This document shows positions 1 to 64,000 of a stretch of 64,000 nucleotides of DNA, piece by piece. The notes below the pieces were generated by a model. It worked only from the letters and a program-made list of their open reading frames with translations, was not told where the DNA came from and made no database searches. How positions within the stretch are numbered: the stretch's first letter is position 1; every line of letters starts with the position of its first letter. Source of the DNA: Clostridia bacterium (GTDB lineage Bacteria; Bacillota; Clostridia; Oscillospirales; Acutalibacteraceae); the NCBI GenBank assembly GCA_017432485.1, contig JAFRJB010000078.1:1-64000 (forward strand), read 5' to 3'. The translations under genes were made by a program, and so were the position numbers.

Positions 1-320
1 GCTAAATCAGAAAACTTTTTATATAATCCATCATCTATATCTTTTATTAATGTTGGGTTTTGTAAGATTTTCAAAACGCAAATCCGTCTATTTCCTTCAC
101 AAACTTCATAAAAACCATTATTATCCTCCAAAGGAATAACGGCAATACTATCAATAGGACTCAATCCATTATCTATTATGTCTTTAGCCAAGACAACTAA
201 CTTCTCATGCTGATCATTTATCATATTAATTATTGACTCTATTTCATTAAATGATTGTTCTAACCTAGGATTATCACAGGAAAGGAGTATTTTATCTATG
301 GGTAACTTAGAATATTGCAT
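1..320 (-). CDS. ParB/Srx-like N-terminal domain protein, truncated by window edge
   Basis: The minus strand is open from an ATG at 320 to the window edge, giving 106 codons with no stop. A GAGG ribosome site lies about seven bases upstream of the ATG. The product starts MQYSKLPIDKIL and carries CEGNRRICVLK near residues 80-90, the GNRR signature of ParB/sulfiredoxin-fold N-terminal domains. That fold binds or cleaves nucleotides and occurs both in plasmid partition proteins and in stand-alone proteins of defence and mobile regions. The C-terminal part that would show which kind this is lies outside the window. Confident on the fold, not on function. Confidence 0.7.
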   Translation of the reverse strand, partial: MQYSKLPIDKILLSCDNPRLEQSFNEIESIINMINDQHEKLVVLAKDIIDNGLSPIDSIAVIPLEDNNGFYEVCEGNRRICVLKILQNPTLIKDIDDGLYKKFSDL

Positions 321-417
321 GATGCGCCTCACGTTGATATAAATATAACTAATAATACCATATTCAGCAAAAAAACACAATAATTTAAAACGTTACTTGA
401 CAATTTTGAAAATTCAC

Positions 418-445
418 TTGACATTCATATCAAGTATGATATAAT
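418..445 (+). promoter_or_regulatory. Sigma-A promoter of the LexA-controlled small RNA
   Basis: A perfect TTGACA (418-423) and a perfect TATAAT (440-445) are separated by 16 bases. The LexA box starts six bases after the -10, so it would cover the transcription start. Confidence 0.8.
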
Positions 446-450
446 CTAAT

Positions 451-470
451 TATCGAACATTTGTTCGATA
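451..470 (+). promoter_or_regulatory. LexA (SOS) operator
   Basis: CGAACATTTGTTCG (454-467) matches the Gram-positive SOS-box pattern CGAAC-N4-GTTCG. It sits in a wider near-perfect palindrome, 451-470. Its position just downstream of a consensus -10 is that of a repressing operator, so the transcript should be induced by DNA damage. No lexA gene is in the window. Confidence 0.85.
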
Positions 471-566
471 GGCAAACAATAGTTTGCGAGAGAGAATCGT
501 CCACGCATCCGTGAACATGCGAGTAAAGGGTAGGCTTCTATTTATATAGAGCCTACCCTTTTGTTT
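471..566 (+). ncRNA. SOS-controlled small structured RNA with intrinsic terminator
   Basis: After the LexA box the transcript contains no credible gene. It holds a hairpin GCAAAC-aata-GTTTGC (472-487), a second CGCAT/ATGCG stem (504-521) and a strong terminator hairpin with 11-bp arms (525-535 with 551-561) followed by a T-rich run. Predicted length is about 95 nt. A 10-codon ORF at 517 lacks a ribosome site and runs through the terminator stem, so it is probably not translated. Function is unknown; SOS-induced small RNAs or type I toxin modules are possible analogies. Confidence 0.65.
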
Positions 567-798
567 AATAATTTTTGTAAAACTTTCTCACATCACCCGA
601 ACAAAACACCCCAAACAATTTCTATTTTATAGAGGGACTTTTTCCCGCGCCCTTCGAGTGAACCTCTTCCCTTTTTTGTGTGACTCTTTTTGTTTTTATT
701 TGATAAAACTTTAAGATGTTTCGACACAATCCCCGAAGTTTTTACGCGAAGGTAGGCTATAGTTAAGGGCACTTATTTATTATTTCTTAGGAGAATAT

Positions 799-1089
799 AT
801 GATTACCGGACTGACCAAAAGAGAAAAAACCACCGAAATATTTTTTGATGAAGCCGGTGCATTCATCACCGTGCGCACCCACAATACCGACCTTAAAAAC
901 AGGCTAAGTCGGTACTGCAAACTCTACCCTGAAGAGTGCCGATTAGTGGCAAAGGATCGCGAAATCGGTCTGCTTGAATTTGAGATCAAAAAAGGAAGAT
1001 TATCCTTTCGTTTAACCGCACCCTACCCTGAAAATCGAAGAAAACAATTAAGCCAAAATGCAAAAAATGCGAACCACCTACCGAAATGA
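799..1089 (+). CDS. Small hypothetical protein of Clostridial mobile elements
   Basis: A 96-residue protein beginning MITGLTKREKTTEIFFDEAG, with TAGGAG seven bases before the ATG. It looks like a small soluble alpha/beta protein with a basic C-terminus; there is no membrane segment and no recognised catalytic motif. From memory, close relatives of this sequence are common as accessory genes in Firmicute integrative elements, which fits the serine recombinase 1.2 kb downstream. Its function is not known. Confidence 0.65.
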   Translation: MITGLTKREKTTEIFFDEAGAFITVRTHNTDLKNRLSRYCKLYPEECRLVAKDREIGLLEFEIKKGRLSFRLTAPYPENRRKQLSQNAKNANHLPK

Positions 1090-1518
1090 TGGGTGAGATG
1101 CCTTATGCGTTCAATAAACCGTTAAAAAGTGTCTGCGTTATCGTAGCGAGCAGACTGTTTGTGCCACAAACAGTAAAATACTCGCTAAAAGGGCACCCTT
1201 AAACCCGTCCAAAGTTGAGTTAATACTTCTGTTTTTTACGATGGAGGTTTTAGGAGGTTATCCTCCTAAAAAAATACCATTTTTTCCATTTGTGGATAAA
1301 AAGGGTCTGCTCGCTACACTGACGCAACGCAAAAATGCGTTTTTATTTTCCGTTTATTTTTTGTCAAAAAATTTTTTGATTTTGATCAAAATTTTGCAAA
1401 AATCATTTCAAGTTTTTAATAAAAATCTCATCAAAAAAAATGAAGGAGAACTAAATATAAAAATGAAATATGAAGTGTTTTTATCCAAAGAAAAATAAAA
1501 ATCGAAGAAAGAGCCCTT
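1090..1518. other. Non-coding stretch with nested hairpins
   Basis: No convincing gene is present. A nested hairpin spans 1145-1186 (outer AGCGAG/CTCGCT, inner CTGTTTGTG/CACAAACAG). A perfect 10-bp-arm hairpin, TTTTAGGAGG/CCTCCTAAAA, spans 1248-1271. An 85-codon AT-rich frame at 1241 starts inside this second hairpin and has no protein-like features. The region may be a decayed mobilisation or regulatory segment of the island. Confidence 0.4.
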
Positions 1519-1794
1519 AAGCACAGCCACTACATACGAACTCGCTTAAAATCCGATATTTAAGCGGCTTTTAGCGTTTTCGTTCTTGCCTGGCGTCAGC
1601 CAAGCGGCGTACTCAAAGCACTAAAATCCATCTTCACTATCAGGATTTTAAGTGCTTCGCAGTTTCTATTTAGCTGATTTGTTCTCTAACAAGGCGAAAA
1701 ACGCAGGAATACTTGGCGTATTGCGAGTATTTTTAACGAAATTAGAGGGCAAATCGGCAAATAGAAACCGAATTCATATGTAGCGGCTGTGCTT
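1519..1794 (+). repeat. Dispersed hairpin-ended element, copy 1 (divergent)
   Basis: A 276-bp element bounded by 22-bp imperfect inverted repeats (1519-1540 and 1773-1794, two mismatches). Inside are a CGCTTAAA/TTTAAGCG hairpin, a TGGC-GTCA-GCCA hairpin, a long stem GTTTCTATTT/AAATAGAAAC continued by GATTTG/CAAATC and CTCTAA/TTAGAG, and an apical GGAATAC-ttggc-GTATTGC hairpin. The apical block and the GTCA-loop hairpin are shared with the copies at 18996 and 38526, while the terminal arms differ in sequence but still pair. No ORF is encoded. It could be a MITE-like element or a structured RNA. Confidence 0.7.
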
Positions 1795-1921
1795 TGGACC
1801 GATTCCAATATGGCAGAGCCAGAATCAGAGAAAGGAACCGAGAACGATGCAGATAATCAATTTACTCATTTACAGAATAAATCATTATATAAAACCAAAA
1901 ATAACCAATAGAGGTGATTTT

Positions 1922-2182
1922 TTGGAATTAACAAAAGAAGATCTGCATGCCCTCAAGCAAGCGGATATTGAAACCATCAACCACAACAAACTCTATGATG
2001 TCAAAGAGTTGAATTTAAATATTTCCGAAGACATTATGCACCGCTCTCAGCGCTACTTTAAGCAGGTCAAAAACCCCTACACCATCAAAGTCGGGGATGT
2101 CGGCGTGAAGCTCAATTTCGGTGACGGCAAATGTTTGTGGGATTCGCTCATGGATATAGTGACTAAAGAGGAATGTCATTAG
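1922..2182 (+). CDS. DUF6870-like small protein beside serine recombinase
   Basis: The frame opens at 1847, but the only good ribosome site is GAGGTG (1911-1916), six bases before an in-frame TTG at 1922; that start gives 86 residues beginning MELTKEDLHALKQADI. The motif FKQVKNPYTIKVGDVGVKLNF matches, by recollection, the DUF6870 family of small proteins that accompany large serine recombinases in Clostridial elements. The recombinase lies about 100 bp downstream on the same strand. Molecular role unknown. Confidence 0.65.
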   Translation: MELTKEDLHALKQADIETINHNKLYDVKELNLNISEDIMHRSQRYFKQVKNPYTIKVGDVGVKLNFGDGKCLWDSLMDIVTKEECH

Positions 2183-2226
2183 TTGGCATCTATTACCAAT
2201 TGAAAAACGGAAGGTGGTGTGCTACA

Positions 2227-2268
2227 ATGGTCTTGCAGAAAATGATTACGCCACCTTCATCAAACTAA
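2227..2268 (+). CDS. Possible 13-codon leader peptide of the recombinase
   Basis: A short frame MVLQKMITPPSSN lies just upstream of the recombinase, with AAGGTGG nine bases before its ATG. That Shine-Dalgarno sequence (arm 2210-2217) can pair with CCACCTTC (2251-2258) near the end of the peptide frame, so translation of the peptide and folding of the leader are mutually exclusive. This could modulate recombinase expression. Translation is not proven. Confidence 0.35.
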   Translation: MVLQKMITPPSSN

Positions 2269-2287
2269 TAGATGGAGGAAGCTGTTT

Positions 2288-3994
2288 ATGACAGAAAAAT
2301 ACCAAGGATTATTAGAGCAACCTTCACAAACCAAAACGTGGAAGGTTGCTCTTTATATTCGCCTCTCGAAAGAAGACGGCGACAAAGGTGAAAGCTATTC
2401 CGTCACCTCTCAAAGAGAAATCTTAACGGAATACCTCAAAAGCCATCCCGACTTGGAGCTCTACGATACCTATGTGGATGACGGCTGGTCGGGCACCAAC
2501 TTTGACCGACCGGATTTCAAGCGCATGATGGAAGATGTGTATGAAGGCAAAGTCAACTGCGTGATTGTCAAAGACCTCTCGCGTTTCGGCAGGAACTACA
2601 CGGAATCCGGCAACTACATTGACAATGTGTTTGTGCGCCTGAAGGTGCGCTTCATCGCGCTCAACAACGGTGTGGATTCTTTTTCCAACACCATGAATTC
2701 TGCAACGCAGTGCATTGCGGTCGGTGTGCAAAATGTTATCAACGAAAGTGTGGCGGCAACCACCTCGGTGAATGTACGCGGCACGCTCAATGTTTCGCGC
2801 AAACAAGGCAAGTTTATCGGCTCCTTTGCGTGCTACGGCTATCAAAAAGACCCGCAGGACCACCATAAGCTTATTATTGATGAAGAAGCCGCCGAAATTG
2901 TGCGCATGGTTTTTAAGCTCTTTTTGGAGGGCAACAGTATTCTCAGCATCACCCGCGAACTTAACGCAATGGGCATCCCGAACCCGACGGCTTATAAACG
3001 AGAAAAAGGCTTAAACTACTCCGCACGCACCGGCTACAGTAATGACGGGCTGTGGTGCGACCAAACCGTGCGCCGCATTCTCAAAAATGAGATGTATATC
3101 GGCAACATGGTGCAAGGCAAAAACACCACCATCAGCTACAAAATCAAGCAGTGCCGCGCCGTGCCGCAATCGGAATGGATTATTGTTAAGAACACGCACG
3201 AGCCGATTATTGACAAAGAAACATTCTACAAGGTGCAGGCGCTGTTGAACAAATCGACCTTTTCCCGCACCTCCCCCACTACACACAAGGTGGACATCTT
3301 CGCGGGCTTGGTCAAATGCGCCGACTGCGGCAGAGCCATGAGCAAAAAGACCAACACCTTCAGCTACGGCACCTACCGCTATTATCGTTGCGTTTCCTAC
3401 AGCAAGTTCGGCGGTTGCTCTGCACGCTCCATTCGCTTGGATGTGCTTGAGCAAGCGGTTTTGTACAGTATCAAAGCCGTCATCGAAACTGCGCTGGAGC
3501 TGGAAGCCTTTTTACTGGAAGTGGAAAAGAAAGCCGCGCAGCTCCCGGAAGCCAATGTGCTGCAACGCACCATTGATAAAAAGGTTGCCGAGCGTGATAA
3601 GTACAAAAACATGGCGCTCAGCCTCTACCCGGATTTAAAAAGCGGGGTGATTTCGGAGGATGAATATGTTGCCCTGAAAGCAAACCTTTTGGAGAAGCAA
3701 AAGGAGCTCGAAAAATCAATCGAAGAGCTGCAAAGGCGCGGCAATAAGCCGGGCGAAAAGGACATGACACAAAATGCATTTTTGCAGCACTTCCTGCAAT
3801 ATGCCACCATCGATAAACTCACACGACCGATTGTGGTAGAGTTGATTGATTCCATTTATATTCACAAAAATAAAAACATCACCATCAACTTCAATTTTAC
3901 CGATGCCTATGCCGATGCACTCGACTACATCGCCGATGTCAAACGCAAAATGGCTGAGGAACTCAGCGGCTCACCCACAATTGATATTGCATAA
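2288..3994 (+). CDS. Large serine recombinase (TnpX-like site-specific integrase)
   Basis: 568 residues, the usual size for large serine recombinases that integrate and excise Clostridial elements. The resolvase domain spans about residues 18-165: YIRLSKED with catalytic Ser27, DDGWSGTNFDRP and VKDLSRFGRNY. A recombinase domain follows (about 180-310), then a zinc ribbon near residue 343 (CADCG ... YYRC) and a coiled coil at about 400-490, the DNA-binding and synapsis parts. All expected motifs are intact, so the enzyme should be active. GGAGG lies eight bases before the ATG. It is the likely mover of the surrounding island; attachment sites could not be located by eye. Confidence 0.93.
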   Translation: MTEKYQGLLEQPSQTKTWKVALYIRLSKEDGDKGESYSVTSQREILTEYLKSHPDLELYDTYVDDGWSGTNFDRPDFKRMMEDVYEGKVNCVIVKDLSRFGRNYTESGNYIDNVFVRLKVRFIALNNGVDSFSNTMNSATQCIAVGVQNVINESVAATTSVNVRGTLNVSRKQGKFIGSFACYGYQKDPQDHHKLIIDEEAAEIVRMVFKLFLEGNSILSITRELNAMGIPNPTAYKREKGLNYSARTGYSNDGLWCDQTVRRILKNEMYIGNMVQGKNTTISYKIKQCRAVPQSEWIIVKNTHEPIIDKETFYKVQALLNKSTFSRTSPTTHKVDIFAGLVKCADCGRAMSKKTNTFSYGTYRYYRCVSYSKFGGCSARSIRLDVLEQAVLYSIKAVIETALELEAFLLEVEKKAAQLPEANVLQRTIDKKVAERDKYKNMALSLYPDLKSGVISEDEYVALKANLLEKQKELEKSIEELQRRGNKPGEKDMTQNAFLQHFLQYATIDKLTRPIVVELIDSIYIHKNKNITINFNFTDAYADALDYIADVKRKMAEELSGSPTIDIA

Positions 3995-4003
3995 GAAAAA
4001 CGC

Positions 4004-4027
4004 GCCGATAGGGATTCCCCTATCGGC
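4004..4027. terminator. GCCGATAGGG palindrome after recombinase
   Basis: GCCGATAGGG and CCCTATCGGC flank a short loop ten bases after the recombinase stop. The T-run needed for an intrinsic terminator is on the minus-strand side. A similar GCCGATAG/CTATCGGC palindrome lies at 5767-5794, so the pair brackets the abiE operon. Confidence 0.55.
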
Positions 4028-4080
4028 AGCGACACTTCAAGCAACGGTATGAAATATTGACAATGAGTGTAAAAATTTCT

Positions 4081-4125
4081 GAATTATAGTATTATTGACA
4101 TATAATATTAAAAATGCTATAATTC
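4081..4125 (+). promoter_or_regulatory. abiE promoter with inverted-repeat operator
   Basis: TTGACA (4095-4100) and TATAAT (4118-4123) are 17 bases apart. A 9-bp inverted repeat, GAATTATAG (4081-4089) and CTATAATTC (4117-4125), brackets the -35 and overlaps the -10. AbiEi antitoxins are known to autoregulate by binding inverted repeats in their own promoter, so this is the expected operator. Confidence 0.75.
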
Positions 4126-4146
4126 ACACAGGAAGGAGTGATTTTA

Positions 4147-4767
4147 ATGAGTTTGTTTGATTCTTTAGTTTTGGAATTTGGCTACAATGAGCCGATTCTC
4201 ACCAATGAAATCACTTATAAAAACTATTCCAAACCCTGGATTTATAAAGAAATGAGTAAACTTTGCCGCTCAGGTCGCATTGTTCATTTTGACAAAGGTG
4301 TTTACTATATTCCCACTCAAACCGCTTTAGGCACAAGTCGGTTAAATCCGCTGCGCGTTGTCGAAAAGAAATACATCAAATATAAAGAAAACACATTCGG
4401 CTATGTTTCGGGTCTTGCGCTTTTAAACAGTATAGGGGTCTCCACTCAAGTTCCTGCCAATATCGAAATTTTCACAAATAATGAAACCGCTATTGTCAGA
4501 GATATTCAGATTGGCTCGCAAAAAGTGACCCTTAGAAAATCTCGAACAAACATTAATTCCGATAATGTTGCTGTTCTGCGTTTTTTGGAAATGATGAACA
4601 CTGTATCCCCTTCTTTTTTTGATGAACACAATAAAGCGATTATTAAAGAATACATTTTAACTAATAACATTTCACGCAAAAGCATCACAAAATATGCACC
4701 GGTATTTCCTGACAGAGTGATGCGCAACTTAATTGAAAGCGAGGTTATTTATGATGTTGCACAATAA
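4147..4767 (+). CDS. abiEi: AbiEi-family type IV antitoxin / transcriptional autorepressor
   Basis: 206 residues from ATG 4147, which has GGAAGGAGTG just upstream; the GTG at 4138 lies inside that ribosome site. Residues 1-60 form a winged-helix domain ending FDKGVYYIP, the wing sequence typical of AbiEi/DUF6088 antitoxins, followed by an all-alpha/beta C-terminal domain. AbiEi counteracts AbiEii without direct binding and represses the operon. The stop overlaps the start of the toxin gene by 17 bases, indicating translational coupling. AbiE provides abortive phage infection and also stabilises mobile elements, which suits its place beside the integrase. Confidence 0.82.
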   Translation: MSLFDSLVLEFGYNEPILTNEITYKNYSKPWIYKEMSKLCRSGRIVHFDKGVYYIPTQTALGTSRLNPLRVVEKKYIKYKENTFGYVSGLALLNSIGVSTQVPANIEIFTNNETAIVRDIQIGSQKVTLRKSRTNINSDNVAVLRFLEMMNTVSPSFFDEHNKAIIKEYILTNNISRKSITKYAPVFPDRVMRNLIESEVIYDVAQ

Positions 4768-5650
4768 TAAAGAACTCTTTGAGCAAACCGTTTTAGCAGC
4801 TTCAGAAGCATTAAATATTGAATTGCCGATTGTTGAAAAAGACTACTATGTCACTATGTTTCTCAAAAAAATTGTTGAAAAACAGCCCGACATCGTTTTT
4901 AAAGGCGGCACATCTCTTTCCAAATGCTACAAACTTATTGATAGGTTTTCCGAAGACATTGATTTAAACCTGTTGGGAGAATCAAAACCCGGAGAAAGCC
5001 GAAGGAGAAAACTAAAAGCAAACATTGTATTCACCATTGAAGGATTTGGTTTTTCGCTTGTTAATACGGATCAAATTCGCAGCAGAAGAGATTTTAATAA
5101 ATACATTATTTCATACCCTTCAAGTATTTCTGCAAATTACCTAAAACCGGATTTAATTGTTGAAACCGCCGTATTCTTCCGTTCCTACCCGACTAAAACC
5201 ATGTCGGCTGACAGTTTGGTGTATCAATACCTAAAATCAAACGATTTTGAAGAACTCATTGAAGAATATGAACTTGAGCCGTTTGACATCAATGTGCAAA
5301 CCGCTGACAGAACGATGGTGGATAAATTGTATGCTTTAGGAGACTACTACTTAAGTGGCAAGACTGATGAACACTCCAGACATATTTATGATTTACATAA
5401 ACTATCCGAAATTGTGGAAATTGACGATTCATTCTTGGCGCTAATGGAACAAGTCAGAAAAGAACGTGAGCCTCATAAAACTTGCCTCTCGGCACAAAAC
5501 AATGTGAATTTATCAAAGCTTTTGCAAGAAATCATCGATTCAGAGGTTTATAAATCGGATTATGAGAGTAAAACATACAATATGCTCTATAAAAAGGTTG
5601 GCTATGATGAGGCAATTCAATCATTGCAAAAAATCATTAATAAAATCTAG
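4751..5650 (+). CDS. abiEii: AbiEii nucleotidyltransferase toxin
   Basis: 299 residues starting MMLHNNKELFEQ, with GCGAGG upstream inside the end of abiEi. The nucleotidyltransferase signature is clear: VEKDY (29-33), KGGTSLSK (51-58) and RFSEDIDL (65-72) supplying the catalytic acidic pair; a later YALGDYYL/DLHKL segment is also typical of AbiEii. AbiEii-class toxins transfer nucleotides, with tRNA as target in studied relatives, and halt growth on phage infection. Catalytic residues are intact. Paired with the preceding antitoxin as a type IV system. Confidence 0.88.
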   Translation: MMLHNNKELFEQTVLAASEALNIELPIVEKDYYVTMFLKKIVEKQPDIVFKGGTSLSKCYKLIDRFSEDIDLNLLGESKPGESRRRKLKANIVFTIEGFGFSLVNTDQIRSRRDFNKYIISYPSSISANYLKPDLIVETAVFFRSYPTKTMSADSLVYQYLKSNDFEELIEEYELEPFDINVQTADRTMVDKLYALGDYYLSGKTDEHSRHIYDLHKLSEIVEIDDSFLALMEQVRKEREPHKTCLSAQNNVNLSKLLQEIIDSEVYKSDYESKTYNMLYKKVGYDEAIQSLQKIINKI

Positions 5651-5662
5651 CAAATAACAGAC

Positions 5663-5698
5663 AAACGAGTGTGAAGTAAAAATACTTCACACTCGTTT
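5663..5698 (+). terminator. Terminator of the abiE operon
   Basis: Perfect 16-bp arms AAACGAGTGTGAAGTA / TACTTCACACTCGTTT separated by AAAA, thirteen bases after the abiEii stop. It should work in both directions. Confidence 0.85.
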
Positions 5699-5943
5699 AA
5701 ATTAATGCTTATTATAATAAAGCAATGCTAAAAAAGCAGAATAAATACCCCCTGCAAAGTTTTCATGCCGATAGAGCATCTTCCCTATCGGCAATGGTGC
5801 TTCTTATTTGAAAATGATTTCAAAATATTCTAATTGAATAATAATCCCTTTATTTTTATTTCAAGACATTATAAACAAAAAACAGCAAATTGCTCTTTTA
5901 TATGAGAAATATAAAATATTTTTTGAAAAATACACATATAAAA
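5699..5943. other. AT-rich intergenic stretch, no gene seen
   Basis: Between the abiE terminator and the next promoter there is only the imperfect palindrome GCCGATAG...CTATCGGC (5767-5794), echoing the one at 4004. No ORF of note. Confidence 0.6.
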
Positions 5944-5972
5944 TTGACTTTTGCATAATATAATGATATAAT
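5944..5972 (+). promoter_or_regulatory. Promoter of the AAA ATPase/RloB operon
   Basis: TTGACT (5944-5949) and TATAAT (5967-5972) with a 17-base spacer, about 20 bases before the start codon. Confidence 0.75.
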
Positions 5973-5991
5973 TTCGTCGGAGGTGATAGTT

Positions 5992-7200
5992 TTGATTTGT
6001 CAATTTGGATTTAAAAACTTTAGATCATATAAGAATGAAACCGTTTTTGATTTTCAAGCCGCTGCACTTTCTGAGTTCAAAAAATCACTAATTGAGAATG
6101 AAAGTGCTTCATCCTTGTTGCCTGTAAGTGTAATTTATGGTCCGAACGGCGGGGGCAAAAGCAATATAATTTACGCTTTATCTTGTCTTATTTCTACCGT
6201 CGTGAAACCAATTTACGATTTAAAAAAGAATCGCATTCAATATATTTCACAAACCGAAGTTCCTGTAGAATCTTTTTTATTTGATGATTGTTCCTCGGGT
6301 GAACCAACCGAGTTTAATCTCTACTTCAGAAAAAACGCCTATGAGTATAGGTACTATCTGGCACTTTCCAATTCCGGAATCGAATCGGAATCTTTATTCA
6401 GGAAAAAGCTCGGTGGAAAAAGGACAGCTACCATTTTTATTCGAGAAAAGAATAATATTGAGTTAGGTGCAAGTATTGATAAAGCAAGCATTAATAAAGA
6501 TGTGAACCCCAAAATGCCATATTTGTCATTCTTGTCAATTAACTATAATATTTCTGTTATTACAGAAGTGCAAGAATGGTTTGAATCATGTATTATTTCT
6601 GACTATTCAAATCCTAATTATGAAACCCTTATTCCTTTAATTGATGATAAGAGCTTCAATTCTTTACTATTCCATATGCTTAACGATATGGATATTGAAG
6701 TTACCGGTTTTCATTATGACAAGGAAAACAAAGAATTGTTCTTGACCCGTAAGATTAATGAATCAATATATTCACTTCCTTTCAGTAACGAGTCCGCCGG
6801 AACCAAGAAAGCTTTTGTTGTATTACCCTCAATCATCATTGCATTGAAAGAAGGGAGACTGTTAATAGTGGATGAATTGGATGCCAAGCTTCATCCAAAA
6901 CTTTTAAGATATATCATTAAGCTTTTTACTAATCCCAGAATCAACAAAAACCATGCTCAATTATTGTTTACTTCCCATGACTTATCCACAATGAAAAACG
7001 ATGTTTTTCGAAGGGATGAGATTTGGTTTGCCGCCCTTGGGAAAGACCTTTCCAGCGAAATCTACTCTTTATATGATATTCGAAAAGAAGATGGCAACAG
7101 AGTCAATAATAGTGCAGCATATGATAAGCAATATTTAGAGGGGAGATACGGTGCAGACCCTTATTTAAAATCTATGCTTGACTGGGAGGATCAAATATGA
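5992..7200 (+). CDS. AAA (OLD/AbiLi-like) defence ATPase, partner of RloB
   Basis: Start chosen at TTG 5992, six bases after GGAGGTG; the in-frame GTG at 5983 lies in the ribosome site. The 402-residue protein begins MICQFGFKNFRSYKNET, the conserved N-terminus of AAA_15/AAA_21 ATPases. Walker A is YGPNGGGKSN (49-58), Walker B LLIVDELDAKLHP near 289-300, then the LLFTSHDLSTM switch near 324. The ABC-like core suggests DNA-sensing ATPase activity. It overlaps rloB by four bases (ATGA). The pair matches the AbiL (RloA/RloB) layout; related ATPase-TOPRIM pairs act in PARIS and retron Eco8. Confidence 0.82.
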   Translation: MICQFGFKNFRSYKNETVFDFQAAALSEFKKSLIENESASSLLPVSVIYGPNGGGKSNIIYALSCLISTVVKPIYDLKKNRIQYISQTEVPVESFLFDDCSSGEPTEFNLYFRKNAYEYRYYLALSNSGIESESLFRKKLGGKRTATIFIREKNNIELGASIDKASINKDVNPKMPYLSFLSINYNISVITEVQEWFESCIISDYSNPNYETLIPLIDDKSFNSLLFHMLNDMDIEVTGFHYDKENKELFLTRKINESIYSLPFSNESAGTKKAFVVLPSIIIALKEGRLLIVDELDAKLHPKLLRYIIKLFTNPRINKNHAQLLFTSHDLSTMKNDVFRRDEIWFAALGKDLSSEIYSLYDIRKEDGNRVNNSAAYDKQYLEGRYGADPYLKSMLDWEDQI

Positions 7201-7847
7201 GTTTAAAACCTCCCAAAAAGTCAGATCTCGGCAAAGCATGGCTTTCAAAACGTTCAGGTAAAAACATTCCGATCTATCCGGAATACCATTTGATTGTTAC
7301 CGAAGGAACCGAAACAGAACCTTTATATTTTGATGCCATTAAGAGACGGATCAATTCCAAGTTTTCTGACAGAATCAATTTGAAAGTTACAGGTCGAGGA
7401 GAAAATACAACTTCCTTATTCTATTATGCCAAAGAAGTTGCTGAAAACGGTTCATACAAGCATGTTTGGATTGTATATGACACCGATGATTTTCCGAAGG
7501 ATAAGATAGACACCGTTAAATTATTGTGTGATGAAAGCAGCACCAAAAGCTGCGAATATCACGCTATTTGGTCAAATCAATGTATTGAATTATGGTATCT
7601 GTTACATTTCAGTTATATGCATTCCGATCTTCATCGTAATGATTACTTTCCAAAGCTTTCAAAACATTTAGGTTTCAAGTACCAAAAAGATAATCCCGAT
7701 ATGTTTAAAATCCTATTGCCGCACCTTAATACGGCTTTAAAGAATGCAACAAAGCTTGATCAAGACAATGCCGGGAAAATGCCATCTCAATCTAAGCCCG
7801 GAACAAAGGTATTCGAATTGATTGAAAGGTTAAAACCATACATCTAA
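7197..7847 (+). CDS. rloB: RloB-like TOPRIM-type effector
   Basis: 216 residues. Motifs LIVTEGTETEPLYF (about 32-45), WIVYDTDDFP (91-100) and SNQCIELWYLLHF (126-138) are diagnostic of RloB, which has a TOPRIM-like acidic constellation (E, then DxD). RloB/AbiLii proteins are presumed nuclease effectors triggered by the upstream ATPase; the substrate is not established. Translation is coupled to the ATPase by a four-base overlap, and a strong terminator follows, so the two genes form a closed unit. Confidence 0.85.
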   Translation: MSLKPPKKSDLGKAWLSKRSGKNIPIYPEYHLIVTEGTETEPLYFDAIKRRINSKFSDRINLKVTGRGENTTSLFYYAKEVAENGSYKHVWIVYDTDDFPKDKIDTVKLLCDESSTKSCEYHAIWSNQCIELWYLLHFSYMHSDLHRNDYFPKLSKHLGFKYQKDNPDMFKILLPHLNTALKNATKLDQDNAGKMPSQSKPGTKVFELIERLKPYI

Positions 7848-7878
7848 ACATACCGGAGCATAGATAAATCCACCTCAC

Positions 7879-7910
7879 AAAAAGCAACGCGGAATTCCGC
7901 GTTGCTTTTT
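7879..7910 (+). terminator. Terminator of the ATPase/rloB operon
   Basis: A perfect 32-bp palindrome with 16-bp arms AAAAAGCAACGCGGAA / TTCCGCGTTGCTTTTT, 31 bases after rloB; works in both directions. Confidence 0.88.
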
Positions 7911-8000
7911 GAAATCGATCGTATCGTACTACAACCACACTTGCAGTAAATCATTCAATATGATATAGTAACTGACATATCAACCACGAATGGAGAAAAA

Positions 8001-10397
8001 ATGGATATAAAAGAACTTGCAATTGAAAGCGCGGATCTCTATCTACAATATCTAAATGATAATAAACAAGATAAGGGTGTTCAAAAATATCAAATCAATC
8101 AAATAAAAAGAAGTAGAAATTCGAATGAAAAGCACATCTTTTATTTAGAGTTAGACAAAGCCCCGCATATGAATGACTCACTACAAATAAAAATAAAAGA
8201 TAAGTTTTTACTCGATCCTTCTGACAAGGAAAAAGAACTTATAAAACCAATCGAATGCAATAAAAAAAGAAAGATGATTGTTGTTAGTGTTGTTGACAGG
8301 TATTTAGATGTATTGATTCACGCTAACCCTTCTGACCTTACAATCATCAGTGATATGAAATTTTTAATCGAACGCGTTAGAAATTGGTACAATTCTTATG
8401 GAGATGACATTTCTTTTCCACTCCCCGGTCTTTCTACTGTCCCCTTCAACAATTCTCAATGCGTAACAGAACTTTCTAAAGAACAAAAAGAAGCAATATA
8501 CGGAATTCTAGCCAATCCGTTTACATACATTTGGGGTGCTCCGGGAACCGGGAAAACTCAAGTTGTCTTATCAAACGCTGTTTTATCTTACACTAAACAA
8601 GGGAAAAAAGTGTTAATCACCGCACCCACAAACAGCTCGTTAGAACAAACCCTTGAAGGGCTTCTTCCGGTAATGGAGAAAGCCGGAATTGATTACAATA
8701 AATATGTTGTCCGCCATGGCACGGCTTCAAGCAACTTTTCCGAAAAATATCCCGGTGTATGTGAAGACACAACCATTGATTCTTTGCAAAGTAGAATTAA
8801 TGAAACGGAGATTGATTTAATATTTCTAAAAAAACATGTTGCATTACAGCAATTTCAAGATATCTTTAAGAGCTTAAAACCGGAATTGGTTGCTTTATCA
8901 AAAGAGTATACGAATCACCAAATAAGTATCACCCATTTAGAAACAAAAAAATCAATATTGCTTGATAAAAGAGGTGAATCTTTAACTGCAAAAAAAGAAA
9001 AAGTTAAAAAGGAAGAATTCTTAATCCATAAATTAAAAAGAAGCGAAAACTCGATATTTAAACACTTTAATAAAAGAAAAACGATCGTCCTCAAAGAGAG
9101 TCTTCAAGATACAATTAAAACCATCGATCAATTGTGTGAAGAAATCGATACAATCGACCGGTCTTTAGATGATTTGCTTGATCAAATTTCGAAAGTGAAC
9201 GAATCGTTGCAAAAACGATCTGCCAACTTTGAAATGGGTAAGAGAGCGCTATTGTCAGCAGCAAATACCATCCCGGAGTTGTATGCAATAATAGATAGTT
9301 CAACCATTATCAATTTTTTAAATTGCGCTTCAGAAATTGACACATTTCTTTTAAAACACACTGAAGGAATAATATATCAATCAAACATTAATTCTTTAGA
9401 TACAAAAGAATGTGAGGCGCAGATATTTAAACTGAGTGAAACATTACACTATTACCAAGAGAAAAAGAAGACATTATCATTTTCTGCAAACCGTAAGAAT
9501 ACAGATGACTGCCTTGTGTTCGCCATCACCGTAGATAGCTTGTTGACAAAATATAAACCAAATGAAGATTGTTTTGATCATATTTTTTTAGATGAAGCCG
9601 GCTACTGTCCTCTAATAAAAGGCTGTACGCTCTTTGCTTTCGATTGCCCTGTCACGCTTTTGGGAGATCATATGCAACTACCGCCTGTTTGTGAAATGCC
9701 TAAAAAAGTAATAATGCAAGAAAACAATTGGCCTGTGTTTCTGTGGGCAACCTCTGCCATCTATGCAGAATATGCAATTGAAGATGATGTTAAAAACCTT
9801 TACCAATCTCTATATTTTAATCATAATGTCCCACATAAAACAATAGAAATGAAACAGTACAAACTGCTCACCACATACAGATTTAGTGATAGTTTGGCAA
9901 CCTTATTAAACGATTATCACATATACTCGAAAGGGTTTCGGGGACTACCAAATGCAACAACAAAATTATACTTTATAGATGCAAAACGAAGCAAACCACA
10001 AAATGGACGTACTAGCCAAGCTGAAGCCGAGGTGATTATAGACTATGTTAAAAAACACAAGTCTGAAAACATCGGCATCATTACACCTTATGTTGCACAA
10101 AAGGAAATCATAAAAAATAATATAAAAACAATTGGTTTCCCATTTGAAAATGTTCTCACAGTCCATCGTTCTCAAAGTAAAGAATGGGATACAATTCTTT
10201 TTAGTGTTGTCGATACAAACGATAAGTGGTTTATGGACTCACTTAATGAAAAATCCGGTGGCAAATTTATTATTAACACCGCTGTTAGTAGGGCAAAAAA
10301 GAAAATGATTATTGTTTGCGATTATAACTATTGGATAGGTCAAAAGAAACAATTAATCTGCAAGCTTCTTGAAAACGCAGAAGAATTAATAATATGA
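8001..10397 (+). CDS. SF1 (Upf1/DNA2-like) helicase
   Basis: 798 residues. Residues 1-150 form an unrecognised N-terminal domain. The helicase core has Walker A GAPGTGKT (about 178-185), a long coiled-coil insertion (about 255-400), motif II FLDEAGYCPLIKG (about 528), LTTYRFS, the TPYVAQKEII segment, HRSQSKEWDTILFSVV (about 720) and the terminal NTAVSRAKKKMIIV. This is the SF1B order of Upf1/DNA2-family helicases. ATG 8001 follows TGGAGAAA. Its place between an RloB operon and a primase-helicase gene suggests defence or nucleic-acid processing; alone it cannot be assigned to a named system. Confidence 0.82.
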   Translation: MDIKELAIESADLYLQYLNDNKQDKGVQKYQINQIKRSRNSNEKHIFYLELDKAPHMNDSLQIKIKDKFLLDPSDKEKELIKPIECNKKRKMIVVSVVDRYLDVLIHANPSDLTIISDMKFLIERVRNWYNSYGDDISFPLPGLSTVPFNNSQCVTELSKEQKEAIYGILANPFTYIWGAPGTGKTQVVLSNAVLSYTKQGKKVLITAPTNSSLEQTLEGLLPVMEKAGIDYNKYVVRHGTASSNFSEKYPGVCEDTTIDSLQSRINETEIDLIFLKKHVALQQFQDIFKSLKPELVALSKEYTNHQISITHLETKKSILLDKRGESLTAKKEKVKKEEFLIHKLKRSENSIFKHFNKRKTIVLKESLQDTIKTIDQLCEEIDTIDRSLDDLLDQISKVNESLQKRSANFEMGKRALLSAANTIPELYAIIDSSTIINFLNCASEIDTFLLKHTEGIIYQSNINSLDTKECEAQIFKLSETLHYYQEKKKTLSFSANRKNTDDCLVFAITVDSLLTKYKPNEDCFDHIFLDEAGYCPLIKGCTLFAFDCPVTLLGDHMQLPPVCEMPKKVIMQENNWPVFLWATSAIYAEYAIEDDVKNLYQSLYFNHNVPHKTIEMKQYKLLTTYRFSDSLATLLNDYHIYSKGFRGLPNATTKLYFIDAKRSKPQNGRTSQAEAEVIIDYVKKHKSENIGIITPYVAQKEIIKNNIKTIGFPFENVLTVHRSQSKEWDTILFSVVDTNDKWFMDSLNEKSGGKFIINTAVSRAKKKMIIVCDYNYWIGQKKQLICKLLENAEELII

Positions 10398-10404
10398 AAT
10401 GAAT

Positions 10405-10440
10405 CAGGTGTGAAGAGCATTCTAGCTTCACGCCTTCTTT
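10405..10440 (+). terminator. Terminator after SF1 helicase gene
   Basis: AGGTGTGAAG (10405-10414) pairs with CTTCACGCCT (10425-10434), followed by TCTTTT. It separates two convergent transcription units. Confidence 0.75.
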
Positions 10441-10482
10441 TCCGTATGTTCATAATTACTCCGCATCATGACAGTTTTTACA

Positions 10483-13338
10483 CTAATCCTCTTTCATTAC
10501 AGCATCTAATAACAGTCCCGCAATGTCTGTGTTTTCAATCCTAATAGCATTTTGAGCCTGAGAGGAAAATGCCATGTAGTTAATACTTCCATACCATGCA
10601 GTGTTTTGGTCAATGAGTGTCAGGTTTTCTGTTGTTTTTTCCTTTTGAATGAGTTTTATCCCATAGTTTTCAATCGAAGAATACAACTCTTTTAAACTCT
10701 TTTGTTTGCTTTCGGAATAACTACTTAAGCTTTTTGTAATAATCACCACAGATACACCATTTATTAACTTCTCGGAAAGGATTTGGATAAAAGAAGCAAA
10801 CTTTGATGATCGAATATAAGAAGCAGCAAGGACGATTTCTTTTTGTGCACCGCGAATATCATCAATATATTTTGCATAATAATCTGCGCCACTATAGATG
10901 ATATCGCTGTTTTCCATAATCATTGGAGCAGATTTCACCTTATACCCGATAGAAGCATAACCACTCAACCTCTTTTGATACATCCTTTCGAACACCGGCA
11001 CATGAATATCAATATAATCATAAATGTACACCTCGCTTTTACCCGGGTATTCTCTATGCAGTCTTCCTGCGTATTGAGCTACTTTCCCTTTCCACGCAAT
11101 CGGCAATGCCAAAAATAATGTATCTAATCTCGGATAATCAAATCCCTCTCCGATATATTTCCCCGTTGCCACAATTACTAACGGCTCATTTGACGAGATT
11201 GCCATAAGCCGCTCCATTTGTTCTCGCCGCTCTTTCAGTGACGGTGTTCCGTAAAGTTCAACAACGTTGTCGCAAAACTCTTTTATCTTTTCAGAAAGAT
11301 AAATCACATGTTCCCTGCGCTCGGTTAGCACTAATGGTATCCTGTCACTTGCAAGTGCAGTTTTGACATCATCAAGAATTAAGCGATTGCGATGCTCGCT
11401 TTCTGCCAATTTTTGATATGCAGCAGCGATATTAATGTTATCAATCGATAAATCCCTAAACCTTGTAAAACGCGGAATAATATAGTGTTCAAAGCTTCTT
11501 TTCTCTGCCTGTGTTTTTGCATCCACCCGGTAACGAATGGGACCGCACTGCATAAAGATAATCGGATGATGTCCATCTTGCCTGGTGGGTGTGGCAGTCA
11601 AACCGTAAACATATTTAGAATTTGCATATTTTAAAACTCTTTCAAAATTGACAGCTGAAATATGATGGCATTCATCTACAATGATCATGCCATAATCCCT
11701 AACAATTGCTTTTACGTCATCACCATCTATCAAAGACTGCATAAGTGCAATGTCCACAATTCCTCCGGGATGACTGCTCCCGCCGCCTATTGTGCCAATA
11801 GGCGACCATTTTCTTTTCCTGCCTCTTCCTTTTTGCTCCGGTTCGATAATATCAATTCTCAAAAAATCCTTCAGTGCTTTTTGCCACTGCTTCATTAAAG
11901 CTTGCGTATGTACAAGTACTAAAGTGTTGGTTTTCTTTTTTCCAATCATATATGCGGCAATCACGGTTTTTCCAAATGCGGTGGTTGCCGATAATACACC
12001 AATCTCATTTCCAAGCAAAGCTTTTGCCGCAGAATTTTGCTCTTCACGCAATTGCCCGCAAAAAGAAACAGGAATGATTTCTCCTTTATTTGTTTTATCC
12101 ACAATCTGATACTCAATACCGGCATCATCTAACAATTCACAAAGAGCTTGCTTACAACCACGCGGCAAAGCAAGGTAGTCATCTGTCATTTCCGCTGTTG
12201 AAATCACCCTCGGTTTGTTGTAAATCGACAGGCGCATTGCCTGTGCTTTATAAAAATCAGGATTTTTAAATGCCGCAAGGCGTTTCATAGAATTATGAAG
12301 ATTTGGTGATAACGCTTTTTTTGGAATAAAAAGCATATTTGCCTGCACAATGATCAATTCATCCGCACAATCCATTGCCGTAATGGAAGGATTTTCTTTT
12401 GTTTTCCATGGTTCCACATCAGAAGCCGACATCAACTCGCCCATTTCATTCTTTCGGGCAGCCAAAAAAACTTCAACCTGTTCCGGCGGTATTTTCTTAA
12501 TGGTATCTAAAAATGCCCAACAATCATCATATTCCGCAAAGTATTTATCCACAAAAACACTGCCGCCGTTTTTTCGTGCTTGTCCCTGCAATGGTAATGC
12601 TATTAAATTTCCAAAGCCGCCTTTCGGCATTGTATCCTGATTGGGAAACATCCTGTCATAAGATGCAAAAGACAAATGCATGCATTCTTTCATAGTTTCC
12701 GTTAACAAAATGCTTCCCAGTTTTCTTGCATCCAATGCAGATATCGCTTCCTCAAAAAACATCCACAAATGTGCTCCGTTGCCGGATCGAGATATTTCTA
12801 TATATGATGAAAATCCGTGGTTCTTACAAGTTCTCTGCACTGCGAGAACATCCTCTTTGAAATTCTCATCGTCAAAATCAAAAGCTAAAAACAGACAGGT
12901 TTCATCCTTTAACATTGGATAAATTCCAATGACATCACGGCAATAATAGTCCTTGCCGGCAAGATGTCGATATATATCTTTGTCCGTTAATTGCGCTAAC
13001 TTTCGGTTTGGACATTCACTGCATTTATATTTCTTTTTATCACAAACACCATCTACCCATTCATTTTCACAAACAGGCTGATAACCGCCTCTTTTGAGCG
13101 ATTGACTATACCAACGGCGCGCGAAAACATCCTCTCGCCCTTTAAATAAAGAACGAAATAGTTTTATTTTGGCTTCAGGTGAACTGTATTTATTGATACC
13201 GCTTACAATCTCTGTTTTTTCATTTTCTACAATCGGTAAACCAAGCTGTTGCTTGAGCCGCATGTTTTCGCTCTTTAATCGTTCGTATTCTTGCAACAAG
13301 CGGTTATATTTTTCTAATAATTCATTGTAACTATGCAT
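10483..13338 (-). CDS. TOTE-type primase-helicase-PLD fusion
   Basis: 951 residues with four parts. Residues 5-35 are a coiled coil. An archaeo-eukaryotic primase domain of the TOTE conflict type follows, with a Cys cluster (CENEWVDGVCDKKKYKCSEC), FLAFDFDDENF carrying the DxD near 150, SRSGNGAHLWMFF near 185 and the FGNLIALPLQGQA strand. A DEAD/DEAH helicase has ATTAFGKT near 456, VDECHH near 556, LTATPTRQDGHH and YAGRLHREYPG. The C-terminal PLD-like domain (about 825-951) ends LIDQNTAWYGSINYM; the expected HxK histidine is not evident there. It lies seven bases after the SWIM gene, so the two are cotranscribed. Confidence 0.85.
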   Translation of the reverse strand: MHSYNELLEKYNRLLQEYERLKSENMRLKQQLGLPIVENEKTEIVSGINKYSSPEAKIKLFRSLFKGREDVFARRWYSQSLKRGGYQPVCENEWVDGVCDKKKYKCSECPNRKLAQLTDKDIYRHLAGKDYYCRDVIGIYPMLKDETCLFLAFDFDDENFKEDVLAVQRTCKNHGFSSYIEISRSGNGAHLWMFFEEAISALDARKLGSILLTETMKECMHLSFASYDRMFPNQDTMPKGGFGNLIALPLQGQARKNGGSVFVDKYFAEYDDCWAFLDTIKKIPPEQVEVFLAARKNEMGELMSASDVEPWKTKENPSITAMDCADELIIVQANMLFIPKKALSPNLHNSMKRLAAFKNPDFYKAQAMRLSIYNKPRVISTAEMTDDYLALPRGCKQALCELLDDAGIEYQIVDKTNKGEIIPVSFCGQLREEQNSAAKALLGNEIGVLSATTAFGKTVIAAYMIGKKKTNTLVLVHTQALMKQWQKALKDFLRIDIIEPEQKGRGRKRKWSPIGTIGGGSSHPGGIVDIALMQSLIDGDDVKAIVRDYGMIIVDECHHISAVNFERVLKYANSKYVYGLTATPTRQDGHHPIIFMQCGPIRYRVDAKTQAEKRSFEHYIIPRFTRFRDLSIDNINIAAAYQKLAESEHRNRLILDDVKTALASDRIPLVLTERREHVIYLSEKIKEFCDNVVELYGTPSLKERREQMERLMAISSNEPLVIVATGKYIGEGFDYPRLDTLFLALPIAWKGKVAQYAGRLHREYPGKSEVYIYDYIDIHVPVFERMYQKRLSGYASIGYKVKSAPMIMENSDIIYSGADYYAKYIDDIRGAQKEIVLAASYIRSSKFASFIQILSEKLINGVSVVIITKSLSSYSESKQKSLKELYSSIENYGIKLIQKEKTTENLTLIDQNTAWYGSINYMAFSSQAQNAIRIENTDIAGLLLDAVMKED

Positions 13339-13345
13339 AGCAAAC

Positions 13346-14155
13346 CTATTTATTATCCACCCACTCTTCCACTTCTTCGGAAAAAGAATAAGTATGGTAG
13401 CTCATAAAACGCTTTAGCGTTTTTCTGATACTTTCTTTTTCTTCTCGGGTACTTTTCTGAATGACTTCTTCCAAGTAATATTCCAACTCATTTTCTATCT
13501 CATATAAACCGCAATCATAATCCTCATATTCCAGATATGATAAATCCTCGGCACAGTGCAAAATAAACTCAAACGTTTCCATATGCCCTATATCTTTTAA
13601 AAAAGTGGACAATGTAGGATATATGAACTCCCCTAATTTGTTGCAAAAACGATATGCATTTTGATAATCTATGGTACCATCAGCGTAAGTATAGTTTTTA
13701 ATGATTGAATCAAATTGCCGACACATTTTTCCGGCTAACTGTTTTTTTGCGCCAACAGAACTGCTGCTCAAAAGTTTTAACATCATTTCATTATCGGCAT
13801 TGGACGAGATAAACTTGATTAATTCTTGTTTACTCATCTTTTCAAGCTTTGCCGAAAACTCCGATTTTAGTTTTGAATCATCAAAATCAATATCATCTTT
13901 GCGATATGCTTCCAATTCATATAACATAGCCGCCATGTGTTTACAGTTGCCGATTGCAGCATATGGGCAATCGCAAAACATTGCGGTCACCGCGCCTTCT
14001 TTCACGGTTATTTCAACCTCATATTCTTCACTTCCACAAACGGTCGCGGAATATGTATTCCCTCTTTTTGTGATTTCATCCACTGCACTATCCCGGTAAT
14101 AATCATATCCTCTTTCTAAAATCTGCGGTTGAAACAGTTGTTTCCAGTCTTTCAT
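13346..14155 (-). CDS. SWIM zinc-finger protein upstream of primase-helicase
   Basis: 269 residues. The SWIM motif is Cys61-x-Cys63-x7-Cys71-x-His73 (CDCPYAAIGNCKHMAA), preceded by the usual N-terminal FQPQILERGYDYYRD segment. SWIM domains bind DNA or proteins and often sit beside SNF2-type helicases in bacteria. The rest is alpha-helical and acidic without a recognised fold. It is the first gene of a two-gene operon with the TOTE-like primase-helicase, so it probably supplies substrate or partner binding. Confidence 0.8.
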   Translation of the reverse strand: MKDWKQLFQPQILERGYDYYRDSAVDEITKRGNTYSATVCGSEEYEVEITVKEGAVTAMFCDCPYAAIGNCKHMAAMLYELEAYRKDDIDFDDSKLKSEFSAKLEKMSKQELIKFISSNADNEMMLKLLSSSSVGAKKQLAGKMCRQFDSIIKNYTYADGTIDYQNAYRFCNKLGEFIYPTLSTFLKDIGHMETFEFILHCAEDLSYLEYEDYDCGLYEIENELEYYLEEVIQKSTREEKESIRKTLKRFMSYHTYSFSEEVEEWVDNK

Positions 14156-14213
14156 AATCCTTCTCCCATCAAGAATTAGATTTCTAATTTAATCGTAAAT
14201 CATCTATCCGCTA

Positions 14214-14242
14214 TTGTCAATAAACTAATTCCATGATATATT
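14214..14242 (+). promoter_or_regulatory. Promoter of the UPF0158 gene
   Basis: TTGTCA (14214-14219) and TATATT (14237-14242), 17-base spacer; the AAAGGAG ribosome site and ATG follow. Confidence 0.6.
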
Positions 14243-14263
14243 AACACAAAAGGAGTTGATACA

Positions 14264-14752
14264 ATGAAAATTCAGTTATCCGCCATTACCGATGCACTCG
14301 ATATGATATGGGAAGAGTGGTCAATATACCTCAATAGAGAAACCGGCGAAATCATCAATCTGCCGAATGAAGCTTTTGCGCTTGCCGAAGAGAATGAGAG
14401 TGAAGAAGAAATTGACGAGGCACTCACTCACGCAGAAATCGTGGAAGATGAAAATGATATCACTATAGCGCAAGATATTTTGAACCATCCCGAAAGATAC
14501 GCCTGCCTGCCTGACCAATATGACATCAATGAATATGAAATTATGCGCGATTTTTCACAGTCCTATGAAGATGAACACATTTGCGGTGAACTATGTGATG
14601 CCATTACCGGTAGAGGTGCTTTTCGCTTCTTCAAAAGCACAATTGCCAGGTTGGGTATCCGAGATGAATACTTTGCTTTTAAAGAGAAGGCATATAAAAA
14701 AATCGCAAGAGAGTGGTGCGAAGTAAACAAAATAGAATATTACGAAGATTAA
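14264..14752 (+). CDS. UPF0158 family protein
   Basis: 162 residues. The C-terminal half carries the family pattern CLPDQYDINEYEIMRDF, then GRGAFRFFKSTIARLGI and WCEVNKIEYYED, matching UPF0158 (Pfam PF03682). The middle is strongly acidic. The biochemical role of the family is unknown; it is cytosolic and common in Firmicutes. It is monocistronic, with its own promoter and a GGCGGCGAG-type terminator. Confidence 0.85.
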   Translation: MKIQLSAITDALDMIWEEWSIYLNRETGEIINLPNEAFALAEENESEEEIDEALTHAEIVEDENDITIAQDILNHPERYACLPDQYDINEYEIMRDFSQSYEDEHICGELCDAITGRGAFRFFKSTIARLGIRDEYFAFKEKAYKKIAREWCEVNKIEYYED

Positions 14753-14762
14753 AAATAATATA

Positions 14763-14794
14763 TTTAAGGCGGCGAGTTCTCTCGCCGCCTTAAA
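14763..14794 (+). terminator. GGCGGCGAG-type terminator
   Basis: 14-bp arms TTTAAGGCGGCGAG / CTCGCCGCCTTAAA with a four-base loop. One of at least five GCGGCGAG...CTCGCCGC palindromes in the window. Confidence 0.85.
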
Positions 14795-14986
14795 TTAAAT
14801 TGACTGTTGTTCTTTTCTAAGCTTCTACCAATTTTTAATAGCAATTAATGCTTAACTCTCCACAAGCACTTCCCAGTTACCGTTGCAATTATAATTCGCC
14901 TTCCAAAGTGCAATTTTTGCACTTTGAAGAAGCATTATTTGCACTTTGGGCGGCATTTTAAAAATCAATATAGCGGTATCACTTCG

Positions 14987-16822
14987 TTACCCGGCGGCAT
15001 TTTGGTAATCTTCGATAATCGGGTACAGGTCGTTGTACATATCCTGCCCCATTGACACATTCTCGCCCAATTCCAACACCTTGCCGCGGGAGTATTGCTC
15101 CCATGTAGGGAGCCCTTCCCCATTCGGGTTACCGGTTTTTACAAAATTCACCCAATAATGCTGCATGGTCTCGCTCAGCGCCAAATCACTTTCATCATAG
15201 AGCCAAGCGTGGCGCCACAAGTTGCCGTATGCATAAGGCATTTCTCCGCCGTGATAGGCGCGCAGAGAGCGATTATTCTTTGTAAAACAGTATAAGTAAA
15301 CAGGCTTTTCCTGCGCTGCCATATATTCCGACCAGCGGTAGTGAGAGTAGGCAAACCAGGCACCGCTTAAGATGTAATTATAGGTTCCCTTTGCTTCTCC
15401 GCCCATATCCACGGCAAGGGCATATTCCTGCTGTTTGCTGTCATATGGGAACTGCTTTAGTGCTTTATCGGCGGCATTCCCTGCCGGGAAGAGTTTTTGC
15501 AAAGCTTCTGCATAGTCCGCCTGCTCCACCTTTTGCATGAAATTAAAAACATCTGCTTCATGCGCATTAAAACCGTTTAAAAGCGCGGTTTCATTGTTGT
15601 TTCCCTTTTCATAAGTGAGGTAGGGCTGTTCGGCAATGGCATAGCCATCCACCGTTATGGCAGAGTTTTCATACTGCGTTTTTACCAATTTTTCGGCAGG
15701 AATATCGCGCAGCTGCTCTATGGTTTCGCAGCCGAATTCTTTCATAATATCACTGCCGGTTTGCTTTGCTTCTTCAAAGGAGCGGAAGGTGTGGAAAGGC
15801 TTTTTCGCTGCAATGCCGCTGCTTTCCGCAATGGCATAGCGGAAAAGCCCCTTCGCAAGCGGAGAAACGCACAGCGCGTTCACGCTTGAGGAACCGGCAG
15901 ACTCACCCGCAACCGTCACCTTTTGCGGGTCACCGCCAAAGGCGGCAATATTTTTTTGTACCCACTTGAGTGCCTGAATTTGGTCGAGCAAACCGTAGTT
16001 ACCGGTGGTGCCTTCGGGCGACTCTGCCTGCAACTGCTCATTTGCATAGTAACCAAACACGCCTAAGCGGTAGGTAATCGAAACAAAAACAATGCCCTGC
16101 TTCGCTAAATCCTCACCGCGGTATTCACTAAAAGAGGACTGCCCTGTGGTGAGAGAACCGCCGTGAATGAAGACCAATACAGGCGCATCGGAAATATCGC
16201 CTGCCGGTTTAAACACATTCAAATACAAAGAATCCTCACTGACTGCCTCGCGGTAATTATCGGAAAGAGAGATTTTGTAGTTATTGTAACCTACAATTTG
16301 TGTTAAAGAATTCATCAATTCGCTATCGCGGCTTTGCATGGACATTGGCGCAAAGTGGTCACACGCCAAAACATCATTCCACTTCTCAGGCTCCACCGGT
16401 GCTTTCCAACGCAACTCGCCCACCGGCGGCTTCGCATAAGGAATGCCGGCAAAAACCTCCACGCTTTTATCGGCGTTGCAAACCCCTTGCACATCACCGT
16501 AAACCGTTTGCACAATTTGTGTTTGCTCCGGTTGCTTCACATCCACCGCCGGCACCCTTTTGAAAGGCGGTGCAGACACAAGGCTGATAACGGCAAACAC
16601 CGCGACCAGTGCTGCCCAAAGCCCCATATGCACGAGTTTCTTTTTGCCTTTCAAAAGCTTCACTTCGCAAACAATGAGCCCTGCAATGGCAAGCAGTGCC
16701 AATGCCCACCCTAAAAGTGTATTTTTGGAAAGCTCCAAAATGGCAAAATAGATAAGAGCCGTAAAGCCTGTAATGATCCAAAAGAAAATGTGCCGATTCT
16801 TTTTTACACTGTTCTTTTCCAT
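14987..16822 (-). CDS. Membrane-anchored type B carboxylesterase
   Basis: 611 residues. Three predicted membrane helices come first (about 12-30, 35-53, 64-82), then an extracytoplasmic alpha/beta-hydrolase domain. Carboxylesterase type B landmarks are VFAGIPYAKPPVGELRW, the FIHGGS oxyanion loop, the nucleophile elbow GESAGSSS (Ser near 307) and the histidine loop AYHGGEMPYAYG (about 520). Likely cleaves small esters at the cell surface; substrate unknown. The three-helix anchor is unusual, since most relatives are soluble or secreted. ATG preceded by GGAGGAAG. Confidence 0.88.
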   Translation of the reverse strand: MEKNSVKKNRHIFFWIITGFTALIYFAILELSKNTLLGWALALLAIAGLIVCEVKLLKGKKKLVHMGLWAALVAVFAVISLVSAPPFKRVPAVDVKQPEQTQIVQTVYGDVQGVCNADKSVEVFAGIPYAKPPVGELRWKAPVEPEKWNDVLACDHFAPMSMQSRDSELMNSLTQIVGYNNYKISLSDNYREAVSEDSLYLNVFKPAGDISDAPVLVFIHGGSLTTGQSSFSEYRGEDLAKQGIVFVSITYRLGVFGYYANEQLQAESPEGTTGNYGLLDQIQALKWVQKNIAAFGGDPQKVTVAGESAGSSSVNALCVSPLAKGLFRYAIAESSGIAAKKPFHTFRSFEEAKQTGSDIMKEFGCETIEQLRDIPAEKLVKTQYENSAITVDGYAIAEQPYLTYEKGNNNETALLNGFNAHEADVFNFMQKVEQADYAEALQKLFPAGNAADKALKQFPYDSKQQEYALAVDMGGEAKGTYNYILSGAWFAYSHYRWSEYMAAQEKPVYLYCFTKNNRSLRAYHGGEMPYAYGNLWRHAWLYDESDLALSETMQHYWVNFVKTGNPNGEGLPTWEQYSRGKVLELGENVSMGQDMYNDLYPIIEDYQNAAG

Positions 16823-16933
16823 GCACTTCCTCCGCGAATAGCAATATTTGAATTCATTATACCATAGAGCACACGCCTAAAGCAAATTGCCGATGTGACT
16901 ATTCGCCTTTGCTATAGGCTTGTAAGTTAAGCA

Positions 16934-16976
16934 AAAAAATTCACCGCCGACAGGAAACCTTGTCAGCGGTGAATTT
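16934..16976 (-). terminator. Terminator of cupin gene 1
   Basis: TTCACCGC...GCGGTGAA hairpin with inner GACAGG/CCTTGTC pairing and A/T runs on both sides; probably bidirectional between the convergent-end cupin and the following sequence. Confidence 0.75.
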
Positions 16977-17411
16977 TTAATACTCTGCTTTGTCGGCATC
17001 TGCTTTGGTCTTATGTATCGTGCCAAAAGGATGCTCAGGCGGCGCATAAACCGAAAGAATTTTGAGCGGGCGATTGCTGATATTCTTAATGTTGTGCCAA
17101 GTGCCCGCCGGCACAATCACAGCGTCACCGCTACGCACGGTGCGCTGCAAAGCAAGCGCATCCTTACTCTCACCCATCATTGTAAGTCCTGTTCCCTCTT
17201 CAATCAAAAGCAACTGGTCCGTAGTTTTGTGCTGCTCAAGCCCCACTTCACTGCCGGGTGCAATGCTCATCAATGTGACTTGAAAGTGTTCACCTGTCCA
17301 AAACGCGGTTCTGAAGTTGCGATTTATCCGCGCTTCACGCTGCGCTCGAAAAATAAGCGCTTGTTTGCCGTAATCTGTAATTGACATAGAATGCATTGGT
17401 CTGTTTGCCAT
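16977..17411 (-). CDS. Cupin domain protein, paralogue 1
   Basis: 144 residues forming one cupin barrel. Metal-binding motif 1 is seen in EVGLEQHKTTDQLLLIEEG (histidine, glutamate) and motif 2 in VPAGTWHNIKN. The family resembles small mannose-6-phosphate-isomerase-like or redox cupins. A second copy, clearly the same protein with about four residues in five identical, lies at 50038-50472. AGGAGG precedes the ATG. Enzymatic role not known. Confidence 0.85.
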   Translation of the reverse strand: MANRPMHSMSITDYGKQALIFRAQREARINRNFRTAFWTGEHFQVTLMSIAPGSEVGLEQHKTTDQLLLIEEGTGLTMMGESKDALALQRTVRSGDAVIVPAGTWHNIKNISNRPLKILSVYAPPEHPFGTIHKTKADADKAEY

Positions 17412-17475
17412 AGCTGCCTCCTGCTGTTTTTACCATTCTATGAAGTCGGTGCAAAAAACGTGCTTTTGAAGTTTT

Positions 17476-17515
17476 AAAAAATGCAGTAAAGTGAAAACAC
17501 TTTACTGCATTTTTC
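17476..17515 (-). terminator. Terminator of the HTH-DUF3990 operon
   Basis: Perfect 13-bp arms ATGCAGTAAAGTG / CACTTTACTGCAT with an AAAA loop and A/T runs on both sides. Confidence 0.8.
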
Positions 17516-17617
17516 CGCATTTCAACCGGACTGACCGATTTTCCTCCAAATAAAAGCCTTTCTATACGGCAATAAAAATGACTATTGTGTCGTTTTTAAA
17601 AGTTGGTATTTCATCAA

Positions 17618-18040
17618 TCATCCTTTTTTCTTTTGCCGATAGATTTCTTTTAAATTATCCACTGCCATTTGATTTTCCATCGTGTGGAACATTAAGTAGT
17701 TTCCTGACATTGTTTTGGGCGACGCCTGTTTCAAAATTTCTCGACTGCTTTCACCGGTATAGTAATGCCAAAATCGGTAAAGGTACCCAATCCAATACAT
17801 CACTTCTTTATCAAAGCAAGTGCCGCTAAGCAGCTTTTCTTTGAAATCACTTGCGAGCTCATCCATCAAGTATTCCTCACCTACCCATTGTGTTCTGTCA
17901 AACTCCGCATCTAAGCCTTTTGCGATCTGAGAAGTCATAAACACGGTGATGAAGTTCTTGCTTTCAAATCCTTTTTCAACCGATAATTGAAAAAGTCGCC
18001 CTTGCATATCACACAATTTTCTCTGTAAACTATCCATCAA
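17618..18040 (-). CDS. Putative antitoxin/partner of HTH-DUF3990 toxin
   Basis: 140 residues, all-alpha in appearance, with conserved-looking FMTSQIAKGLDAEFDRTQWVG and VMYWIGYLYRFWHYYTGESS. No named domain recognised. It overlaps the toxin stop by four bases (ATGA), so the two are cotranslated. By context it is the second half of a two-gene toxin-antitoxin-like unit; since the DNA-binding domain is fused to the toxin gene, this protein would be the neutralising or cofactor subunit. Confidence 0.6.
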   Translation of the reverse strand: MMDSLQRKLCDMQGRLFQLSVEKGFESKNFITVFMTSQIAKGLDAEFDRTQWVGEEYLMDELASDFKEKLLSGTCFDKEVMYWIGYLYRFWHYYTGESSREILKQASPKTMSGNYLMFHTMENQMAVDNLKEIYRQKKKG

Positions 18041-18900
18041 TTCGCCTCACCGAGTATTTCATCGAAATAGTTGCCTGCTCGCCTGTTTTTCTTATACATC
18101 TCATCCGTAAGCTTAAGCCCTTTTTGCCGATAATCCGCACTCGCCTTTTGAATAATCTCTTTTTCAAAGAAAGATAACTCAATTTCTTTTTCAATCTTGA
18201 CTTGCCGACATGCAGCTTCATTGAGGCAAACATATTGTTTACCAAGCTTCAAAACAGAAAGGCAAGAAATCAGCGCAGCATCCGTAACAACCCCTTCAAA
18301 AAAGTCATCTAAAACACGGTACATTCTGTCATTCGCGATACTGCCAATAGCAAAATCATAGCCTGTCATAAGATTTTGATATTTTTTATATAAGCTCGTG
18401 CCTTGGATATCCTTCATCTTTTTTCTGTTAAAAGCGATAAACATTGCCCACTCAATATCATCATGAAAAGTAAAACTGTTGGCAATGCTTTTCGGTAGAG
18501 ACACAATATAAAACTTTGATTTATTAAAACTACAAACGAGCGTTAAAGGCTGGCGAGGAATTGTTCCCAAATAAAAGCCTTTTCCGAAATCACATTCACT
18601 TCGACTTGAAGGCATTATTTTCCCTTCCACGCCGGATTTAGAGCCATGGTATAATACCATTCTGTTATCCGGTATGTTACATGCCTTTTCCTCATTTGCA
18701 ATCTTTTCAAGAATAAAGTCAAAAGCGGGAATATCGTTATCATTGCAGAGCTTAATTAAACTGTCTTGGGCAAGCTTAGATAATTTATTGTGCCCGTTTT
18801 CACAGCGATTAATCGTTGCAAAGGAAGTGCCCAGCTTTTCTGCAAATTCCTTTTGACTTAAACCGAGATACTCTCGTATTCTTTTTACAACATATTGCAT
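18037..18900 (-). CDS. Xre-type HTH fused to DUF3990 (ADP-ribosyltransferase-like) toxin
   Basis: 287 residues. Residues 1-55 are an Xre/Cro HTH (YLGLSQKEFAEKLGTSFATINRCENG). From about residue 82 the DUF3990 domain begins with VLYHGSKSG and DFGKGFYLGT, motifs of the ART-like toxin fold. DUF3990 proteins are presumed NAD-dependent ADP-ribosyltransferase toxins. Having HTH and toxin in one chain makes this protein both repressor and effector. The promoter carries two matching palindromes, consistent with autoregulation. Confidence 0.8.
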   Translation of the reverse strand: MQYVVKRIREYLGLSQKEFAEKLGTSFATINRCENGHNKLSKLAQDSLIKLCNDNDIPAFDFILEKIANEEKACNIPDNRMVLYHGSKSGVEGKIMPSSRSECDFGKGFYLGTIPRQPLTLVCSFNKSKFYIVSLPKSIANSFTFHDDIEWAMFIAFNRKKMKDIQGTSLYKKYQNLMTGYDFAIGSIANDRMYRVLDDFFEGVVTDAALISCLSVLKLGKQYVCLNEAACRQVKIEKEIELSFFEKEIIQKASADYRQKGLKLTDEMYKKNRRAGNYFDEILGEAN

Positions 18901-18911
18901 ACTATCACCTT

Positions 18912-18961
18912 ATAACATTTGATGTTATTGAAATAATAACATTTGTTATACTTTTTGTCAA
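18912..18961 (-). promoter_or_regulatory. Toxin promoter with two ATAACA-TGTTAT operators
   Basis: On the minus strand TTGACA (18956-18961) and TATTAT (18933-18938) are 17 bases apart. Two palindromes, ATAACAttTGTTAT (18936-18949) between the boxes and ATAACATttgATGTTAT (18912-18928) downstream, are the likely binding sites of the fused HTH protein. Confidence 0.8.
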
Positions 18962-18995
18962 GCTTTGTTCCTCGCAAAACCCACAAATAATATAA

Positions 18996-19293
18996 GGCGG
19001 CGAAGGGCGTGCAACATAGGTGGGTTAATAGATTTTGAAATGCTCTTTTGTGCTGTAACGGCTTCAAAACGGGGATACAGGCGTCAGCCTTGCATCCCCG
19101 TTTATTCATTGTTTCGGCGCAATATAGCTATTTCAAAATTGCTTGCACCTCAAAAATGCAAATTTTTGTGTAAGAAAAGGCAAAAAGCACAGGAATACTT
19201 TGTGTATTCCGAGCATTTTTAACGCAGTATTACGCGAAAAGATGTTTTGAGGCTATTAACCCACCCTATATTGCACGCCCATAACTCGCCGCC
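18996..19293 (+). repeat. Dispersed hairpin-ended element, copy 2
   Basis: A 298-bp element. The outer ends are GGCGGCGA / CTCGCCGCC, continued inward by GGGCGTGCAA/TTGCACGCCC and GGTGGGTTAATAG/CTATTAACCCACC. Inside are a GGGGAT...ATCCCC hairpin capped by AGGC-GTCA-GCCT, a CCTCAAAA/TTTTGAGG stem continued by TTTTTGTGTAA opposite TTACGCGAAAA (with G-U type pairs), and the apical GGAATAC-tttgt-GTATTCC hairpin. It is about 85-90 percent identical by eye to copy 3. Its end lies 12 bases after the stop of the DUF2779 gene, where that gene's terminator should be. Confidence 0.85.
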
Positions 19294-19305
19294 AATTCTT
19301 ATGCC

Positions 19306-20958
19306 TTATGTATTATCACCGTTGTCCTTTTGCTCGTTTAAGATTATATCTATTTTTTCTCTTACTTCTTTTTGTATTTTTTTTATTTTTTCTTTATCCC
19401 CAACAAATTCTGTGCCTACTCCTGTTGAACAAAATCTCATAGCAGCAAGCTTTTCATCATCACTCATAGCAATGTCTCCTATTCCGGCAAGTTCATAAAG
19501 CTTTTCAAGCACCTTTACCATCGCGTAAGTATCTAAGCCGCAGTAGGCAAGCAGATTTTTGCGGATAGTCTCTTGCTCTTCGGGTGTATGGTTTTGCAAA
19601 TCCGGGAACGCTGCCATCGCTTCGCTGCCGTTGTGAATGCCCTCCAAGTTGTGGTAATCGAGCGCAGGGTCATCAGGGAATAGCGCCGGCAACACCACTT
19701 TAATGGAATAGGAATTCCCCATCGCCTCGCTGTAGTAATACTTCTTTTGGAACGGCAGCATCAAATCTTTCATGTTGTCGTGAATATTCATCAGGTGGTC
19801 GGCAAGGTCGGGAAACTGCTCTGCCAAGGCGCGAATGACACCTTTTTCAAACTTCATATTGTAAGCAAGCGAGCACACATCTTGCGGAATATCGCGGCAC
19901 AGCTGCTCGGCAAGCGCGCGGCGCGGATCTGTACCTGCAACTCCCAAATGCTCGCGGTGCTCGGGTTCTGCGCCCGGTGCACGCTGAATGTGGAGCGAAT
20001 ACTGGAACGGCACCTGCATATACGGTCTCTCGCCATCGTGCTGCGGCACGGCAGGTTGATAGGTCTCAAAATCGAGGTGATACAGCGGGTAAGTCAGCTG
20101 CGCCAAAAAGTCGCGAATCCCCTTTTTGTCTACATGCGGCGGCAAATGCTCTACCGCGCTTTTGACTTGCAGTAATTGCGCTTGATTGAGCTTTACATCA
20201 TGCTCCAAAATGTCTTCGAAGCTCACAATACCGCGGTAATACAAATCATATTTTTTATCACTTGCAAAGCGCTGTAAATCAAACACATTGTTTGTGGGCA
20301 AATGCCGCGCGCAATAGTTGTAATACGCGCACTTATAGGGTGACTCGCACCAAGGACCGATGTCCCGCTCCGGCTCAAAGTCATCACACCGCGCCATATA
20401 GCGGCGAATGTCGGCAATATTGATTGCCACGCCCGCCTGCTTGCGCAGCACGATCTCGGTGCAGTCCTCTTTTGTAAACAGCTCCTTCAAATCCAAATCG
20501 CCCCTACGTACATAGTGGCTGTTGACATGCAGATTATACACCCCGCTGATGCGCACACCACACTGCGTGAGCACAAAATATTGAAACGCCATATCATCCA
20601 AATAGACATCTTTCAAATGCGTGGAGCTTTTCACCTCGACCAAATCCCAGCCGGTAGGCGTTTTGTGCAGAATATCCACACTGCAAAACAGCCCATCAAC
20701 CGCAAAACTCGCCTCTGCAATATTCTCCACGCCCTGCACCATCAGTTCTTTTGTTTGCTCAAGCATGGCATCAAAGCCCGCATCGAAATCCACAAGCGAA
20801 TAGTCGCCAAAGTACTGCCTTGCCAAATCACCAACCTCGTTGCCGACGGCAAAGACCGCCGCGGCGTTATCTTCCGCAAGTTCGGGTTTGAAATAGTCCA
20901 TCCACAGCATTTTCGGACACTGCAGTGCGCGGGTGTATTTTGATTTACTTAAGTTCAT
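19306..20958 (-). CDS. DUF2779 nuclease: Cas4-like PD-(D/E)XK plus DEDD exonuclease
   Basis: 550 residues. The N-terminal half is a Cas4-like nuclease: an early cysteine (Cys14), DLVEVKSST (about 104-112, the ExK strand) and a later CESPYKCAYYNYC cluster (about 205-217), suggesting a four-cysteine Fe-S site. The C-terminal half has DEDD exonuclease motifs: YHLDFETYQPAVP near 295, LAYNMKFEKGVI near 366 and AYCGLDTYAM near 472. This is the DUF2779 architecture. It overlaps the upstream PD-(D/E)XK gene by four bases and is the last gene of the 19.3-23.2 kb unit. Two nuclease sites in one chain suggest end processing in DNA repair or defence. Confidence 0.82.
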   Translation of the reverse strand: MNLSKSKYTRALQCPKMLWMDYFKPELAEDNAAAVFAVGNEVGDLARQYFGDYSLVDFDAGFDAMLEQTKELMVQGVENIAEASFAVDGLFCSVDILHKTPTGWDLVEVKSSTHLKDVYLDDMAFQYFVLTQCGVRISGVYNLHVNSHYVRRGDLDLKELFTKEDCTEIVLRKQAGVAINIADIRRYMARCDDFEPERDIGPWCESPYKCAYYNYCARHLPTNNVFDLQRFASDKKYDLYYRGIVSFEDILEHDVKLNQAQLLQVKSAVEHLPPHVDKKGIRDFLAQLTYPLYHLDFETYQPAVPQHDGERPYMQVPFQYSLHIQRAPGAEPEHREHLGVAGTDPRRALAEQLCRDIPQDVCSLAYNMKFEKGVIRALAEQFPDLADHLMNIHDNMKDLMLPFQKKYYYSEAMGNSYSIKVVLPALFPDDPALDYHNLEGIHNGSEAMAAFPDLQNHTPEEQETIRKNLLAYCGLDTYAMVKVLEKLYELAGIGDIAMSDDEKLAAMRFCSTGVGTEFVGDKEKIKKIQKEVREKIDIILNEQKDNGDNT

Positions 20959-22100
20959 TGTTTTAGTCCCTTCAATACGTTTTCTTCCAAAAAATCTGCC
21001 ATTATTTGAAGTTTTCCTTCAATGGAATCCAGAACGCATTTTATTGTGCTATTTTCTTCGATTTTTATAGAAAAAGACATTAATACCATCAAGCTATCAT
21101 CGATCCTTCCCGAAAAAGCAATCTCGCTGTTTTTATTACATGCTTTCCAGTTATTTCTTGCTTTTTTTGCGATATCTATTCTTTCTTTGTTGCACCTATC
21201 TGCAATGCCTTTTAATGGTTCCTCTAACAGATTAATATCGTTTTTCGAATGATACGGGTGTAAATGATAGTCTAATCGACAAGTTAATGTCAGATCTCTC
21301 GGATCATATTTTATCTCAAAATGAAACTCATAGCATTTGTCATAGTTTTCTTGAATGTTTTCTAAACACTCTCCCTCCCAGTGCTCTTTAGGTGTGAAAT
21401 TAGCAGAAAGAAGGTATTTATTGGAACCGGCATCAAACTGATCCCAATAGTGGGAAAGATACGCATTTCTAAAAATCTCTAAGGTTCTGAGAGCATCATA
21501 AAAATTTCTTGCGCCTCTCCATAATTCAGGTTTCATTGTTTCATGCCAATTGGCAGTTAAATCAATAACTTTTGGAAGATAAGCACTAATGATGCGGGTG
21601 TTTAACTGTTTTGCAACTTCTAAAAGTAAGGTGTTCTCTTCTAACTGTTCAAAAACATCCTCATCCAAACACTCACCGATATCTTTCCATTTGAGAATAC
21701 TATATTTTTCACAAGCCGGCTTACTGCCGTGAATGGTTAGATAGTATCGAGCGATAGTGCAGCTTTTCAATTGCAAATCACTTTTGATGATTTCTTCCGC
21801 TTCATAGTATCTTGAAGTTTGCTTTTCACCTTCCGATGCACCGACTTTAACTTCAATAATTGCCAGAGCCTCTTCATTTAAATTGTACACCAAAATGTCC
21901 GGAACAACTTTTTGCCTGCTCCCTGTCTTGATAACTTTTCTGACAACAAATTGCCAATCATTATAACGTTTTATCTGATTCTCGCCAAAGAGTTTTTTAA
22001 GCAAGTTTTTGCGAAACGCTTCAGATTCGTTAAACAATTGCTTCAGCAGATTTGAGTATCCGTCTTCATGTGCCATTAAAATGTCAAAAATATCACTCAT
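20955..22100 (-). CDS. PD-(D/E)XK nuclease-like protein of WYL operon
   Basis: 381 residues from ATG 22100, immediately after the WYL stop; in-frame ATGs at 22115 and 22130 are alternatives. A PD-(D/E)XK core is visible as VVPDILVYN followed by LAIIEVKVGASEGEKQTSRYYEA (about residues 64-95). The remainder is a long alpha/beta region without known motifs, giving no close family. It is coupled both to the WYL regulator upstream and, by a four-base overlap, to the DUF2779 nuclease downstream. Probable DNA nuclease of the cluster. Confidence 0.7.
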   Translation of the reverse strand: MSDIFDILMAHEDGYSNLLKQLFNESEAFRKNLLKKLFGENQIKRYNDWQFVVRKVIKTGSRQKVVPDILVYNLNEEALAIIEVKVGASEGEKQTSRYYEAEEIIKSDLQLKSCTIARYYLTIHGSKPACEKYSILKWKDIGECLDEDVFEQLEENTLLLEVAKQLNTRIISAYLPKVIDLTANWHETMKPELWRGARNFYDALRTLEIFRNAYLSHYWDQFDAGSNKYLLSANFTPKEHWEGECLENIQENYDKCYEFHFEIKYDPRDLTLTCRLDYHLHPYHSKNDINLLEEPLKGIADRCNKERIDIAKKARNNWKACNKNSEIAFSGRIDDSLMVLMSFSIKIEENSTIKCVLDSIEGKLQIMADFLEENVLKGLKQ

Positions 22101-22101
22101 G

Positions 22102-23157
22102 TTATATTTCTTCATATCTTTGCATTGCAATTTTTATATTCTCTTTGCACTTCTCGGCAAGGCTCTGCGGTTCGAGTACCGTGACCTGCGTGGCAAATTG
22201 CAGCGCCCACAGCTCCATATCCTTTTCGGAAATCTTGACCGAAACGGTGACGGTTTCTTCCGTTTCCTCTACAAAGCGCACATCGGTGCCGAAGAAATCG
22301 ATAATGTCATTGAGATTATATTTCTGAGCGCGGAACTTCACCCACACCGGCTTTTCGGTAAACATAGAGATATGCTCACTCATGTGCTTGGTTAAATCCA
22401 AGCCTTTTTCCATCCCCGGTAAAGAGGTAATCGGTTTTGCCTTGCTGCCTTCCACACGGCGAATGTCGGAAATGCGGTCAAGCCGATAGTTGGAAACCTG
22501 GTCATACTTATCGTAATTGCAAACAAGGTAGTACCTGCCGTTTGTCGCTGCAATTTGGTAGGGGTTGATAAGATACTCGCGAGGCTCACCCGCACTGTTT
22601 TTGCGGTGGTGCAGTTTCTTGTCGGTGCCGTATTCATCATAGTGAAAGACCACCTGCTCCCCTTTGCTGATGGCTTCATCCAGGATTTCGAGCGTATAGA
22701 AAATATTATTAGTACTGCTCGCCTTGCTCTTGGCAGTAGCGACATGCTTCATACGCGAAGTGAAATATTTATTGGAAAGGCTTTCCAACTTCCCGATCAA
22801 ACGCTTTTTGTCCCCCTGCGGGATGTGGGAAGAAAAAACGATGGAATCAATGAGCAGGCGCAGTTCCGTGTCATCAAACTCGTGCTCAATGTAAAAGTCA
22901 TAGTAAATGGAATTATCTTCATACTCCCCGGTTTCTTTGTTGAGCACTTCTCGCTTTTTGGTTTCAAACTCAATCGGGTAGCCGCAGTCATACAGTGTCA
23001 TTAAGTTACGGCGAATGGCTTTGCGCTCCACCTTCATGTCATACTCATTTTTGAGGATATTTTGAATTTCCTTTTGCGAGAGCTTGTGCTCACAATCGGT
23101 ATAGCGATTCAAAATATCTAAGATGTTTAATATAATAATCTTTTTCGGTTTATCCAT
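22102..23157 (-). CDS. WYL-domain transcriptional regulator
   Basis: 351 residues from ATG 23157, preceded by GAGGTGAGG; an upstream in-frame ATG at 23241 lacks a ribosome site. The N-terminal winged helix (about 5-75) has the Deo-like KKIIILNILDILNRYTD segment. A WYL domain follows (about 165-250) with VVFHYDEYGTD and YLINPYQIAATNGRYYLVCNYD, then a WCX-type C-terminal domain. WYL regulators sense ligands, often nucleic acid, and frequently control defence operons (BrxR/CapW type). Here it heads the two downstream nuclease genes and may also control the upstream cluster. Confidence 0.88.
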   Translation of the reverse strand: MDKPKKIIILNILDILNRYTDCEHKLSQKEIQNILKNEYDMKVERKAIRRNLMTLYDCGYPIEFETKKREVLNKETGEYEDNSIYYDFYIEHEFDDTELRLLIDSIVFSSHIPQGDKKRLIGKLESLSNKYFTSRMKHVATAKSKASSTNNIFYTLEILDEAISKGEQVVFHYDEYGTDKKLHHRKNSAGEPREYLINPYQIAATNGRYYLVCNYDKYDQVSNYRLDRISDIRRVEGSKAKPITSLPGMEKGLDLTKHMSEHISMFTEKPVWVKFRAQKYNLNDIIDFFGTDVRFVEETEETVTVSVKISEKDMELWALQFATQVTVLEPQSLAEKCKENIKIAMQRYEEI

Positions 23158-23212
23158 GTTCCTCACCTCATAATGTGTTCTCGACAACTTCTGCTTTCTC
23201 TCTTCGATTAAT

Positions 23213-23241
23213 ATTCTATACGGATTGACTCCATAATACAA
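23213..23241 (-). promoter_or_regulatory. Possible promoter of the WYL-nuclease unit
   Basis: Minus-strand TTGTAT (23236-23241) and TAGAAT (23213-23218), 17-base spacer, upstream of the WYL ribosome site. A CCCTATG(T)ACC/GGTGCATAGGG hairpin at 23244-23270 separates this unit from the upstream gene. Confidence 0.5.
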
Positions 23242-23292
23242 GACCCTATGTACCTTTTTTGGTGCATAGGGCGTTTTTTCGTATTTTACTCT

Positions 23293-24075
23293 TTAATACT
23301 TGAATTCATCACCTACCCGAAAGACATATTCCGGATAACGCGGAATGTTTTCTATACGCGTGAATTTCAGCTTTTGGTATTCATCCTCTACAAAGTCACA
23401 AGTGACCACATTAATGAGCCTGTTTTGTGCCAGTTCCCCTCTCACTTCAAAGTTGGCGTACACTGAGGTTCCGTAGGTATACAGGTCATCATAGTCTGTC
23501 TGCAAAAAGATGCTGATATTGTTGCGCTCGGCACAGTTGGCAAGGCGATTAAAATTGCAAAAATCCTCTTTTGCGCGCGCCATGTTATTCTCCGGTGGCG
23601 CAGTGCAGAAATCTTCATACTTTGCAATGTACGCCGCCTCAATATCATCCCTGCTATCCAAAAAGTGAATGATTTCCTCTGTACTGAAACAGCTGTTTTC
23701 GATGTAAAGGTCTCTGCCTTTATACCCTTTCATGGCTTCCACCAAGCGCTCACGCTGTTCCTCTGACAGTTCTTCCTCAAACGGCTCATGTAAATCCGCT
23801 GCCAAGGCTCCTCTCATATATTCCGACAGAGAGCAAGTGGCAAAAATCACCACTTTTTTCTCACTCTTTTCGCTGATTCCTTTTGTGAATTCCAACAGCT
23901 TACTGTACACATCCCAACACAGTGAAGCATTGAAGGTGAAGAAGGCAGAAAGCTTGCCTTTTTCAAAGAAAGCGCTCTTGTCCGCTTCTTCATCACCGGT
24001 TAAGAGCGTGTGCGGCTCCTCATCCACATACATCCTCTTGTACTCATCAAATAACACATCATGCAATTTTTTCAT
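23293..24075 (-). CDS. Unknown protein of the MoxR-VWA cluster
   Basis: 260 residues with no recognised domain. It is acidic, cytosolic in appearance and contains no Walker or metal motif that I can identify; conserved-looking stretches include FFTFNASLCWDVYSKLLEF and KKVVIFATCSLSEY. AGGAGG precedes the ATG, 29 bases after the stop of the VWA gene, so it belongs to that operon. As the only unrecognised member it may be the system-specific subunit. Confidence 0.65.
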   Translation of the reverse strand: MKKLHDVLFDEYKRMYVDEEPHTLLTGDEEADKSAFFEKGKLSAFFTFNASLCWDVYSKLLEFTKGISEKSEKKVVIFATCSLSEYMRGALAADLHEPFEEELSEEQRERLVEAMKGYKGRDLYIENSCFSTEEIIHFLDSRDDIEAAYIAKYEDFCTAPPENNMARAKEDFCNFNRLANCAERNNISIFLQTDYDDLYTYGTSVYANFEVRGELAQNRLINVVTCDFVEDEYQKLKFTRIENIPRYPEYVFRVGDEFKY

Positions 24076-24104
24076 TGGTTTCCTCCTATTGCTATTACGA
24101 TTTC

Positions 24105-25577
24105 TTAAACCTTAATTCTTGCCACCTTGCCCCACGGGGGATTGACTTCTTCATTGTTCAGCAGCCACAGCACCGGAATGCCGTTCGCGAGTTCTTCTTT
24201 CGGGAAAGGCGCAAACCCATCAGTCAGGATAATAATGCTTGCGGGCGGGTTTTCCTGCATATGCTGCTGCACATATTCCAAAATGATTTGAAAATCCGTG
24301 CCGCCACCCCCTGCCGCTTTAATCACTTTAAACTCTTCTTCATCTGCAAAGGGCTGCGGTTCAATTATCGCTGCATCAAAAAAGCCGAGCCAACCTTTGA
24401 GTTTGCCGTTAAATTGGTCAATCGCCCCTTTGATTTCAGAATATGCCGCCGTAATCATATCATCGGACATGGAAGCGGAAGTATCTATCATAAACAAGAT
24501 GTCTTTGACTAACTCTTCCTTCTCATTAAAATCGGGAAGAAAGAAGGGGCTTTCATCAAAGCGCCTGTCAGGCGGTGCAAACGAATAATCGCAGATTTCC
24601 TCCTGCACAAATTCGTTGAGGATCGTTCTCCAGTCGGTTTGCGGTTTGCGCAGTTCTTTGAATAACCTCTCGGCAAACGCCGGCATTAAACCTCTGGAGT
24701 TGGAAGGGTCTCGGATAGTGATGGCTTCGCAGGCATCTTCAAAATGCTTCACCCACACATCGCGCAAAATATCATCTTCCTCGAGCATACCCCACTGCGT
24801 GTGGTCATCCCAAGAACCTTTAGTGCTGCTCTTTGCTTTGCGCTGCTCTTTTTTAGCCCTTCCCTTTTTAAATTGTGATTTGCCACCGCCACCGGCATCA
24901 TCACCGTCACCGGAGTTTTCGCTGCCGTCACCGCCGCCTTCACCATCACCGGAGTTTCCGCCACTGCCGCCTTTACCGCTGCCACTGCCGCCGTTCTCGT
25001 CATTTTCGTCATCACCGCCGCCTTCTGTATCATCACCGGCACTATCCTCGGCTTCATCGTCACTGCGGGCATTATAGCCGCTTGCCGTATCGCCCGGCAT
25101 TTCTACCGGCTCACCGGGTATGATTTCCGGCAGTAATGCATACAACTGCTCTACGGTGTACTCATAGCCTTCTTTTCCATTTGGCGCGAGATGCATTCCG
25201 GGACCTTCGCCTTTGATTGTGATGCTTCCTAAATCCATATCATTGGAAAGCAGGATATTGGAATTGACCACAATATCACAGGCAATATTAAATTTTTCCG
25301 ACTTTCTTTCCCCGGTGCGAAAGCAGTGCTGCAGCACCACATGCAAAATTTCATGCATCAAAATGTAATCGAGTTCCTTATCACTCAGGCGGTCGAGAAA
25401 ATCGGGGTTAAATGCAATGCGCATGCCATTGGTGCAAGCCGTGGGAGTTTTTTCATCCAGTGAAAAGACCATGTGCATTAACAGCAGCCCGTAAAAGCCG
25501 TTATTGTTAAGAATTCTCATTCTTGAATACAGCAGTTTTTTCATAAACTCCTGAATCTTTTCATTAGACAGATCCAT
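24105..25577 (-). CDS. DUF2201 putative metallopeptidase with C-terminal VWA domain
   Basis: 490 residues. The N-terminal DUF2201 domain has HEILHVVLQH (75-84), a gluzincin-like HEXXH plus third histidine. A Gly/Asp/Glu-rich low-complexity linker follows (about 155-240). The C-terminal VWA domain has a complete MIDAS: DTSAS near 364, GGGTDF and IILTDGF. DUF2201 proteins pair with MoxR ATPases, as here: the start overlaps the moxR stop by 14 bases. The pair probably acts as an ATP-driven chaperone/adaptor; whether the HEXXH site cuts protein is unknown. Confidence 0.88.
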   Translation of the reverse strand: MDLSNEKIQEFMKKLLYSRMRILNNNGFYGLLLMHMVFSLDEKTPTACTNGMRIAFNPDFLDRLSDKELDYILMHEILHVVLQHCFRTGERKSEKFNIACDIVVNSNILLSNDMDLGSITIKGEGPGMHLAPNGKEGYEYTVEQLYALLPEIIPGEPVEMPGDTASGYNARSDDEAEDSAGDDTEGGGDDENDENGGSGSGKGGSGGNSGDGEGGGDGSENSGDGDDAGGGGKSQFKKGRAKKEQRKAKSSTKGSWDDHTQWGMLEEDDILRDVWVKHFEDACEAITIRDPSNSRGLMPAFAERLFKELRKPQTDWRTILNEFVQEEICDYSFAPPDRRFDESPFFLPDFNEKEELVKDILFMIDTSASMSDDMITAAYSEIKGAIDQFNGKLKGWLGFFDAAIIEPQPFADEEEFKVIKAAGGGGTDFQIILEYVQQHMQENPPASIIILTDGFAPFPKEELANGIPVLWLLNNEEVNPPWGKVARIKV

Positions 25578-26679
25578 TCATCAAACTCCCTACTTGCTGA
25601 TTCCATTTCACAAATTCCGGAAGTGACATCAGCTTTTGCTTGTAGCCTTCTTCAATGTATTGGTAGTCTTTGAGCAGGACTGTTGAAAAATCAGGCGGCA
25701 TGCGAAACGCATAGCGAATGGAGTTGGCAATTCTCCTCATATCGTCTTTATGCTCGCGGGCATAATAGGTCATGGAAGAAATCAAGGCATACATCGCATC
25801 GGTATTTGTCGGCATTTTGGTCTCCACACCGTCAAAAATATCTTCCATTGCCGGCAGGTCGCGGTAAATCTTCGCCCAGGTTCGAAATTCCACTGCCACC
25901 CCGGTGCCGACAATTCCCGCAATGAGCGCATACATTTTTTCCACATTACTGTTCACGCCGTTTAAAAGGTTGCTCACCATTTCCCACGAACGCGGTGTAG
26001 CAAAGGCGAGGTCATCGGTGCCCGCATCAAAGCCCATCAGGTAATTCTGGCGGAAGGTTAAAAAACCGACCACTTTATCATTCACACCCGCCCCGATTGC
26101 CCACTTTTTCCAGGATTTAAAACTGCCCTCCACTTCAATGTGCATCAAGCGGTTGGCAAGCGCCTTGGGCATTTTGAAGGCAACAGATTTGTCGGTGGTT
26201 CTGTTACCGGCAGCGATCACAATGCAGTTTTCGGGCAGGCGGTGCTCGCCCACCACCCTGTCGAGCGTTATCTGATACGCTGCCGCCTGCACAGACTGCG
26301 GCGCAGCGGAGATTTCATCGAGAAACAAAATGTTGATAATATCCTCGCTGTCATCCATTTGAAAAATCTGCGGTTTGAGCCAAACAGCAAGGGTTTTGTC
26401 CGCATTCGAGGTCGGGATACCGCGCAAATCAATCGGGTTGAACAGCAGCAGGCGCACATCGGTCACTTTCACCTTTTTCCCGGTTCGGGTTTCGATTGCC
26501 CCCGCAATTTGCCGCACCGCTTGCGATTTACCGACACCGGGCGGACCCCACAGCATTACCGACGGCATGGTTTTGACCGGCAAGTTATTTTGAATCAGCT
26601 GTGTGTATGCATCCGAAAGGCGATTTACCATTTTATCGACTGTCATGGACGGAATATTGCTCAGTTTTACATCGTTCAT
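25564..26679 (-). CDS. MoxR-family AAA+ ATPase
   Basis: 371 residues. Walker A WGPPGVGKSQAV (44-55), Walker B NILFLDEISAAP (about 117-128), sensor region IVIAAGNRTTD and PKALANRLMHIEVE are those of MoxR AAA+ ATPases. TAGGAG precedes ATG 26679. The start overlaps the helicase stop by four bases and the end overlaps the VWA gene, giving tight coupling of helicase, MoxR and VWA proteins. MoxR proteins remodel partner complexes with VWA proteins as adaptors. Confidence 0.92.
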   Translation of the reverse strand: MNDVKLSNIPSMTVDKMVNRLSDAYTQLIQNNLPVKTMPSVMLWGPPGVGKSQAVRQIAGAIETRTGKKVKVTDVRLLLFNPIDLRGIPTSNADKTLAVWLKPQIFQMDDSEDIINILFLDEISAAPQSVQAAAYQITLDRVVGEHRLPENCIVIAAGNRTTDKSVAFKMPKALANRLMHIEVEGSFKSWKKWAIGAGVNDKVVGFLTFRQNYLMGFDAGTDDLAFATPRSWEMVSNLLNGVNSNVEKMYALIAGIVGTGVAVEFRTWAKIYRDLPAMEDIFDGVETKMPTNTDAMYALISSMTYYAREHKDDMRRIANSIRYAFRMPPDFSTVLLKDYQYIEEGYKQKLMSLPEFVKWNQQVGSLMNGSV

Positions 26680-29600
26680 TTTTCTACTCCTAACTGTTCA
26701 TCCAATTCTTCGAGTTCTTGTTCTTTTTGCGCAATCGCGCCGGTATAATCTTCTCTTTTCGGCAATTCTTCCTCAATGGCGCTTTGCCGCGCTTGCATCG
26801 CAGCAAGACCTGCCCTAAGCTTCTTGTAATACTCCGGGAGATTTTCGAGGAAATGGTCAATTCGAATCAAATTACCGACTTCCGTTTTCCCGAGCTCTAC
26901 ATAATACCTGCCATGTCTTTGTAGCCAAATATAGGGATTTTCTTCGCTCATATTTGCAGGGAGAATGATGTCAAACCCCTGATAGTTATAAAACACTCTT
27001 TCCTGAATCTGTAGCGCATTTTGGCACACGGCTTCGTGAAGCTTGGCGCGTAGGGCAAGGCGCTCTTCCTTGCTATACTCTCGAAAGAACTCCGGGCTTT
27101 GCTCCAAATCCAAGCGGCAGTTTTCAATCGCCTGCTGCTGGTTTTGCAGCTTTGCCGGCAGCGCTGCCAGTTCCTGCTCCAAGCGCATTTTGGTTTCCAC
27201 CTGCTTGTGCTGCAACACAATAAGGCGATTGAGTTTATTGGCTGTTTCCACGCGCCGCTTCATCAAAGGATTGCCAATGGCGATGGCTTTAACCTCCGCA
27301 TAATCGAGCACGGTATCGTCAATATCGCTTGCACTGCGCTGTGCCACACAGCCGGAGAGCAAGTCCGTAATAAAGCGCTGCTTGGTTTCGAGCAACTGCC
27401 AGGAATACGCATCAAAACTGCCTTTGGTGATGTAGCGAAATATTTGCACGCGCTCATTGGTATTGCCCTGCCTTAAAATTCTGCCTTCGCGCTGTGTCAT
27501 ATCCGAAGGCCGCCACGGCACATCGAGGTGGTGCACGGCAATGAGTTTTTGCTGCACATTGACCCCGAGCCCTAATTTAAAAGTGGAGCCGATTAATACG
27601 CGCACTTCGCCCGCATTGAAGCGCTTAAACAATTTCTTTCTTTGGTTTGCCGAGGCGGCATCGTGAATAAAAGCGATTTCTTCGGCGGGAATGCCGTAGG
27701 TGATGAGCAGGTGCTTGAGTTCATCATATATGTTGAACACACCCTTTGGCGTTGAAATATCGCAGAAGACAATTTGGGTGGCTTTTGCGGCGGAAGTTTT
27801 TTGATAGACATCAAACACATTTTCCGCACAGCGCACCACTTTTGACTGCATGGTAAACCCGTAACGCTGATTATCTATCAGGCGCAAATCCAGCGCGCCC
27901 TTTCTGCCATCGGTAGTGATTTTGAGCATATTGTCATCGGTGCGATTCACGCTCCCGCAGCGCACGGCATCGGCACGGCAGGATATTTCCATCAAAAAAT
28001 TTTCAAAATCTTGTGTTTTGGGAATAGTCGCCGTTGTGTAGCCGTCAAAATCCGGCAAGCCGACATTATCCATAGAATGAAAATCCGCCACAGAGGAAAA
28101 CAGCGCCGTCAGCTCCGGCAGATTGTGAAACTTTGCAAGCCTTGTAGCAATGCGGTAATTAGTGGTATCCACATCTACCTCAAACTCCTGGCTCTTTTCC
28201 GCAAACATGCCCACCCAACTGTCAAAGCTCTGCAAATCCACGCCGGCAAGTTCGCCGCTTTGCAGGTATTGCTGCATGATATAGGCATCCGTTACGGAGT
28301 TGGTAATCGGTGTGCCCGTCGCAAACACCACGCCCTTACCGTCATTTTGCTTTTGCACCATGTGGACTTTATCCATCATATCCTGACAGCGTTTGGAACC
28401 GCTTTTATTGACACCCAGGATGTTCCCCATCTTTGTTTTGAGGGGCACATTTTTAAAATTGTGTGCTTCATCTACAAACAACCGCGTAATCCCAAGTTCA
28501 TCGAAGTACAGCCCGTCATAACTGTCCTCAATCACACCGATGATTTCCCGCAGTTTTTTCTGCAGTTTGAACCGGTGCCTGCTGAGCGTGTTGGTGGATT
28601 TCATCCGCTTATGAATGATTTCTTCAATCTCTTTGATTTGGTCGTTGAGCTCATCCTCGTAATAATCGCGCGAAAGCGGGATCATTTCAAAACAGCTGTA
28701 TGTCATCAGAATGGCATCATACGTATTGTCGCGCATTTTTATGAGGGTGTTTTCTCTTTTGGCGGGCGAAAAATTGTTTTGATTGACCACCAGCAGATTT
28801 GCCTGCGGGTACATGGTGCGATAAATGCTGACCCACTGCGTGAGCACATTGTTGGGTACGACATATAGATTCTTTTTGGAAAGCCCCATGCGCTTTAATT
28901 CCATGCCTGCCGCAATCATAATGTAGGTTTTTCCGGCACCCACATCATGCGCCAAAAGGGTATTCGGCGTAAACAGAATTCTTGCCACCGCATCTTTTTG
29001 ATAGGGGTACAGCTTCACTTCGGGTGACATATTCGGAAATTCCAAAAACGAACCGTCAAAAATGCGGCGCTTCACACAGCTGAACCGGTCTTCAAAGATT
29101 GTTGTTAAGCGCTCTTTTCTGTCCTTATCACTCCAAACCCATTTTTGAAAGCACCGGGTGAGCTCCTTTTGTTTTTCGAGTGCCAAAGCGGTTTCGGAAG
29201 CATTGAGCGTTCTCTTGTTTGTGGATTTATCGGTATCATATACCGCAATTTGCCGCAAATTGATGGTTTTCTCCAGCAAGTGGAGCGCATTGATTCTGCT
29301 TGTACCATAGGTGCTGGTTGCTTTCACTTCTCTTGCATACAGCCATTTGTTGGTGATTTCCCATGTGCCGGTAATATCATCATGACTGACAAGGCAATAG
29401 CATTTTTCACATTGACGTAAATACCGATTTTGATACGGCTCACCAAACAAGTAAAGGATGAATGCCTCTATTATGTCAGTCGGCACCCACGGCGTACCAA
29501 GCGTGATATAAATATCTTTGGGTGCCACGGCTTTGGGCAGCACCGCTTCGATAGCACTGATGTTTTCGCTAAAATAGCCGTTGTATTTTTTGTTTGCTTC

Positions 29601-30152
29601 CAAAGCGGCGTCATACTTGCGCATCATATTGCCTGAAAGGTATTCATCCGCAGTTTCCCAGCCTTTATAAAAACACTCATTCCAAGTCAAAGGATTTTGG
29701 TAAATGCTGCCTTTGAGCGCCTTAATGACGGTTTTGTAGTCATTCCCGGTAACGGAAGCAATAAATTCAATATCCACCACACCCAGTGTGGCGAGGGACT
29801 TTATGAGCGCATCGGGAATGCTGTCAATGTGAATGCCCTGAGCGCACTCGAGCGCGTTAAACGGATTGCTCCAACTTAGCGGCAAATCCATGCTCGTCAC
29901 AGCTTCAATATGTGCCTGTTCGCGCTGTTTTCTCTCCTGTTCCAGGCGCGCTTTTTCCTCTTCGCGCTTTTTGCGGTCAGCTTCTTTTTTCTTCTGCTCG
30001 GTTTCGTTTTTCATTTGCAGCAAATCATCAAAAGCCAACTGCAGTGATTCGGTTGCCACATCCAAATCTTCCTGCGAAAGCCTGTCGCCGAAGTCTTTTA
30101 AGTTTTGAAAAAACTCATCGAGTATTTGCTTTTTTTGGCTGATATCGCCCAT
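26676..30152 (-). CDS. SNF2/DarB-type SF2 helicase without methylase domain
   Basis: 1158 residues. A charged coiled coil (about 45-85) is followed by the domain that normally precedes the helicase in DarB-like methylase-helicases of conjugative elements (AAEANKKYNGYF-type helices, LGTPWVPTDIIEAF). The helicase has AHDVGAGKTYIM (about 403), FVDEAHNFKNV (about 560), FATGTPITNSVTDA (about 617) and DVPWRPSDMTQREGRILRQG (about 885). A C-terminal coiled-coil region follows. No N6-methylase motif is present, so this is a stand-alone version of that lineage. It is coupled to moxR by ATGA, pointing to a DNA translocase remodelled by the MoxR-VWA pair. Confidence 0.85.
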   Translation of the reverse strand: MGDISQKKQILDEFFQNLKDFGDRLSQEDLDVATESLQLAFDDLLQMKNETEQKKKEADRKKREEEKARLEQERKQREQAHIEAVTSMDLPLSWSNPFNALECAQGIHIDSIPDALIKSLATLGVVDIEFIASVTGNDYKTVIKALKGSIYQNPLTWNECFYKGWETADEYLSGNMMRKYDAALEANKKYNGYFSENISAIEAVLPKAVAPKDIYITLGTPWVPTDIIEAFILYLFGEPYQNRYLRQCEKCYCLVSHDDITGTWEITNKWLYAREVKATSTYGTSRINALHLLEKTINLRQIAVYDTDKSTNKRTLNASETALALEKQKELTRCFQKWVWSDKDRKERLTTIFEDRFSCVKRRIFDGSFLEFPNMSPEVKLYPYQKDAVARILFTPNTLLAHDVGAGKTYIMIAAGMELKRMGLSKKNLYVVPNNVLTQWVSIYRTMYPQANLLVVNQNNFSPAKRENTLIKMRDNTYDAILMTYSCFEMIPLSRDYYEDELNDQIKEIEEIIHKRMKSTNTLSRHRFKLQKKLREIIGVIEDSYDGLYFDELGITRLFVDEAHNFKNVPLKTKMGNILGVNKSGSKRCQDMMDKVHMVQKQNDGKGVVFATGTPITNSVTDAYIMQQYLQSGELAGVDLQSFDSWVGMFAEKSQEFEVDVDTTNYRIATRLAKFHNLPELTALFSSVADFHSMDNVGLPDFDGYTTATIPKTQDFENFLMEISCRADAVRCGSVNRTDDNMLKITTDGRKGALDLRLIDNQRYGFTMQSKVVRCAENVFDVYQKTSAAKATQIVFCDISTPKGVFNIYDELKHLLITYGIPAEEIAFIHDAASANQRKKLFKRFNAGEVRVLIGSTFKLGLGVNVQQKLIAVHHLDVPWRPSDMTQREGRILRQGNTNERVQIFRYITKGSFDAYSWQLLETKQRFITDLLSGCVAQRSASDIDDTVLDYAEVKAIAIGNPLMKRRVETANKLNRLIVLQHKQVETKMRLEQELAALPAKLQNQQQAIENCRLDLEQSPEFFREYSKEERLALRAKLHEAVCQNALQIQERVFYNYQGFDIILPANMSEENPYIWLQRHGRYYVELGKTEVGNLIRIDHFLENLPEYYKKLRAGLAAMQARQSAIEEELPKREDYTGAIAQKEQELEELDEQLGVEK

Positions 30153-30184
30153 CTATCCCACCGCCCTTCGCAATTTCTATGGGC

Positions 30185-30224
30185 ATTATACAAGGAAGGA
30201 TGGACTAAAAAGAGCCCATCCTTC
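30185..30224 (-). promoter_or_regulatory. Hairpin and possible -10 between PolC-like and helicase genes
   Basis: GAAGGATGG (30195-30203) pairs with CCATCCTTC (30216-30224). On the minus strand no T-run follows, so termination there would be weak. TATAAT (30185-30190, minus) follows, with no clear -35. This may attenuate or restart transcription inside the cluster. Confidence 0.4.
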
Positions 30225-30228
30225 TTTT

Positions 30229-32475
30229 TTATTCTTTCGATTCTTCAAATGCTTTCATTTCTTCTCGTACTTCCTCAAACTCTTTGGGGTAATTAAGCTT
30301 GTACCACAACTGCTTAAATGCCGTGATCATGTATTCCACCGCGTGTGCTTTCGGGAACAAATAAAGAATTTTTTTCGCTGATTCCAGATACCAATCGGGC
30401 ACACCGATTTCTTTGAGTGCATTTTCGTAATCGGGCAAAAACCGTTTCATTTTGCCTTTTCTTACCGCTTCGCTGATTTTGTAACAGTCAAGCCGGCTTA
30501 AAGGCGCTTCATTTCCCGTTTTTGCTTCATACTCAAATCTTTTCTTGTCAAGATAAAGAAACACACTCTCTCGAAAATCTATCACTTCGCCCAACTCACA
30601 AGTTTTGTTTGCAAGCAGGTCTTTCGCATTGTCCTCATAGGTATCTGTGCCTTGAAAAAGCCCGTTCAAAGTGACATAATCTGAAAACTTCTGCGGTTTT
30701 GTGTGCGCAAATGCTGCTCTGACATAATCCGTGTCAATTTCAAAAACACCACCGGTATTTCCCGCTTCAATCGCCTCTAAAATGGCGGCATTGTCGGCAA
30801 GGTCATTTTCCGTTGGCTTAGCGCCTGTTTTTTCTTCGAGCCTTCGCAACATTTGAGGTGCATCATGCCCTATGATATCCACTTTGAATAATGTATCATA
30901 AAGCGCCTCAAAATACGACAAATGAGTCACAGCAATGCGCTTCCCCTCATCTTCAATCACTTCCACCGGAGTGAAATCTTCAATCTCATACCCCTGCGGG
31001 ATAAAGAGCAAAGCTGCCGGGTTCATACAGGTCCTGCGAAAAGCGCCTTCACATGCCTTTGCAACAAACTCTTTTTCCTCGACCGAAAGGTCGGGCAAAA
31101 GATTTTCCACCAAACTTTTGGCGGTTCTATATGGCACTATCGTTGCCAAGCCGCCTCTGATCGTTTTGCAGTTTTCCAACAGCGTTTCGGCGAAAGCCAT
31201 GCATGCTTCTCGGTATTCCGTGCAGTAATTCAAAACGAGATACGGCTCTTTATCACCTTCATAAGCAAATAGTGTTTCGTATGGGATGTTGTGCCCATCG
31301 CGCACCATATCATTCCCGCAATGCGGGCATTTTTTCGCCGGCAAATCGAAGCCGGAGGCGAAGCCCGGGGCAAACTCTGTATGGTAGCAATGCTCACAGC
31401 GGTAATGCGCCGGCAAAGGGTTGGTCTGTGTCAGCCCCAGGCAATAGGCAATCAGTGACGAACCGACAGCACCTCTGGAAATAACGGGAAATCCCTTTGC
31501 TTTGCTTTCATCGACAAGTTTCATTGCAACCCAAAAAGGCAACGCAGACCACTCTTCGTTCCCATGCAAAAAACCGAGTTCTGTTTCAAGCCGCGTTTTG
31601 ACTAACTCCGGCAAGGTTTCACCATACATCTCTTTTGCTTTGTCATATGCGCGCTGCTCAAGTTTTATATAGGCACCTTTCGGCAAATCGGGACGATAAA
31701 TGCTGGGTGGAATCGGTCGAACATCCTCAATTTTTTCCATAAGTTTATAAGCATTATCAATTACCACTTCTTCCGCCTGTTCGCCGAGATATTCAAACGC
31801 CGCTAACATTTTTTCTGTTGTGAATAATGACAGGTCTTCAAACATTTCGGGGTCTTTCCCTTTGGAATAAAGCAAAACCTGCCTTGCTATCGCATCCTCT
31901 TCTTTTAAATAGTACGGGCTGTTGGAAGCAATCACAAGTGTTTCTGCCTCTTTTGAAAGGGAAATGATTTTTTCAACATCCTCATGCCCATTTAATGGAC
32001 TTACGAGAATAAAATCATAAAACTTCATTGTTTCTATGATTTCACTCTCATTGTCGCAAAGCCCGAGCTTACAAATCACATCAGAATGTATTCCGTTTGT
32101 GCCGACAAATAAACCCTCCCTGCTTTCCAATTCGGCATAGCCGTTTTGGTAATATGCCGAAATGAGCTTATAAAGATTTTTCCTGCCGGTTTCATTTTTG
32201 ACAAGGAAAATAATTCTGCTGTAATCGTTCTCATCATCCACTTCGCAATAGATTCTGCCGTTTTTATAAAACGCCTCCATGCCGAGAATGAGTTTGATAC
32301 CTTCTCTCTTTGCATATTTATATGCCTGCGGCAAGGCTTTCACCGAACCGATATCGGTGAAGCCAATCGCTTCCATGCCAAGTTTTGCCGCATGTTCAAC
32401 GATCTCTCTTGCACTGTTTACCCCGTTCATCTTGGAGTAATTCGAGTGCATATTCAGTTCTATTCTTTGTCTCAT
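30229..32475 (-). CDS. PolC-derived pseudo-polymerase with degenerate PHP domain
   Basis: 748 residues from ATG 32475, with AAAGGAG upstream. It aligns along PolC from the PHP domain to the KAHA motif: EREGLFVGT-like segment, SRGAVGSSLIAY, Zn cluster CEHCYHTE...KKCPHCG, FASGFDLPAKKC, FPKAHAVEY. The inserted 3'-5' exonuclease, OB domain and C-terminal clamp region are absent. The PolC catalytic PDIDLNF reads PYLVLNY (about 411) and the third aspartate in HFDFH reads HLSYF (about 516), so all three polymerase carboxylates are gone. In PHP, His10 and Glu67 remain, but HxH, the D after MS and VTDH are changed (NMH, MNG, FTDI). It is probably a catalytically dead DNA-binding scaffold. Confidence 0.85.
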   Translation of the reverse strand: MRQRIELNMHSNYSKMNGVNSAREIVEHAAKLGMEAIGFTDIGSVKALPQAYKYAKREGIKLILGMEAFYKNGRIYCEVDDENDYSRIIFLVKNETGRKNLYKLISAYYQNGYAELESREGLFVGTNGIHSDVICKLGLCDNESEIIETMKFYDFILVSPLNGHEDVEKIISLSKEAETLVIASNSPYYLKEEDAIARQVLLYSKGKDPEMFEDLSLFTTEKMLAAFEYLGEQAEEVVIDNAYKLMEKIEDVRPIPPSIYRPDLPKGAYIKLEQRAYDKAKEMYGETLPELVKTRLETELGFLHGNEEWSALPFWVAMKLVDESKAKGFPVISRGAVGSSLIAYCLGLTQTNPLPAHYRCEHCYHTEFAPGFASGFDLPAKKCPHCGNDMVRDGHNIPYETLFAYEGDKEPYLVLNYCTEYREACMAFAETLLENCKTIRGGLATIVPYRTAKSLVENLLPDLSVEEKEFVAKACEGAFRRTCMNPAALLFIPQGYEIEDFTPVEVIEDEGKRIAVTHLSYFEALYDTLFKVDIIGHDAPQMLRRLEEKTGAKPTENDLADNAAILEAIEAGNTGGVFEIDTDYVRAAFAHTKPQKFSDYVTLNGLFQGTDTYEDNAKDLLANKTCELGEVIDFRESVFLYLDKKRFEYEAKTGNEAPLSRLDCYKISEAVRKGKMKRFLPDYENALKEIGVPDWYLESAKKILYLFPKAHAVEYMITAFKQLWYKLNYPKEFEEVREEMKAFEESKE

Positions 32476-32509
32476 TGGTTTTCTCCTTTCGCCGTTTTTT
32501 ACACTGCAA

Positions 32510-32518
32510 ATTATAACA
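32510..32518 (-). promoter_or_regulatory. Extended -10 promoter of the PolC-like/helicase cluster
   Basis: Minus-strand TGTTATAAT, an extended -10 (TGnTATAAT), lies 35 bases before ATG 32475 and just after the upstream lipoprotein gene's terminator. No strong -35 is seen. Confidence 0.6.
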
Positions 32519-32531
32519 GTGCGTGTGGCAT

Positions 32532-32561
32532 AAAAAAGTCCCACACCGGGGAAGTGTGGGA
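32532..32561 (-). terminator. Terminator of lipoprotein gene
   Basis: TCCCACAC (32539-32546) pairs with GTGTGGGA (32554-32561), with a six-T run on the minus-strand 3' side. It isolates the lipoprotein gene from the downstream cluster. Confidence 0.85.
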
Positions 32562-32576
32562 TGTTACAGTGATTCT

Positions 32577-32981
32577 TTAGTTTTCGTGGCTTTCGATTTC
32601 CACTTTTTGCACATTACCGCATTGCGGGCAAGTAAAGCTTGAATTGTATGTGCCGAATGTGTGGTGGATAGTGCGTGTGCTTGAGCTGACATAACCGCAA
32701 GACTCACATTTTTCGCAGTACTTCACCTCATCGGAACCATCCTGGTTTTCAATCACACAACCTTGAATAGCAGAATGATAATACTGCGGTTGCGTTTCTT
32801 CTTCCTCATAGGCTTCAGTGGTTGTCGCAGCGGCGGTTGGTGCATCGCTTGTGGCAGATTGTGCAGTTGTTGTGGCAGCAGTACCTGTGCTTTCCTCGGA
32901 TGTTTTCTCCAAGCTATTGCCGCAAGCTACCAACATAAACGCCAAGATAAATGCCATTAAACAAACAATTAATTTCTTCAT
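32577..32981 (-). CDS. Small lipoprotein with zinc-ribbon-like Cys pairs
   Basis: 134 residues from ATG 32981, which follows AAAGGAGG; the upstream in-frame ATG lacks one. A type II signal peptide ends LVACGN (lipobox LVAC), then comes a Ser/Thr/Ala-rich linker as in exported Clostridial lipoproteins, then CEKCESCG and CPQCG, a likely zinc ribbon. Predicted to be anchored on the outer face of the membrane. Function unknown. Confidence 0.8.
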   Translation of the reverse strand: MKKLIVCLMAFILAFMLVACGNSLEKTSEESTGTAATTTAQSATSDAPTAAATTTEAYEEEETQPQYYHSAIQGCVIENQDGSDEVKYCEKCESCGYVSSSTRTIHHTFGTYNSSFTCPQCGNVQKVEIESHEN

Positions 32982-33039
32982 AAAAATACCTCCTTTGTGT
33001 TTGTTAAAATCAAAATACCATATTGCATGGCGCAAAAAT

Positions 33040-33062
33040 ATCCCACGGATGACTCCGTGGGT
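33040..33062 (-). terminator. Hairpin between phosphatase and lipoprotein genes
   Basis: CCCACGG (33042-33048) pairs with CCGTGGG (33055-33061); the minus side continues into an AT-rich run. Weak to moderate terminator. Confidence 0.55.
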
Positions 33063-33082
33063 TATTTCAAGATAATTAAATA

Positions 33083-33781
33083 TTATAATCTGAATTGTTG
33101 CATATCATCCAGCCGCAAGAGAATCGGGTCGGCGCCGAAGTTCACACCGCAGTCGATGCAAGCCCATGTATCGGTGAAAAGAATCTCGCCTTCATACTCT
33201 TTGCCAAAAGTGGCAGTCGGCGTGTGCCCGAAGATAGTGTAAATATCTTCAAAATAGCGCTCATCTATCGTCGGGCGGTGCCAGATAAGGTCATCCGCCG
33301 TGTAGTCCTCTATCACCTTATCGGGTGCGAAGTTGCCGAGCCCTGCGTGAGTGAGAAGGTACTCCCTGCCGCCGGCACTTACGCGCTCATACAGCGGCAA
33401 GTCGCGCAGGAAGTCGAGAATATCCAGTCGCGTTTCAAAGGGCTGTTTTTCCAACGCATTTAATGTTACATCACCGCCGTTCGCCTTCCACTCGTTGTAA
33501 AGCAACATGTTTTCGACCGAGAGTGCTTCAGTGCCCTCATCGGTCACCTCTTCAAAGAGAAAGGCGCAGGAAAGCAGTGCCGCCTCATGGTTGCCGAGGA
33601 GCATTTGAATATTGTATTGGTACATCAGCCACTGCAGCATCTCCACGCCGCCGTCACCGTTTCGGTCAATGACATCGCCGAGGATGTAGAGAAAATCATC
33701 CTCGCCGAAATCGGCTTTTTTCAGCAACGCTTTGAACCGCTCCAAATCGTAGCCGTGCAGGTCAGAAATTACGTAGGTCAT
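33083..33781 (-). CDS. Serine/threonine-type metallophosphoesterase
   Basis: 232 residues. Calcineurin-like phosphatase motifs are in order: ISDLHG (DxH, residues 5-10), LGDVIDRN (GDxxDR), LLGNHEA (GNHE), a later THAGL and IFGHTPT. This matches PrpA/PrpB-like bacterial PPP-family phosphatases, which act on phosphoproteins or dinucleotide alarmones. It starts seven bases after the 308-residue gene, so the two probably share a transcript. Confidence 0.88.
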   Translation of the reverse strand: MTYVISDLHGYDLERFKALLKKADFGEDDFLYILGDVIDRNGDGGVEMLQWLMYQYNIQMLLGNHEAALLSCAFLFEEVTDEGTEALSVENMLLYNEWKANGGDVTLNALEKQPFETRLDILDFLRDLPLYERVSAGGREYLLTHAGLGNFAPDKVIEDYTADDLIWHRPTIDERYFEDIYTIFGHTPTATFGKEYEGEILFTDTWACIDCGVNFGADPILLRLDDMQQFRL

Positions 33782-33788
33782 AGGTTAG

Positions 33789-34715
33789 TTATTCTTCAAT
33801 AAGTTTTTCCCATTTTGTTATTGAGTCAGGGAGAATGTTCTTATATTCATTATAAAAAGCCATTAATTCTTCCCTTTGAACAATTATACACCGTGAGTCT
33901 TCCGGGACATTCTCGATGTGCGGTGCATATAAATAAACTAAGTAACCACCATCAATATATGGCTGATAATCTAAAGCGTTTATTGTCTTTTTCTTTCCGC
34001 CTTTTGCTTGCACAACAGCCCTTCTCTTGTGTTTTTTACTTCTTGATATTAGTTCGCATTCTATTTTTACGGTTGTAGACTTATTTGCAATTGAGTTGGA
34101 TAACACATAATAGTCTTCTTTAATTTGAAGATAAGAAATAACTAATTCTTCTAAATCAAAATCAGGCAAATTATCTAACAAGTTTCCTTGAATAGCATTG
34201 TACGAATACTTCTTTCTTTCCGATACCTTATTAAATATATATTTTGAATACTCAAAAATCAGTTGCTGTGAATCATTTTGTTTTATTATTTCAGCAGTAC
34301 CGCCTCTTGGTCGATTAAATGATGCTTTGATTTGCCCGGGAACCTCTAAACCAACTCGAAAAGCCTCTACAGGCAATATAGCACCAATATCTTTATCACC
34401 ATCAAAATAAGGTAATGGTTTGTCAACTAATACACTACAAATCCAGTAATATCCTTCTAAATCACGAGTCCAGTACAAATCATCTTTTTTTACATCCCAA
34501 AAAAGATTAAAAACAGGGCTTATTCGTTTTACATGCTTTTTTGTAGCATTGTAAAAATCCTCAAAACTATCAAAATGATTTGTTGCTTCTTTCTCGTAAA
34601 TATTCGTCCAACCAATTGCCAAAAACTGTTCTTTACCATTAAGGCAGAAATCAATCAAATCATTTCTTTTTTTTGCAGATGTTTTTAAATGTATTCTTGT
34701 TGCATATTCGTTCAT
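33789..34715 (-). CDS. PUA/EVE-like domain plus PD-(D/E)XK-like nuclease domain
   Basis: 308 residues. The first 130 residues (FLAIGWTNIYE ... LYWTRDLEGYYWICSVL) resemble PUA/EVE-superfamily domains that read modified bases. The C-terminal half contains VKIECELISRSKKHKRRAVVQAKGG, similar to the E...QxK strands of Mrr-like PD-(D/E)XK nucleases, then YLVYLYAPHIE. A base-modification reader joined to a nuclease would be a type IV-like restriction enzyme. Domain calls are by eye and the catalytic set is incomplete; GAGG precedes the ATG. Confidence 0.55.
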   Translation of the reverse strand: MNEYATRIHLKTSAKKRNDLIDFCLNGKEQFLAIGWTNIYEKEATNHFDSFEDFYNATKKHVKRISPVFNLFWDVKKDDLYWTRDLEGYYWICSVLVDKPLPYFDGDKDIGAILPVEAFRVGLEVPGQIKASFNRPRGGTAEIIKQNDSQQLIFEYSKYIFNKVSERKKYSYNAIQGNLLDNLPDFDLEELVISYLQIKEDYYVLSNSIANKSTTVKIECELISRSKKHKRRAVVQAKGGKKKTINALDYQPYIDGGYLVYLYAPHIENVPEDSRCIIVQREELMAFYNEYKNILPDSITKWEKLIEE

Positions 34716-34821
34716 AATAATTCCTCTTTTCTATTATTCTTTTATTCTACCACATTCTCATACCCTTGTAAATCTGCAAGCAGTTTTTGAAAAGTGATAA
34801 AGCATCAATAATAAGATACAG

Positions 34822-34853
34822 CAAGAGATGCACTGAAAACAGTGCATCTCTTG
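34822..34853 (-). terminator. Terminator of 34858 gene
   Basis: Perfect 14-bp arms CAAGAGATGCACTG / CAGTGCATCTCTTG around AAAA, immediately after the stop. Confidence 0.85.
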
Positions 34854-34857
34854 TGTA

Positions 34858-35688
34858 CTATTTGGTCACTACAACAATCATATATTTGAATGGATGTCCC
34901 TTCCGCGCATTTCCTTCTCTAACTTCTTCGTAGCCACTCGGAGAAAGAGGTGAAAAAGGGTTTTCACTATTCATATAGTCTTTCCATTCCAGTTTGTATT
35001 CATGGCCCAAGGTAATAGCATTAAAGCGTTCATTTTTTTGTTTTTCAATTTGCATTGTACCATCGCTATTGAACCAATCACCGGTGTTTTTATCTACCCA
35101 ACCTAATTTTGAATTTTTTTCAATGGTTCTGTATGGACAATATTGTGCGTTTTCAGAAGAAAATAGATAATAATCACGCCTTGGCGATTTGGTAATATTT
35201 CTAACGCCTTCACCCCATATTTTAGGTTCGTTACTGATTATAATGGCGAATCCTTTTTCTATACTAAAATTGCTTTCTCCATCGAAAGGAGTAAACTGTT
35301 TGTTAATTACAATTTTCTCCAAGCGTTCTACATCTTTCAAATAATCATAACTGGCATCATCGTGAGCACCCTGTAAATAGGTAATCTTTGTTAAGTCCCC
35401 TTTTTTATACTTAATCTGCTTATCAGCTGTTTTGTATTTTAATTCAATAGGGTAATACTTATTATCAACCCGGACAACTATATCTGTATACATTTTATTT
35501 TCTATTGATAGATGCTCAAGTTTAACCTTGTCGTTATCATCACCAAAAAGCTTGTTACCTTTTTTATCTTTATATTCTCTCAAAGCCCACGCCAATTCAA
35601 ACTGAAACTGAGCTTCGTTAGAAAAAATCTTTCCTTCTTCGGCAAATTGTTTAATGATATCCTCCAATATTTCTTTTGTTAATTCCAT
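34858..35688 (-). CDS. PD-(D/E)XK nuclease-like protein
   Basis: 276 residues. MYTDIVVRVDNKYYPIELKYKT (about 66-87) gives the D...ExK arrangement of PD-(D/E)XK nucleases, preceded by an N-terminal helix with FQFELAWAL, as in many restriction-like proteins. The C-terminal region is not recognised. GGAGG precedes the ATG and a strong terminator follows, so it is monocistronic. Likely an accessory nuclease of this variable region; no partner methylase is seen. Confidence 0.6.
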   Translation of the reverse strand: MELTKEILEDIIKQFAEEGKIFSNEAQFQFELAWALREYKDKKGNKLFGDDNDKVKLEHLSIENKMYTDIVVRVDNKYYPIELKYKTADKQIKYKKGDLTKITYLQGAHDDASYDYLKDVERLEKIVINKQFTPFDGESNFSIEKGFAIIISNEPKIWGEGVRNITKSPRRDYYLFSSENAQYCPYRTIEKNSKLGWVDKNTGDWFNSDGTMQIEKQKNERFNAITLGHEYKLEWKDYMNSENPFSPLSPSGYEEVREGNARKGHPFKYMIVVVTK

Positions 35689-35932
35689 TCTTCTCTCCTC
35701 CTTTTTCTTTTATAATACCACACTCAAAACCCAATCGCAATTTAATCATACACGCCACCGTGCGACAAATTGAGGGCATAGAAAAACAGTTATCAACTAT
35801 TGCAAGTGGCATATAAAACCAAAAAGTGTCAAGTTTTTTTGAAATTTACTTGACATTTTTAAAGATTCTATTTTTTGATTTAAGTGAATTTCTAATCAAA
35901 CTATATCATTGCATTGATATAAAAATCTTAAA

Positions 35933-35952
35933 GCGGCGAGTTTCCTCGCCGC
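35933..35952 (-). terminator. GCGGCGAG-type terminator of flavinylation operon
   Basis: GCGGCGAG / CTCGCCGC around TTTC, 25 bases after the stop of the FMN-binding gene, with an AT-rich minus-strand 3' side. Confidence 0.75.
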
Positions 35953-35977
35953 GGAAATTATATTTGTAAATTACTAC

Positions 35978-37555
35978 TTAATGCTTGCCGCCGTGGGGAC
36001 CGTCTGCCGGCATGCTGCTGTTGGGATTCTCAAACTCCAAATTCAGTGCATCTGCCACAGCTTCCAAAATACCGTTGGGGCTCATAGTGGCACCGCTCGC
36101 GGTGGAAACATTGATAGATTGCTTATCAAGAATACCCGCAATGACCGTTTCTTTTGCTTTGGATAGATACGGCGCATCTTCCCCCGAAGATTCAATCGTA
36201 ATACCCGTAATCTTGCCGCTCTTGATGGTCACACTCACGGCAATGCTGCCGTTTCTGCCCTGCCCGGTCCCTTGGTAAGTGCCATCGGCAAGGGAAGCAA
36301 AATTGCCGCTGCTTTCGCTTTTCTCGGCTTTTTCGGTTGTTGCTTCTGTAGTTGCTTGGGTTGTTGTTTCGGTTGTCTGCTCACGTGTTGGTTTCTCTTG
36401 CTTTGTCACCGCTTCCTGCTCGCCGATACCCAAAGCATCGGCAACGGCGCCTATGATGCCGAGCGAAGAATAAGTTGCCCCGCTTACGGTTTGCACTTCG
36501 GTAGATTGCTTGCTGATAATCGCATCAATCACCGAGCTTTTGGCTTTGTTGAAAAACTGACTGTCATCGGCATAGCTTTCTACCGTGATGGAAGTAATAT
36601 TGCCGTTTTCAACTTTCACACTGACCGTGGTCGTGCCGCGGTAACCCGCAGCAGAACCCTGATAAGTGCCATCGGTATACTGCCCCTGTGTGCAGGCAGT
36701 GCCGGGTGAAGTGTTTCCCAAAGAACCTGTCGGAATCGAGCCCGCAAAGTAGAGCCCTGCCATGGCGAGCGACGCCACCGTGCCGCTGACCGCTTCCTTC
36801 GGGGTGGTGCGGAGTGCTTTCAGAGCGCAGCTGTCGGTACAGCGGAAGCAGTCAATGCATTCTCCGCTTTTGACCGCGCCGAATTGCTCGCTCTCTTTAT
36901 CCACATCAATGCCCATCGGGCACACGGTGCTGCAACGCCCGCAGTGCACGCATTTTGCATTCTTTTTGATTTTGAACAGGCGCGCTTTCGAGATACCGGC
37001 AAAGATACCGCCGAGCGGGCACAAGTAGCGGCAGAAAAAGCGCTCATGGAAGAAGCTGAGTATAATGATAATTCCCAGCAACAGCCCGCCGACACTCACA
37101 AAGGAGCTGAGGTCGCCCCACGCCTTGTAGGAGGAGTATTGCCCGAACACATTCCAAGGGCTGATATTCCCCAATGAGATATTAAAAATCCATAAGATAA
37201 CAAGTGAAACCAAAATCACATATTTTATCCACTTTAAATAGCGCCTGTTTCTCTCGGAAATGGTAATTTGCTTGATTTTGAGTTTGCGCGCCACAAATGC
37301 CGCAAACTCCTGCATTGTGCCAAAGGCGCACAGCCAGCCGCAGAAAAACCTGCTCCACAGTGCTGTGATGGGAATGACTGCCAGCAACACAAATAATTCC
37401 GTGAGCATGCCGGAAAACGAGAAGTTGCCGGCAATGATAGCCTTGAGAATACTCTCAATCGCGCTTAGAACGAGTACGAATAAACCGGGAATCACCACGA
37501 AGGCAACGCATTGAATAATGTGCCGCAGGATTTGAGTGGTAGAATTCTTTTTCAT
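35978..37555 (-). CDS. Membrane 4Fe-4S/FMN-binding redox protein with two FMN-binding domains
   Basis: 525 residues. Four to five membrane helices (about 12-38, 45-70, 108-130, 152-175) include the NapH/NosR-type paired motifs FFCGWLCAFG and FFCRYLCPLG. Two 4Fe-4S motifs follow (CVHCGRCSTVCP near 205, CIDCFRCTDSC near 233), then two extracellular FMN-binding domains with SGATYSS (about 360) and SGATMSP (about 490), the threonine sites for covalent FMN; a Thr/Glu-rich linker separates them. It should pass electrons across the membrane to extracellular flavins. ATGA overlap with apbE. Confidence 0.9.
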   Translation of the reverse strand: MKKNSTTQILRHIIQCVAFVVIPGLFVLVLSAIESILKAIIAGNFSFSGMLTELFVLLAVIPITALWSRFFCGWLCAFGTMQEFAAFVARKLKIKQITISERNRRYLKWIKYVILVSLVILWIFNISLGNISPWNVFGQYSSYKAWGDLSSFVSVGGLLLGIIIILSFFHERFFCRYLCPLGGIFAGISKARLFKIKKNAKCVHCGRCSTVCPMGIDVDKESEQFGAVKSGECIDCFRCTDSCALKALRTTPKEAVSGTVASLAMAGLYFAGSIPTGSLGNTSPGTACTQGQYTDGTYQGSAAGYRGTTTVSVKVENGNITSITVESYADDSQFFNKAKSSVIDAIISKQSTEVQTVSGATYSSLGIIGAVADALGIGEQEAVTKQEKPTREQTTETTTQATTEATTEKAEKSESSGNFASLADGTYQGTGQGRNGSIAVSVTIKSGKITGITIESSGEDAPYLSKAKETVIAGILDKQSINVSTASGATMSPNGILEAVADALNLEFENPNSSMPADGPHGGKH

Positions 37556-38421
37556 GCGGAAACCTCCATATTTGCCATTGTTAATCGTTTTCTCAAGGAG
37601 CGGGTGGCAATCACATTCCCGCCCATGGTGATGAATATTGCTTCTAAATGCATTTGCTCCAATAAATTAATGCTCGTAGCCAAGTTTAACACCATGCATG
37701 CGGTTGCCATGGCATCGGCAGCAGCGCCGTTTTTACCGACAACTGTCACGCTCAACAAATCCGAGTCAACAAACTGCCCGGTTACCGGGTTAATGATGTG
37801 CTCTTTTTGTTCATAGACACCCGAAGTGACCACAAATTCTTCCTCGCTTTCGAGGAAGGCAACAGACTGCTCCGGGTAATGCTCATTGAGCGGTGCAAAG
37901 GGGTTGCGAATACCGATGGTTCTCCGCTGCCCCAAACTGTATACCGTGCCGCCAAGGTTGATAAGCGCGCGGTCTACACCGTTAGCACGCAAATAGCCCA
38001 CTATTCTATCGGCAACATAACCCTTGGCAATACCACCGAAATCCGCCCGCATGCCGCCGTGGCGCAAAGTAACGGTTTTTCCATCGGCATCCGGCAGGAT
38101 ATCCCTGTAATCGCCGCGCGCACCGCTCACCTGCGCCGTGATATCAAATGCACCGCCGGTAAGAGCAGCATATTCTTTTGCTATTTGAAATAACTCGATG
38201 GTGTCGGGCTGTACGGCAACGGAGCCCGTTCCCGCTGCGGCGGCAAGGCGGTTAAGTTCGCTCTTTTCTTTAAAAAGCGACCACCTGTCATCTGCAGACA
38301 GCACCGCTCTTTCAATATTTTCCAGCACTTGCCGCATGGCTTTGCTTTGGTCATCTTTGCACCAAATGGTGATACTGTTGACAGTGCCCAGTGCCGTGAA
38401 TAGTTTTTGAATTGTTTTCAT
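37552..38421 (-). CDS. apbE: FAD:protein FMN transferase
   Basis: 289 residues. ApbE landmarks: the DDRWSLFKEKSELNRL segment, ALTGGAFDIT, MRADFGGIAKGYVADRI, INLGGTVYSLG and a late Asp/Thr metal site region (GAAADAMATACMVL). The enzyme moves FMN from FAD to threonine in S/TGAT motifs of exported redox proteins. Its stop overlaps the start of the gene with two such motifs, so enzyme and substrate are made together. No clear signal peptide is present, though most ApbE proteins are lipoproteins, which is slightly unusual. GAGG precedes ATG. Confidence 0.93.
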   Translation of the reverse strand: MKTIQKLFTALGTVNSITIWCKDDQSKAMRQVLENIERAVLSADDRWSLFKEKSELNRLAAAAGTGSVAVQPDTIELFQIAKEYAALTGGAFDITAQVSGARGDYRDILPDADGKTVTLRHGGMRADFGGIAKGYVADRIVGYLRANGVDRALINLGGTVYSLGQRRTIGIRNPFAPLNEHYPEQSVAFLESEEEFVVTSGVYEQKEHIINPVTGQFVDSDLLSVTVVGKNGAAADAMATACMVLNLATSINLLEQMHLEAIFITMGGNVIATRSLRKRLTMANMEVSA

Positions 38422-38525
38422 AATAATACCTCATCAAAGGGTGTCTATGAGTTTAGTTTCTAATCGTAGTTTACCTGCGCAATGTGATTTTTATCTGAAC
38501 AAAAAATAAATGTTGTGTGAAAAAA

Positions 38526-38822
38526 GCAGCGAAGGACGTGCAATAAAGGTGGGTTAACAGATTTTGAAAAGCTCTTTTGTGCTGTAACAGCTTCAAAAGA
38601 GGGATGCAGGCGTCAGCCTTGCATCCCTGTTTGCTCATTGTTTCGGCGCAAAATTGCTATTTCAAAATTTCTTGCACCTCAAAAATACAGATTTTTGTGT
38701 AAGACAAGGCAAAAAGCACAGGAATACTTTGTGTATTCCGAGCATTTTTAACGCAGTATTACGCGAAAAGATGCTTTTTGAGGCTATTAACCCACCTATA
38801 TTGCACGCCCATGACTCGCCGC
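38526..38822 (+). repeat. Dispersed hairpin-ended element, copy 3
   Basis: A 297-bp copy closely similar to 18996-19293, with ends GCAGCGA / ACTCGCCGC, then GTGCAA/TTGCAC and AGGTGGGTTAA/TTAACCCACCT. The GGGATGCAGGC-GTCA-GCCTTGCATCCC hairpin has exchanged bases on both arms relative to copy 2. Its end lies 12 bases after the stop of the nucleotidyltransferase gene, the same offset as copy 2. Confidence 0.85.
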
Positions 38823-38834
38823 TTGTATCAATCT

Positions 38835-39476
38835 TCAGTAATACTTCTGCCAGAGTTCATTAATCGTTTCGACATAAAGAGCAAGTGATTTTTTATCTTT
38901 ATTCTTAATACTATTCTTCTTGGCAAGATATATTTCTTTCATTTCACTAAGATGATTTTCTTTCAATACCTCCGCTTTTTCATCTATTCCATTATACCCT
39001 TTAGGTTGAAACTCCCAAGTATATGTATTCGGTATGGTTTTTTTATTGAGACGAATATATTGTTGTCCGTCTTTTCCATTAAATACAACTGCAAAATCAC
39101 AACTATGCTCGATGCGCGAACGATTTCGGTCGATTTTTTTAATGGTAATAACTCGCGTTGAGTTGTCACATTTATTAAATCCGTAGCGAAAACAAATCCG
39201 TTTAATTCTTTCAAATAACAAGCTACGTATTTCTTCCGCTGAGTATTCTTCGTCATCATCATTAGGAAATAGATTAATATCAAAATCGTACCCCTTGTTT
39301 TGAGAATGATCGCAGGTAATCATATTACGGCTGGCACTACCGACAAATCTAAAGTCGATGGTAAAGTAATCTCTAACAGCGTCCTGCAACTCGTGAATAA
39401 TTTCTACCAATTCTTTTTTGATAGGCTCGTATTCACTTTTAGGAACATAATCATAATGATAGTTATTGTCGTACAT
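38835..39476 (-). CDS. Pol-beta-type nucleotidyltransferase domain protein
   Basis: 213 residues from ATG 39476, preceded by GGAGGTG; the frame extends to 39506 without a ribosome site. FRFVGSASRN (about 42-51) and GYDFDINLFP (about 61-70) give the GS...DxD nucleotidyltransferase signature, and CDFAVVF may supply the third acid. The fold is that of minimal nucleotidyltransferases of the MNT/AbiEii type; its target is unknown and no HEPN partner is adjacent. Confidence 0.72.
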   Translation of the reverse strand: MYDNNYHYDYVPKSEYEPIKKELVEIIHELQDAVRDYFTIDFRFVGSASRNMITCDHSQNKGYDFDINLFPNDDDEEYSAEEIRSLLFERIKRICFRYGFNKCDNSTRVITIKKIDRNRSRIEHSCDFAVVFNGKDGQQYIRLNKKTIPNTYTWEFQPKGYNGIDEKAEVLKENHLSEMKEIYLAKKNSIKNKDKKSLALYVETINELWQKYY

Positions 39477-39592
39477 TATTGCACCTCCAAAATGTGATTT
39501 ACCCAAAACCGTCCATTTAGCACAACTAAATCATTACATTATATCTAATTTTTTTCATTTGTCAAGCCCAATTAATGCTGCAATCATTGCGG

Positions 39593-39620
39593 CAAAGCGG
39601 CGAGTTCCCTCGCCGCTTTG
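39593..39620. repeat. 28-bp GCGGCGAG palindrome, copy A
   Basis: CAAAGCGGCGAG / CTCGCCGCTTTG around TTCC. The exact reverse complement occurs at 44523-44550, bracketing the 39.6-44.5 kb block. Confidence 0.8.
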
Positions 39621-39642
39621 GTTAATACTTTTTGTTTTGTGC

Positions 39643-39786
39643 TCAATACAATCGTTCCAAGTATTCTGTCGGCACGGCTTTTGTGAGCCAAACGCCGTTG
39701 ACGGAAAGGTAAAACTTGTACCCCGCTTTGCTCATTTCACCGCTTTTGACGCGATACATCGCGAGCTTGCCGTGGCGCTGACCGAC
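39643..39786 (-). pseudogene. kptA: kptA (RNA 2'-phosphotransferase) 3' remnant
   Basis: The frame ending at 39643 encodes VGQRHGKLAMYRVKSGEM, then YKFYLSVNGVWLTKAVP and YLERLY. This matches the extreme C-terminus of KptA/Tpt1 (for example KVGARHG...ENGVWLT in E. coli). A stop codon lies a few codons upstream (39802-39804) and the N-terminal 120-odd residues, with the NAD-binding H-H-R-H set, are missing in every frame. It is therefore a decayed fragment of an intact ancestor lost from this strain or moved. Confidence 0.8.
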
Positions 39787-39941
39787 AAGCAAAAAGAGCT
39801 GCTAATGCGCTGTGGGTTTAAGGACTCAAACCCATAAGCCGCAATGAGTTTTCCAACATTACCGAATTGGATGCATTCAAAACAGGTTTCCGTATAGGCA
39901 CACAACTGCTCATTGCAACGATAACAGATTAACACAAAAAG

Positions 39942-39980
39942 AAAACAGACTGTAAAGCGACATCACTTTACAGTCTGTTT
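39942..39980 (-). terminator. Terminator of DUF234 ATPase gene
   Basis: AACAGACTGTAAAG and CTTTACAGTCTGTT form 14-bp arms with T-rich flanks on both strands, just after the stop at 39987. Confidence 0.8.
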
Positions 39981-39986
39981 TGTCAT

Positions 39987-41378
39987 TTAATAAAGAACAA
40001 TGTTTCCTTTTTCCCGGGCTAATGCTTTCATCTTATCTGTATAACCATTAATACTGAAAAAGACAAAGTGTTCTTTCCTATTCTCTTTGTGCCAATTCAC
40101 TTTTTCTGTTTTTTCCAGCAAATCATAATAAACATCAATATCCATCGGCGCAGTCGTATATTTACACTCGCCGAAAATGATATTATCGCTATTCTCATCC
40201 ACTGCCACAATGTCAATTTCGGTATCGGTTCTATCCCACCATCTGCCGATTTTGGTGGGCACAAAATCCCATGTTTCCAGCGCAACCAATGCATTCATAT
40301 ACTCTTTTCTGCAAACATCCTCATAGACAAACGCCGCATGGTTGGCAATAAACCCTTTTTTAATCTTACTCATCACAAAGTCGGTATTGTCCATTTCAAT
40401 ATATGACCGATAAGGATAAATGAAAGAGAACCAAAACTTGATGTAATTATCTTTAATTCTGTAAAGCCCCATCTTACTCTTTTCCGGCTTGCTTTCCGTG
40501 GCAGGGACTTCCCTTTCCAAAATATCCAAATCAATCAAAACACTGAGATATTTCGGTAAATTGGTGCTTTTAACTTCTAATGCAGAGGCAATTTCACTCG
40601 GCTTTTCTTTGCCGGAGGCAATGGTTTTAATGATAGAGAAATAACTGCCGACATCCTGTACTTCTTTTTCAAGCAGGAAATTCGGTTCCTCATACAAATA
40701 GCTTTCCTTTGACATTACACTCTGTTCAATCGCTTCATACACATCCCCAAAGGATTCGAAGGATTCAATGTACTTCGGCACACCACCGGTAACTGCATAG
40801 TATTCTATCAATTGTTTTTCGGAAAGGTTTTTGTAAAACTCATGGTAATGCTTAAAAGCAATCTGCCCCATTTTAATCTGCCCTGTTCTTCTGCCATAGA
40901 GAGGGCTGTCATAAGAGAGTGTCTGCGCATACATCATATTCACAAGGGAGCCGCAAAGAATGAGCATCACATTTTCATTGGAAAGCACAGTATCCCATAT
41001 TTTTTGAAGAACCGAAATGAAAGCAGGGTTGGATTTTGCGATGTATTGAAACTCATCAATCACAATCAGTTTTCTTTCATCTTTCCCCTTCTCTACGATA
41101 AACCGAAACAAACTTTCCCAATCGCCGATAATAGAAGAGGCAATCAAATCGTCTCCTACATATTCCGAAACAAGCTGCTTAAATGCATTCTTGTTCTCGC
41201 TTTCGGACTCCTCGGTTGCAAGAAAGAATAAAGCAGATTTATCTTTCACAAATTCCTTAATCAACGCGGTCTTGCCGATTCTCCTTCTCCCGTAAATCAC
41301 AACGAGAGAAGCGCCGGTTTTCGCATATTCTTTTTCTAAAAAAGCGCGTTCCTTTTCTCTATTGATAAATCTTTTCAT
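39987..41378 (-). CDS. AAA ATPase with C-terminal DUF234 nuclease-like domain
   Basis: 463 residues. The archaeal-type ATPase core has YGRRRIGKTALI (29-40) and IVIDEFQYIA (about 106-115), followed by the CGSLVNMM segment and a winged helix (KPSEIASALEVKSTNLPKYL). The C-terminal DUF234 region has EIDIVAVDE...IIFGECKYT, the D-ExK of a PD-(D/E)XK fold. Such STAND-like ATPases are abundant in mobile and variable regions; function is uncharacterised. Its promoter is embedded in inverted repeats, suggesting self-regulation. Confidence 0.85.
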   Translation of the reverse strand: MKRFINREKERAFLEKEYAKTGASLVVIYGRRRIGKTALIKEFVKDKSALFFLATEESESENKNAFKQLVSEYVGDDLIASSIIGDWESLFRFIVEKGKDERKLIVIDEFQYIAKSNPAFISVLQKIWDTVLSNENVMLILCGSLVNMMYAQTLSYDSPLYGRRTGQIKMGQIAFKHYHEFYKNLSEKQLIEYYAVTGGVPKYIESFESFGDVYEAIEQSVMSKESYLYEEPNFLLEKEVQDVGSYFSIIKTIASGKEKPSEIASALEVKSTNLPKYLSVLIDLDILEREVPATESKPEKSKMGLYRIKDNYIKFWFSFIYPYRSYIEMDNTDFVMSKIKKGFIANHAAFVYEDVCRKEYMNALVALETWDFVPTKIGRWWDRTDTEIDIVAVDENSDNIIFGECKYTTAPMDIDVYYDLLEKTEKVNWHKENRKEHFVFFSINGYTDKMKALAREKGNIVLY

Positions 41379-41740
41379 TTTTCCACCTACTATTATAATG
41401 AATAAAAAGCTCTTACATAATTATTATACTTCAAAGTATAATAATGTCAAGTATAATTATTTCAAAGAACTAATGTATTGCGTGGAAATTTTAAAAATCA
41501 ACAAAAACAGTGGACATTTAGACGATTTGAAAGCACGCAGCTGTGGGTTTAATGATTCGGTCTTTTTTGGTTTTGGTCGCCTCTTTTTCAAAAAAGCTTC
41601 GTTAAAACTCCTTGCAACACTAACGCCAATCAAGTTAGAAAACGCTGAAATTCGCCCAACCGTGCTCATCTAGAGTGATGCCAATCGCCTCCGGCTTGGC
41701 TCCTTTTACCCTAATAAGGGATAAAAATTTGCTTGTACTT
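41379..41740. other. Intergenic stretch with no recognised gene
   Basis: Apart from the ATPase promoter (41423-41450), no supported gene is present. Short frames at 41457-41669 show no protein-like conservation; a CTGTGGGTTTAA-like string near 41540 recurs near 39810. Confidence 0.5.
41423..41450 (-). promoter_or_regulatory. ATPase promoter within repeated AAGTATAAT operators
   Basis: On the minus strand TTGACA (41445-41450) and TATAAT (41423-41428) are 16 bases apart. TTATTATACTT...AAGTATAATAA (41421-41443) forms an inverted repeat across the spacer and -10, and AAGTATAATTATT recurs at 41449-41461, suggesting a repressor site. Confidence 0.65.
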
Positions 41741-41878
41741 TTAAGATTCATTTTTATCCTTTTCTTTTGATTCATTTTCTTTAATTTGTTTTTCTATCTT
41801 TTCCCATATCTCTTTCGGGAAATACTCTTCCGGTTCTACATAAGTGATGTCATTTTCGTTAAAGGTTTTCTTTGTCAT
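41741..41878 (-). CDS. Small acidic/basic 45-residue protein
   Basis: A 45-codon gene MTKKTFNENDITYVEPEEYF... ending in a Lys/Glu-rich tail. Its ribosome site GGAGG lies in the last codons of the 371-residue gene, and only three bases separate that stop from this ATG, indicating coupled translation. No domain is recognisable. Confidence 0.6.
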   Translation of the reverse strand: MTKKTFNENDITYVEPEEYFPKEIWEKIEKQIKENESKEKDKNES

Positions 41879-41881
41879 TTG

Positions 41882-42997
41882 TTAGCCTCCGCTTCCAAAT
41901 ACTTTTAAATGTTCCTTGTAATCATTAATAATTGCAATAAACCTATCCGCCGGATTGGGATATCGTAAACAAAACGCATCATCTGTTATCTTATTCTGGA
42001 CGAATGAATCGTCAATGCTCAATTTATGCTGATTCAGCCACCTAAAAGCAAGTTCACAGCCCATACGCATTAGGTATTGCGTTTTCACTTCATCCTGTTC
42101 AATATATCCCAGCTTATTTGCATTTCTTTTATAAAGCTCAATGCAGTAAACCAACTGATAGTTTTTTCCAACAATACGAAAGCTTCTATAATCGGTTTCG
42201 AGCCTTTCTCCGGGTTTTAAAGCGTTTCTAAAGAATTGGTAAATATTTTCGATTCGTGTTTCTACTGATATTTCCGTTCTTTTTAAGAGAGTGATTACAT
42301 ATGCTTTTTCTCCTTCTCGAGATGGCAATCTGCGCACGCGATAAATATAAAAAGGACTTTGTAATAGCTGCTCATTGATACTTTTTTCTTCTATCTTCAC
42401 ACGAAAATACTCTAAATCATCACCAATGATGTGAATATTAAATGCACCTGACGTTAATACTATTCTTTCCGGAAGGTCATATTGCTCTTTTGCCAAATTT
42501 GCTTTTTCTTCATCAAATCCATTTAATGGAAAGCACCACATATCTGTGCAAACCACATCAATTTCTGATATTTCTTTCTCTGCATAGTTCACTGTAATAT
42601 CATGATTCGAAATATCATAATACGCACTATATAATTTGTCATAGTCTCTTGGCGGAAAGTCTTTTGTAGTATGAATAGTAACATCCTCAATCGGCACAAT
42701 TCTATACTGAAATTGCCCCATAGCATGAATTCCAAGATCTAAAACAGCATTATCAAATACAACGATGCAGCCCCCTGCTTCGCAAGACAAATTGACCATA
42801 TTTGTTCTATGATGCGAAGAATTTATATAACCACGAAGGCTCACATAAACTGCAGTTATGGTATGTGCGCGAAACTGTTTGCACAGTATATCTTGTAATT
42901 CTCTTGCAGAATAACACCACTTATATTTTATTTCTTCTGCACTTTTAGAAAAAGAAAAATAGCTGTATTCAATTCTTCTATACCAATAATGACTCAT
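41882..42997 (-). CDS. Unknown 371-residue protein
   Basis: No recognised domain. The sequence has regular alpha/beta composition, two cysteines in NLSCEAGGCIVVFDN, and a C-terminal helix-rich part (FRWLNQHKLSIDDSF). No signal peptide or membrane segment. It follows the 148-frame gene by 32 bases and is translationally coupled to a 45-residue protein, so a four-gene minus-strand unit from 44159 to 41741 is likely. Such clusters of lone unknowns are typical of toxin/immunity or accessory loci, but nothing here proves that. Confidence 0.65.
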   Translation of the reverse strand: MSHYWYRRIEYSYFSFSKSAEEIKYKWCYSARELQDILCKQFRAHTITAVYVSLRGYINSSHHRTNMVNLSCEAGGCIVVFDNAVLDLGIHAMGQFQYRIVPIEDVTIHTTKDFPPRDYDKLYSAYYDISNHDITVNYAEKEISEIDVVCTDMWCFPLNGFDEEKANLAKEQYDLPERIVLTSGAFNIHIIGDDLEYFRVKIEEKSINEQLLQSPFYIYRVRRLPSREGEKAYVITLLKRTEISVETRIENIYQFFRNALKPGERLETDYRSFRIVGKNYQLVYCIELYKRNANKLGYIEQDEVKTQYLMRMGCELAFRWLNQHKLSIDDSFVQNKITDDAFCLRYPNPADRFIAIINDYKEHLKVFGSGG

Positions 42998-43029
42998 ATC
43001 CTATTCTATCAAATAATTATTATTAAATC

Positions 43030-43437
43030 TTATCTATTGTTCCACTGCCTGACAAATGCCTCTGTTGCTTTCTTATCTTCCAGCGTATTGTCCCACCAGT
43101 ACTGCCAAAACTCAAAGTTGTTCATAATCTCCAACACTTTCGGCTTATACACTCGCGCACAGCGCACATTTTCAATCGCACTGACAGGGACATCCGATGC
43201 TTCATACTTATTTCGCCGGTTAAGTCCGATAACCCTAATCTCGTCACATTTATCATTCCAATACTTACCGCATAGATAAACTTTTGTGCCTCCGGTAAAT
43301 TGCGCAGTGCCATAGCGCAAAATAACGTCTTTATCAATACGTTCATGAACAATATTGCCTACAACACAATACTTCCATTCTTTCTTGCGTTCGGTTATTG
43401 ATTCGTCAAACGTCGAGAATTGCTCTTCAACATTCAT
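43030..43437 (-). CDS. Unknown 135-residue protein
   Basis: Start taken at ATG 43437, preceded by AGAGGAG and overlapping the upstream stop by four bases (ATGA). It has a beta-rich N-terminal half (CVVGNIVHERID, TKVYLCGKYW, EIRVIGLNRRNKYEASDVP) ending in a Trp-rich helix FEFWQYWWDN. Not recognised. Cotranscribed with its neighbours. Confidence 0.65.
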   Translation of the reverse strand: MNVEEQFSTFDESITERKKEWKYCVVGNIVHERIDKDVILRYGTAQFTGGTKVYLCGKYWNDKCDEIRVIGLNRRNKYEASDVPVSAIENVRCARVYKPKVLEIMNNFEFWQYWWDNTLEDKKATEAFVRQWNNR

Positions 43438-44159
43438 TCTATCTCCTCTGGTGTTAAACACAACCCAAATTTCCAAACCGGCAAGCCGTTTGATTTTTCA
43501 ATAATGGTAACAACAGATTTGTATGGTTCCGGTTTTCTTTCACAACGAGATGTATCCACTTCAAAGAGAAAATCATTCCAATTGCGAAATTTCTTCAAAT
43601 CATATTGATTTTGTGCATAATTATACCAAATCTCTTCTTGCAAATCTTTATTCTCGATTAAAATATGCTCATAAGATGCGATGAGCATTAATTTTTTTAT
43701 GCAATCATATAGGCACTCATAAGCATATTCATTATCCAATACAAAACCGAATTGCACCAAATCGCAAACAGCATGATTCCAACAACAGGAGGCATCCTCG
43801 GCGCTTAAGCCGTTATCTAAAAGCAATTTTAAAACTTTTAAGAATGCCTCTCCCTTTACAAATGCTAATGACCATAACGGGTTTATGATGTTGTCACCAT
43901 CATAAGGTATAGAAGGTTTTGCAATATCCATACCATAGCGCAAAAACAAAGCAGTCAGTTTTACAAAATCTTCAGGACACACATCTTCACACAACATTAC
44001 ATCAAGAACACTGTCGTACAAATTGTTAACAACTCTATGATATTGTACTTTTCCCAAAGGTTCTGCGCCTTGTTGAAGCAGGTTCTCTACTCGCGAAAAG
44101 TTTATCGTAAAAGTGCTGAAAACTCTCAACAATTCATTATTCAATTCTATTTGATTCAA
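43434..44159 (-). CDS. Unknown 241-residue protein, ankyrin-like helices
   Basis: Starts at TTG 44159 after AAGGTGATGG. Helical repeats such as LTALFLRYGMDIAKPSIPYDGDN and VLKLLLDNGLSAEDASCCWNHAV resemble degenerate ankyrin-type repeats (length, LLLDNG turns). Proteins of this look are common as immunity or adaptor proteins, which is inference only. First gene of the 44159-41741 unit. Confidence 0.6.
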   Translation of the reverse strand: MNQIELNNELLRVFSTFTINFSRVENLLQQGAEPLGKVQYHRVVNNLYDSVLDVMLCEDVCPEDFVKLTALFLRYGMDIAKPSIPYDGDNIINPLWSLAFVKGEAFLKVLKLLLDNGLSAEDASCCWNHAVCDLVQFGFVLDNEYAYECLYDCIKKLMLIASYEHILIENKDLQEEIWYNYAQNQYDLKKFRNWNDFLFEVDTSRCERKPEPYKSVVTIIEKSNGLPVWKFGLCLTPEEIE

Positions 44160-44450
44160 ACCATCACCTTCTTGTTTACAACCAAATCAAAAACGAGACT
44201 TTCGCATGCCGGTCAAAGCAAACTACCCGCCGACGCGGAAGCCTCGCAAGGCACAAGCGAATGAGCCGGCACGAAGCCTCCAGGTAAAAAAAGCCTGTCA
44301 ACATTCGCTTGTGCCGAAGACTGCTTTCTGTGATAAATTGATGCATGCCTCAATCAACTTTAAAACAAAAGCAGCCGGTATAACACCGTTCGTCATTCCT
44401 CGGTGGCACTGCATACCGCGTCTGGCCGAGCATAGGTTCATACCATTGGC

Positions 44451-44479
44451 AGTATAGCATAGGCACAATAAATTGTAAA
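44451..44479 (-). promoter_or_regulatory. Promoter reading into the structured region before 44159
   Basis: Minus-strand TTTACA (44474-44479) and TATACT (44451-44456) with a 17-base spacer, nearly 300 bases before the start codon. Confidence 0.6.
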
Positions 44480-44522
44480 TACGCTCAAAATGTATAATAC
44501 GAAAAAGCGGAGGATGAATACA

Positions 44523-44550
44523 CAAAGCGGCGAGGGAACTCGCCGCTTTG
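44523..44550. repeat. 28-bp GCGGCGAG palindrome, copy B (inverted)
   Basis: CAAAGCGGCGAG / CTCGCCGCTTTG around GGAA, the exact reverse complement of 39593-39620. Confidence 0.8.
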
Positions 44551-44681
44551 GTTTAAAATGCCATATTTTCTTTTCCGTAACAACACCGGATGAAAGGAGG
44601 TGGTGCTGAAATGGTTTCATTATAAAAACTTAATAAGTTACTCTTTCAAACAAAGGCTATGTTTCATATGGCATTTCTTAA

Positions 44682-45080
44682 CTAATAAATATTATTCTTT
44701 GTGATGTCATTTTCAAAGCCGCAGTTTTTGCAAACAAATCGGTCTTTTGCGCTTTCAAAGCCCTCTTGCACATTGAGATACGCATCGCAATCATCGCAAA
44801 ACCAAAATACCATTCCTTTTCGCAATGACTTTTGAGATAACTGATAGCGACACTCTAAACAATTCCACACTTTTGTGTGTTTATTGTAAACCATCGATCC
44901 CCTGCAATTCGGACAAATGCGGTGCTTTTTGATTTTGGAGAAACTCCAACTGTTCATTCTCGGTTCATCCGGTGACAATATCGCTTTTGTTCCGCAGTAC
45001 GGGCAAACCAGTTTTTCACTATACATCGCTGTTTCAAATTCAGCACCGCAATTTGGGCATTTGCTTTTGCATTCTTTCAT
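44682..45080 (-). CDS. Multi-zinc-ribbon protein
   Basis: 132 residues from ATG 45080; an upstream TTG (45122) lies inside the preceding gene. Three zinc-ribbon units are visible: CPNCGAEF...CPYCG, CPNCRG...CLECR and FCDDCD...CKNCG. Likely a small nucleic-acid- or protein-binding protein; no enzymatic domain. It follows the 72-residue gene by ten bases and is probably cotranscribed with it. Confidence 0.72.
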   Translation of the reverse strand: MKECKSKCPNCGAEFETAMYSEKLVCPYCGTKAILSPDEPRMNSWSFSKIKKHRICPNCRGSMVYNKHTKVWNCLECRYQLSQKSLRKGMVFWFCDDCDAYLNVQEGFESAKDRFVCKNCGFENDITKNNIY

Positions 45081-45090
45081 CGTATTCTCA

Positions 45091-45309
45091 CTAACCTTTC
45101 GCAATAATTTCGTGTTTGACAAGTCCGCGCTTGCCGGTCAAATCGTTAAAGGTTTCTTCATCTGTACCGAGTTCCACGGTATAGTATGACTTCGGCTGAC
45201 CTTTGACGGTGTCATACCCGATTCTCAAATCATACGAGATTTTTTTATCATAAGCCATCTCAAGATATTTGACAGCTTTATAAATGCTTTTCACTTTGAT
45301 TTTTATCAT
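45091..45309 (-). CDS. Small unknown protein (72 residues)
   Basis: MIKIKVKSIYKAVKYLEMAYDK at the N-terminus, then beta strands and TGKRGLVKHE. GGAGG precedes the ATG. Soluble, alpha/beta, not recognised. Confidence 0.65.
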   Translation of the reverse strand: MIKIKVKSIYKAVKYLEMAYDKKISYDLRIGYDTVKGQPKSYYTVELGTDEETFNDLTGKRGLVKHEIIAKG

Positions 45310-45341
45310 ATGTATTCCTCCAAATTGTAATTATTAACAGC

Positions 45342-45545
45342 CTATTCTATTTCAATCACTTCATAATCCTGCGGTTCAAACTCATCCTCGTCATAGTCAT
45401 AGTCCCCTGGATTAGAAAGATTTAATATTTCAGCACCCTCCCTTTCACAGGACTGCATATATAAACCGTACTCATCTGCAGCTTCATAAGAACTGAATTC
45501 TTCATCCTCTTCTTCGCCCGCGTAAATAATTTTAAAAATAGACAT
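45342..45545 (-). CDS. Small acidic unknown protein (67 residues)
   Basis: Start at ATG 45545 after GGAGGTG. Very acidic, with YAGEEEDEEFSSYEAADEYG and DYDYDEDEFEPQDYEVIE. The composition resembles DNA-mimic or anti-restriction proteins but also many ordinary small Clostridial proteins; no family is recognised. Confidence 0.6.
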   Translation of the reverse strand: MSIFKIIYAGEEEDEEFSSYEAADEYGLYMQSCEREGAEILNLSNPGDYDYDEDEFEPQDYEVIEIE

Positions 45546-45573
45546 GATAACACCTCCGTTATCCAATTAATAA

Positions 45574-46029
45574 TCAACCAATTTTTCGATTTGGGAAAGG
45601 AATAACAACACTATCATTATTACTCATATTAACTGGGGACTGTTTTTCTAGAATAACCAAGGGATTAGTAACACATTCGGATTTTTTGCCACGAATATTC
45701 GTTCGAGATGATTCGATGCTTCTAATTGCTTTCATTTGCATTCTATTCCTTACAACGGGCAATACATACTCTTTCAAAAAATTATGAACAAGTATTTCTG
45801 CTACAGAGATAACATTACCAACCAAAAAATCATGAACAGTTTGATTATTTGAAGTATTCTGACCTAAACCCGCAGAGGAATCAGGTCCATAATATCGCTT
45901 CGGATTTGCAAATTGTACTTGAATCTTACCCTTCTCTCTGATGCCGCCCGAACTAACCACTTGTCCACTCGCGGGTTCAGGTATTTCAACAATATACTTA
46001 ATCTTTTTCTCTGTTGTTTCGTTCTTCAT
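45574..46029 (-). CDS. Unknown partner of the 490-residue HTH protein
   Basis: 151 residues, no recognised domain. The N-terminal part is polar with VEIPEPASGQVVSSGG; a helical segment TVHDFLVGNVISVAEILVHNFLKEYVLPVV follows. TTTGGAGG precedes the ATG. It is separated from the HTH gene by a strong hairpin at 46101-46131, so it may be expressed separately. Confidence 0.55.
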   Translation of the reverse strand: MKNETTEKKIKYIVEIPEPASGQVVSSGGIREKGKIQVQFANPKRYYGPDSSAGLGQNTSNNQTVHDFLVGNVISVAEILVHNFLKEYVLPVVRNRMQMKAIRSIESSRTNIRGKKSECVTNPLVILEKQSPVNMSNNDSVVIPFPNRKIG

Positions 46030-46100
46030 TATAATTCCTCCAAAAAAATATTATAAATAATTACTGGAAGAAATTATCACATTTTTAAAAACAAGTCAAC

Positions 46101-46131
46101 AAAAAACGGGACTAAAATAGTCCCGTTTTTT
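46101..46131 (-). terminator. Bidirectional terminator
   Basis: Perfect 14-bp arms AAAAAACGGGACTA / TAGTCCCGTTTTTT, just after the HTH gene's stop. Confidence 0.85.
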
Positions 46132-46134
46132 TAC

Positions 46135-47607
46135 TTAATCTAATATTCCTTTGATTGAACCTATCTTTTTTTTCACTCTGCACACTTCTTGGATGTCATT
46201 AAAACCTAATTCAAATGCATCATATAAATCTTGTAACGAAATGTTAACTCTATCCCCGTCCGGTAGAACAAACTCTACTGCATCCACGGTTGCAATCATA
46301 TTTTCACCGTCAAATTCACACTCAAACTCTTTTTCAACTTTAAAGAATTCACATACTCGATCACAATCATCATAAATATAGTCTAATCGCCTTATAAACT
46401 CTTTTCGATTAGCAAGGTCGTCTTTTAATGATTCACTTAATTCTCTTAAGTGTCTAAATGAGTGCAGTCGAATTTGTAGTAGCATTTTTTGTTCTATTTT
46501 TGTCGTTTCAATTTCCTTCTCTAATGCTTCAAAAGAACTATAGCATTTCAAAACTTTATTATCGTACTTCAAATATGTGTTTTTATAATCTTGGTCAGAC
46601 ATATATCGATGCATAAACTCGCTCTTTTCATACACTAAAAGGCTGACATTTGAACCTATGCTTTCATAAAAATAATACTCACTATATTCCGGAACTTCAT
46701 AATTAAATGTTTCTGCAAAAACACATAGTGAATCATTTTTTATTTTTGCACTGATTCGTTCTATATAATTTTTTGTGTCATTTAAAATGGACAGTAATCG
46801 ATTTGTTTCTGTTTTCACCAAACGAGATAATTCAACAAAAAATATTTTAAAAACACCGGTTTCTTGTAAAGAATTATAGCAGCATAATTGATCTTCTTTG
46901 TGGAACTCCAGTCCTGTCAATGAATTGAAATTATTTACAACTGATAGTCTGTGTACTTTTCTTTTTTTTACATCTTTAATCACCATATGGCTCTTACAAC
47001 ACAATCTATCTCTACTATACTGCGTAGCAAGAGAACCATATTGGTCTCCGAATAGAATATCCGTAGAAATAGTAGTATCTGTAAAAAAATTGTCTATATT
47101 GATCTTCTTTTTTGATTTTTCTTTGGATGCGACTGCTTTTCTATGGTGGATGATATCAAGATTTGTAAAACCATTATTATATAATTCTGTATTTATTTCT
47201 TCTATTGTTACTCGTCTGTATGGTTGCACATCTCGAGAATTCTTTTCAAGCATTTCTATGAAAAGTTTATCTCTATCATCTGCCTCATTTAACATATACA
47301 TATTCGGATATTTATTCAAAGCAATATTCGTTTCTTCAGCATTCATCCCAACTACCAAACAAATAGCTATGATACAATCACGATGCTTCGTGGGTTTATT
47401 TAGATTTAATACCTTTCTGAACATTTCATAGCTTATTCCTAAACTCGTTGCTAATTCTCTTGTAGACATAACTTCTTCGCAGGACTTATCAGCTAACATT
47501 TTTCTTTTAGCTTTTACATATTCCGCAAAACTTTGATAGACTTCTTCTTTATTATTCTCGACTTTTTTGCTAGTAGATATGGCTTTGATATTATTACTTT
47601 CTCCCAT
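46135..47607 (-). CDS. HTH-domain protein of unknown class (490 residues)
   Basis: An N-terminal Xre-like HTH (STRELATSLGISYEMFRKVLN, about 48-68, with a following KPTKHRD segment) is joined to about 400 residues with no recognised domain, containing several cysteines and a helical C-terminal half. AGGAGAAAG precedes ATG 47607. The size and fusion to an HTH suggest a regulator-sensor or a self-regulated effector. A similar AGTCCC-type hairpin lies upstream at about 47660-47690. Confidence 0.6.
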   Translation of the reverse strand: MGESNNIKAISTSKKVENNKEEVYQSFAEYVKAKRKMLADKSCEEVMSTRELATSLGISYEMFRKVLNLNKPTKHRDCIIAICLVVGMNAEETNIALNKYPNMYMLNEADDRDKLFIEMLEKNSRDVQPYRRVTIEEINTELYNNGFTNLDIIHHRKAVASKEKSKKKINIDNFFTDTTISTDILFGDQYGSLATQYSRDRLCCKSHMVIKDVKKRKVHRLSVVNNFNSLTGLEFHKEDQLCCYNSLQETGVFKIFFVELSRLVKTETNRLLSILNDTKNYIERISAKIKNDSLCVFAETFNYEVPEYSEYYFYESIGSNVSLLVYEKSEFMHRYMSDQDYKNTYLKYDNKVLKCYSSFEALEKEIETTKIEQKMLLQIRLHSFRHLRELSESLKDDLANRKEFIRRLDYIYDDCDRVCEFFKVEKEFECEFDGENMIATVDAVEFVLPDGDRVNISLQDLYDAFELGFNDIQEVCRVKKKIGSIKGILD

Positions 47608-48270
47608 GACATGCTTTCTCCTATTAATTTACAACTAGTATATCACAAGCGTATAAAAAAAGGAACTAAAACAGTCCCAAAAAAGCATTTTTCTATTTTA
47701 AATATTAATTATTCTAGTTCGCTACCTCTTTTCATAAAGTTATACAATTAAATCCATTTTAGATACACCCATTCTATCGGAGAACGGTCCTTTAGCTGCT
47801 GAATCGATAGAATTAGAAAAGAAATCTTTTCAAGAATAATTTGAGATCCCCAGATCTTATCAACCAAGGTAGCGAGTCACTCGCCTTCTCATGCTCATTC
47901 TAATGCCCTTTTTAGGGCATTTTCTTTTTTGGCATATAAAAACCTCTTATAATCAATGTGATATATCCGCACCGCTATGGGGTTGGAAAATTAGATCTCA
48001 GATTTTTGCGTTTTTTGAGGATTTTTTTGTGCTTATTAAACATAGAATAGCGTTCTTTTATTATGAAAAATAAACAGAAATTTGTCGAAAATAGAGATTT
48101 GAGGACGCGGTCAACTTCGGACTATATTGCCCATTTTGAGGCTTAAATGAGTACATTTTAAGGAACCGGCATGTCTTCGCAGGCATTAGCGTTCGTTTCA
48201 TTGTAAACATTAAACAACAGGAATTGGAAACTATTGGTAATAGTGCTGAATTGTTCGTCTAATCTTGACA
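47608..48270. other. Long intergenic junction region
   Basis: No intact gene. It holds a plus-strand terminator (47901-47928) and a short minus-strand peptide remnant (47750-47830, SIDSAAKGPFSDRMGVSKMD). The right end abuts the spoVAD fragment, so a deletion or insertion junction lies near 48250-48270. Confidence 0.55.
47901..47928 (+). terminator. Intrinsic terminator
   Basis: AATGCCCT (47901-47908) pairs with AGGGCATT (47913-47920), followed by TTCTTTTTT. Confidence 0.75.
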
Positions 48271-48672
48271 ATGGCACCTGCCGCGGCGCGCACCATTGCA
48301 GGGATTGTGGAAGATTTAAAGGGTGACTTGAGCGATTTTGACCGCATTGTTACGGGTGACCTCGGGCATATCGGCAGCGATATTCTCTACAAGTACCTGG
48401 CGCGCGAATATCACTTAGATATTCAGTCACTTCACGATGACTGCGGCAAGCTCATCTTCGCGCGCGAAGCGCAGGATGTGCACGGCGGCGGCTCAGGCGC
48501 AGGTTGCTGCGCCTCCATGCTCTGCGCCCACTTCCTGGGCGCCCTCGCCGCAGGCGACCTCAAAAGGATACTCTTTGTGCCCACCGGCGCCCTACTCTCG
48601 GCAGCCACAGTTAAACAAGGCAGAACAATACCAAGCGTGGCACACGCGGTCATCCTCGAAAGTAAGCAATAG
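48271..48672 (+). pseudogene. spoVAD: spoVAD 3' remnant (stage V sporulation protein AD)
   Basis: 133 residues beginning MAPAAARTIAGIVEDL and containing DRIVTGDLGHIGSDIL, DCGKLIFAREAQDVHGGGSG and ILFVPTGALLS, which match the C-terminal 40 percent of SpoVAD, the thiolase-like dipicolinate-binding protein of spore DPA import. The N-terminal ~200 residues are absent; an in-frame stop lies at 48247-48249. No spoVAC or spoVAE flanks it. It shows that the lineage sporulates or did so. Confidence 0.85.
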
Positions 48673-48747
48673 TTCAGCCAACAAGCAACAGGTAACAGAA
48701 AACAGGGGCGTATAGCATCCCATCCGCCCGAAAGGATAATTATTACT

Positions 48748-48894
48748 ATGGAAAAAATAATCAAAATGATCAACCTTAATAAATACCTCACCGCCATCCG
48801 CGCGGCAAACGCCCTGCACACCGCCACCTATGTGGCAGTCGCTACCCTCACCCTACTCAAAGTAGTGCGGGTATATAAAGCAATGGCGAAATAG
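48748..48894 (+). CDS. Small protein with a hydrophobic segment (48 residues)
   Basis: MEKIIKMINLNKYLTAIRAA then NALHTATYVAVATLTLLKVVRVYKAMAK. AAAGGAT lies 11 bases upstream of the ATG. One possible membrane-spanning segment. It occupies the position where a spoVA-type gene might be expected after spoVAD but does not resemble SpoVAE. Confidence 0.45.
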   Translation: MEKIIKMINLNKYLTAIRAANALHTATYVAVATLTLLKVVRVYKAMAK

Positions 48895-49088
48895 TGAAAC
48901 ACAAAAACGAAAAGCAAGAAGTAAAGCAAAACCACTTAACTCTCTGCTTTTTCCCCCACACGATTTCCAGTCGTGCTTCTTTACTATTCTATTTCCAAGT
49001 TGAGTATTCTTGCATAGTGTGGTATGATGAATACAGAAACCCGATGGCGCGGGATATTTCGGTAAAATGGTAAAGGAGAAGTGGTATT

Positions 49089-49385
49089 ATGGATTATATG
49101 GGTATGACACAAGAAGAAGTGCAAAAAGATATTGAGCGCATGCAGAGGGAACTGCAAGAGCGCTTGGAGAAGATGACACCCGAAGAGCGCGCGGCAGCAG
49201 AAGCGAAGGCGCAGCAAGCCATGCGCGAAGATGATGCCGCTCTCCAAAAGTTGATAGAAGATGCTACCAAAGTAGCAGCAGATGTCTCGTCCGGCGCAGC
49301 CACCAAGCCGAAGTTCTGCGGCAACTGCGGTGCCCCCGCCGGCACCGGCAACTTCTGCGAATTCTGCGGCCGCCCCCTTTCTTAA
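49089..49385 (+). CDS. Coiled-coil protein with C-terminal zinc ribbon
   Basis: 98 residues. A Glu/Lys/Gln-rich helical part (about 7-65) is followed by FCGNCGAPAGTGNFCEFCG, a two-CxxC zinc ribbon, at 76-94. AAAGGAG precedes the ATG. Typical of small bacterial zinc-ribbon proteins of unknown function. Confidence 0.75.
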   Translation: MDYMGMTQEEVQKDIERMQRELQERLEKMTPEERAAAEAKAQQAMREDDAALQKLIEDATKVAADVSSGAATKPKFCGNCGAPAGTGNFCEFCGRPLS

Positions 49386-49394
49386 AACAAACCC

Positions 49395-49427
49395 AACCGC
49401 CGACAGTGTCGGCGGTTGTTGTTTTTT
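49395..49427 (+). terminator. Terminator of zinc-ribbon gene
   Basis: AACCGCCGACA / TGTCGGCGGTT with a one-base loop, then TGTTGTTTTTT. Confidence 0.85.
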
Positions 49428-49445
49428 GTGTTGACACCATGCAAC

Positions 49446-49473
49446 TTGACAATTCGGTCGGTTGAGTTATAAT
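49446..49473 (+). promoter_or_regulatory. Consensus promoter of the large structured RNA
   Basis: TTGACA (49446-49451) and TATAAT (49468-49473), 16-base spacer, both perfect. A second TTGACA lies at 49431-49436. Confidence 0.82.
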
Positions 49474-49479
49474 AGAATT

Positions 49480-49811
49480 GTTAAGTGTGTTATGTTAAAG
49501 ATAGGAAAGCCGTTTAAAGAGTTCGACGAGATAAGCTGGAGATGACCGAGTTCCTAACACTTCACTTAACAGACAAAACTGTAACCCATTGATACTATCA
49601 AAAATGACAAAAATTCTCGTTACATTTTTGAGAACCCATGGATTGACTCCGGGAGTTATCACTCTTTTGTGGTGAGTTCGATTGCTGTATGAATGCTTTA
49701 CACCATACTACATTAAACAATGGATTATTTCTATTGTTTTTGTTGTTATGTGTGTAAAGCGGCTAATTTGGATCAATTCAGTCCGTACACACATAAGTGT
49801 ATGGACTTTTT
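49480..49811 (+). ncRNA. Candidate large structured RNA (~330 nt)
   Basis: A perfect promoter leads into about 330 bases with no ORF and much pairing potential: AAGTGT...AACACTT closing the 5' domain (49483-49568), CCCATTG/CCATGG-type pairs, CTTTACAC/GTGTGTAAAG (about 49699-49757), and a terminal GTCC-gt-ACAC...GTGT-at-GGAC hairpin (49781-49806) followed by TTTTT. Expression upstream of a miniprotein gene suggests a stand-alone RNA with readthrough. The class is not identified; comparison with raiA-type and other large Firmicute RNA families is the obvious test. Confidence 0.6.
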
Positions 49812-49841
49812 ATTATGATCCGGATTGGTAGGTGAGAAAGA

Positions 49842-49994
49842 ATGTCAAAGAAGTGTTCAGGGAAGACACATACAAAATCGCAAATGAATCATCACGCGAA
49901 TCAAAAGAACCCTAATAATTCAGCGTATAAGGCAGCGATGAATAATCGCGCCAATCAGATTAATCCTAATAACGCTAAAACAAAGAGTAAATAA
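49842..49994 (+). CDS. Asn-rich basic miniprotein (50 residues)
   Basis: MSKKCSGKTHTKSQMNHHAN, then QKNPNNSAYKAAMNNRANQINPNN and a Lys-rich end. It has two NPNN repeats with an intervening NNRANQ. GGTGAG lies five bases upstream. From memory, miniproteins with this NPNN...NNRANQ pattern recur in Clostridia. No cysteine-motif, signal or membrane segment. It lies 30 bases after the RNA terminator. Confidence 0.65.
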   Translation: MSKKCSGKTHTKSQMNHHANQKNPNNSAYKAAMNNRANQINPNNAKTKSK

Positions 49995-50000
49995 CACACA

Positions 50001-50036
50001 CCGCCGACAGGGTATTTCCTGTCGGCGGTTCTTTTG
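50001..50036. terminator. Bidirectional terminator between miniprotein and cupin 2
   Basis: CCGCCGACAGG / CCTGTCGGCGG with a six-base loop and TTCTTTTG. Confidence 0.85.
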
Positions 50037-50037
50037 C

Positions 50038-50472
50038 TTAATACTCAGCTTTGTCTGAATCCTCTTTAGTCTTGTGGACAGTCCCAAACGGGTGGTGCGG
50101 CGGGGCGTAAACCGAGAGGATTCTGAGCGGGCGGCTGCCCGCATTTTTGATATTGTGCCAGGTACCTGCCGGCACAATCACGGCATCGCCTTGGCGCACA
50201 AAGCGCTGCATGCCGAGCGCAGCGGCGCTCTCGCCCATCATCGTCAGCCCCGCGCCCTCTTCAATGAGCAGCAGTTGGTCGGTCGCCTTGTGCTGCTCAA
50301 GCCCCACTTCACTGCCGGGCGCAATGCTCATCAGAGTCACTTGCAGGTAGTCCCCTGTCCAAAACGCGGTTCTGAAATTGCGGTTTGCCCGCGCCTCACG
50401 GTGAGGCCTGAAAATGAGCGGTTGTTTGCCGTAGTCGGTCAGCGGCATGGCATTATTCATAGGTCTGTTCAT
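50038..50472 (-). CDS. Cupin domain protein, paralogue 2
   Basis: 144 residues, the sister of the 16977-17411 protein, with the same LEQHKATDQLLLIEEG and VPAGTWHNIKN metal-binding motifs and the same HPFGTVHKTKED tail. GGAGG lies ten bases before the in-frame ATG. Codon use here is more GC-rich than in copy 1, so the duplication is not recent or the copies have had different histories. Confidence 0.85.
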   Translation of the reverse strand: MNRPMNNAMPLTDYGKQPLIFRPHREARANRNFRTAFWTGDYLQVTLMSIAPGSEVGLEQHKATDQLLLIEEGAGLTMMGESAAALGMQRFVRQGDAVIVPAGTWHNIKNAGSRPLRILSVYAPPHHPFGTVHKTKEDSDKAEY

Positions 50473-50537
50473 TATACATTTACCTCCTCAAGATAAAAAA
50501 CCTAATCTCATTCTATGCCGCTCCGCCCTAAAAAGTG

Positions 50538-50575
50538 AACCGCCGACCGGGTATTCCCTGTCGGCGGTTCTTGTG
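50538..50575 (-). terminator. Hairpin downstream of alpha/beta hydrolase gene
   Basis: GAACCGCCGA / TCGGCGGTTC with inner GGG/CCC; it lies between the hydrolase stop and the cupin 2 promoter region. Confidence 0.7.
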
Positions 50576-50583
50576 TTGCTTAT

Positions 50584-51300
50584 TTACTTGCAGTATTTAT
50601 ATATTTCTTTGGCGGTGATTTGCCATTGGTCGCGCGGTAGGATGGTGGCTTCGCCATCGCCTTTTTGCTCGCCATAGGAGCCGAAATAGGCGTGGTTGCC
50701 GCCGCTGATTTTCACTGTTTTGTAATCTTTAGGCACCAGCGAAAAAGAGTCTTCCAGCGCCGTGCGGTCGAGCACTTTATCGTTCTCACCGTAAAGGTAC
50801 ACCACCGGGAACTTTGCTGCGCTCAAATCTTCAGAAGGATACGCCGCGAGCAAAAACAGCCCCGCATAATCTTCCAAATGCTTGGCGGCATGGTTTGCCG
50901 CCATCACTCCGCCGAGGGAGTGCCCGGCAAGGTAGTATTTTTCATAATCATACTGCGCGCGAATGGCATCTGCTTTATTTGCACCGAAGATAACGAGTTT
51001 GAGCGGCATTTTGAGTAAGAAGCAGTCAACTCCCTGCGCGGCGAGGGAGCGCATCAGCGGCACATATGCCGTTTCTTCCACTTTCCCGCCGGGGTAAAAG
51101 ATAAGCGCCTTATCTTCCCCGGGGCCGTCAAAACAATAGCCCTCTTTTATCTGCTTTACCGTAATGCTTTGGCTGCTCGCCATAAAGCTTTCAATATCTA
51201 CCGCCCGGTAATAGGTGTTGGCATATATCCCCACTGCAATGCCCAGCGCCACAAGCAGCCCCGCAAGGATTGCAAGGATAATTTTAGTTCGTTTCTTCAT
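50584..51300 (-). CDS. Membrane-anchored alpha/beta hydrolase
   Basis: 238 residues. An N-terminal uncleaved signal/anchor (about 7-29) precedes an alpha/beta-hydrolase domain: LIFYPGGKVE (oxyanion loop), the nucleophile elbow LAGHSLGGVMAA (Ser about 128), LYGENDKV (Asp region) and ISGGNHAYFG (His). Relatives are extracytoplasmic alpha/beta hydrolases of unknown substrate. GGTGGAG precedes the ATG; the gene follows the macrodomain gene by 31 bases. Confidence 0.85.
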   Translation of the reverse strand: MKKRTKIILAILAGLLVALGIAVGIYANTYYRAVDIESFMASSQSITVKQIKEGYCFDGPGEDKALIFYPGGKVEETAYVPLMRSLAAQGVDCFLLKMPLKLVIFGANKADAIRAQYDYEKYYLAGHSLGGVMAANHAAKHLEDYAGLFLLAAYPSEDLSAAKFPVVYLYGENDKVLDRTALEDSFSLVPKDYKTVKISGGNHAYFGSYGEQKGDGEATILPRDQWQITAKEIYKYCK

Positions 51301-51331
51301 TTCTCCACCCCTTTTAACATTCCATTACTAT

Positions 51332-51862
51332 TCAGATACTCTCAAAAGTGTTCAGCGCGGTTTGGTACTCTCGCCGGGAGAAAACACAAAGTAACACCTC
51401 TACATCAGCCTGCGGGTAATCCTTTTCAAATGCTTGATACGCTTTGCAGCAGAACTCTACAGATACGGCAACCGGGTTGGGAAGATTCCCGCCGAAGATG
51501 CCCGAACTAATCAGCGGAAAAGCAATGCTGTGAAAACCGTTTTCCATCAGCACTTTGAGCGAATTGTAGTAAGCCGCCTGCAATTCTTGAAAAGCCTCGG
51601 GCGTTTCACTGAAATTCGGACCAACCGCGTGAATAATGGCTTTCGCATTCGTAATCCCGAATGCCGGGGTGATTACGGCTTCACCGTCGCTCAGCGGGGT
51701 GTTGTATTGGTCGCAGGCTGCCTGCAGTTTGGCGTAGCCCGCCTTGGCAAAAATCGCGCCGCAAATTCCGCCGCCTGCGGCTAAATACCGGTTAGCGGCG
51801 TTGACAATCGCATCTGCCTGCTGTTCCACGGCAGAGCCTTGAATGAGTTTAATTGTGCTCAT
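51332..51862 (-). CDS. Macrodomain protein (ADP-ribose-processing)
   Basis: 176 residues covering one complete macrodomain: GSAVEQQADAIVNAANRYL, GGGICGAIFAKAG (loop 1), AIIHAVGPNF and AFPLISSGIFGGN (loop 2). It belongs to the YmdB/ALC1-like macrodomains that remove ADP-ribose or O-acetyl-ADP-ribose. ACGGAGG precedes the ATG. Such proteins reverse ADP-ribosylation, so it could counter ART toxins such as the DUF3990 protein, but no link is shown. Confidence 0.9.
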   Translation of the reverse strand: MSTIKLIQGSAVEQQADAIVNAANRYLAAGGGICGAIFAKAGYAKLQAACDQYNTPLSDGEAVITPAFGITNAKAIIHAVGPNFSETPEAFQELQAAYYNSLKVLMENGFHSIAFPLISSGIFGGNLPNPVAVSVEFCCKAYQAFEKDYPQADVEVLLCVFSRREYQTALNTFESI

Positions 51863-51941
51863 ACTTAACCTCCGTATGCTTTGAAAAACTTGATTTTATT
51901 ATACACGGTTTTTCTCCTGTATGCAATGGCACAGGCGCCTT

Positions 51942-51970
51942 TTGACAAGCAAACCAAAAACAGATATAAT
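51942..51970 (+). promoter_or_regulatory. Promoter of the TMEM175-like gene
   Basis: TTGACA (51942-51947) and TATAAT (51965-51970), 17-base spacer, both perfect. Confidence 0.82.
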
Positions 51971-52001
51971 GAAAATAGATTATAGTCAAAGGGGTAGCAC
52001 T

Positions 52002-52553
52002 ATGGAAAAAAATCGATTAGAAGCTTTTAGCGATGGTGTGCTCGCCATCATTATCACCATTATGGTTTTGGAACTCAAGCAGCCGGTCAGTGACGGGCTC
52101 AAAGACTTTTTGGCGCTCGGTCCCACCCTGCTTGCCTACTTTATCAGTTTCCTGTTTATCGCCATTTATTGGGTTAACCACCACCTGCTCTTTCAAAAGG
52201 CGCAGCAAATCAATGTTAAAATTTTGTGGTGCAATATTGCTTGGATGTTTGTGATGTCCTTTATCCCCTTTGCCACCGCTTGGGTCGGTACCTACCCGAC
52301 TTCGTGGGCGCCGCTGTCCGTCTATTTTGCGGATATGGCGCTGGCGTGCGTTGCCTTCCACCTGATGGCGGTTCTCATTGCGCACGAAAACGGCAATAAA
52401 TTCAAATTCGGTGTGCGCAACATTGTCAGCCTTATCACCTACTTTGGGGCGGCAATCTTCGGCGGCTTCTGCCCGATTGCGGCATTCATTATTGTGGCAC
52501 TGGTTTCCTGCTGGTGGATTATCCCCGAGAAGAAATACGGACTGAAAAAATAA
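52002..52553 (+). CDS. TMEM175-family (DUF1211) potassium channel protein
   Basis: 183 residues from ATG 52002, which follows AAAGGGG; the longer frame upstream includes the promoter. MEKNRLEAFSDGVLAIIITI gives the RxxxFSDG signature of TMEM175 channels in helix 1, followed by five more helices to about residue 175, the usual size of bacterial forms, which assemble as tetramers. Probably conducts K+ across the membrane. Confidence 0.88.
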   Translation: MEKNRLEAFSDGVLAIIITIMVLELKQPVSDGLKDFLALGPTLLAYFISFLFIAIYWVNHHLLFQKAQQINVKILWCNIAWMFVMSFIPFATAWVGTYPTSWAPLSVYFADMALACVAFHLMAVLIAHENGNKFKFGVRNIVSLITYFGAAIFGGFCPIAAFIIVALVSCWWIIPEKKYGLKK

Positions 52554-52567
52554 AAACACTTACAGAC

Positions 52568-52597
52568 AAAAGCGGCGAGTGAACACTCGCCGCTTTT
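52568..52597. terminator. GCGGCGAG-type bidirectional terminator
   Basis: AAAAGCGGCGAGTG / CACTCGCCGCTTTT with a two-base loop, between two convergent genes. Confidence 0.85.
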
Positions 52598-52610
52598 ACA
52601 TTAAACAAAT

Positions 52611-52916
52611 TCAATCCAATTCCACATATGCTACGGCGTAGAGTTTTCCCTCCTCCAATACAGACAACAAGATACCCCGGGTGCTCGGATACTGCGAAAA
52701 CAGCGCCTGAATTTGCGCCTTTGTGCCGCGCCACAACCACGCGCCCCAATCGACTTGGCGCTCCTCTATGAGATAATCTTTTGCTTTGGATAGCACTTCG
52801 CCGATACAGACAATTTCTTTGACTAACACTTTTTCAAAAGCCTCTGTTACATCGGCGGCGGAAAACCAATCGGTTTTGCATGTTTCGGAAACGGTTCCTA
52901 CCCAAACTTCATACAT
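52611..52916 (-). CDS. Unknown 101-residue protein in SAM-riboswitch operon
   Basis: No recognised domain; alpha/beta, with a Trp-rich middle (QVDWGAWLWRGTKAQIQAL) and LYAVAYVELD at the end. AAAGGAGG lies eight bases before the ATG, inside the end of the amidohydrolase gene, with which it overlaps by eight bases. It should share the riboswitch-controlled transcript. Confidence 0.65.
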   Translation of the reverse strand: MYEVWVGTVSETCKTDWFSAADVTEAFEKVLVKEIVCIGEVLSKAKDYLIEERQVDWGAWLWRGTKAQIQALFSQYPSTRGILLSVLEEGKLYAVAYVELD

Positions 52917-53670
52917 GGTCTACACCTCCTTTCGCAAAGTTTTGAATACCTTCGCGCAGAGCTTCTGCAATGTCTTCTCGCAGGCGGGAAAACGCAGGCA
53001 GCTTCTCGCAGTTTTCACCGAGATACAGCCCGCGATTGACTTCTATCATCACCGACTGCACGCGCTTCTCTTTGCCGAAAAAGGCAAGCGGCACTATACT
53101 GCCTGCATACGGCTGATTGATTGTCACCCGATACCCTCTTTCGCGAAATGCTCGCGCTAATTGATTTGCCAAGGCAGGCGGGGTATGGAAAGCATCCGTG
53201 CCGATGCAGATGTCTGCTCTGTCCGGGTTTTGGTCGGGTTCATACGGCAGCGGTATTGCCGAAAAAGAATGGCAATCCACCACAAGGCAAGTCTCGGCAG
53301 CCAGCAAACCTGCTCTGACCAAGCGTTCAAAGGCGGCGTGGTGCGGGTCATAGTAGCGGCGCAAAATAGATTCTCGCTGCGCTGCACTTAGGTGCCGCAG
53401 CACTGCGCGGTCATACCCGCGCGTATAGCAGGCTCCCATCCCCTGCGCCGCCATCGGTTCGCCGGCATCCGCGCGAAAGCGCTCCACATCGCAGACCAGG
53501 CGGCTGACAGGAAACACCAGCCGCTGCGCGGGCAGGGCAAAGAGTTCATCCGTGTACCAATCGGTCATGTGCTTTAATTGCACCGCAATATCCGCCACAA
53601 AGCTGCTGCGGTATTCCGCCGGAATGGTAACGGATGCATGGGGAATGTGCAAAATAACAATTGTTTTCAT
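52909..53670 (-). CDS. N-formylglutamate amidohydrolase family protein
   Basis: 253 residues from ATG 53670, nine bases after AAAGGAGG. Family motifs: ILHIPHASVTIP, FPVSRLVCDVERFR, VVDCHSFS and MIEVNRGLYLG, with His/Asp/Glu metal ligands visible. Enzymes of this family cleave N-formyl-glutamate or related N-acyl amino acids, as in histidine degradation; no hut genes are nearby. A SAM-type riboswitch precedes it, pointing to sulfur or one-carbon metabolism instead. It heads a two-gene operon. Confidence 0.85.
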   Translation of the reverse strand: MKTIVILHIPHASVTIPAEYRSSFVADIAVQLKHMTDWYTDELFALPAQRLVFPVSRLVCDVERFRADAGEPMAAQGMGACYTRGYDRAVLRHLSAAQRESILRRYYDPHHAAFERLVRAGLLAAETCLVVDCHSFSAIPLPYEPDQNPDRADICIGTDAFHTPPALANQLARAFRERGYRVTINQPYAGSIVPLAFFGKEKRVQSVMIEVNRGLYLGENCEKLPAFSRLREDIAEALREGIQNFAKGGVDHV

Positions 53671-53707
53671 CGGTTTCATCCTCCTTTGTTATTTCTAAAG
53701 AGAGGAC

Positions 53708-53734
53708 GAAAAAGCACCCATCGCTCGATGGGTG
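53708..53734 (-). terminator. Riboswitch expression-platform terminator
   Basis: CACCCATCG (53715-53723) pairs with CGATGGGTG (53726-53734), and five Ts follow on the minus strand. The CGATGGG at the end of the aptamer can pair with CCCATCG here instead, giving the antiterminator. Confidence 0.85.
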
Positions 53735-53744
53735 TTAATCATTT

Positions 53745-53829
53745 CCCCATCGCTCAAGCTTTAGCACCTTACCTTGCGGCAGGTTGCTGTGCGGTCAACG
53801 GGCTTGTCCCTCGCGCACTCTCTATAGGT
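53745..53829 (-). promoter_or_regulatory. SAM-I (S-box) class riboswitch aptamer
   Basis: On the minus strand the core reads GAGAGTGCGCGAGGGAC, AAGCCCGTTGAC, GCAACC and AAGGTGCTAA, matching the S-box consensus GAGGGA...GCCC...TGA...GCAACC...GGTGCTAA. P1 pairs CCTAT (53824-53828) with ATGGG (53746-53750), P2 uses TGCG/CGCA and P3 GGG/CCC. The 3' P1 strand overlaps the antiterminator, so SAM binding should cause termination before the amidohydrolase gene. Confidence 0.85.
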
Positions 53830-53861
53830 TTGTATGTAGTTTTTAAATTAACTCTGCTTTG

Positions 53862-53890
53862 ACTATAGCACAAACATTTTATAAAGTAAA
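53862..53890 (-). promoter_or_regulatory. Promoter of the SAM riboswitch transcript
   Basis: Minus-strand TTTACT (53885-53890) and TATAGT (53862-53867), 17-base spacer, about 35 bases before P1. Confidence 0.6.
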
Positions 53891-53961
53891 TATACCCAAA
53901 AGGCATAGTTCGAAAAAGCGGAGGATGAAATGCTAAAAACTATATTTTAACTGCCAAACAC

Positions 53962-54699
53962 TCAGCTGCCCTTATTGTCGCTGAGCATTTTCTTTTGAAA
54001 GAGCACCACGGCTATGACAAAAACTACCACGGTGTAGGCGGCAAAAACGATGATATTTCTCGGGGTGATACTTGCAATGTCATTGTTCATAACGCCCTTA
54101 ATAATAGTCACGCAGGATTCAAAGGGCAAAAACTCGCAAACTCTGGCAAAGCCTTTGCCGAGCATCTCGCGCGGGAAGTACATGCCGCTTGTAAAGCAAA
54201 CTAACTGTACAACGATGCTCGCAATACCGGAAGAGGCTTTTTCCGAAAAGACACTGCCGATGATGATGCCGAGCGCAATAAAAAGCACCGAAACGGCAAA
54301 CGACACCAAAATCGCCCAAATAATATGCACACTAAAGGGCAAGCCCAGCACCACGGCAAGGATGAAAAAGAGCACATTTTGCAGCGCAATCATCGGGATA
54401 ATTGCAAACATATAGCCCAAAATGTATTCCACCGGTTTCATAGGGCTTACACCCAGGCGGATGAGAAAAGACGAGGTCCTGTCTTTACTGACAAGTGTTG
54501 CGGTAAACATACTGATAAAGGAAAAACCGAACACCACAATACCGGGGGTGAAGTTTTCCAGGCGGTAGTTTTCGCTCGGGATTTTGAACTGCTGAAAGAT
54601 AAACAGCAGGAGCAGCGGGAGCAACACGGCAAACACAACGCTTAATGGGTCGCGCATAATCTCTTTGAAATTTCTTTTGGCAAAGTTTATGGTTCTCAT
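53962..54699 (-). CDS. ABC-2 type transporter permease
   Basis: 245 residues with six predicted helices (about 20-36, 52-72, 98-118, 124-150, 163-180, 218-236), the single-domain ABC-2 permease layout. Its start overlaps the ATPase stop by four bases (ATGA). With the ATPase it should form a dimeric exporter of a lipid, drug or peptide; the substrate is unknown. Confidence 0.88.
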   Translation of the reverse strand: MRTINFAKRNFKEIMRDPLSVVFAVLLPLLLLFIFQQFKIPSENYRLENFTPGIVVFGFSFISMFTATLVSKDRTSSFLIRLGVSPMKPVEYILGYMFAIIPMIALQNVLFFILAVVLGLPFSVHIIWAILVSFAVSVLFIALGIIIGSVFSEKASSGIASIVVQLVCFTSGMYFPREMLGKGFARVCEFLPFESCVTIIKGVMNNDIASITPRNIIVFAAYTVVVFVIAVVLFQKKMLSDNKGS

Positions 54700-55424
54700 G
54701 CCGGCGCGCCCCCTTTCGTTGCCAATTCCACAAAGGCATCTTCCAGGGTGCTTTTGCCGGCGATTTGCTTGAGCTCTTCTGCTGTGCCGATGTCGACCAA
54801 CTTGCCGTGCGCCATAATGCCGATGCGGTCGGACAGGCTCTCGGCTTCTTCCATATAATGGGTGGTCAAAATGATAGTAATGCGCCCTTTAAGGCTCTCT
54901 ATGACAGTCCACAGCTCTTTGCGGGCAATAACATCCAGCCCCAAAGTCGGCTCATCTAAAAACAGGATTTTCGGCTCATTGACAAGGGCGATGGCAATCG
55001 AAACTTTGCGCTGCCACCCTCCGGAGAGGGTCTTGGCTTTTTTGGCTAACACTTCTTCAAGGTGAAACAGCTTTACCAACTCCTCAACCTTCGCTTCTCT
55101 ATTTGGAATTTGGTAGACATTTGACATAAACTCCAAATTCTCTTTGACAGAAAGGTTCGGCGCAATCGCTGTTTCCTGCGGCGAAACATTTAAGATTTCT
55201 CTTATTTTCTGCCGGTCTTTGACAATATCCATCCCCAAGATGGTAATCTCTCCGGCAGTGGGCACAATCAAACTTGAGAGCATTTTGATTGTGGTCGTTT
55301 TACCGGCACCGTTGGTTCCCAAAAGCGCAAACAGTTCCCCTTCCTGCACTTTTAAATCAATCCCGGCAACCGCAGTCAAATCTTTATATTTCTTTACTAA
55401 ATTTTTGGTTTCTATTGCAAACAT
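54696..55424 (-). CDS. ABC-2 type transporter ATP-binding protein
   Basis: 242 residues. Walker A LLGTNGAGKTTT (about 34-45), Q-loop VSPQETA, signature LSGGWQRKVS, Walker B ILFLDEPTLGLD and switch LTTHYMEEAE are all intact. DrrA/CcmA-like family. AAAGGAG precedes the ATG. The start overlaps the end of the AbrB-like regulator by 13 bases, so the operon is regulator-ATPase-permease. Confidence 0.92.
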   Translation of the reverse strand: MFAIETKNLVKKYKDLTAVAGIDLKVQEGELFALLGTNGAGKTTTIKMLSSLIVPTAGEITILGMDIVKDRQKIREILNVSPQETAIAPNLSVKENLEFMSNVYQIPNREAKVEELVKLFHLEEVLAKKAKTLSGGWQRKVSIAIALVNEPKILFLDEPTLGLDVIARKELWTVIESLKGRITIILTTHYMEEAESLSDRIGIMAHGKLVDIGTAEELKQIAGKSTLEDAFVELATKGGAPA

Positions 55425-55627
55425 GATTCGTCTCCTTTGGGAAATACCTTATCGGTCAAGTCTTCAAAAACATCTGCCTTTAAAAGCGCAATGCCTTTAG
55501 ATCTGTCACAAAGCACAATGACCGAATCACCGGGCTGAATGTCGAACATTTCGCGCGCTTCTTTAGGGATAACAATCTGCCCTTTTTCGCCCACTTTGCT
55601 AATACCGATAAATTTATCTTTATTCAT
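55412..55627 (-). CDS. AbrB/MazE/SpoVT-family DNA-binding regulator
   Basis: 71 residues with one swapped-hairpin domain: ISKVGEKGQIVIPKEAREMFDIQPGDSVIVL. AAGGAGG precedes the ATG. It heads the ABC exporter operon and likely represses it, as SpoVT/AbrB-like regulators next to ABC-2 genes commonly do. Confidence 0.88.
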   Translation of the reverse strand: MNKDKFIGISKVGEKGQIVIPKEAREMFDIQPGDSVIVLCDRSKGIALLKADVFEDLTDKVFPKGDESCLQ

Positions 55628-55723
55628 CTCACAAACCCTCCTTGGTTATATTAGTTATACTTTTTATACTTATCATACTACAAAGCATCTCAAAAATCAA
55701 TGCCCTTTCTCGACTGCTTTCGA

Positions 55724-55752
55724 TTGACAAGCTATAGTGGGTATGCTACACT
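55724..55752 (+). promoter_or_regulatory. Promoter of the lipoprotein gene
   Basis: TTGACA (55724-55729) and TACACT (55747-55752), 17-base spacer. Confidence 0.65.
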
Positions 55753-55802
55753 GAAAGCGGAAGTAAATTCCAAAATACTTTATAGAAAAGGAGTATAGCA
55801 AA

Positions 55803-56348
55803 ATGAAAAAAGTTTTAGCAGTTATTTTAGCAATAACCCTTGCATTTTCTATGGTGCTGGTATTCACCGCTTGCGGCGGTAAAAAGGATGCCACCACAAC
55901 GGCTGCGGAAAAAACAACCGAAGCCGAGACCGTGGCAGAAGCAACCACCGCGGCGGAAAACGCACCCAAAGCGGGCGAAACCCTGCAATTCAGCACAATG
56001 AGTGTCAAAATCCCCGATGGCTGGGCTGCCAAGGATTTTGAAGAAGGCAAGAAAGTGGAATTACACACAAAAGAAGGTTCTTTTGAATATGTCGGTATCA
56101 CCCTGCACAAGGTGTATGACGGCAACCACGCCAAGGAGTGGGCAAAGAATATTGATGAAAACTACGGCGGCAACAACGAAATCGATGAAATCGAAATCGG
56201 CGGCAAGACCTTCTACCGTGTCAAGGCTGACCCGGAGCAAAACGTTTGCTTTGCGGATATTGATGATGAAAACTACATTGAAGTAGCCGTCATGTTTATG
56301 CCTTGGGATAGCGGCAAACCGGCACTTTCCAACATTTCTTTCAGCTAA
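55803..56348 (+). CDS. Lipoprotein with Ala/Thr/Glu linker
   Basis: 181 residues. A signal peptide with lipobox FTAC (Cys23) is followed by a low-complexity TTTAAEKTTEAETVAEATT linker and a globular part from about residue 60 (beta-rich, VKIPDGWAAKDF, YVGITLHKVYDG). No family recognised. AAAGGAG precedes the ATG and a terminator follows, so it is monocistronic. Confidence 0.82.
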   Translation: MKKVLAVILAITLAFSMVLVFTACGGKKDATTTAAEKTTEAETVAEATTAAENAPKAGETLQFSTMSVKIPDGWAAKDFEEGKKVELHTKEGSFEYVGITLHKVYDGNHAKEWAKNIDENYGGNNEIDEIEIGGKTFYRVKADPEQNVCFADIDDENYIEVAVMFMPWDSGKPALSNISFS

Positions 56349-56367
56349 TCAAAAACAACACCTTTAC

Positions 56368-56397
56368 GGCACCCCGATAGCGGGTGCCGCTTTTTTG
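56368..56397 (+). terminator. Terminator of the lipoprotein gene
   Basis: CGGCACCC / GGGTGCCG followed by CTTTTTT. Confidence 0.85.
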
Positions 56398-56481
56398 TGA
56401 GAATTACAAAATAGCGGTATCAAAGCGCAGCAAATTGTGGTATAATATAATTTAGTATGGATTTTTAAGAAAGAAGAAAAG

Positions 56482-57030
56482 ATGAAAAAACTGCTTGAAC
56501 TGTTTCTCATATTCTTAAAAATCGGCGCCTTTACCTTCGGCGGCGGCTATGCCATGATACCGCTTATTCAAAAAGAAGCTGCCGAGAAAAAGGGTTGGAT
56601 TAAAAAAGAGGACATTCTGGAAATTGTCGCCGTTGCCGAATCCACCCCCGGCCCGATTGCAATTAACGCCGCTACCCTCATCGGCTTTCGGCACGCCGGC
56701 TTTTTCGGCGCGTTTTTTGCCACGCTCGGGGTGGTGCTGCCTTCGTTTGTAATTATTGTGGCGCTGACCTTTATCTTTGAAGCCTTTAAAAATAACCGCG
56801 TTGTGGCGTATGCCTTCGCGGGTATTCGCGCAGGTGTGCTCGCGCTGCTCATTCACGCGCTTTACACCATGTTTAAGCAAACACAAAAGAATGCCTTTTC
56901 CTACATCATTATGGGCGCGGCGTTTATTGCCGTAGCTGTATTTAAAGTCAACATTCTCTTTGTGGTCATCGGCGCGGCGGTGCTGGGGCTGGTTTACTCC
57001 TTTATGGTGCAAAGGAGGGCGAAGAAATGA
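56482..57030 (+). CDS. Chromate transporter, subunit 1
   Basis: 182 residues, one CHR domain: FGGGYAMIPLIQKEA (about 18-32), AVAESTPGPIAINAATLIGF and six helices. Short-chain CHR proteins come as tandem pairs that together make one ChrA-type transporter. The gene overlaps its partner by four bases. In Clostridia these proteins are kept without obvious chromate exposure, so sulfate or another oxyanion may be the true substrate. Confidence 0.9.
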   Translation: MKKLLELFLIFLKIGAFTFGGGYAMIPLIQKEAAEKKGWIKKEDILEIVAVAESTPGPIAINAATLIGFRHAGFFGAFFATLGVVLPSFVIIVALTFIFEAFKNNRVVAYAFAGIRAGVLALLIHALYTMFKQTQKNAFSYIIMGAAFIAVAVFKVNILFVVIGAAVLGLVYSFMVQRRAKK

Positions 57031-57587
57031 TTTATCTTAAATTATTGCTCACCTTCTTTAAAATCGGCGCTTTCACCATCGGCGGCGGCTACGCGATGCT
57101 GCCCTTTATTGAGCAGGAAGTGACCAAAAATGCCTGGGTGAGCGAAGCGGAACTGATTGACTTTGTGGCAGTCAGCGAATCGACTCCCGGCCCGTTTGCG
57201 ATTAATATTGCCACCTTTATCGGCATGAAAACCGCCGGTATTTTGGGCGCGGTGTGCACCACTTTAGGGGTGGTACTGCCCTCGTTTATCATCATTCTCA
57301 TTGTTGCCTGCTTCCTCAAAAAGTTTCGGGAAAACAAGGCGGTTAAAGGGGGTTTGACCGGCTTAAAACCTGCTGTGCCCGGGCTCATTGCAGCGGCAAT
57401 TATCAGCATTGCCACCGCAGTTCTTGCGCCCGATGGCTTCTCACTTGAAGTTTTTAAAAGCGCGGCGTTCTACTATTCGATTGCAATCTTTGGTGTTGGG
57501 GTAGTAATGTGCTTTAAAAAGCTGCACCCGATATGGGTTGTGTGCGTTTCGGCAGTGCTCGGCATTGCCTGCGGATTTATATTTTAA
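57027..57587 (+). CDS. Chromate transporter, subunit 2
   Basis: 186 residues, the second CHR half: IGGGYAMLPFIEQEV and AVSESTPGPFAINIATFIGM parallel those of subunit 1, indicating an ancient duplication. GGAGGG precedes its ATG within subunit 1. Together they form the two-gene CHR transporter. Confidence 0.9.
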   Translation: MIYLKLLLTFFKIGAFTIGGGYAMLPFIEQEVTKNAWVSEAELIDFVAVSESTPGPFAINIATFIGMKTAGILGAVCTTLGVVLPSFIIILIVACFLKKFRENKAVKGGLTGLKPAVPGLIAAAIISIATAVLAPDGFSLEVFKSAAFYYSIAIFGVGVVMCFKKLHPIWVVCVSAVLGIACGFIF

Positions 57588-57627
57588 AAAAACCATTTCT
57601 TCAATGGCAAACAAGAAAGGAGAAATT

Positions 57628-58065
57628 ATGGATTACAAAAAACTCGGCGATACCTACTACCTGCGCTTTGATAAAGGCGAAGAGATTGTCAGCGGTATTC
57701 GCACCATTTGTCAAAAAGAACACATCACCTCTGCCACTTACTCGGGTATTGGCGGTTGTTCGGATGCCGAAATTCAAACCTTCATTCCCGAAAAAGGCGC
57801 TTTTGTCAGCGACAAAATGGAGGGCATGCTGGAACTTGTTTCTCTGATGGGCAATATTGTTGCCAATGATAGCGGAGAACTCAAAACCCACACCCACGCT
57901 ATCTTTGCTTACTTAGAAAACGGCGAGCACCGCACCATTGCCGGTCACTTAAAAGCGACGACCGTGCTCTATACGGGGGAGATTGAACTGCGCCCGGTGC
58001 AGGGCGGTGACATCCACCTCAAACCCAGTGTGGAAACCGGCACCGACTTTTGGGATTTTCGATAA
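57628..58065 (+). CDS. PPC/DUF296-domain DNA-binding-like protein
   Basis: 145 residues from ATG 57628, after AAAGGAG. The PPC (DUF296) fold is shown by YYLRFDKGEEIVSGIRTICQ, GIGGCSDAEIQ, LVSLMGNIV and the metal-linked THTHAIFA histidines. Plant relatives carry AT-hooks; bacterial ones are trimeric single-domain proteins of unclear role. It follows the chromate pair by 40 bases and may share their transcript. Confidence 0.85.
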   Translation: MDYKKLGDTYYLRFDKGEEIVSGIRTICQKEHITSATYSGIGGCSDAEIQTFIPEKGAFVSDKMEGMLELVSLMGNIVANDSGELKTHTHAIFAYLENGEHRTIAGHLKATTVLYTGEIELRPVQGGDIHLKPSVETGTDFWDFR

Positions 58066-58087
58066 GTTGCAGCCAATAATGCAAAAA

Positions 58088-58118
58088 AACAGGTTCAAAA
58101 TTGAACCTGTTTTTTTAC
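58088..58118. terminator. Bidirectional terminator
   Basis: Perfect 11-bp arms AACAGGTTCAA / TTGAACCTGTT with T/A runs on both sides, between convergent genes. Confidence 0.85.
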
Positions 58119-58123
58119 TGTTT

Positions 58124-59059
58124 TTAGCGAAACACTTTTTGTAAATAGTTATAGAAACACAGTTTCCAAAACTTCATATTGTGCCCGCAGCCTTTAACAT
58201 AATCGGTTTGGTTTTTCACACCGTAGGCATCCAGCGCCTCGTGGTATGCCATCGTCACCCCGGCATTGGTTTCATCTTTACTGCCGACAGCAAGGTAGAG
58301 ATACTCAAACTCATTTTCTTCACTGAGCACCGGGAATGTTTTAAAATAGGTTTTGTCCCAATAACTGCCATTGTAAAAATCTGTGGGAATGACACCGGGA
58401 TTCGGTGCAAACGCACCGATGTAGCCAAACTGCTCCGGTCTGTCAAAGCCGATGCACAGCGCTTTAGCACCGCCCTCGGAAACCCCTGCTGCTGCCGTAT
58501 TCTCTCTGCCGGTTTTGACCGGATAATTGCTTTCTATATATGGCATTAAATCCAAATAAAGATCATCGATAACCTTATCATAGATAAAGTGCATTTCCTC
58601 TTGCGACTTAAAGTCTTTATAGCGCGCTTTGTCGGTATACATCTCCACCGAAACAATGATCATCTCTTTTGCCTTTTTTGAGAAAAGCAAATTCCCGTAG
58701 AGCACTGTTAAGTAAGAGTGCTCATCAATATGGTCGTCAGCGCTGCCGTAAAAACCGTGAAACACATATAAAACCGGGTACTGCTTTTTCTCGCTGTAAT
58801 GCGCCGGCAACAGAATATTGCAGTGCTTGCTTTCCCCTGCCGTGCGCGAATAATATCTGACATTTTTGAGCACTGTGCCGTAGTTGATCCAAAAGTGCTT
58901 TTGGAAATAGAACCTGTCAGGCCAATACACATTGGGAGCATACAGCACTTCTTGCTGTTTCGCTGCCGCTTCCTGCGCAGTCGGCTCTGCCCGACAGCCG
59001 CTCAAAAACGCCGCACACATAAGCGCTATTAAAATGATGGCAATAACTCTCTGTTTCAT
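58124..59059 (-). CDS. Lipoprotein esterase (esterase D/feruloyl-esterase-like)
   Basis: 311 residues. Signal peptide with lipobox LSGC (Cys22). The alpha/beta-hydrolase (putative esterase) domain has PVLYVFHGFYGSADD, nucleophile elbow AAGVSEGGAKAL (Ser about 202), LYLAVGSKDE (acid) and GCGHNMKFW (His). Such surface esterases act on polysaccharide esters (feruloyl, acetyl) or small esters. Monocistronic. Confidence 0.85.
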   Translation of the reverse strand: MKQRVIAIILIALMCAAFLSGCRAEPTAQEAAAKQQEVLYAPNVYWPDRFYFQKHFWINYGTVLKNVRYYSRTAGESKHCNILLPAHYSEKKQYPVLYVFHGFYGSADDHIDEHSYLTVLYGNLLFSKKAKEMIIVSVEMYTDKARYKDFKSQEEMHFIYDKVIDDLYLDLMPYIESNYPVKTGRENTAAAGVSEGGAKALCIGFDRPEQFGYIGAFAPNPGVIPTDFYNGSYWDKTYFKTFPVLSEENEFEYLYLAVGSKDETNAGVTMAYHEALDAYGVKNQTDYVKGCGHNMKFWKLCFYNYLQKVFR

Positions 59060-59148
59060 AAGACCCTTTGCTGTTACATTTCATTATGCCGATAGGCACA
59101 TAACCGATTAGACATTATATCACATTTTTAGCAGAATGCAAATATAAA

Positions 59149-59174
59149 AAAGCCATTGCTTCCACAATGGCTTT
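59149..59174 (-). terminator. Terminator of the T-box operon
   Basis: AAAGCCATTG / CAATGGCTTT followed on the minus strand by TTTTATATTT, about 110 bases after the fusion gene's stop. Confidence 0.8.
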
Positions 59175-59287
59175 ATATTTAAATACCCCGGGGCAAAAGA
59201 AGTTGGGCCATAACAGCCTATCTCTTTGAGCCGATTAGTAATATTATTTTGCGCGAGGTGCTTCGCAGTTTTGGTTGCTTTTTATCC

Positions 59288-61813
59288 TTACGCTGTCACA
59301 ACGCCTGCAGCTTTTTGCAGCCCTAACTTTTCAACAGCGTCCTTGCGCATCTGGTACTTCAAAATCTTGCCGGCAGCATTCATCGGGAAGGCTTTAACAA
59401 AGTCCACATAGCGCGGCACCTTATGGCGCGCCATGCTCGCCGCAACAAAGTCTTTCATTTCCTGCTCGGTCATGCTCTCCCCTTCTTTGAGAATGACACA
59501 CGCCATAATTTCTTCACCATACTGCTCATCAGGCACACCGATAACCTGCACATCACTGACTTTCGGGTTGGTGTAAATAAACTCTTCTATCTCTTTGGGG
59601 TAGATGTTTTCACCGCCGCGAATAATCATATCTTTGAGTCTTCCGGTAATCTTGTAGTTGCCTTCGGGTGTGCGGCAAGCCAAGTCACCGGTGTGCAGCC
59701 AGCCGTCTTTATCAATCGCGGCGCTGGTTGCCTCGGGCATTTTGTAGTAACCCTTCATAATGTTGTAGCCTCTTGCCACAAACTCACCGGTCACATTGTC
59801 GGGGCAATCCTCACCGGTTTCGGGGTCAACAATTTTGCACTCAATCTCGGGCATAGCTCTGCCGACGGTTGTCACTCTGACCTCAAGCGGGTCATCGGTC
59901 GAGCTCATTGTACAACCCGGAGAGGCTTCGGTCTGCCCGTAAACAATGACGATTTCGCGCATATTCATCTTATTGACCACATCCTGCATCGCGCTGATAG
60001 GACAGGGGCTGCCTGCCATAATACCGGTGCGCATATAGGAAAAGTCGGTCTTCGGGAAATCCGGATGCTCTAAGAGCGCAATAAACATAGTCGGCACACC
60101 GTGGAAAGCGGTAATGTGCTCGTTATTGATGCACGCAAGCGAAGGCTTGGGTGAGAAATACGGAATGGGCAGAAGGGTTCCTCCGTGGGTCATGGTGGAA
60201 GTCATCGCCAGCACCATGCCGAAGCAGTGGAACATCGGCACCTGAATCATCATTCTGTCGGCGGTAGACAAATCCATTCTGTCGCCGATGCACTTGCCGT
60301 TGTTGACAATGTTATAGTGCGTGAGCATAACGCCCTTGGGGAAGCCGGTCGTGCCGGAAGTGTACTGCATATTGCAGACATCATCGGGCTTCACGGCAGC
60401 CGCCATTGCATACACTTCTTCTTTATTTACGCGAGGTGCGCGCTCTAAAGCTTCGTTCCACTCCAAGCAACCCTTTTGCTTGAAGCCGACCGTAATAACA
60501 TTTCTTAAGAAAGGCAGGCGCTTTGCATGCAGCGGCTCGCCCGCTTTAGTCTGAGCCAATTCGGGGCAAAGCTCGGCAACGATTTTGCCGTAGTGCGTGT
60601 CTTTCGCGCCTTCGGTAATGACAATGGTGTGGGTATCGGACTGCTTGAGCAGATACTCCAACTCGTGAATCTTATACGCTGTATTGACAGTGACCAACAC
60701 CGCACCGACTTTAACGGTCGCCCAGAAGGTGATAAACCACTGCGGCACATTGGAAGCCCAAATCGCCACATGGCTGCCTGCTCTTACGCCCATGGAAATG
60801 AGCACGCGGGCAAATTCATCCACATCATCGCGAAATTCGCTGTAGGTGCGCGTATAATCTAAAGTAGTATATTTAAACGCATATTGGTCGGGGAATTCTT
60901 CGACCATTCTGTCAAGCACATCCGAGAAGGTTTTTTCAATAAGCAAATCCTTCTTCCACACAAAGCGGCCGGTGTGCGCATTGTTAAAGTAGAGAGTTTT
61001 TTCTTTGCTTGCCGTGTCGTTGTACTGCTTCATAAAATTGACAAAGTGGGAGAAAATAATCTCCATATCGTCAATTTCTTCGCACCACTTCGGGTCCCAA
61101 ACCAAAGAAATAAAGCCGTCAAAATTCACGGAGCGCAGAGCTAACATCACATCTTTGAGCGGCAATTCGCCTTCACCGATTAAGCAGTGCTCCACTGTGT
61201 CGCCGACCTTCCTGGTGTCGCTGACCTGCACGTGCTTAACATAAGCGCCGAGGTTTTTAATGACTTCGTGCGGCTTCTCGCCCACAGTTTGGTAGGCTTC
61301 GCTCAAATTCCACAGCGCTGCCAAAGAGTCACTTGCAAAGTTTTCGAGCAAATCGCGCAGAACCGCCGTGTCGGCAAACATGCCCTTGGTTTCCACTAAG
61401 ATGACAACGTTTTTACTCTGTGCGAGCGGGAGAATTTTTTCAAGCATATCGCTGACAGCGGCAAAGTTTTCCTCTGTCTTCTTTGCGGCATGCGCACGCA
61501 CTCTGACATAGGGAATTTTTAAGTTTTCCGCAATCTCAAGGCACTTGGTAATCTCGGCTAAATTCTCGCTCTCGCGCGCAGTATCACACAAATCGCAAAT
61601 CGCATCCATACAAGGGATTTGCAGCTTTTTTTCATATAACTTGCGGCGCGTTGCCATGGCGGTATACTCTTGAAAAGCACCGTCTTTTTCCGTAAACAAG
61701 CGGTTATTAATGTTGTGCAGTTCGATACCTTTAAAGCCTAAATCTACCGCGGTATCGCAGAATGCATCAAAGTCTACGCCGTACCAGCCTTTGGTAGAAA
61801 ATGAGAGTTTCAT
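59288..61813 (-). CDS. Fusion of TIM-barrel isomerase-like domain and acyl-CoA synthetase
   Basis: 841 residues. Residues 1-275 form a xylose-isomerase-like TIM barrel (FSTKGWYGVDFDAFCDTAVDLGF, GIELHNINNR, VILVETKGMF, HVQVSDTRKVGD, FISLVWDPKWCEE). Residues about 295-840 form a complete AMP-dependent ligase: MQYTSGTTGFPKGVMLTH (A3), YGQTEASPG (A5), GWLHTGDLA (A7), KDMIIRGGENIYPKEIEEF (A8) and AAGKILKYQMRK (A10 lysine). GAGGAGG precedes the ATG, which overlaps the LeuA-like stop by four bases. The ligase resembles medium-chain acyl-CoA synthetases; why it is joined to a sugar-isomerase-like barrel is unclear. Confidence 0.88.
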   Translation of the reverse strand: MKLSFSTKGWYGVDFDAFCDTAVDLGFKGIELHNINNRLFTEKDGAFQEYTAMATRRKLYEKKLQIPCMDAICDLCDTARESENLAEITKCLEIAENLKIPYVRVRAHAAKKTEENFAAVSDMLEKILPLAQSKNVVILVETKGMFADTAVLRDLLENFASDSLAALWNLSEAYQTVGEKPHEVIKNLGAYVKHVQVSDTRKVGDTVEHCLIGEGELPLKDVMLALRSVNFDGFISLVWDPKWCEEIDDMEIIFSHFVNFMKQYNDTASKEKTLYFNNAHTGRFVWKKDLLIEKTFSDVLDRMVEEFPDQYAFKYTTLDYTRTYSEFRDDVDEFARVLISMGVRAGSHVAIWASNVPQWFITFWATVKVGAVLVTVNTAYKIHELEYLLKQSDTHTIVITEGAKDTHYGKIVAELCPELAQTKAGEPLHAKRLPFLRNVITVGFKQKGCLEWNEALERAPRVNKEEVYAMAAAVKPDDVCNMQYTSGTTGFPKGVMLTHYNIVNNGKCIGDRMDLSTADRMMIQVPMFHCFGMVLAMTSTMTHGGTLLPIPYFSPKPSLACINNEHITAFHGVPTMFIALLEHPDFPKTDFSYMRTGIMAGSPCPISAMQDVVNKMNMREIVIVYGQTEASPGCTMSSTDDPLEVRVTTVGRAMPEIECKIVDPETGEDCPDNVTGEFVARGYNIMKGYYKMPEATSAAIDKDGWLHTGDLACRTPEGNYKITGRLKDMIIRGGENIYPKEIEEFIYTNPKVSDVQVIGVPDEQYGEEIMACVILKEGESMTEQEMKDFVAASMARHKVPRYVDFVKAFPMNAAGKILKYQMRKDAVEKLGLQKAAGVVTA

Positions 61814-63195
61814 GCGTTCTCCTCCTCATACACAATCTTGTTAATCGCATTCAGGTAAGCTCGAATGCTCGCGCCGATAATATCGGTGGAAATACCTTTA
61901 CCGGAGTAGAGTTTGCCGCCTGCGCGCAGTTTAACCAGCGCAGAACCCATTGCCTCTTTACCCTCGGTAACGGCTTGGATTTGGAAATCATCCAATTCAT
62001 AGTGGTGCCCGATAATCGTATCAATTGCAATAAAGGCAGCATCAATCGGACCGTCGCCAAGCTCAATACCTTCCATTCTTTCCTCGCCCTTTTCGAGCAC
62101 AATGTGTGCACTGGCGGTAATGATGTTACCGTTATTAATAATGTAAGAAACCAATTTATACGCAGAAGGCACCTGCAACGCCGCGGAAGCGACAATCGCA
62201 TCGAGTTCTTTCGCGCCCACATTCTTTTTAACTGCCACGCGCAGGAATTCATCATAGACCTTGCCGGCATCTTCATCGCTCAAGTCGTAGCCGAGCTGCT
62301 TGACGGCACCGAGCACGGTTTCCTTGCTGTCGTTTTTGTCAAGCTTAATGCCTTCGTTTTCGGCGCTTACGGTGACAGTACTCTTTTCATTTTTCGCATT
62401 GTCGGTAATCCAGTTAATTTGCCCCACAATGCGGTGCAGTTCGGTGTTGCGAATCGCGGCGCTGATTTGGTAATCATTGCCGTAGTCTTTAATAATAGAA
62501 CCGAAGGTATCGAGGCTGACCGTATCGCCGCCGACAGCGCACTTCACACACTCGGCACCGGCGCGCACGGCAAGAATTGCCTGCGCTGCGGCAAGCCCCG
62601 CTTTGTCGGAGCACTTGATGCCGACCGGCACAGAGGTCTTTTCGACCACTTCTTTAACAAAGGCGGCAAAATCATCCGGCAAAAGAGAGCCGGCAGTATC
62701 GCAAATGGTAATGCACTGTGCGCCCGCTTGGGTCGCCTTTTGAATGGCTTCAAACAAAAACTCTTTTTCCGCTCTGGTCGCATCTACCGCGCAAAACTCT
62801 ACGGCAAACCCGCTCTCTTTGGCGGTTTTAACACAAGCGGCAATCCACTCAAGCATCTTCGCGGGCTTCTTGTGGCACTGGTATTCCATGCACACCGGAG
62901 ACACCGGCAACTCGATGCGGATAACGCCTTTATCGGTATTGCTCAGCGCCTGTACGGCATCGCTGATGCTCTGCTCGCTGCTGCCTGCAGCAACACTCAA
63001 AGCACCGTTTTTGACAAATGCGGAAATGGTACGCACTAATAGGATGTCGGTTGTGCTGTTGACAATCTCGGGCAGTTCTATTGTATCCACATTTAGTTTT
63101 TCCAGCTGGCGCGCAATCTCAATTTTCTCTTTAAAACTGAAAGAGTTGTTTTCGCGGCACAAAGTGGTGTCTGCAATTTTAATCTGTTTCATCAT
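61810..63195 (-). CDS. Isopropylmalate-synthase-like protein lacking catalytic residues
   Basis: 461 residues from ATG 63195, after AAAGGAAAGG; ATG 63192 is equally possible. A DRE-TIM barrel is followed by a LeuA dimerisation/regulatory domain at the C-terminus (GDGPIDAAFIAIDTIIG, YSGKGISTDIIGASI). The catalytic RDGEQ after DTTL reads CRENN (13-17), and the metal-binding HxHND reads KCSDK near 194, so normal acetyl-CoA condensation looks impossible. It is preceded by a T-box with a probable Leu specifier and is cotranslated with the ligase fusion. It may be a regulatory or repurposed relative. Confidence 0.78.
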   Translation of the reverse strand: MMKQIKIADTTLCRENNSFSFKEKIEIARQLEKLNVDTIELPEIVNSTTDILLVRTISAFVKNGALSVAAGSSEQSISDAVQALSNTDKGVIRIELPVSPVCMEYQCHKKPAKMLEWIAACVKTAKESGFAVEFCAVDATRAEKEFLFEAIQKATQAGAQCITICDTAGSLLPDDFAAFVKEVVEKTSVPVGIKCSDKAGLAAAQAILAVRAGAECVKCAVGGDTVSLDTFGSIIKDYGNDYQISAAIRNTELHRIVGQINWITDNAKNEKSTVTVSAENEGIKLDKNDSKETVLGAVKQLGYDLSDEDAGKVYDEFLRVAVKKNVGAKELDAIVASAALQVPSAYKLVSYIINNGNIITASAHIVLEKGEERMEGIELGDGPIDAAFIAIDTIIGHHYELDDFQIQAVTEGKEAMGSALVKLRAGGKLYSGKGISTDIIGASIRAYLNAINKIVYEEENA

Positions 63196-63274
63196 AACCT
63201 TTCCTTTCTTATGCGTACATATTTCAATCAAGTGCGAATGATTCGCCCTCAATTATTTATTCTTCATTCTTCAT

Positions 63275-63530
63275 TAAAAAAGCCCCTTTGTTCAAAAACA
63301 AAGGGACGAAAATATCGCGGTACCACCCTGATTGATTTACACAAGTAAATCCACTCTGCGAAGTTCTGACAAACTTCCTGCCAAGGTAACGGGGCAAACC
63401 GTAGCGGCTTACTCAATTCTGCCGCTCAGCTCCGGAACGAGACTTGCTAACCGTTCGCACCGCCTTACACCAACCGGCGGCTCTCTTTGCCGAAGGGAAG
63501 TTAACAATTAATTCCTTCATCGCTTTTTTC
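63275..63530 (-). promoter_or_regulatory. T-box riboswitch, probable leucine specifier
   Basis: On the minus strand the T-box core GGGTGGTACCGCG (63313-63326) lies upstream of a terminator (CCCTTTGTT/AACAAAGGG, 63284-63305, then TTTTTT). A stem I of T-box type precedes it (AAAGAGAGCCG, GGTTGGTGTAAGGCGG, GCGAACGG, CCGGAGC, CCGTTACCTTGGCAGG). The triplet at the specifier position appears to be CTC (Leu), just before GTTCCGGAG. Uncharged tRNA would stabilise the antiterminator and switch on the LeuA-like/ligase operon. Confidence 0.88.
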
Positions 63531-63554
63531 AAGAATTATTCGCAATTTGGATTT

Positions 63555-63583
63555 ATTTTAGCACAATAGATAATACTTGTCAA
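63555..63583 (-). promoter_or_regulatory. Promoter of the T-box operon
   Basis: Minus-strand TTGACA (63578-63583) and TAAAAT (63555-63560), 17-base spacer. Confidence 0.75.
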
Positions 63584-63604
63584 CTAATTTTGTGCAAATT
63601 TTCT

Positions 63605-63913
63605 TCACATGATTTGCCACAGGTATTTTGCCAAATCTACCCTGCCGCCTTCAAAGGTGACACCTTCGCCTTCCAAGAGCATCTGCTGGGCGCCTTTGCC
63701 GCCAAAGGCAAAGGAACCGGAACACTCGCCGAAGCGGTTGACAACGCGGTGGCAAGGGATGGTATTCGGGTCGGGGTTAACATGCAGCGCATAGCCGACC
63801 ACTTGGCTCCAGTGCGGGTTGCCCGCAAGCGCAGCTACCTGCCCGTAGGTCGCGACCTTGCCGCGCGGGATTTGCTTGACCACCTCATAGATTTTCTCAA
63901 AAGTGTTTGACAT
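63605..63913 (-). CDS. MGMT-family (methylguanine methyltransferase-like) protein
   Basis: 102 residues, only the C-terminal DNA-binding/active-site domain: IPRGKVATYGQVAALAG, VGYALHVNP, IPCHRVVN with the alkyl-accepting cysteine kept, and YLWQIM. Single-domain forms include alkyltransferase-like proteins, which usually replace the cysteine by tryptophan; here PCHR is intact, so real alkyl transfer is possible. GAAAGGAAGG precedes the ATG. Confidence 0.88.
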   Translation of the reverse strand: MSNTFEKIYEVVKQIPRGKVATYGQVAALAGNPHWSQVVGYALHVNPDPNTIPCHRVVNRFGECSGSFAFGGKGAQQMLLEGEGVTFEGGRVDLAKYLWQIM

Positions 63914-63966
63914 AGCGACCTTCCTTTCGGTGTTCTATTTATATAGTATACCACAATTACACGAAA

Positions 63967-63992
63967 AAACTGCGATATTGCTATCGCAGTTT
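63967..63992. terminator. Terminator at right edge
   Basis: Perfect 11-bp arms AAACTGCGATA / TATCGCAGTTT; belongs to a gene beyond the window or acts in both directions. Confidence 0.75.
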
Positions 63993-64000
63993 GATTTTTG

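Follow-up and report, generated by a model that had tools for sequence, protein, structure and literature searches.

A predicted LexA-controlled structured RNA in front of a large-serine-recombinase element in a ruminant-gut Clostridia genus

Sequence analysis of a 64,000-nucleotide stretch of a Clostridia bacterium (the window) indicates that an element encoding a large serine recombinase very probably has at its front a promoter repressed by LexA and, behind this promoter, a structured noncoding RNA, here called R1. We regard R1 as a real, undescribed RNA family, whereas SOS control of recombinase elements is itself known. The promoter, operator and predicted RNA consist of the following features.

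418 to 445, plus strand: sigma-A promoter TTGACA-16-TATAAT with an extended -10 (TG), matching the consensus at 12 of 12 positions
451 to 470, no strand assigned: LexA operator dyad TATCGAACATTTGTTCGATA, enclosing the box CGAACATTTGTTCG at 454 to 467, by sequence match
452 to 564, plus strand: predicted R1 transcript of about 113 nt, with both ends placed from the promoter and terminator positions and the fold
472 to 487, plus strand: hairpin GCAAAC/GTTTGC from the RNA fold, missing in the homologous loci L027, L028 and L029
486 to 502, plus strand: conserved, mostly unpaired segment GCGAGAGAGAATCGTCC, the 5' part of the R1 core, containing GYGAGAG (alignment and motif count)
504 to 521, plus strand: conserved hairpin CGCAT-CCGTGAAC-ATGCG, with one pair altered on both sides in L027
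525 to 566, plus strand: intrinsic terminator AAAGGGTAGGC.../GCCTACCCTTT plus T-run, with a 5' arm identical in 4/4 R1 copies (fold and alignment)

The box, the sole exact LexA box in the 64-kb window, lies directly 3' of the -10 element and overlaps the start site. When 100 random sequences of 64 kb were generated with a first-order Markov model, perfect sigma-A promoters occurred at a mean of 0.02 per sequence, and neither the joint occurrence of promoter and box nor a box with an A/T spacer was obtained. The fold of positions 451 to 566 has a free energy of -43.9 kcal/mol (z = -6.45), which none of 200 shuffled sequences equaled. Thus, the perfect promoter and the consensus Gram-positive SOS box at the start site described in an earlier note on this DNA are both present, as is the strong terminator (525 to 562). 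Of the three hairpins described there, the one at 504 to 521 and the terminator are conserved, but the one at 472 to 487 is not. The length given for the RNA, about 95 nt, needs revision, since a start about 7 nt past the -10 element would yield a transcript of about 113 nt. The "island edge" is an edge of the assembly, because the window starts at base 1 of its contig (64,643 bp), which leaves the divergent gene truncated. What is left of that gene, which had been read as ParB/Srx-like, is a 126-aa fragment that has no Pfam match (E ≤ 0.1) or NCBIfam match (E ≤ 0.01) and that matches three PHROGs of unknown function. The integrase reported nearby is a large serine recombinase located 1.7 kb downstream (2288 to 3994).

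LexA control of the R1 promoter is a prediction that is well supported by sequence comparison. The source genome (G000; 2.6 Mb in 140 contigs) encodes LexA (PF01726, E = 6.8e-15), and its lexA gene is preceded by a LexA box with one mismatch. It contains nine CGAACN4GTTCG sites, which fit the Gram-positive LexA consensus (GAACN4GTTC type; PMC4234289), and seven of the nine have an A/T spacer. These seven precede recA and dinB (both assigned by eye), a YpsA-family gene (assigned by Pfam), R1 and three copies of another RNA, R2. The bare number of boxes is not enriched, since the reversed control also gave nine matches in G000, and it gave at least twice as many matches as the box in three of six congeners; the argument for LexA therefore rests on the spacer and on location rather than on the count. 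Two features of a Gram-positive LexA regulon were found, namely, an operator overlapping the promoter and the presence of LexA together with the same box at core SOS genes. The 27 boxes of the six congeners, which together with those of G000 include some near-identical pairs of loci from G000 and G002, were assigned to recA (five), dinB (four), YpsA-family genes (four), R1 (two), R2 (four), a variant of R2 (two), a third RNA designated R3 (three) and an apparent operon at locus L027 (one), with two boxes having no assignment. When the seven genomes from this genus are compared, the predicted LexA control, the noncoding nature of the RNA and the link to mobile elements, all proposed in the earlier note, are supported.

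R1 occurs at four places (the window, G005:C120, G002:C51 and G002:C71). All copies in the searched genomes belong to one uncultured ruminant-gut Clostridia genus. In an alignment of the four copies, the core, unlike its flanks, is conserved: AGAGAGAATCGTCC-N-CG[CT]ATCCGTGAACAT[GA]CGA followed by AAAGGGTAGGCTTCTA is otherwise invariant in all four. Invariance beyond the needs of a terminator is seen in the unpaired segment, in the loop of the hairpin and in the 5' arm of the terminator, and the terminator loop and 3' arm differ among the copies. The small hairpin remains paired despite one two-sided change in L027; with four sequences only, this single covarying pair was matched by 144 of 500 shuffles. 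The covariation score of R2 was reached by none of 500.

Searching 398 genomes of the family and 394 of the order with the R1 model returned only members of the model and weak matches that looked terminator-like by eye, the strongest being in G178 (E = 5.2e-6) and G001:C46 (E = 9.5e-6). The latter was rejected as an R1 copy, as it shares the 5' arm of the terminator and lacks the core. A pattern scan of the genome contigs recovered three stretches, those of G005:C120, G002:C71 and G002:C51. The R2 model gave seven matches in the 398 family genomes, all of them model members or near-identical sequences, and thus no new copy. Viral contigs contained no match to two R1 patterns, to R2 or to R3, and plasmids contained no match to R1. 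A loose pattern combining box and motif matched three viral contigs in sequences that were unrelated by eye, and two phage matches covered just 43 nt of the promoter region; both sets were discarded. Rfam 15 contains no family matching R1 in the window, in which only a SAM riboswitch (53715 to 53830, minus strand) and a T-box leader (63299 to 63529, minus strand) exceeded the gathering scores. Likewise, no R1 match exceeded the gathering score in thirteen loci searched at E ≤ 0.5, three of which carry R1; below the threshold, a miRNA model matched one R1 terminator on its reverse strand, and a His leader model matched a different position in a second locus.

The earlier note had recognized no credible ORF in R1, and a check for a conserved protein frame agrees with this. 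A 17-codon frame (...RERIVxxSVNxRxKGRLL...) is open in all four copies, which is the one point in favor of a small peptide encoded by the transcript. The codon changes in this frame are all nonsynonymous (none synonymous, and up to four nonsynonymous, the latter number being found with the most distant copy, L027), a stop codon directly precedes the frame in L027, no Shine-Dalgarno sequence was apparent by eye, and the C termini differ among the copies as they run into the terminator. A coding function for R1 is thus hardly credible.

Downstream of R1, the window contains the following features.

590 to 691, plus strand: degenerate remnant of an R2-type RNA, with the 3' arm GACTCTTTTT retained at 682 to 691 (MAFFT, and blastn against G000:C49)
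799 to 1089, plus strand: 96-aa ORF of unknown function, also present behind the R2 RNA at G000:C49 (ORF comparison)
1847 to 2182, plus strand: gene for a DUF6870 protein (PF21757, E = 3.1e-13)
2200 to 2228, plus strand: TTGAAA-17-TACAAT, probably a promoter belonging to the recombinase gene itself, within a long inverted repeat (promoter scan)
2288 to 3994, plus strand: large serine recombinase, with domain matches to Resolvase, Recombinase, zinc ribbon and DUF4368

An intact TnpW was not found in the window, which has the recombinase and the DUF6870 protein. Several other features were observed in this region. A conserved low-coding segment with hairpins (1063 to 1496), showing approximately 80 to 85% identity between elements, precedes the TnpW or recombinase genes. 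A MITE-like repeat (1519 to 1794), whose inverted ends are imperfect and 29 nt long, has many partial or near-full matches in each of the seven genomes of the genus that were searched. Beyond the recombinase, a defence-like cluster (4138 to 10397) encodes AbiEi/AbiEii, an AAA_21 ATPase with RloB (AbiL-like according to PADLOC) and an AAA_11/AAA_12 helicase.

Comparison of the window with G000:C49 (locus L093) points to exchange of the RNAs. The two loci share the promoter and operator, the downstream DNA and the 96-aa ORF, and the window has R1 inserted ahead of a degenerate R2 that no longer has a stable fold (z = -0.12). This arrangement suggests that R1 and R2 are interchangeable modules, and the window reads as a locus in which R1 took over the place of R2.

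Across the genus, a LexA-box promoter that does not belong to a classic SOS gene mostly precedes a structured RNA ending in a terminator and then mobile-element genes on the same strand. The genes behind R1, R2 and R3 encode TnpW, large serine recombinases, a tyrosine integrase and actin-like partition proteins. Behind R1, on the same strand, L028 has TnpW (PF14202) and L029 a C-terminal remnant of a recombinase; similarity of L029 (at about 2152) to the chromosomal contig G000:C9 resumes approximately 90 nt past this remnant, which suggests that the recombinase marks the element's right end. TnpW and a recombinase follow R2 at L020/L022 and L105 (the TnpW match of L022 being weak and below the cut-off), TnpW follows it at L093, and a recombinase and a TnpW-like gene, with starts read by eye, follow it at L019; the R2 locus L021 ends at a contig end. 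The R2 variant precedes a tyrosine integrase in L024, and an AAA_25 ATPase and genes that look mobilization- or integrase-like by eye in L025. R3, which has a conserved terminator-like hairpin with CATGACAATNCGTCTGTTTTTCTG, is found at L026, L097 and L107 (boxes at 2566, 2575 and 4069, respectively), in front of actin-like proteins in the first two loci and of a serine recombinase in the third. At the R2 loci L022 (7630 to 7663) and L019 (9307 to 9340), the LexA dyad forms part of a longer hairpin of 15 bp with a T-run behind it, and the operator may thus double as a terminator for incoming transcription.

Locus L027 has a distinct order, namely, the box, a small zinc-ribbon-like ORF, R1, a DinB-like polymerase (PF00817), PemK and a serine recombinase, the last located 3.9 kb behind the box. 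There, the stop codon of the ORF under box control is directly followed by R1, and 13 nt separate the end of R1 from the start codon of the DinB-like gene, so that R1 lies between two genes of an apparent SOS operon. The zinc-ribbon-like ORF has weak Pfam matches only, and a single weak match in 250 genomes made it useless for synteny. The DinB-like gene has no recognizable Shine-Dalgarno sequence, R1 alone preceding it (1107 to 1210 of L027).

The motif G[TC]GAGAG was found within 70 nt after the box in 3/3 R1, 7/7 R2, 5/5 YpsA-family and 2/4 lexA leaders, counts that again include some of the near-identical locus pairs, for an expectation of 0.0094 per 70 nt calculated from the background of the same loci. 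It was found after the box in none of 19 other loci (recA, 6; dinB, 5; R3, 3; R2 variant, 2; L027 operon, 1; others, 2). Among 30 loci of the family, five lexA leaders could be placed, and none of these showed it. Common descent of the promoters could account for part of this sharing.

How R1 may act is a matter of weighing several readings. The one that we favor, with less than even confidence, is that R1 is a cis-acting, promoter-proximal attenuator or insulator metering SOS transcription into the 96-aa ORF, the DUF6870 or TnpW gene and the recombinase. In undamaged cells, LexA would hold the promoter silent. Once DNA is damaged, RNA polymerase would start inside the operator, synthesize the R1 core and mostly stop at the terminator, and the RNA would accumulate. 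The conserved core would be the site at which a factor or an alternative fold sets the level of read-through; an alternative antiterminator fold was not found in R1 by eye. A cis role is argued by the fixed position before element genes, by the exchange of unrelated RNAs and by the placement of R1 in L027, which would suit an attenuator. The position of R1 is also compatible with that of a processive antitermination RNA of the canT, conAn or put type. Several observations weigh against simple read-through control. Four recombinases, including that of the window, have their own sigma-A-like promoter close upstream, a terminator-like hairpin (1326 to 1341) lies between R1 and the recombinase, and the distance between the two is 1.7 kb. 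In addition, recombinase promoters lie inside long inverted repeats (window, 2200 to 2295; L019, 10325 to 10410; L022, 8710 to 8792; L105, 1672 to 1755, minus strand) that differ in sequence between loci and that would fold beside the Shine-Dalgarno sequence in a read-through RNA. Fold-back protection is known from IS10, and the inverted repeats look like an arrangement of this type.

The earlier note had proposed a stand-alone SOS-inducible RNA. R1 indeed has the makings of a complete transcription unit with a strong terminator, but its independence is not established, as one of the four copies lies immediately upstream of the DinB-like polymerase gene and lacks a promoter directly before it, a placement that a cis attenuator fits at least as well. 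A trans-acting, element-borne small RNA, which would pair through GAGAGAAUCGUCC or the CCGUGAAC loop or bind a protein through GYGAGAG, is nearly as likely as the cis attenuator. The conservation beyond terminator needs, the occurrence of GYGAGAG in R2, YpsA-family and some lexA leaders, and the recombinase's own promoter all speak for it. Conversely, pairing of the R1 core with eight leaders (four of the element and four of SOS genes) was no better than that of shuffled sequences, of which 124, 197, 111, 81, 177, 171, 128 and 174 out of 200, respectively, did as well; for the whole R2 and two leaders, the corresponding numbers were 9 and 17. Furthermore, R2, which is unrelated to R1 apart from the motif, occupies the same position and is degenerate in the locus that has R1, a pattern more in keeping with action in cis. 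An arrangement of the IstR/TisB type was sought, and neither a toxin peptide, by eye among the short ORFs around R1, nor antisense complementarity to the four neighboring leaders was recognized. An improbable reading is that R1 and R2 are insulators, the LexA promoter and terminator shielding the recombinase from transcription of neighboring cargo genes and the RNA being a by-product. The terminators of both RNAs, the extended dyads of the R2 loci, the fold-back hairpins at the recombinase start and the large secreted-protein genes located directly upstream of several copies would fit, but this reading would explain neither the retention of an active consensus promoter nor why the R1 core is conserved beyond the terminator.

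Parts of this arrangement have precedents. SOS control of integrases and SCCmec recombinases, cis RNAs at mobile-element promoters and integrase attenuators are all known. A LexA box controls integron integrases (PMC3108266), and a 19-bp SOS box is described for SCCmec ccrC (PMC9728531, citing Liu et al. 2017). As in these systems, a module for site-specific recombination has a LexA box in its promoter region here; in contrast to them, the box would drive a structured RNA that ends at a terminator and lies 1.7 kb upstream of the recombinase, whose promoter is probably separate. Terminators and cis-acting RNAs near the starts of transcription units are described for Tn916 (T1 and canT), pLS20 (conAn), HK022 (put) and, in an exopolysaccharide unit, B. 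subtilis (EAR) (PMC11658703, PMC8955417). R1 would resemble these RNAs in lying near the start of a mobile-element transcription unit and differs from them in its predicted control by LexA. The integrase of ICEKp1 has a 5'-UTR stem-loop attenuator (PMC13023037), that is, a structured leader with a potential terminator, as here, but the promoter is that of a tRNA, and the abstract mentions no LexA box. A 2008 survey predicted 113 candidate small-RNA loci with LexA boxes across bacteria (PMC2527527). E. coli IstR2 also has a LexA box over a small-RNA promoter, whereas no toxin gene or tisB-like partner was recognized beside R1, and the clade is unrelated.

Some elements of the genus resemble Tn4451, with its TnpX and TnpW, in combining TnpW (PF14202) with a large serine recombinase containing DUF4368; TnpW follows R1 in L028, and it follows R2 in L022 (the weak match), L093 and L105. 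The tnpX gene of Tn4451 is driven from the circular joint, and we know of no LexA promoter with a structured RNA in front of it. A search of titles and abstract openings in the open PMC literature found no LexA-controlled structured RNA before TnpX-type recombinases. Relative to that literature, the combination of a LexA promoter with an exchangeable RNA at elements of the TnpX type is apparently new.

A wider proposal, which is possible but rather unlikely, is that R1, R2 and R3 are interchangeable LexA-gated cassettes fronting recombination, mobilization and partition genes, which would switch transcription in dependence on SOS or would serve as decoys for a factor recognizing GYGAGAG, the motif shared with lexA and YpsA-family leaders. 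In this way, DNA damage would govern the mobility of the elements and, at one locus, an error-prone polymerase through an RNA. The SOS control that is known for recombinases acts on the promoter. If the arrangement deduced here is correct, a modular RNA layer between the LexA promoter and the element genes would add control after initiation to the DNA-damage mobilization of elements in gut Clostridia and would offer a defined system for testing attenuation or small-RNA action during the SOS response.

What the first reader, a model, noticed from the sequence alone, without database searches (positions are those of the whole stretch)
1519..1794. Three dispersed ~280-300 bp elements with conserved fold but exchanged arm sequences
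Copies at 1519-1794, 18996-19293 and 38526-38822 share an apical AGGAATAC...GTATT hairpin and a GTCA-loop hairpin (AGGC/GCCT in two copies, TGGC/GCCA in the third). The closing arms are entirely different in copy 1 yet still pair, and some stems use G-U pairs. Pairing kept while sequence changes points to a structured RNA or to hairpin-dependent mobility.
Basis: seen in the sequence. Interest (0 to 1): 0.7.

Follow-up and report, generated by a model that had tools for sequence, protein, structure and literature searches.

The report
Mobile folded DNA elements of gut Clostridia
The three sequences are copies of a widespread, undescribed family of small non-coding mobile elements whose folded shape is conserved while the sequence of the closing arms changes freely, and one branch of which appears to insert into the loops of transcription-terminator hairpins; what moves them is unknown.

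Summary
The three copies belong to a family of dispersed non-coding elements found in 91 of 245 genomes (51 of 127 genera) of the host's order of gut Clostridia, with up to about 20 copies per genome. Copy 1 is one subfamily (S1); copies 2 and 3 are another (S2, 92% identical).

All share a core hairpin with invariant internal-loop bases (AAGGC…AACGCA). Lengths fall into two classes, about 162 bp (one hairpin) and about 278 bp (three-way junction). In 33 S1 copies the closing arms covary five times more than in any of 300 phylogeny-aware simulations.

Empty sites in sister genomes show mobility, including insertions into two coding genes. No constant target-site duplication was found.

G·U and A·C mismatches are equally frequent in the arms overall, which argues against transcribed RNA and for a DNA-level palindrome, although some short families show strand bias.

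S2 copies lie inside inverted repeats, mostly terminator-like, so part of the 'exchanged arms' of copies 2 and 3 is probably host hairpin.

No Rfam family matches. Y1/RAYT, IS110 and reverse transcriptase do not follow the distribution; the mobiliser is unknown.

The parts
1519..1794 (+). copy 1, complete S1 element (276 bp, three-way junction)
   Evidence: S1 alignment of 35 copies
1519..1545 (+). P1, 5' closing arm of copy 1 (pairs with 1768-1794)
1768..1794 (+). P1, 3' closing arm of copy 1
1677..1754 (+). core hairpin (P4/P5) of copy 1, model R1, 85.5 bits
19005..19280 (+). copy 2, S2 element proper (276 bp, GGGCGTGC...GCACGCCC)
18996..19003 (+). GGCGGCGA, outer arm, probably 5' half of the host hairpin at the insertion (pairs with 19286-19293)
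   Evidence: inferred from S2 copies in other genera
19286..19293 (+). TCGCCGCC, outer arm, probably 3' half of the host hairpin
19163..19240 (+). core hairpin of copy 2, 88.1 bits
38534..38810 (+). copy 3, S2 element proper (277 bp)
38526..38532 (+). GCAGCGA, outer arm, probably host hairpin (pairs with 38816-38822)
38816..38822 (+). TCGCCGC, outer arm, probably host hairpin
38692..38769 (+). core hairpin of copy 3, 93.8 bits

Best explanation
This is a family of non-autonomous, non-coding mobile DNA elements whose identity lies in a fold rather than in end sequences. SHOWN: many dispersed copies, empty sites, a conserved core hairpin with invariant internal loops, two length classes, covarying closing arms, and (for S2) flanks that pair with each other. 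INFERRED: a mobiliser acting in trans recognises the folded single DNA strand (core hairpin plus paired ends), as is known for ssDNA-hairpin systems such as IS200/IS605 and attC (general knowledge); it inserts the element without a constant target duplication; and S2 uses extruded terminator hairpin loops as targets. Because the element's own ends pair with each other, insertion into a terminator loop leaves the host stem closed (a longer terminator rather than a broken one). That gives a reason why pairing, but not sequence, of the arms is kept.
For: Copies: 24-26 places in the own genome; 91 of 245 genomes of the order. Mobility: a GNAT/alpha-beta-hydrolase gene is interrupted in G000 and G004 and intact in G005; a maltose acetyltransferase gene is interrupted in G001 and intact in G000 and G002-G006. 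The site of L042 is empty in G006 with no more than 2 bp that could be duplicated. Five copies at about 95% identity lie in the three-contig genome G260. Fold. Double changes are spread singly along P1, not clustered (35 on 18 branches, adjacency p=0.71). Strand symmetry of arm mismatches. S2 target: flank duplex energy -17.2 kcal/mol against -8.8 +/- 0.7 for swapped flanks in 13 copies; TTTTT in the right flank of 11 of 21 S2 copies against 10% background (p=1.6e-6), and AAAAA in the left flank of 12 of 15. Lengths 159-166 and about 274-281 bp in most copies.
Against: No mobiliser was found: Y1 transposases are missing from several genomes with many copies (G009, G014, G017, G021, G027), and IS110 and RVT_1 are absent from G260 and G128. 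The hairpin-loop preference holds for S2 only; S1 flanks look random (2 of 34 at or below the 5% level). In the short families the + strand folds much better as RNA than the - strand, which an RNA would also explain. No S2 empty site was seen directly, so the host origin of the S2 outer arms is inferred.
Confidence: 0.5

Rival explanations
1. A dispersed structured RNA: the + strand is transcribed and folds; pairing is kept because the RNA works (or is copied back into DNA by an RNA-mediated route).
For: Invariant internal-loop bases and covariation in the core. In the core model, G-U pairs outnumber A-C. Short families G009, G175 and G095 are about 19-42 kcal/mol more stable on the + strand as RNA.
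Against: Arm mismatches are strand-symmetric overall. S1 folds better on the - strand in 31 of 35 copies. No Rfam match. Elements interrupt genes and terminator-like hairpins. No reverse transcriptase in G260 or G128. The choice of structure with RNA energies favours G-U over A-C, which weakens the core count.
Confidence: 0.2
2. A classical MITE: internally deleted derivative of a DDE-type insertion sequence, moved by recognition of terminal inverted repeats.
For: Short, non-coding, multicopy, inverted repeats at the ends; a short end signature near TTAGG...CCTAA in several subfamilies.
Against: Terminal repeats differ between S1 copies while staying paired, which a sequence-specific transposase should not allow; no constant target-site duplication; no autonomous relative with these ends was seen.
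Confidence: 0.15
3. No selection on pairing: template switching at palindromes during replication keeps copying one arm onto the other (quasipalindrome correction).
For: The mechanism is established (PMC8794818) and predicts strand-symmetric arms.
Against: Compensatory changes in P1 are single, scattered pairs, not runs. It does not explain the invariant internal loops, the fixed lengths or the mobility.
Confidence: 0.1
4. REPIN/RAYT-like, IS110 (bridge RNA) or group II intron derived element.
For: All three can use hairpins or terminators as targets (general knowledge; for group IIC introns see the papers listed, not read).
Against: Phyletic patterns do not fit; no group II intron match in Rfam.
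Confidence: 0.05

Closest known systems
Bacterial MITE-like palindromic repeats (Correia/NEMIS, ERIC, RUP, BOX)
   Same: short, non-coding, multicopy, inverted repeats
   Different: those have conserved end sequences (general knowledge); here ends covary and an internal hairpin is conserved; two length classes; one branch sits in terminator-like loops
REP/REPIN with RAYT transposases
   Same: dispersed folded palindromes
   Different: much longer, conserved part is internal, and Y1/RAYT genes do not follow the distribution
Integron attC sites
   Same: structure kept while sequence varies; hairpin-based recombination on one strand
   Different: each copy moves alone, not with a cassette; the conserved part is the apical core, not the foot
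Elements that use hairpins or terminators as targets (IS of REP loops, IS1111/IS110, group IIC introns)
   Same: hairpin or terminator target for S2
   Different: no protein coded; IS110 and RT absent from G260 and G128; insertion in the loop rather than behind the terminator

Membership tests
MITE | short non-coding dispersed copies with paired ends | tested here: met
MITE | terminal inverted repeats conserved in sequence between copies | tested here: not met
   S1 arms covary, up to four Watson-Crick pair types per position
MITE | target-site duplication of fixed length | tested here: not met
   none constant; at most 0-4 bp and not the same
MITE | autonomous relative with the same ends | tested here: inconclusive
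   none seen among fetched copies; no exhaustive search
REPIN/RAYT | RAYT (Y1) transposase in genomes with the repeats | tested here: not met
   no match in G009, G014, G017, G021, G027
IS110/IS1111 derivative | IS110 recombinase in genomes with young copies | tested here: not met
   none in G000, G260, G128, G071, G089
Group II intron | domain V/VI and a reverse transcriptase available | tested here: not met
   no Rfam match; no RVT_1 in G260, G128, G071
Known structured RNA (Rfam) | score above the gathering threshold of a family | tested here: not met
Structured RNA in general | strand-specific pairing (G-U above A-C) throughout | tested here: inconclusive
   arms 114:105; some short families biased to + strand, S1 to - strand
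Structured RNA in general | transcription | not testable with these tools
   no expression data
attC site | integron integrase and R/L boxes | not tested
   no search made

The most novel reading that the evidence does not exclude
A new class of mobile element defined by its fold: a transposition system that reads a hairpin core with invariant internal loops and requires only that the two ends pair, using terminator loops as safe landing sites, moved by an enzyme not yet linked to any transposon (possibly host-encoded).
Probability: 0.3. Interest if true: 0.85.

Novelty: new variant of a known kind. Interest (0 to 1): 0.6.

Why it matters
If right, it separates sequence from structure in DNA mobility: arms may take nearly any sequence as long as they pair. 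It offers a natural set of many covarying elements for testing how a folded DNA strand is recognised, and it points to terminator loops as tolerated insertion sites. For RNA-gene discovery it is a caution: strong covariation in a repeat can come from DNA-level constraint. It also names an unannotated repeat that lies at many contig ends of gut Clostridia assemblies.

Tried and rejected
(1) Intron or translational bypass: two coding genes are interrupted with both halves open, but the identity of the element (99.6%) against the flanks indicates recent insertion, and frame restoration was not consistent between sites, so dropped. (2) RAYT/Y1, IS110 and RVT_1 as mobilisers: patterns do not fit. 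(3) tRNA-derived arms: S3 arms resemble a tRNA T-arm, but no tRNA was called at the S3 loci scanned (L008-type and L034/L024-type relatives), and other S3 copies have unrelated arms. (4) Multi-base template switching: no clustering. (5) Autonomous copy: partial hits were remnants or contig ends. (6) Phages and IMG/VR: no match; two plasmid records of named relatives match over the core only. (7) Literature: no paper on such a repeat found in the held library; this library lacks most subscription journals.

Full report
THE OBSERVATION. Copies 2 and 3 are 92% identical. Copy 1 shares only the core with them by DNA search, but has its own set of close relatives in the genome. The window comes from a 2.6-Mb genome in 140 contigs; related proteins come from gut Clostridia and Oscillospiraceae metagenome genomes, and the nearest named records with the core are plasmids of Anaerotruncus colihominis and Subdoligranulum variabile.

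THE FAMILY. Searches with copies 1 and 2 give about 24-26 places each in the own genome, and many more in the genus and in other genera. Subfamily S1 (copy 1) aligns over its full length in 35 copies. S2 (copies 2 and 3) has relatives in G021, G260, G071, G089 and G027. S3 is a third type, and some S1 copies sit inside S3 copies. A covariance model of the core hairpin finds it in 91 of 245 genomes of the order (51 of 127 genera). In a sample of 398 genomes of the phylum it is found in 8, of which 4 are labelled outside the order. Most complete elements measured fall into two length classes: about 159-166 bp (one long hairpin) and about 274-281 bp (three-way junction with an extra branch that carries the GTCA-loop hairpin) (exceptions are S1 copies of 246, 267 and 272 bp and a 211-bp S3 copy).

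THE FOLD. Outer arms P1 lead to a three-way junction with a branch P2/P3 (GTCA loop) and a branch P4/P5 (core). The core has invariant bases in its internal loops (AAGGC on one side, AACGCA on the other, nearly invariant) between helices that change by double substitutions: 17 of 26 pairs, none of 500 shuffles reaching the observed measures, and slid structures far below. In S1 the covariation of P1 (0.355), P2 (0.122) and P4 (0.125) exceeds the maximum of 300 simulations on the inferred tree with per-site rates (0.071, 0.038, 0.039). P3 does not vary, and P5 is within the simulated range. The S1 structure was predicted from the same alignment, which favours the percentage paired more than the covariation.

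DNA OR RNA. If one transcribed strand were selected, G-U pairs should be tolerated and A-C pairs not. In the arms of 69 elements there are 114 G-U and 105 A-C. By parsimony in S1, changes to G-U and A-C are 20 and 16 in P1, and 22 and 12 in the inner helices, neither significant. Copies are related, so these counts are not fully independent. By energy the strands differ in opposite senses: S1 folds better on the - strand (31 of 35), S2 on the + strand (8 of 8), and the short families mostly and strongly on the + strand (12 of 14). I read this as DNA-level pairing for S1 to S3, with an RNA or a preferred single DNA strand still open for the short families. Compensatory changes in P1 are scattered singly, not in runs, so multi-base template switching (PMC8794818) is not the main cause.

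MOBILITY. Empty sites exist in sister genomes. A GNAT/alpha-beta-hydrolase gene is interrupted in G000 and G004 and open in G005; a maltose acetyltransferase gene is interrupted in G001 and open in six relatives. The site of L042 is empty in G006, CCCCCTAATACTTTT, and filled without any duplication longer than 2 bp. Other empty sites differ by up to about 22 bp at the junction, so small losses may accompany insertion. G260, nearly closed, has five copies at about 95% identity at different loci. No fixed target duplication was found.

TARGETS. In S2 the sequences directly outside the element pair with each other: mean duplex energy -17.2 kcal/mol in 13 copies, against -8.8 +/- 0.7 when flanks are swapped among copies. 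They look like bidirectional intrinsic terminators: TTTTT within 32 nt to the right in 11 of 21 copies (background 10%, p = 1.6e-6), and AAAAA to the left in 12 of 15. These outer stems differ entirely between copies that are 95% identical inside, so I take them as host sequence. No S2 empty site was available to prove it. In window copies 2 and 3 the outer stems are alike and lack T-runs, so there the assignment is less certain. S1 flanks show no such pairing.

MECHANISM. My preferred reading is a non-autonomous element recognised as a folded DNA strand. The paired ends both define the unit and leave a host terminator stem closed after insertion. The mobiliser is unknown. Y1/RAYT, IS110 and reverse transcriptase were tested by distribution and do not fit; a host-encoded activity or another transposase class was not tested. 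The fold recognition, the single-stranded intermediate and the harmlessness for terminators are inferences.

KNOWN OR NEW. No Rfam family matches, and no description was found in the open-access library, which is incomplete. It resembles bacterial MITEs, but conserved end sequences and a fixed target duplication were tested and not met. I therefore call it a new variant of the kind 'small palindromic mobile element', not a member of a named family.

Noticed in passing
window 2288-3994 (+), with 1847-2182: Large serine recombinase (PF00239, PF07508, PF13408) behind a DUF6870 ORF, 0.5 kb from copy 1 near the contig end; possibly the end of an integrated element.
   Followed up: no
window 63299-63529 (-) and 53715-53830 (-): T-box leader and SAM riboswitch.
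   Followed up: no
L067 (G000:C40:9675-9953) and L086 (G004:C136:16316-16594): The same codon of the same gene carries a 279/280-identical element in two species although the flanking exons are only 79-90% identical; recurrent site-specific insertion or very short transfer.
   Followed up: partly
L138 (G001:C5) and L139 (G002:C52); also L008, L024, L025, L133: S1 copies nested in the P3 hairpin of S3 copies; in L138/L139 the insert is 99.6% identical while the flanking S3 parts are about 81% identical.
   Followed up: partly
L074, L076, L080 (G000) and L089, L100, L101: A group of S1 copies shares similar flanks (CAGAAACAT.GTCG ... CTTGGAGCG), three of them with tRNA genes nearby; possibly nested in a further repeat.
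   Followed up: no
G000/G004, query 1159-1195 (right flank of L110): Another repeated hairpin (CGTGTCGAAAACAAGTTTTTCGACACG) in more than 20 places.
   Followed up: no
L004:2239-2314 (G000:C40): Below-threshold match to Gut-1 RNA (43.7 bits, threshold 50).
   Followed up: no
L304 (G128:C61): A short-type copy lies directly behind the T-run of an intact terminator-like hairpin rather than in its loop.
   Followed up: no

Follow-up and report, generated by a model that had tools for sequence, protein, structure and literature searches.

A core-only PolC paralogue with replaced catalytic residues beside a SNF2-MoxR-DUF2201 gene cluster in Clostridia

Results

The window, a 64,000-nucleotide stretch of contig JAFRJB010000078.1 from a Clostridia bacterium of the family Acutalibacteraceae, carries on its reverse strand a row of genes in the order ApaH, a lipoprotein, a short PolC (polC_par), a SNF2 helicase, a MoxR ATPase, a DUF2201 (vWA) protein, g260, a WYL regulator, a PDDEXK_4 nuclease and a DUF2779 protein (Table 1). 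The MoxR and vWA genes overlap; together with SNF2 they are referred to below as the trio. The frame of polC_par is uninterrupted over 748 codons, opens with an ATG at 32475 and has an AAGGAG ribosome site, an alternative GTG start at 32544 being less likely, and the terminator-like hairpin upstream of the gene suggests that it has its own transcript start.

Table 1. Features of the polC_par locus (window coordinates)
Feature	Position	Strand	Details
polC_par, short PolC paralogue	30229..32475	(-)	748 aa; PHP-palm-thumb-fingers only
Palm motif PDIDLNF replaced by PYLVLNY	31234..31242	(-)	Y412 and V414 replace the first two catalytic Asp
Third carboxylate replaced by Ser	30916..30918	(-)	S520; Ser common to the G550 orthologue
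Four-Cys zinc site, retained	31318..31398	(-)	C360, C363, C383, C386
12-residue fingers insertion	30502..30537	(-)	residues 647-658
Terminator-like hairpin, 5' of polC_par	32539..32561	(-)	
SNF2-family helicase, first trio gene	26676..30152	(-)	Walker A GAGKT and DEAH present
MoxR-type AAA+ ATPase, second trio gene	25564..26679	(-)	
DUF2201 metallopeptidase-like + vWA protein, third trio gene	24105..25577	(-)	HExxH and DxSxS present
g260	23293..24075	(-)	260-aa genus-specific protein
WYL-domain regulator	22102..23241	(-)	
PDDEXK_4 nuclease	20955..22130	(-)	PADLOC candidate PDC-S26; the genome's only PF14281 match
DUF2779 protein	19306..20958	(-)	weak Cas4-like match

Elsewhere in the window we find a TOTE conflict-system protein with AEP-TOTE primase, helicase and PLD-like domains (10483-13338), an AAA_11/12 helicase (8001-10397), a DUF3990 protein (18037-18900) and a PDC-S02 candidate defence gene (33789-34715), which mark the region as a defence-type island. 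Two cupin genes (16977-17411 and 50038-50472) match one and the same gene of genome G616 (86% and 83%), an apparent duplication. The IMG/VR contig L113 has a serine-recombinase element fused to the trio's SNF2 gene in its 3' part, which looks like the insertion of an integrative element, and a recombinase related to that of L113 lies at 2288-3994 of the window.

Homology of polC_par to PolC runs through the PHP, palm and fingers domains. Residues 3-731 align with Geobacillus PolC 3f2b (phmmer, E=2.2e-125), the NCBIfam PolC model gives the protein 555 bits, its cut-off being 873, and the top PDB matches of the predicted fold are 3f2c/3f2b (E=6e-48), in agreement with the collinearity claimed in the initial annotation; the domain arrangement of the model is unreliable (mean pLDDT 72.8, rmsd 19 A). 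Since the host genome also encodes a normal full PolC (C130, 1305 aa) and DnaE (C51), polC_par is a paralogue.

Nearly all of the approximately 35 PolCs that we aligned read HHDHEHCDH at the PHP site, DDD in the palm (DDE in two) and QHPGG; PMC12926913 gives the PHP consensus as HHDHEH[C/H]DH. By contrast, polC_par reads NHNIERGSY, YVS and MNPAA at these positions, while all four zinc cysteines are kept and the SRG(A)VGSS, RKGK and FPKAH motifs are present. Residue alignment thus bears out that all three polymerase carboxylates are replaced (D412Y, D414V, D520S) and that most PHP ligands are gone as well, with two of nine, H10 and E66, remaining. Outside the window copy, the 12-residue fingers insertion occurs only in PolCs of the same genus and of two related genera.

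The polC_par chain starts at the PHP domain and stops after the fingers, lacking (HhH)2 and the clamp-binding tail, which in the host's own PolC ends in NQVSLFDF. The exonuclease and C-terminal region are absent, as had been noted from the sequence, and the N-terminal/OB region, which had not been named among the losses, is missing too. The lack of an exonuclease is, however, no special trait of polC_par: the host PolC, the other PolCs of the genus and many relatives are also without it, so the loss was inherited. According to PMC3919608, about 6% of published PolCs lack the exonuclease, nearly all of them from Clostridia and Negativicutes. In the host's own PolC (G000:C130) all nine PHP ligands are present while the exonuclease insert is missing, and PHP would therefore be its sole intrinsic proofreader. 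The PolC of Priestia megaterium plasmid pFDU301A shows another combination, a destroyed PHP site (QFRVTESHH) with an intact polymerase triad.

Two of the seven genomes of the genus carry polC_par: that of the window and G550, whose orthologue, cut by the contig at its 5' end, is 57% identical and reads DDS and VNNAM. Between the two copies, codon positions 1 and 2 are 73% identical and position 3 is 41% identical (pN 0.27; pS 0.77, saturated), and by this comparison purifying selection acted on the frame for at least a large part of the time since the split from G550. The end of the fingers (77% identity) and the surroundings of RGAVGSS (72%) are the best conserved between them, the surroundings of DxD (36%) the least. 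About two-thirds of the positions conserved in the PolC class are retained in polC_par. Basic residues are not significantly enriched among the retained positions (25/31 versus 246/358 for other conserved residues, p=0.22), and we therefore discarded their preferential retention as a sign of DNA binding.

Five further core-only PolCs were found in G517, G529, G571, G032 and G113. Their chains begin with the PHP domain or a little upstream of it, and stop a short way past the fingers or in a tail remnant; the G113 frame has approximately 130 extra residues at its start. Truncation at both ends (loss of the N-terminal/OB region and of most or all of the C-terminal tail), loss of the consensus PHP site and the gene neighbourhood are common to all short PolCs found. 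The palm triads range from DDD (G517, G529, G571) through DDE (G113) to DDH (G032). No viral relatives of short PolC were found, and two candidates were rejected as ordinary PolCs next to ispG, namely the phage record MT836562, first taken for an exonuclease-less paralogue, and a PolC fragment in G044.

The initial annotation had asked whether the palm substitutions are conserved in relatives, or whether relatives in the same operon have intact active sites. The three substitutions of polC_par are not conserved, and same-cluster relatives retain two or three of the acids (DDS in G550, DDE in G113, DDD in G517), so an intact triad does occur in the family setting, though not in every relative. 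Because these relatives keep acids, catalytic loss is an end point reached in the window lineage and not a fixed family trait. The Asp-to-Ser change at the third carboxylate is common to polC_par and the G550 copy, as is the loss of two PHP ligands (S, Y), which most likely places the onset of inactivation in the ancestor of the two; judging from the aligned residues, the window lineage most likely lost the other two palm acids after the split.

The short PolCs of G517, G529, G571, G032 and G113 form one clade (100/99). The polC_par/G550 pair joins the PolC of its own lineage in the all-column tree (88/86) and has the 12-residue fingers insertion in common with it, whereas with PHP and palm columns only it joins the other short PolCs (98), and a single clade of all short PolCs is not rejected (AU test p=0.09). 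These trees are compatible both with one origin followed by gene conversion and with two origins.

Short PolC adjoins the trio in three families of the order. In G113, from another family than the window genome, the genes run PDDEXK_4 (opposite strand), WYL, a 264-aa gene, short PolC, SNF2, MoxR and DUF2201, with the PolC-SNF2-MoxR-DUF2201 order of the window and with SNF2 and MoxR 57% and 71% identical to those of the window. In G032, from a third family, WYL, SNF2, MoxR, DUF2201 and two AAA proteins accompany short PolC, together with DUF2779; the SNF2 gene there (L099 15248-18774) is split into two overlapping frames, through a frameshift or an assembly error. These two genomes overturned the view that the trio is unrelated to PolC, which four loci of the class with a trio and no PolC had suggested. 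Trio-type MoxR is present in 5 of 172 sampled genomes of the order, and every short-PolC genome recognised (at least three of the 172, among the matches listed) is one of them (hypergeometric P=1.2e-5); with the discovery genome excluded, both short-PolC genomes fall among the 4 of 171 with trio-type MoxR (about 4e-4). Most trio genomes (G904, G885, G973, G782 and G044) have no short PolC. As several genomes of the class have the trio by itself, short PolC is not required by it and counts as an accessory. In the stretches read, G517 and G529 have short PolC without the trio.

Other neighbours recur as well: WYL regulators lie near short PolC in 5 of 7 loci, and PD-(D/E)XK_4 nucleases in 5. The PDDEXK_4 gene is the only one of its kind in G000, G517 and G529 and is located 0.02-8 kb from short PolC each time, 20 bases upstream of it in G529. 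Its presence near newly found short PolCs was predicted beforehand, and it was found 2.4 kb away in G113; BLAST detected no PDDEXK_4-like gene in the 40 kb read around the G032 short PolC. In G517, short PolC shares its strand with PDDEXK_4 and WYL, and DUF2779, ApaH and an FtsH-like AAA protein lie near by; G550 has a compact array with overlapping frames comprising polC_par, g260, a 71-aa gene, WYL, PDDEXK_4 and DUF2779.

In that G550 array the start codon of g260 overlaps the stop codon of polC_par. The genus genomes G616 and G456 keep g260 without polC_par, with ApaH followed by g260 in both. Divergence of g260 from G550 matches that of polC_par, and the adjacent WYL, PDDEXK_4 and DUF2779 genes are 91-98% identical, a mosaic pattern. 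In Foldseek the g260 model, which is poor (pLDDT 45.7), resembles RecA/RadA/DnaB folds (best E=6e-3), and comparison with the host's own DnaB gives z=6.1 for one orthologue and z=-0.3 for the window g260 (Smith-Waterman), with an hhalign probability of 50%; no sequence match was found in Pfam or PDB. A degenerate DnaB is thus suggestive only, and we consider it possible, going by the model, that g260 has a degenerate RecA/DnaB-like fold.

Discussion

In this study we describe a PolC paralogue that has lost both active sites and lies beside genes of a defence-like kind. Our tentative reading, which we hold at a little short of even odds, is that polC_par is a catalytically dead, core-only PolC acting as a non-synthesising binding subunit of a SNF2/MoxR-vWA defence-like machine. 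A non-catalytic role fits both the loss of the two active sites and the selection on the frame. This bears out the initial annotation in part, and the scaffold or DNA-end reader suggested there is one form that such a role may take. With its polymerase hand the protein would still hold on to primer-template DNA or to a partner in the replisome, and it would bring the SNF2/MoxR-vWA machine, perhaps along with neighbouring nucleases, to the replication intermediates of an invader or to a damaged fork. Binding of DNA or of a partner, recruitment, and a purpose in defence or repair are what we infer for polC_par, and the gene neighbourhood points to anti-phage defence as a possible role of the cluster. 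Since ATPase, HExxH and MIDAS-like motifs are kept in SNF2, MoxR and DUF2201 of the window, the trio looks active while the PolC part is dead.

This role would not be family-wide, because the short PolCs of G517, G529 and G571 keep all three carboxylates, and the palm sequences are best read as successive steps in the loss of catalysis among the members of one family. A broader proposal, plausible to us but doubtful, is that a hitherto undescribed conflict or repair system comprising SNF2-MoxR-DUF2201 with WYL and PD-(D/E)XK proteins recruited a PolC core, possibly twice independently, as a recognition subunit with eroding catalysis. If so, this would be the first case of an inactivated polymerase of the C family that has its own role. 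We found no description of the short PolC and SNF2-MoxR-DUF2201 combination in the open-access literature, and PADLOC recognised no such system. MoxR-vWA pairs form the centre of known conflict systems (PMC7159879); WYL regulators can sense ssDNA (PMC11804915) and are found with phage-defence loci (PMC9122601).

The cluster has likenesses to several known systems. In common with the FtsH subtype of the MoxR-vWA ternary conflict systems (Kaur et al. 2020, PMC7159879) it has MoxR and a vWA protein in the window and, close to the short PolCs of G032, G517 and G571, an FtsH-like AAA/M41 protein, although the latter has one AAA domain by Pfam. It differs in its third component: where those systems have VMAP, iSTAND, a double FtsH or a beta-propeller protein, the window has SNF2 and short PolC, and no caspase-type effector is seen. 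The SNF2 helicase is weakly similar to DISARM DrmD and BREX BrxH (PADLOC, E about 1e-17 and 3e-14), but its scores lie far below the curated cut-offs (57.8 bits against 610 for DrmD), and no DrmA/B/C, PglX or PglZ partners were recognised among the proteins and families scanned by PADLOC. With PolC itself (3f2b and C130), polC_par shares the collinear PHP-palm-thumb-fingers core, the four-Cys zinc site and, with PolC of its own lineage, the fingers insertion, at approximately 33-39% identity and without the terminal regions, catalytic acids and PHP site. The inactivated Y-family mutasome polymerases ImuB and iPolY are likewise dead polymerase homologues kept in an operon with partners, yet polC_par belongs to the C family, its partners are SNF2, MoxR and DUF2201 rather than DnaE2 and RecA, and no clamp motif is seen.

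It is rather unlikely, in our estimate, that short PolC is or was an active translesion or gap-filling polymerase of the cluster, of which the window copy is an inactive remnant on its way out. Such decay agrees with the graded series from DDD to YVS, with the restriction of polC_par to two of the seven genus genomes and with a very long tree stem (2.85 changes per site). A gene on its way out is, however, hard to square with an intact 748-codon frame that has its own start and ribosome site, with first and second codon positions conserved against G550 while third positions are near saturation, or with the two-thirds of class-conserved positions kept, the zinc cysteines among them.

The fold kept while catalysis was lost, the fingers and zinc region best conserved between polC_par and its G550 orthologue, and the defence-type neighbourhood would also suit a guard, in which a PolC-like core (perhaps together with g260, given its resemblance to DnaB and RecA/RadA folds) mimics replisome surfaces, so that attacking invader proteins bind it and trigger the nucleases of the cluster. 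We regard such a decoy as improbable: no PolC-targeting protein of an invader was identified for these hosts, the likeness of g260 rests on the poor model described above and fails for the window copy, and G616 and G456 have g260 without polC_par.

Less probable again, and unlikely by any measure, is a regulator of the host replicase that competes with or caps PolC/DnaE at primer ends, for example slowing replication under stress. Its derivation at least partly from host-lineage PolC, with the fingers insertion in common, would favour such a role, but the clamp-binding tail and the N-terminal/OB region are missing, and the gene cluster points to conflict or repair, not to replication control. 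Continued catalysis via other metal ligands, for which the retained SRG(A)VGSS, RKGK and FPKAH motifs could speak, is very improbable with none of the three carboxylates remaining and the DxD region the least conserved between the orthologues.

The two surveys of C-family polymerases note PHP sites that have been inactivated, but their accessible text describes no inactivated polymerase site (PMC3919608, PMC12926913); such fragments were removed in the former, and in the latter, sequences that were truncated or had diverged strongly were dropped ahead of the tree. The graded series DDD, DDE, DDH, DDS and YVS allows a direct test of catalytic loss, and a non-catalytic replicase core kept beside a SNF2/MoxR-vWA machine would represent a new mode of recognition for replication intermediates.
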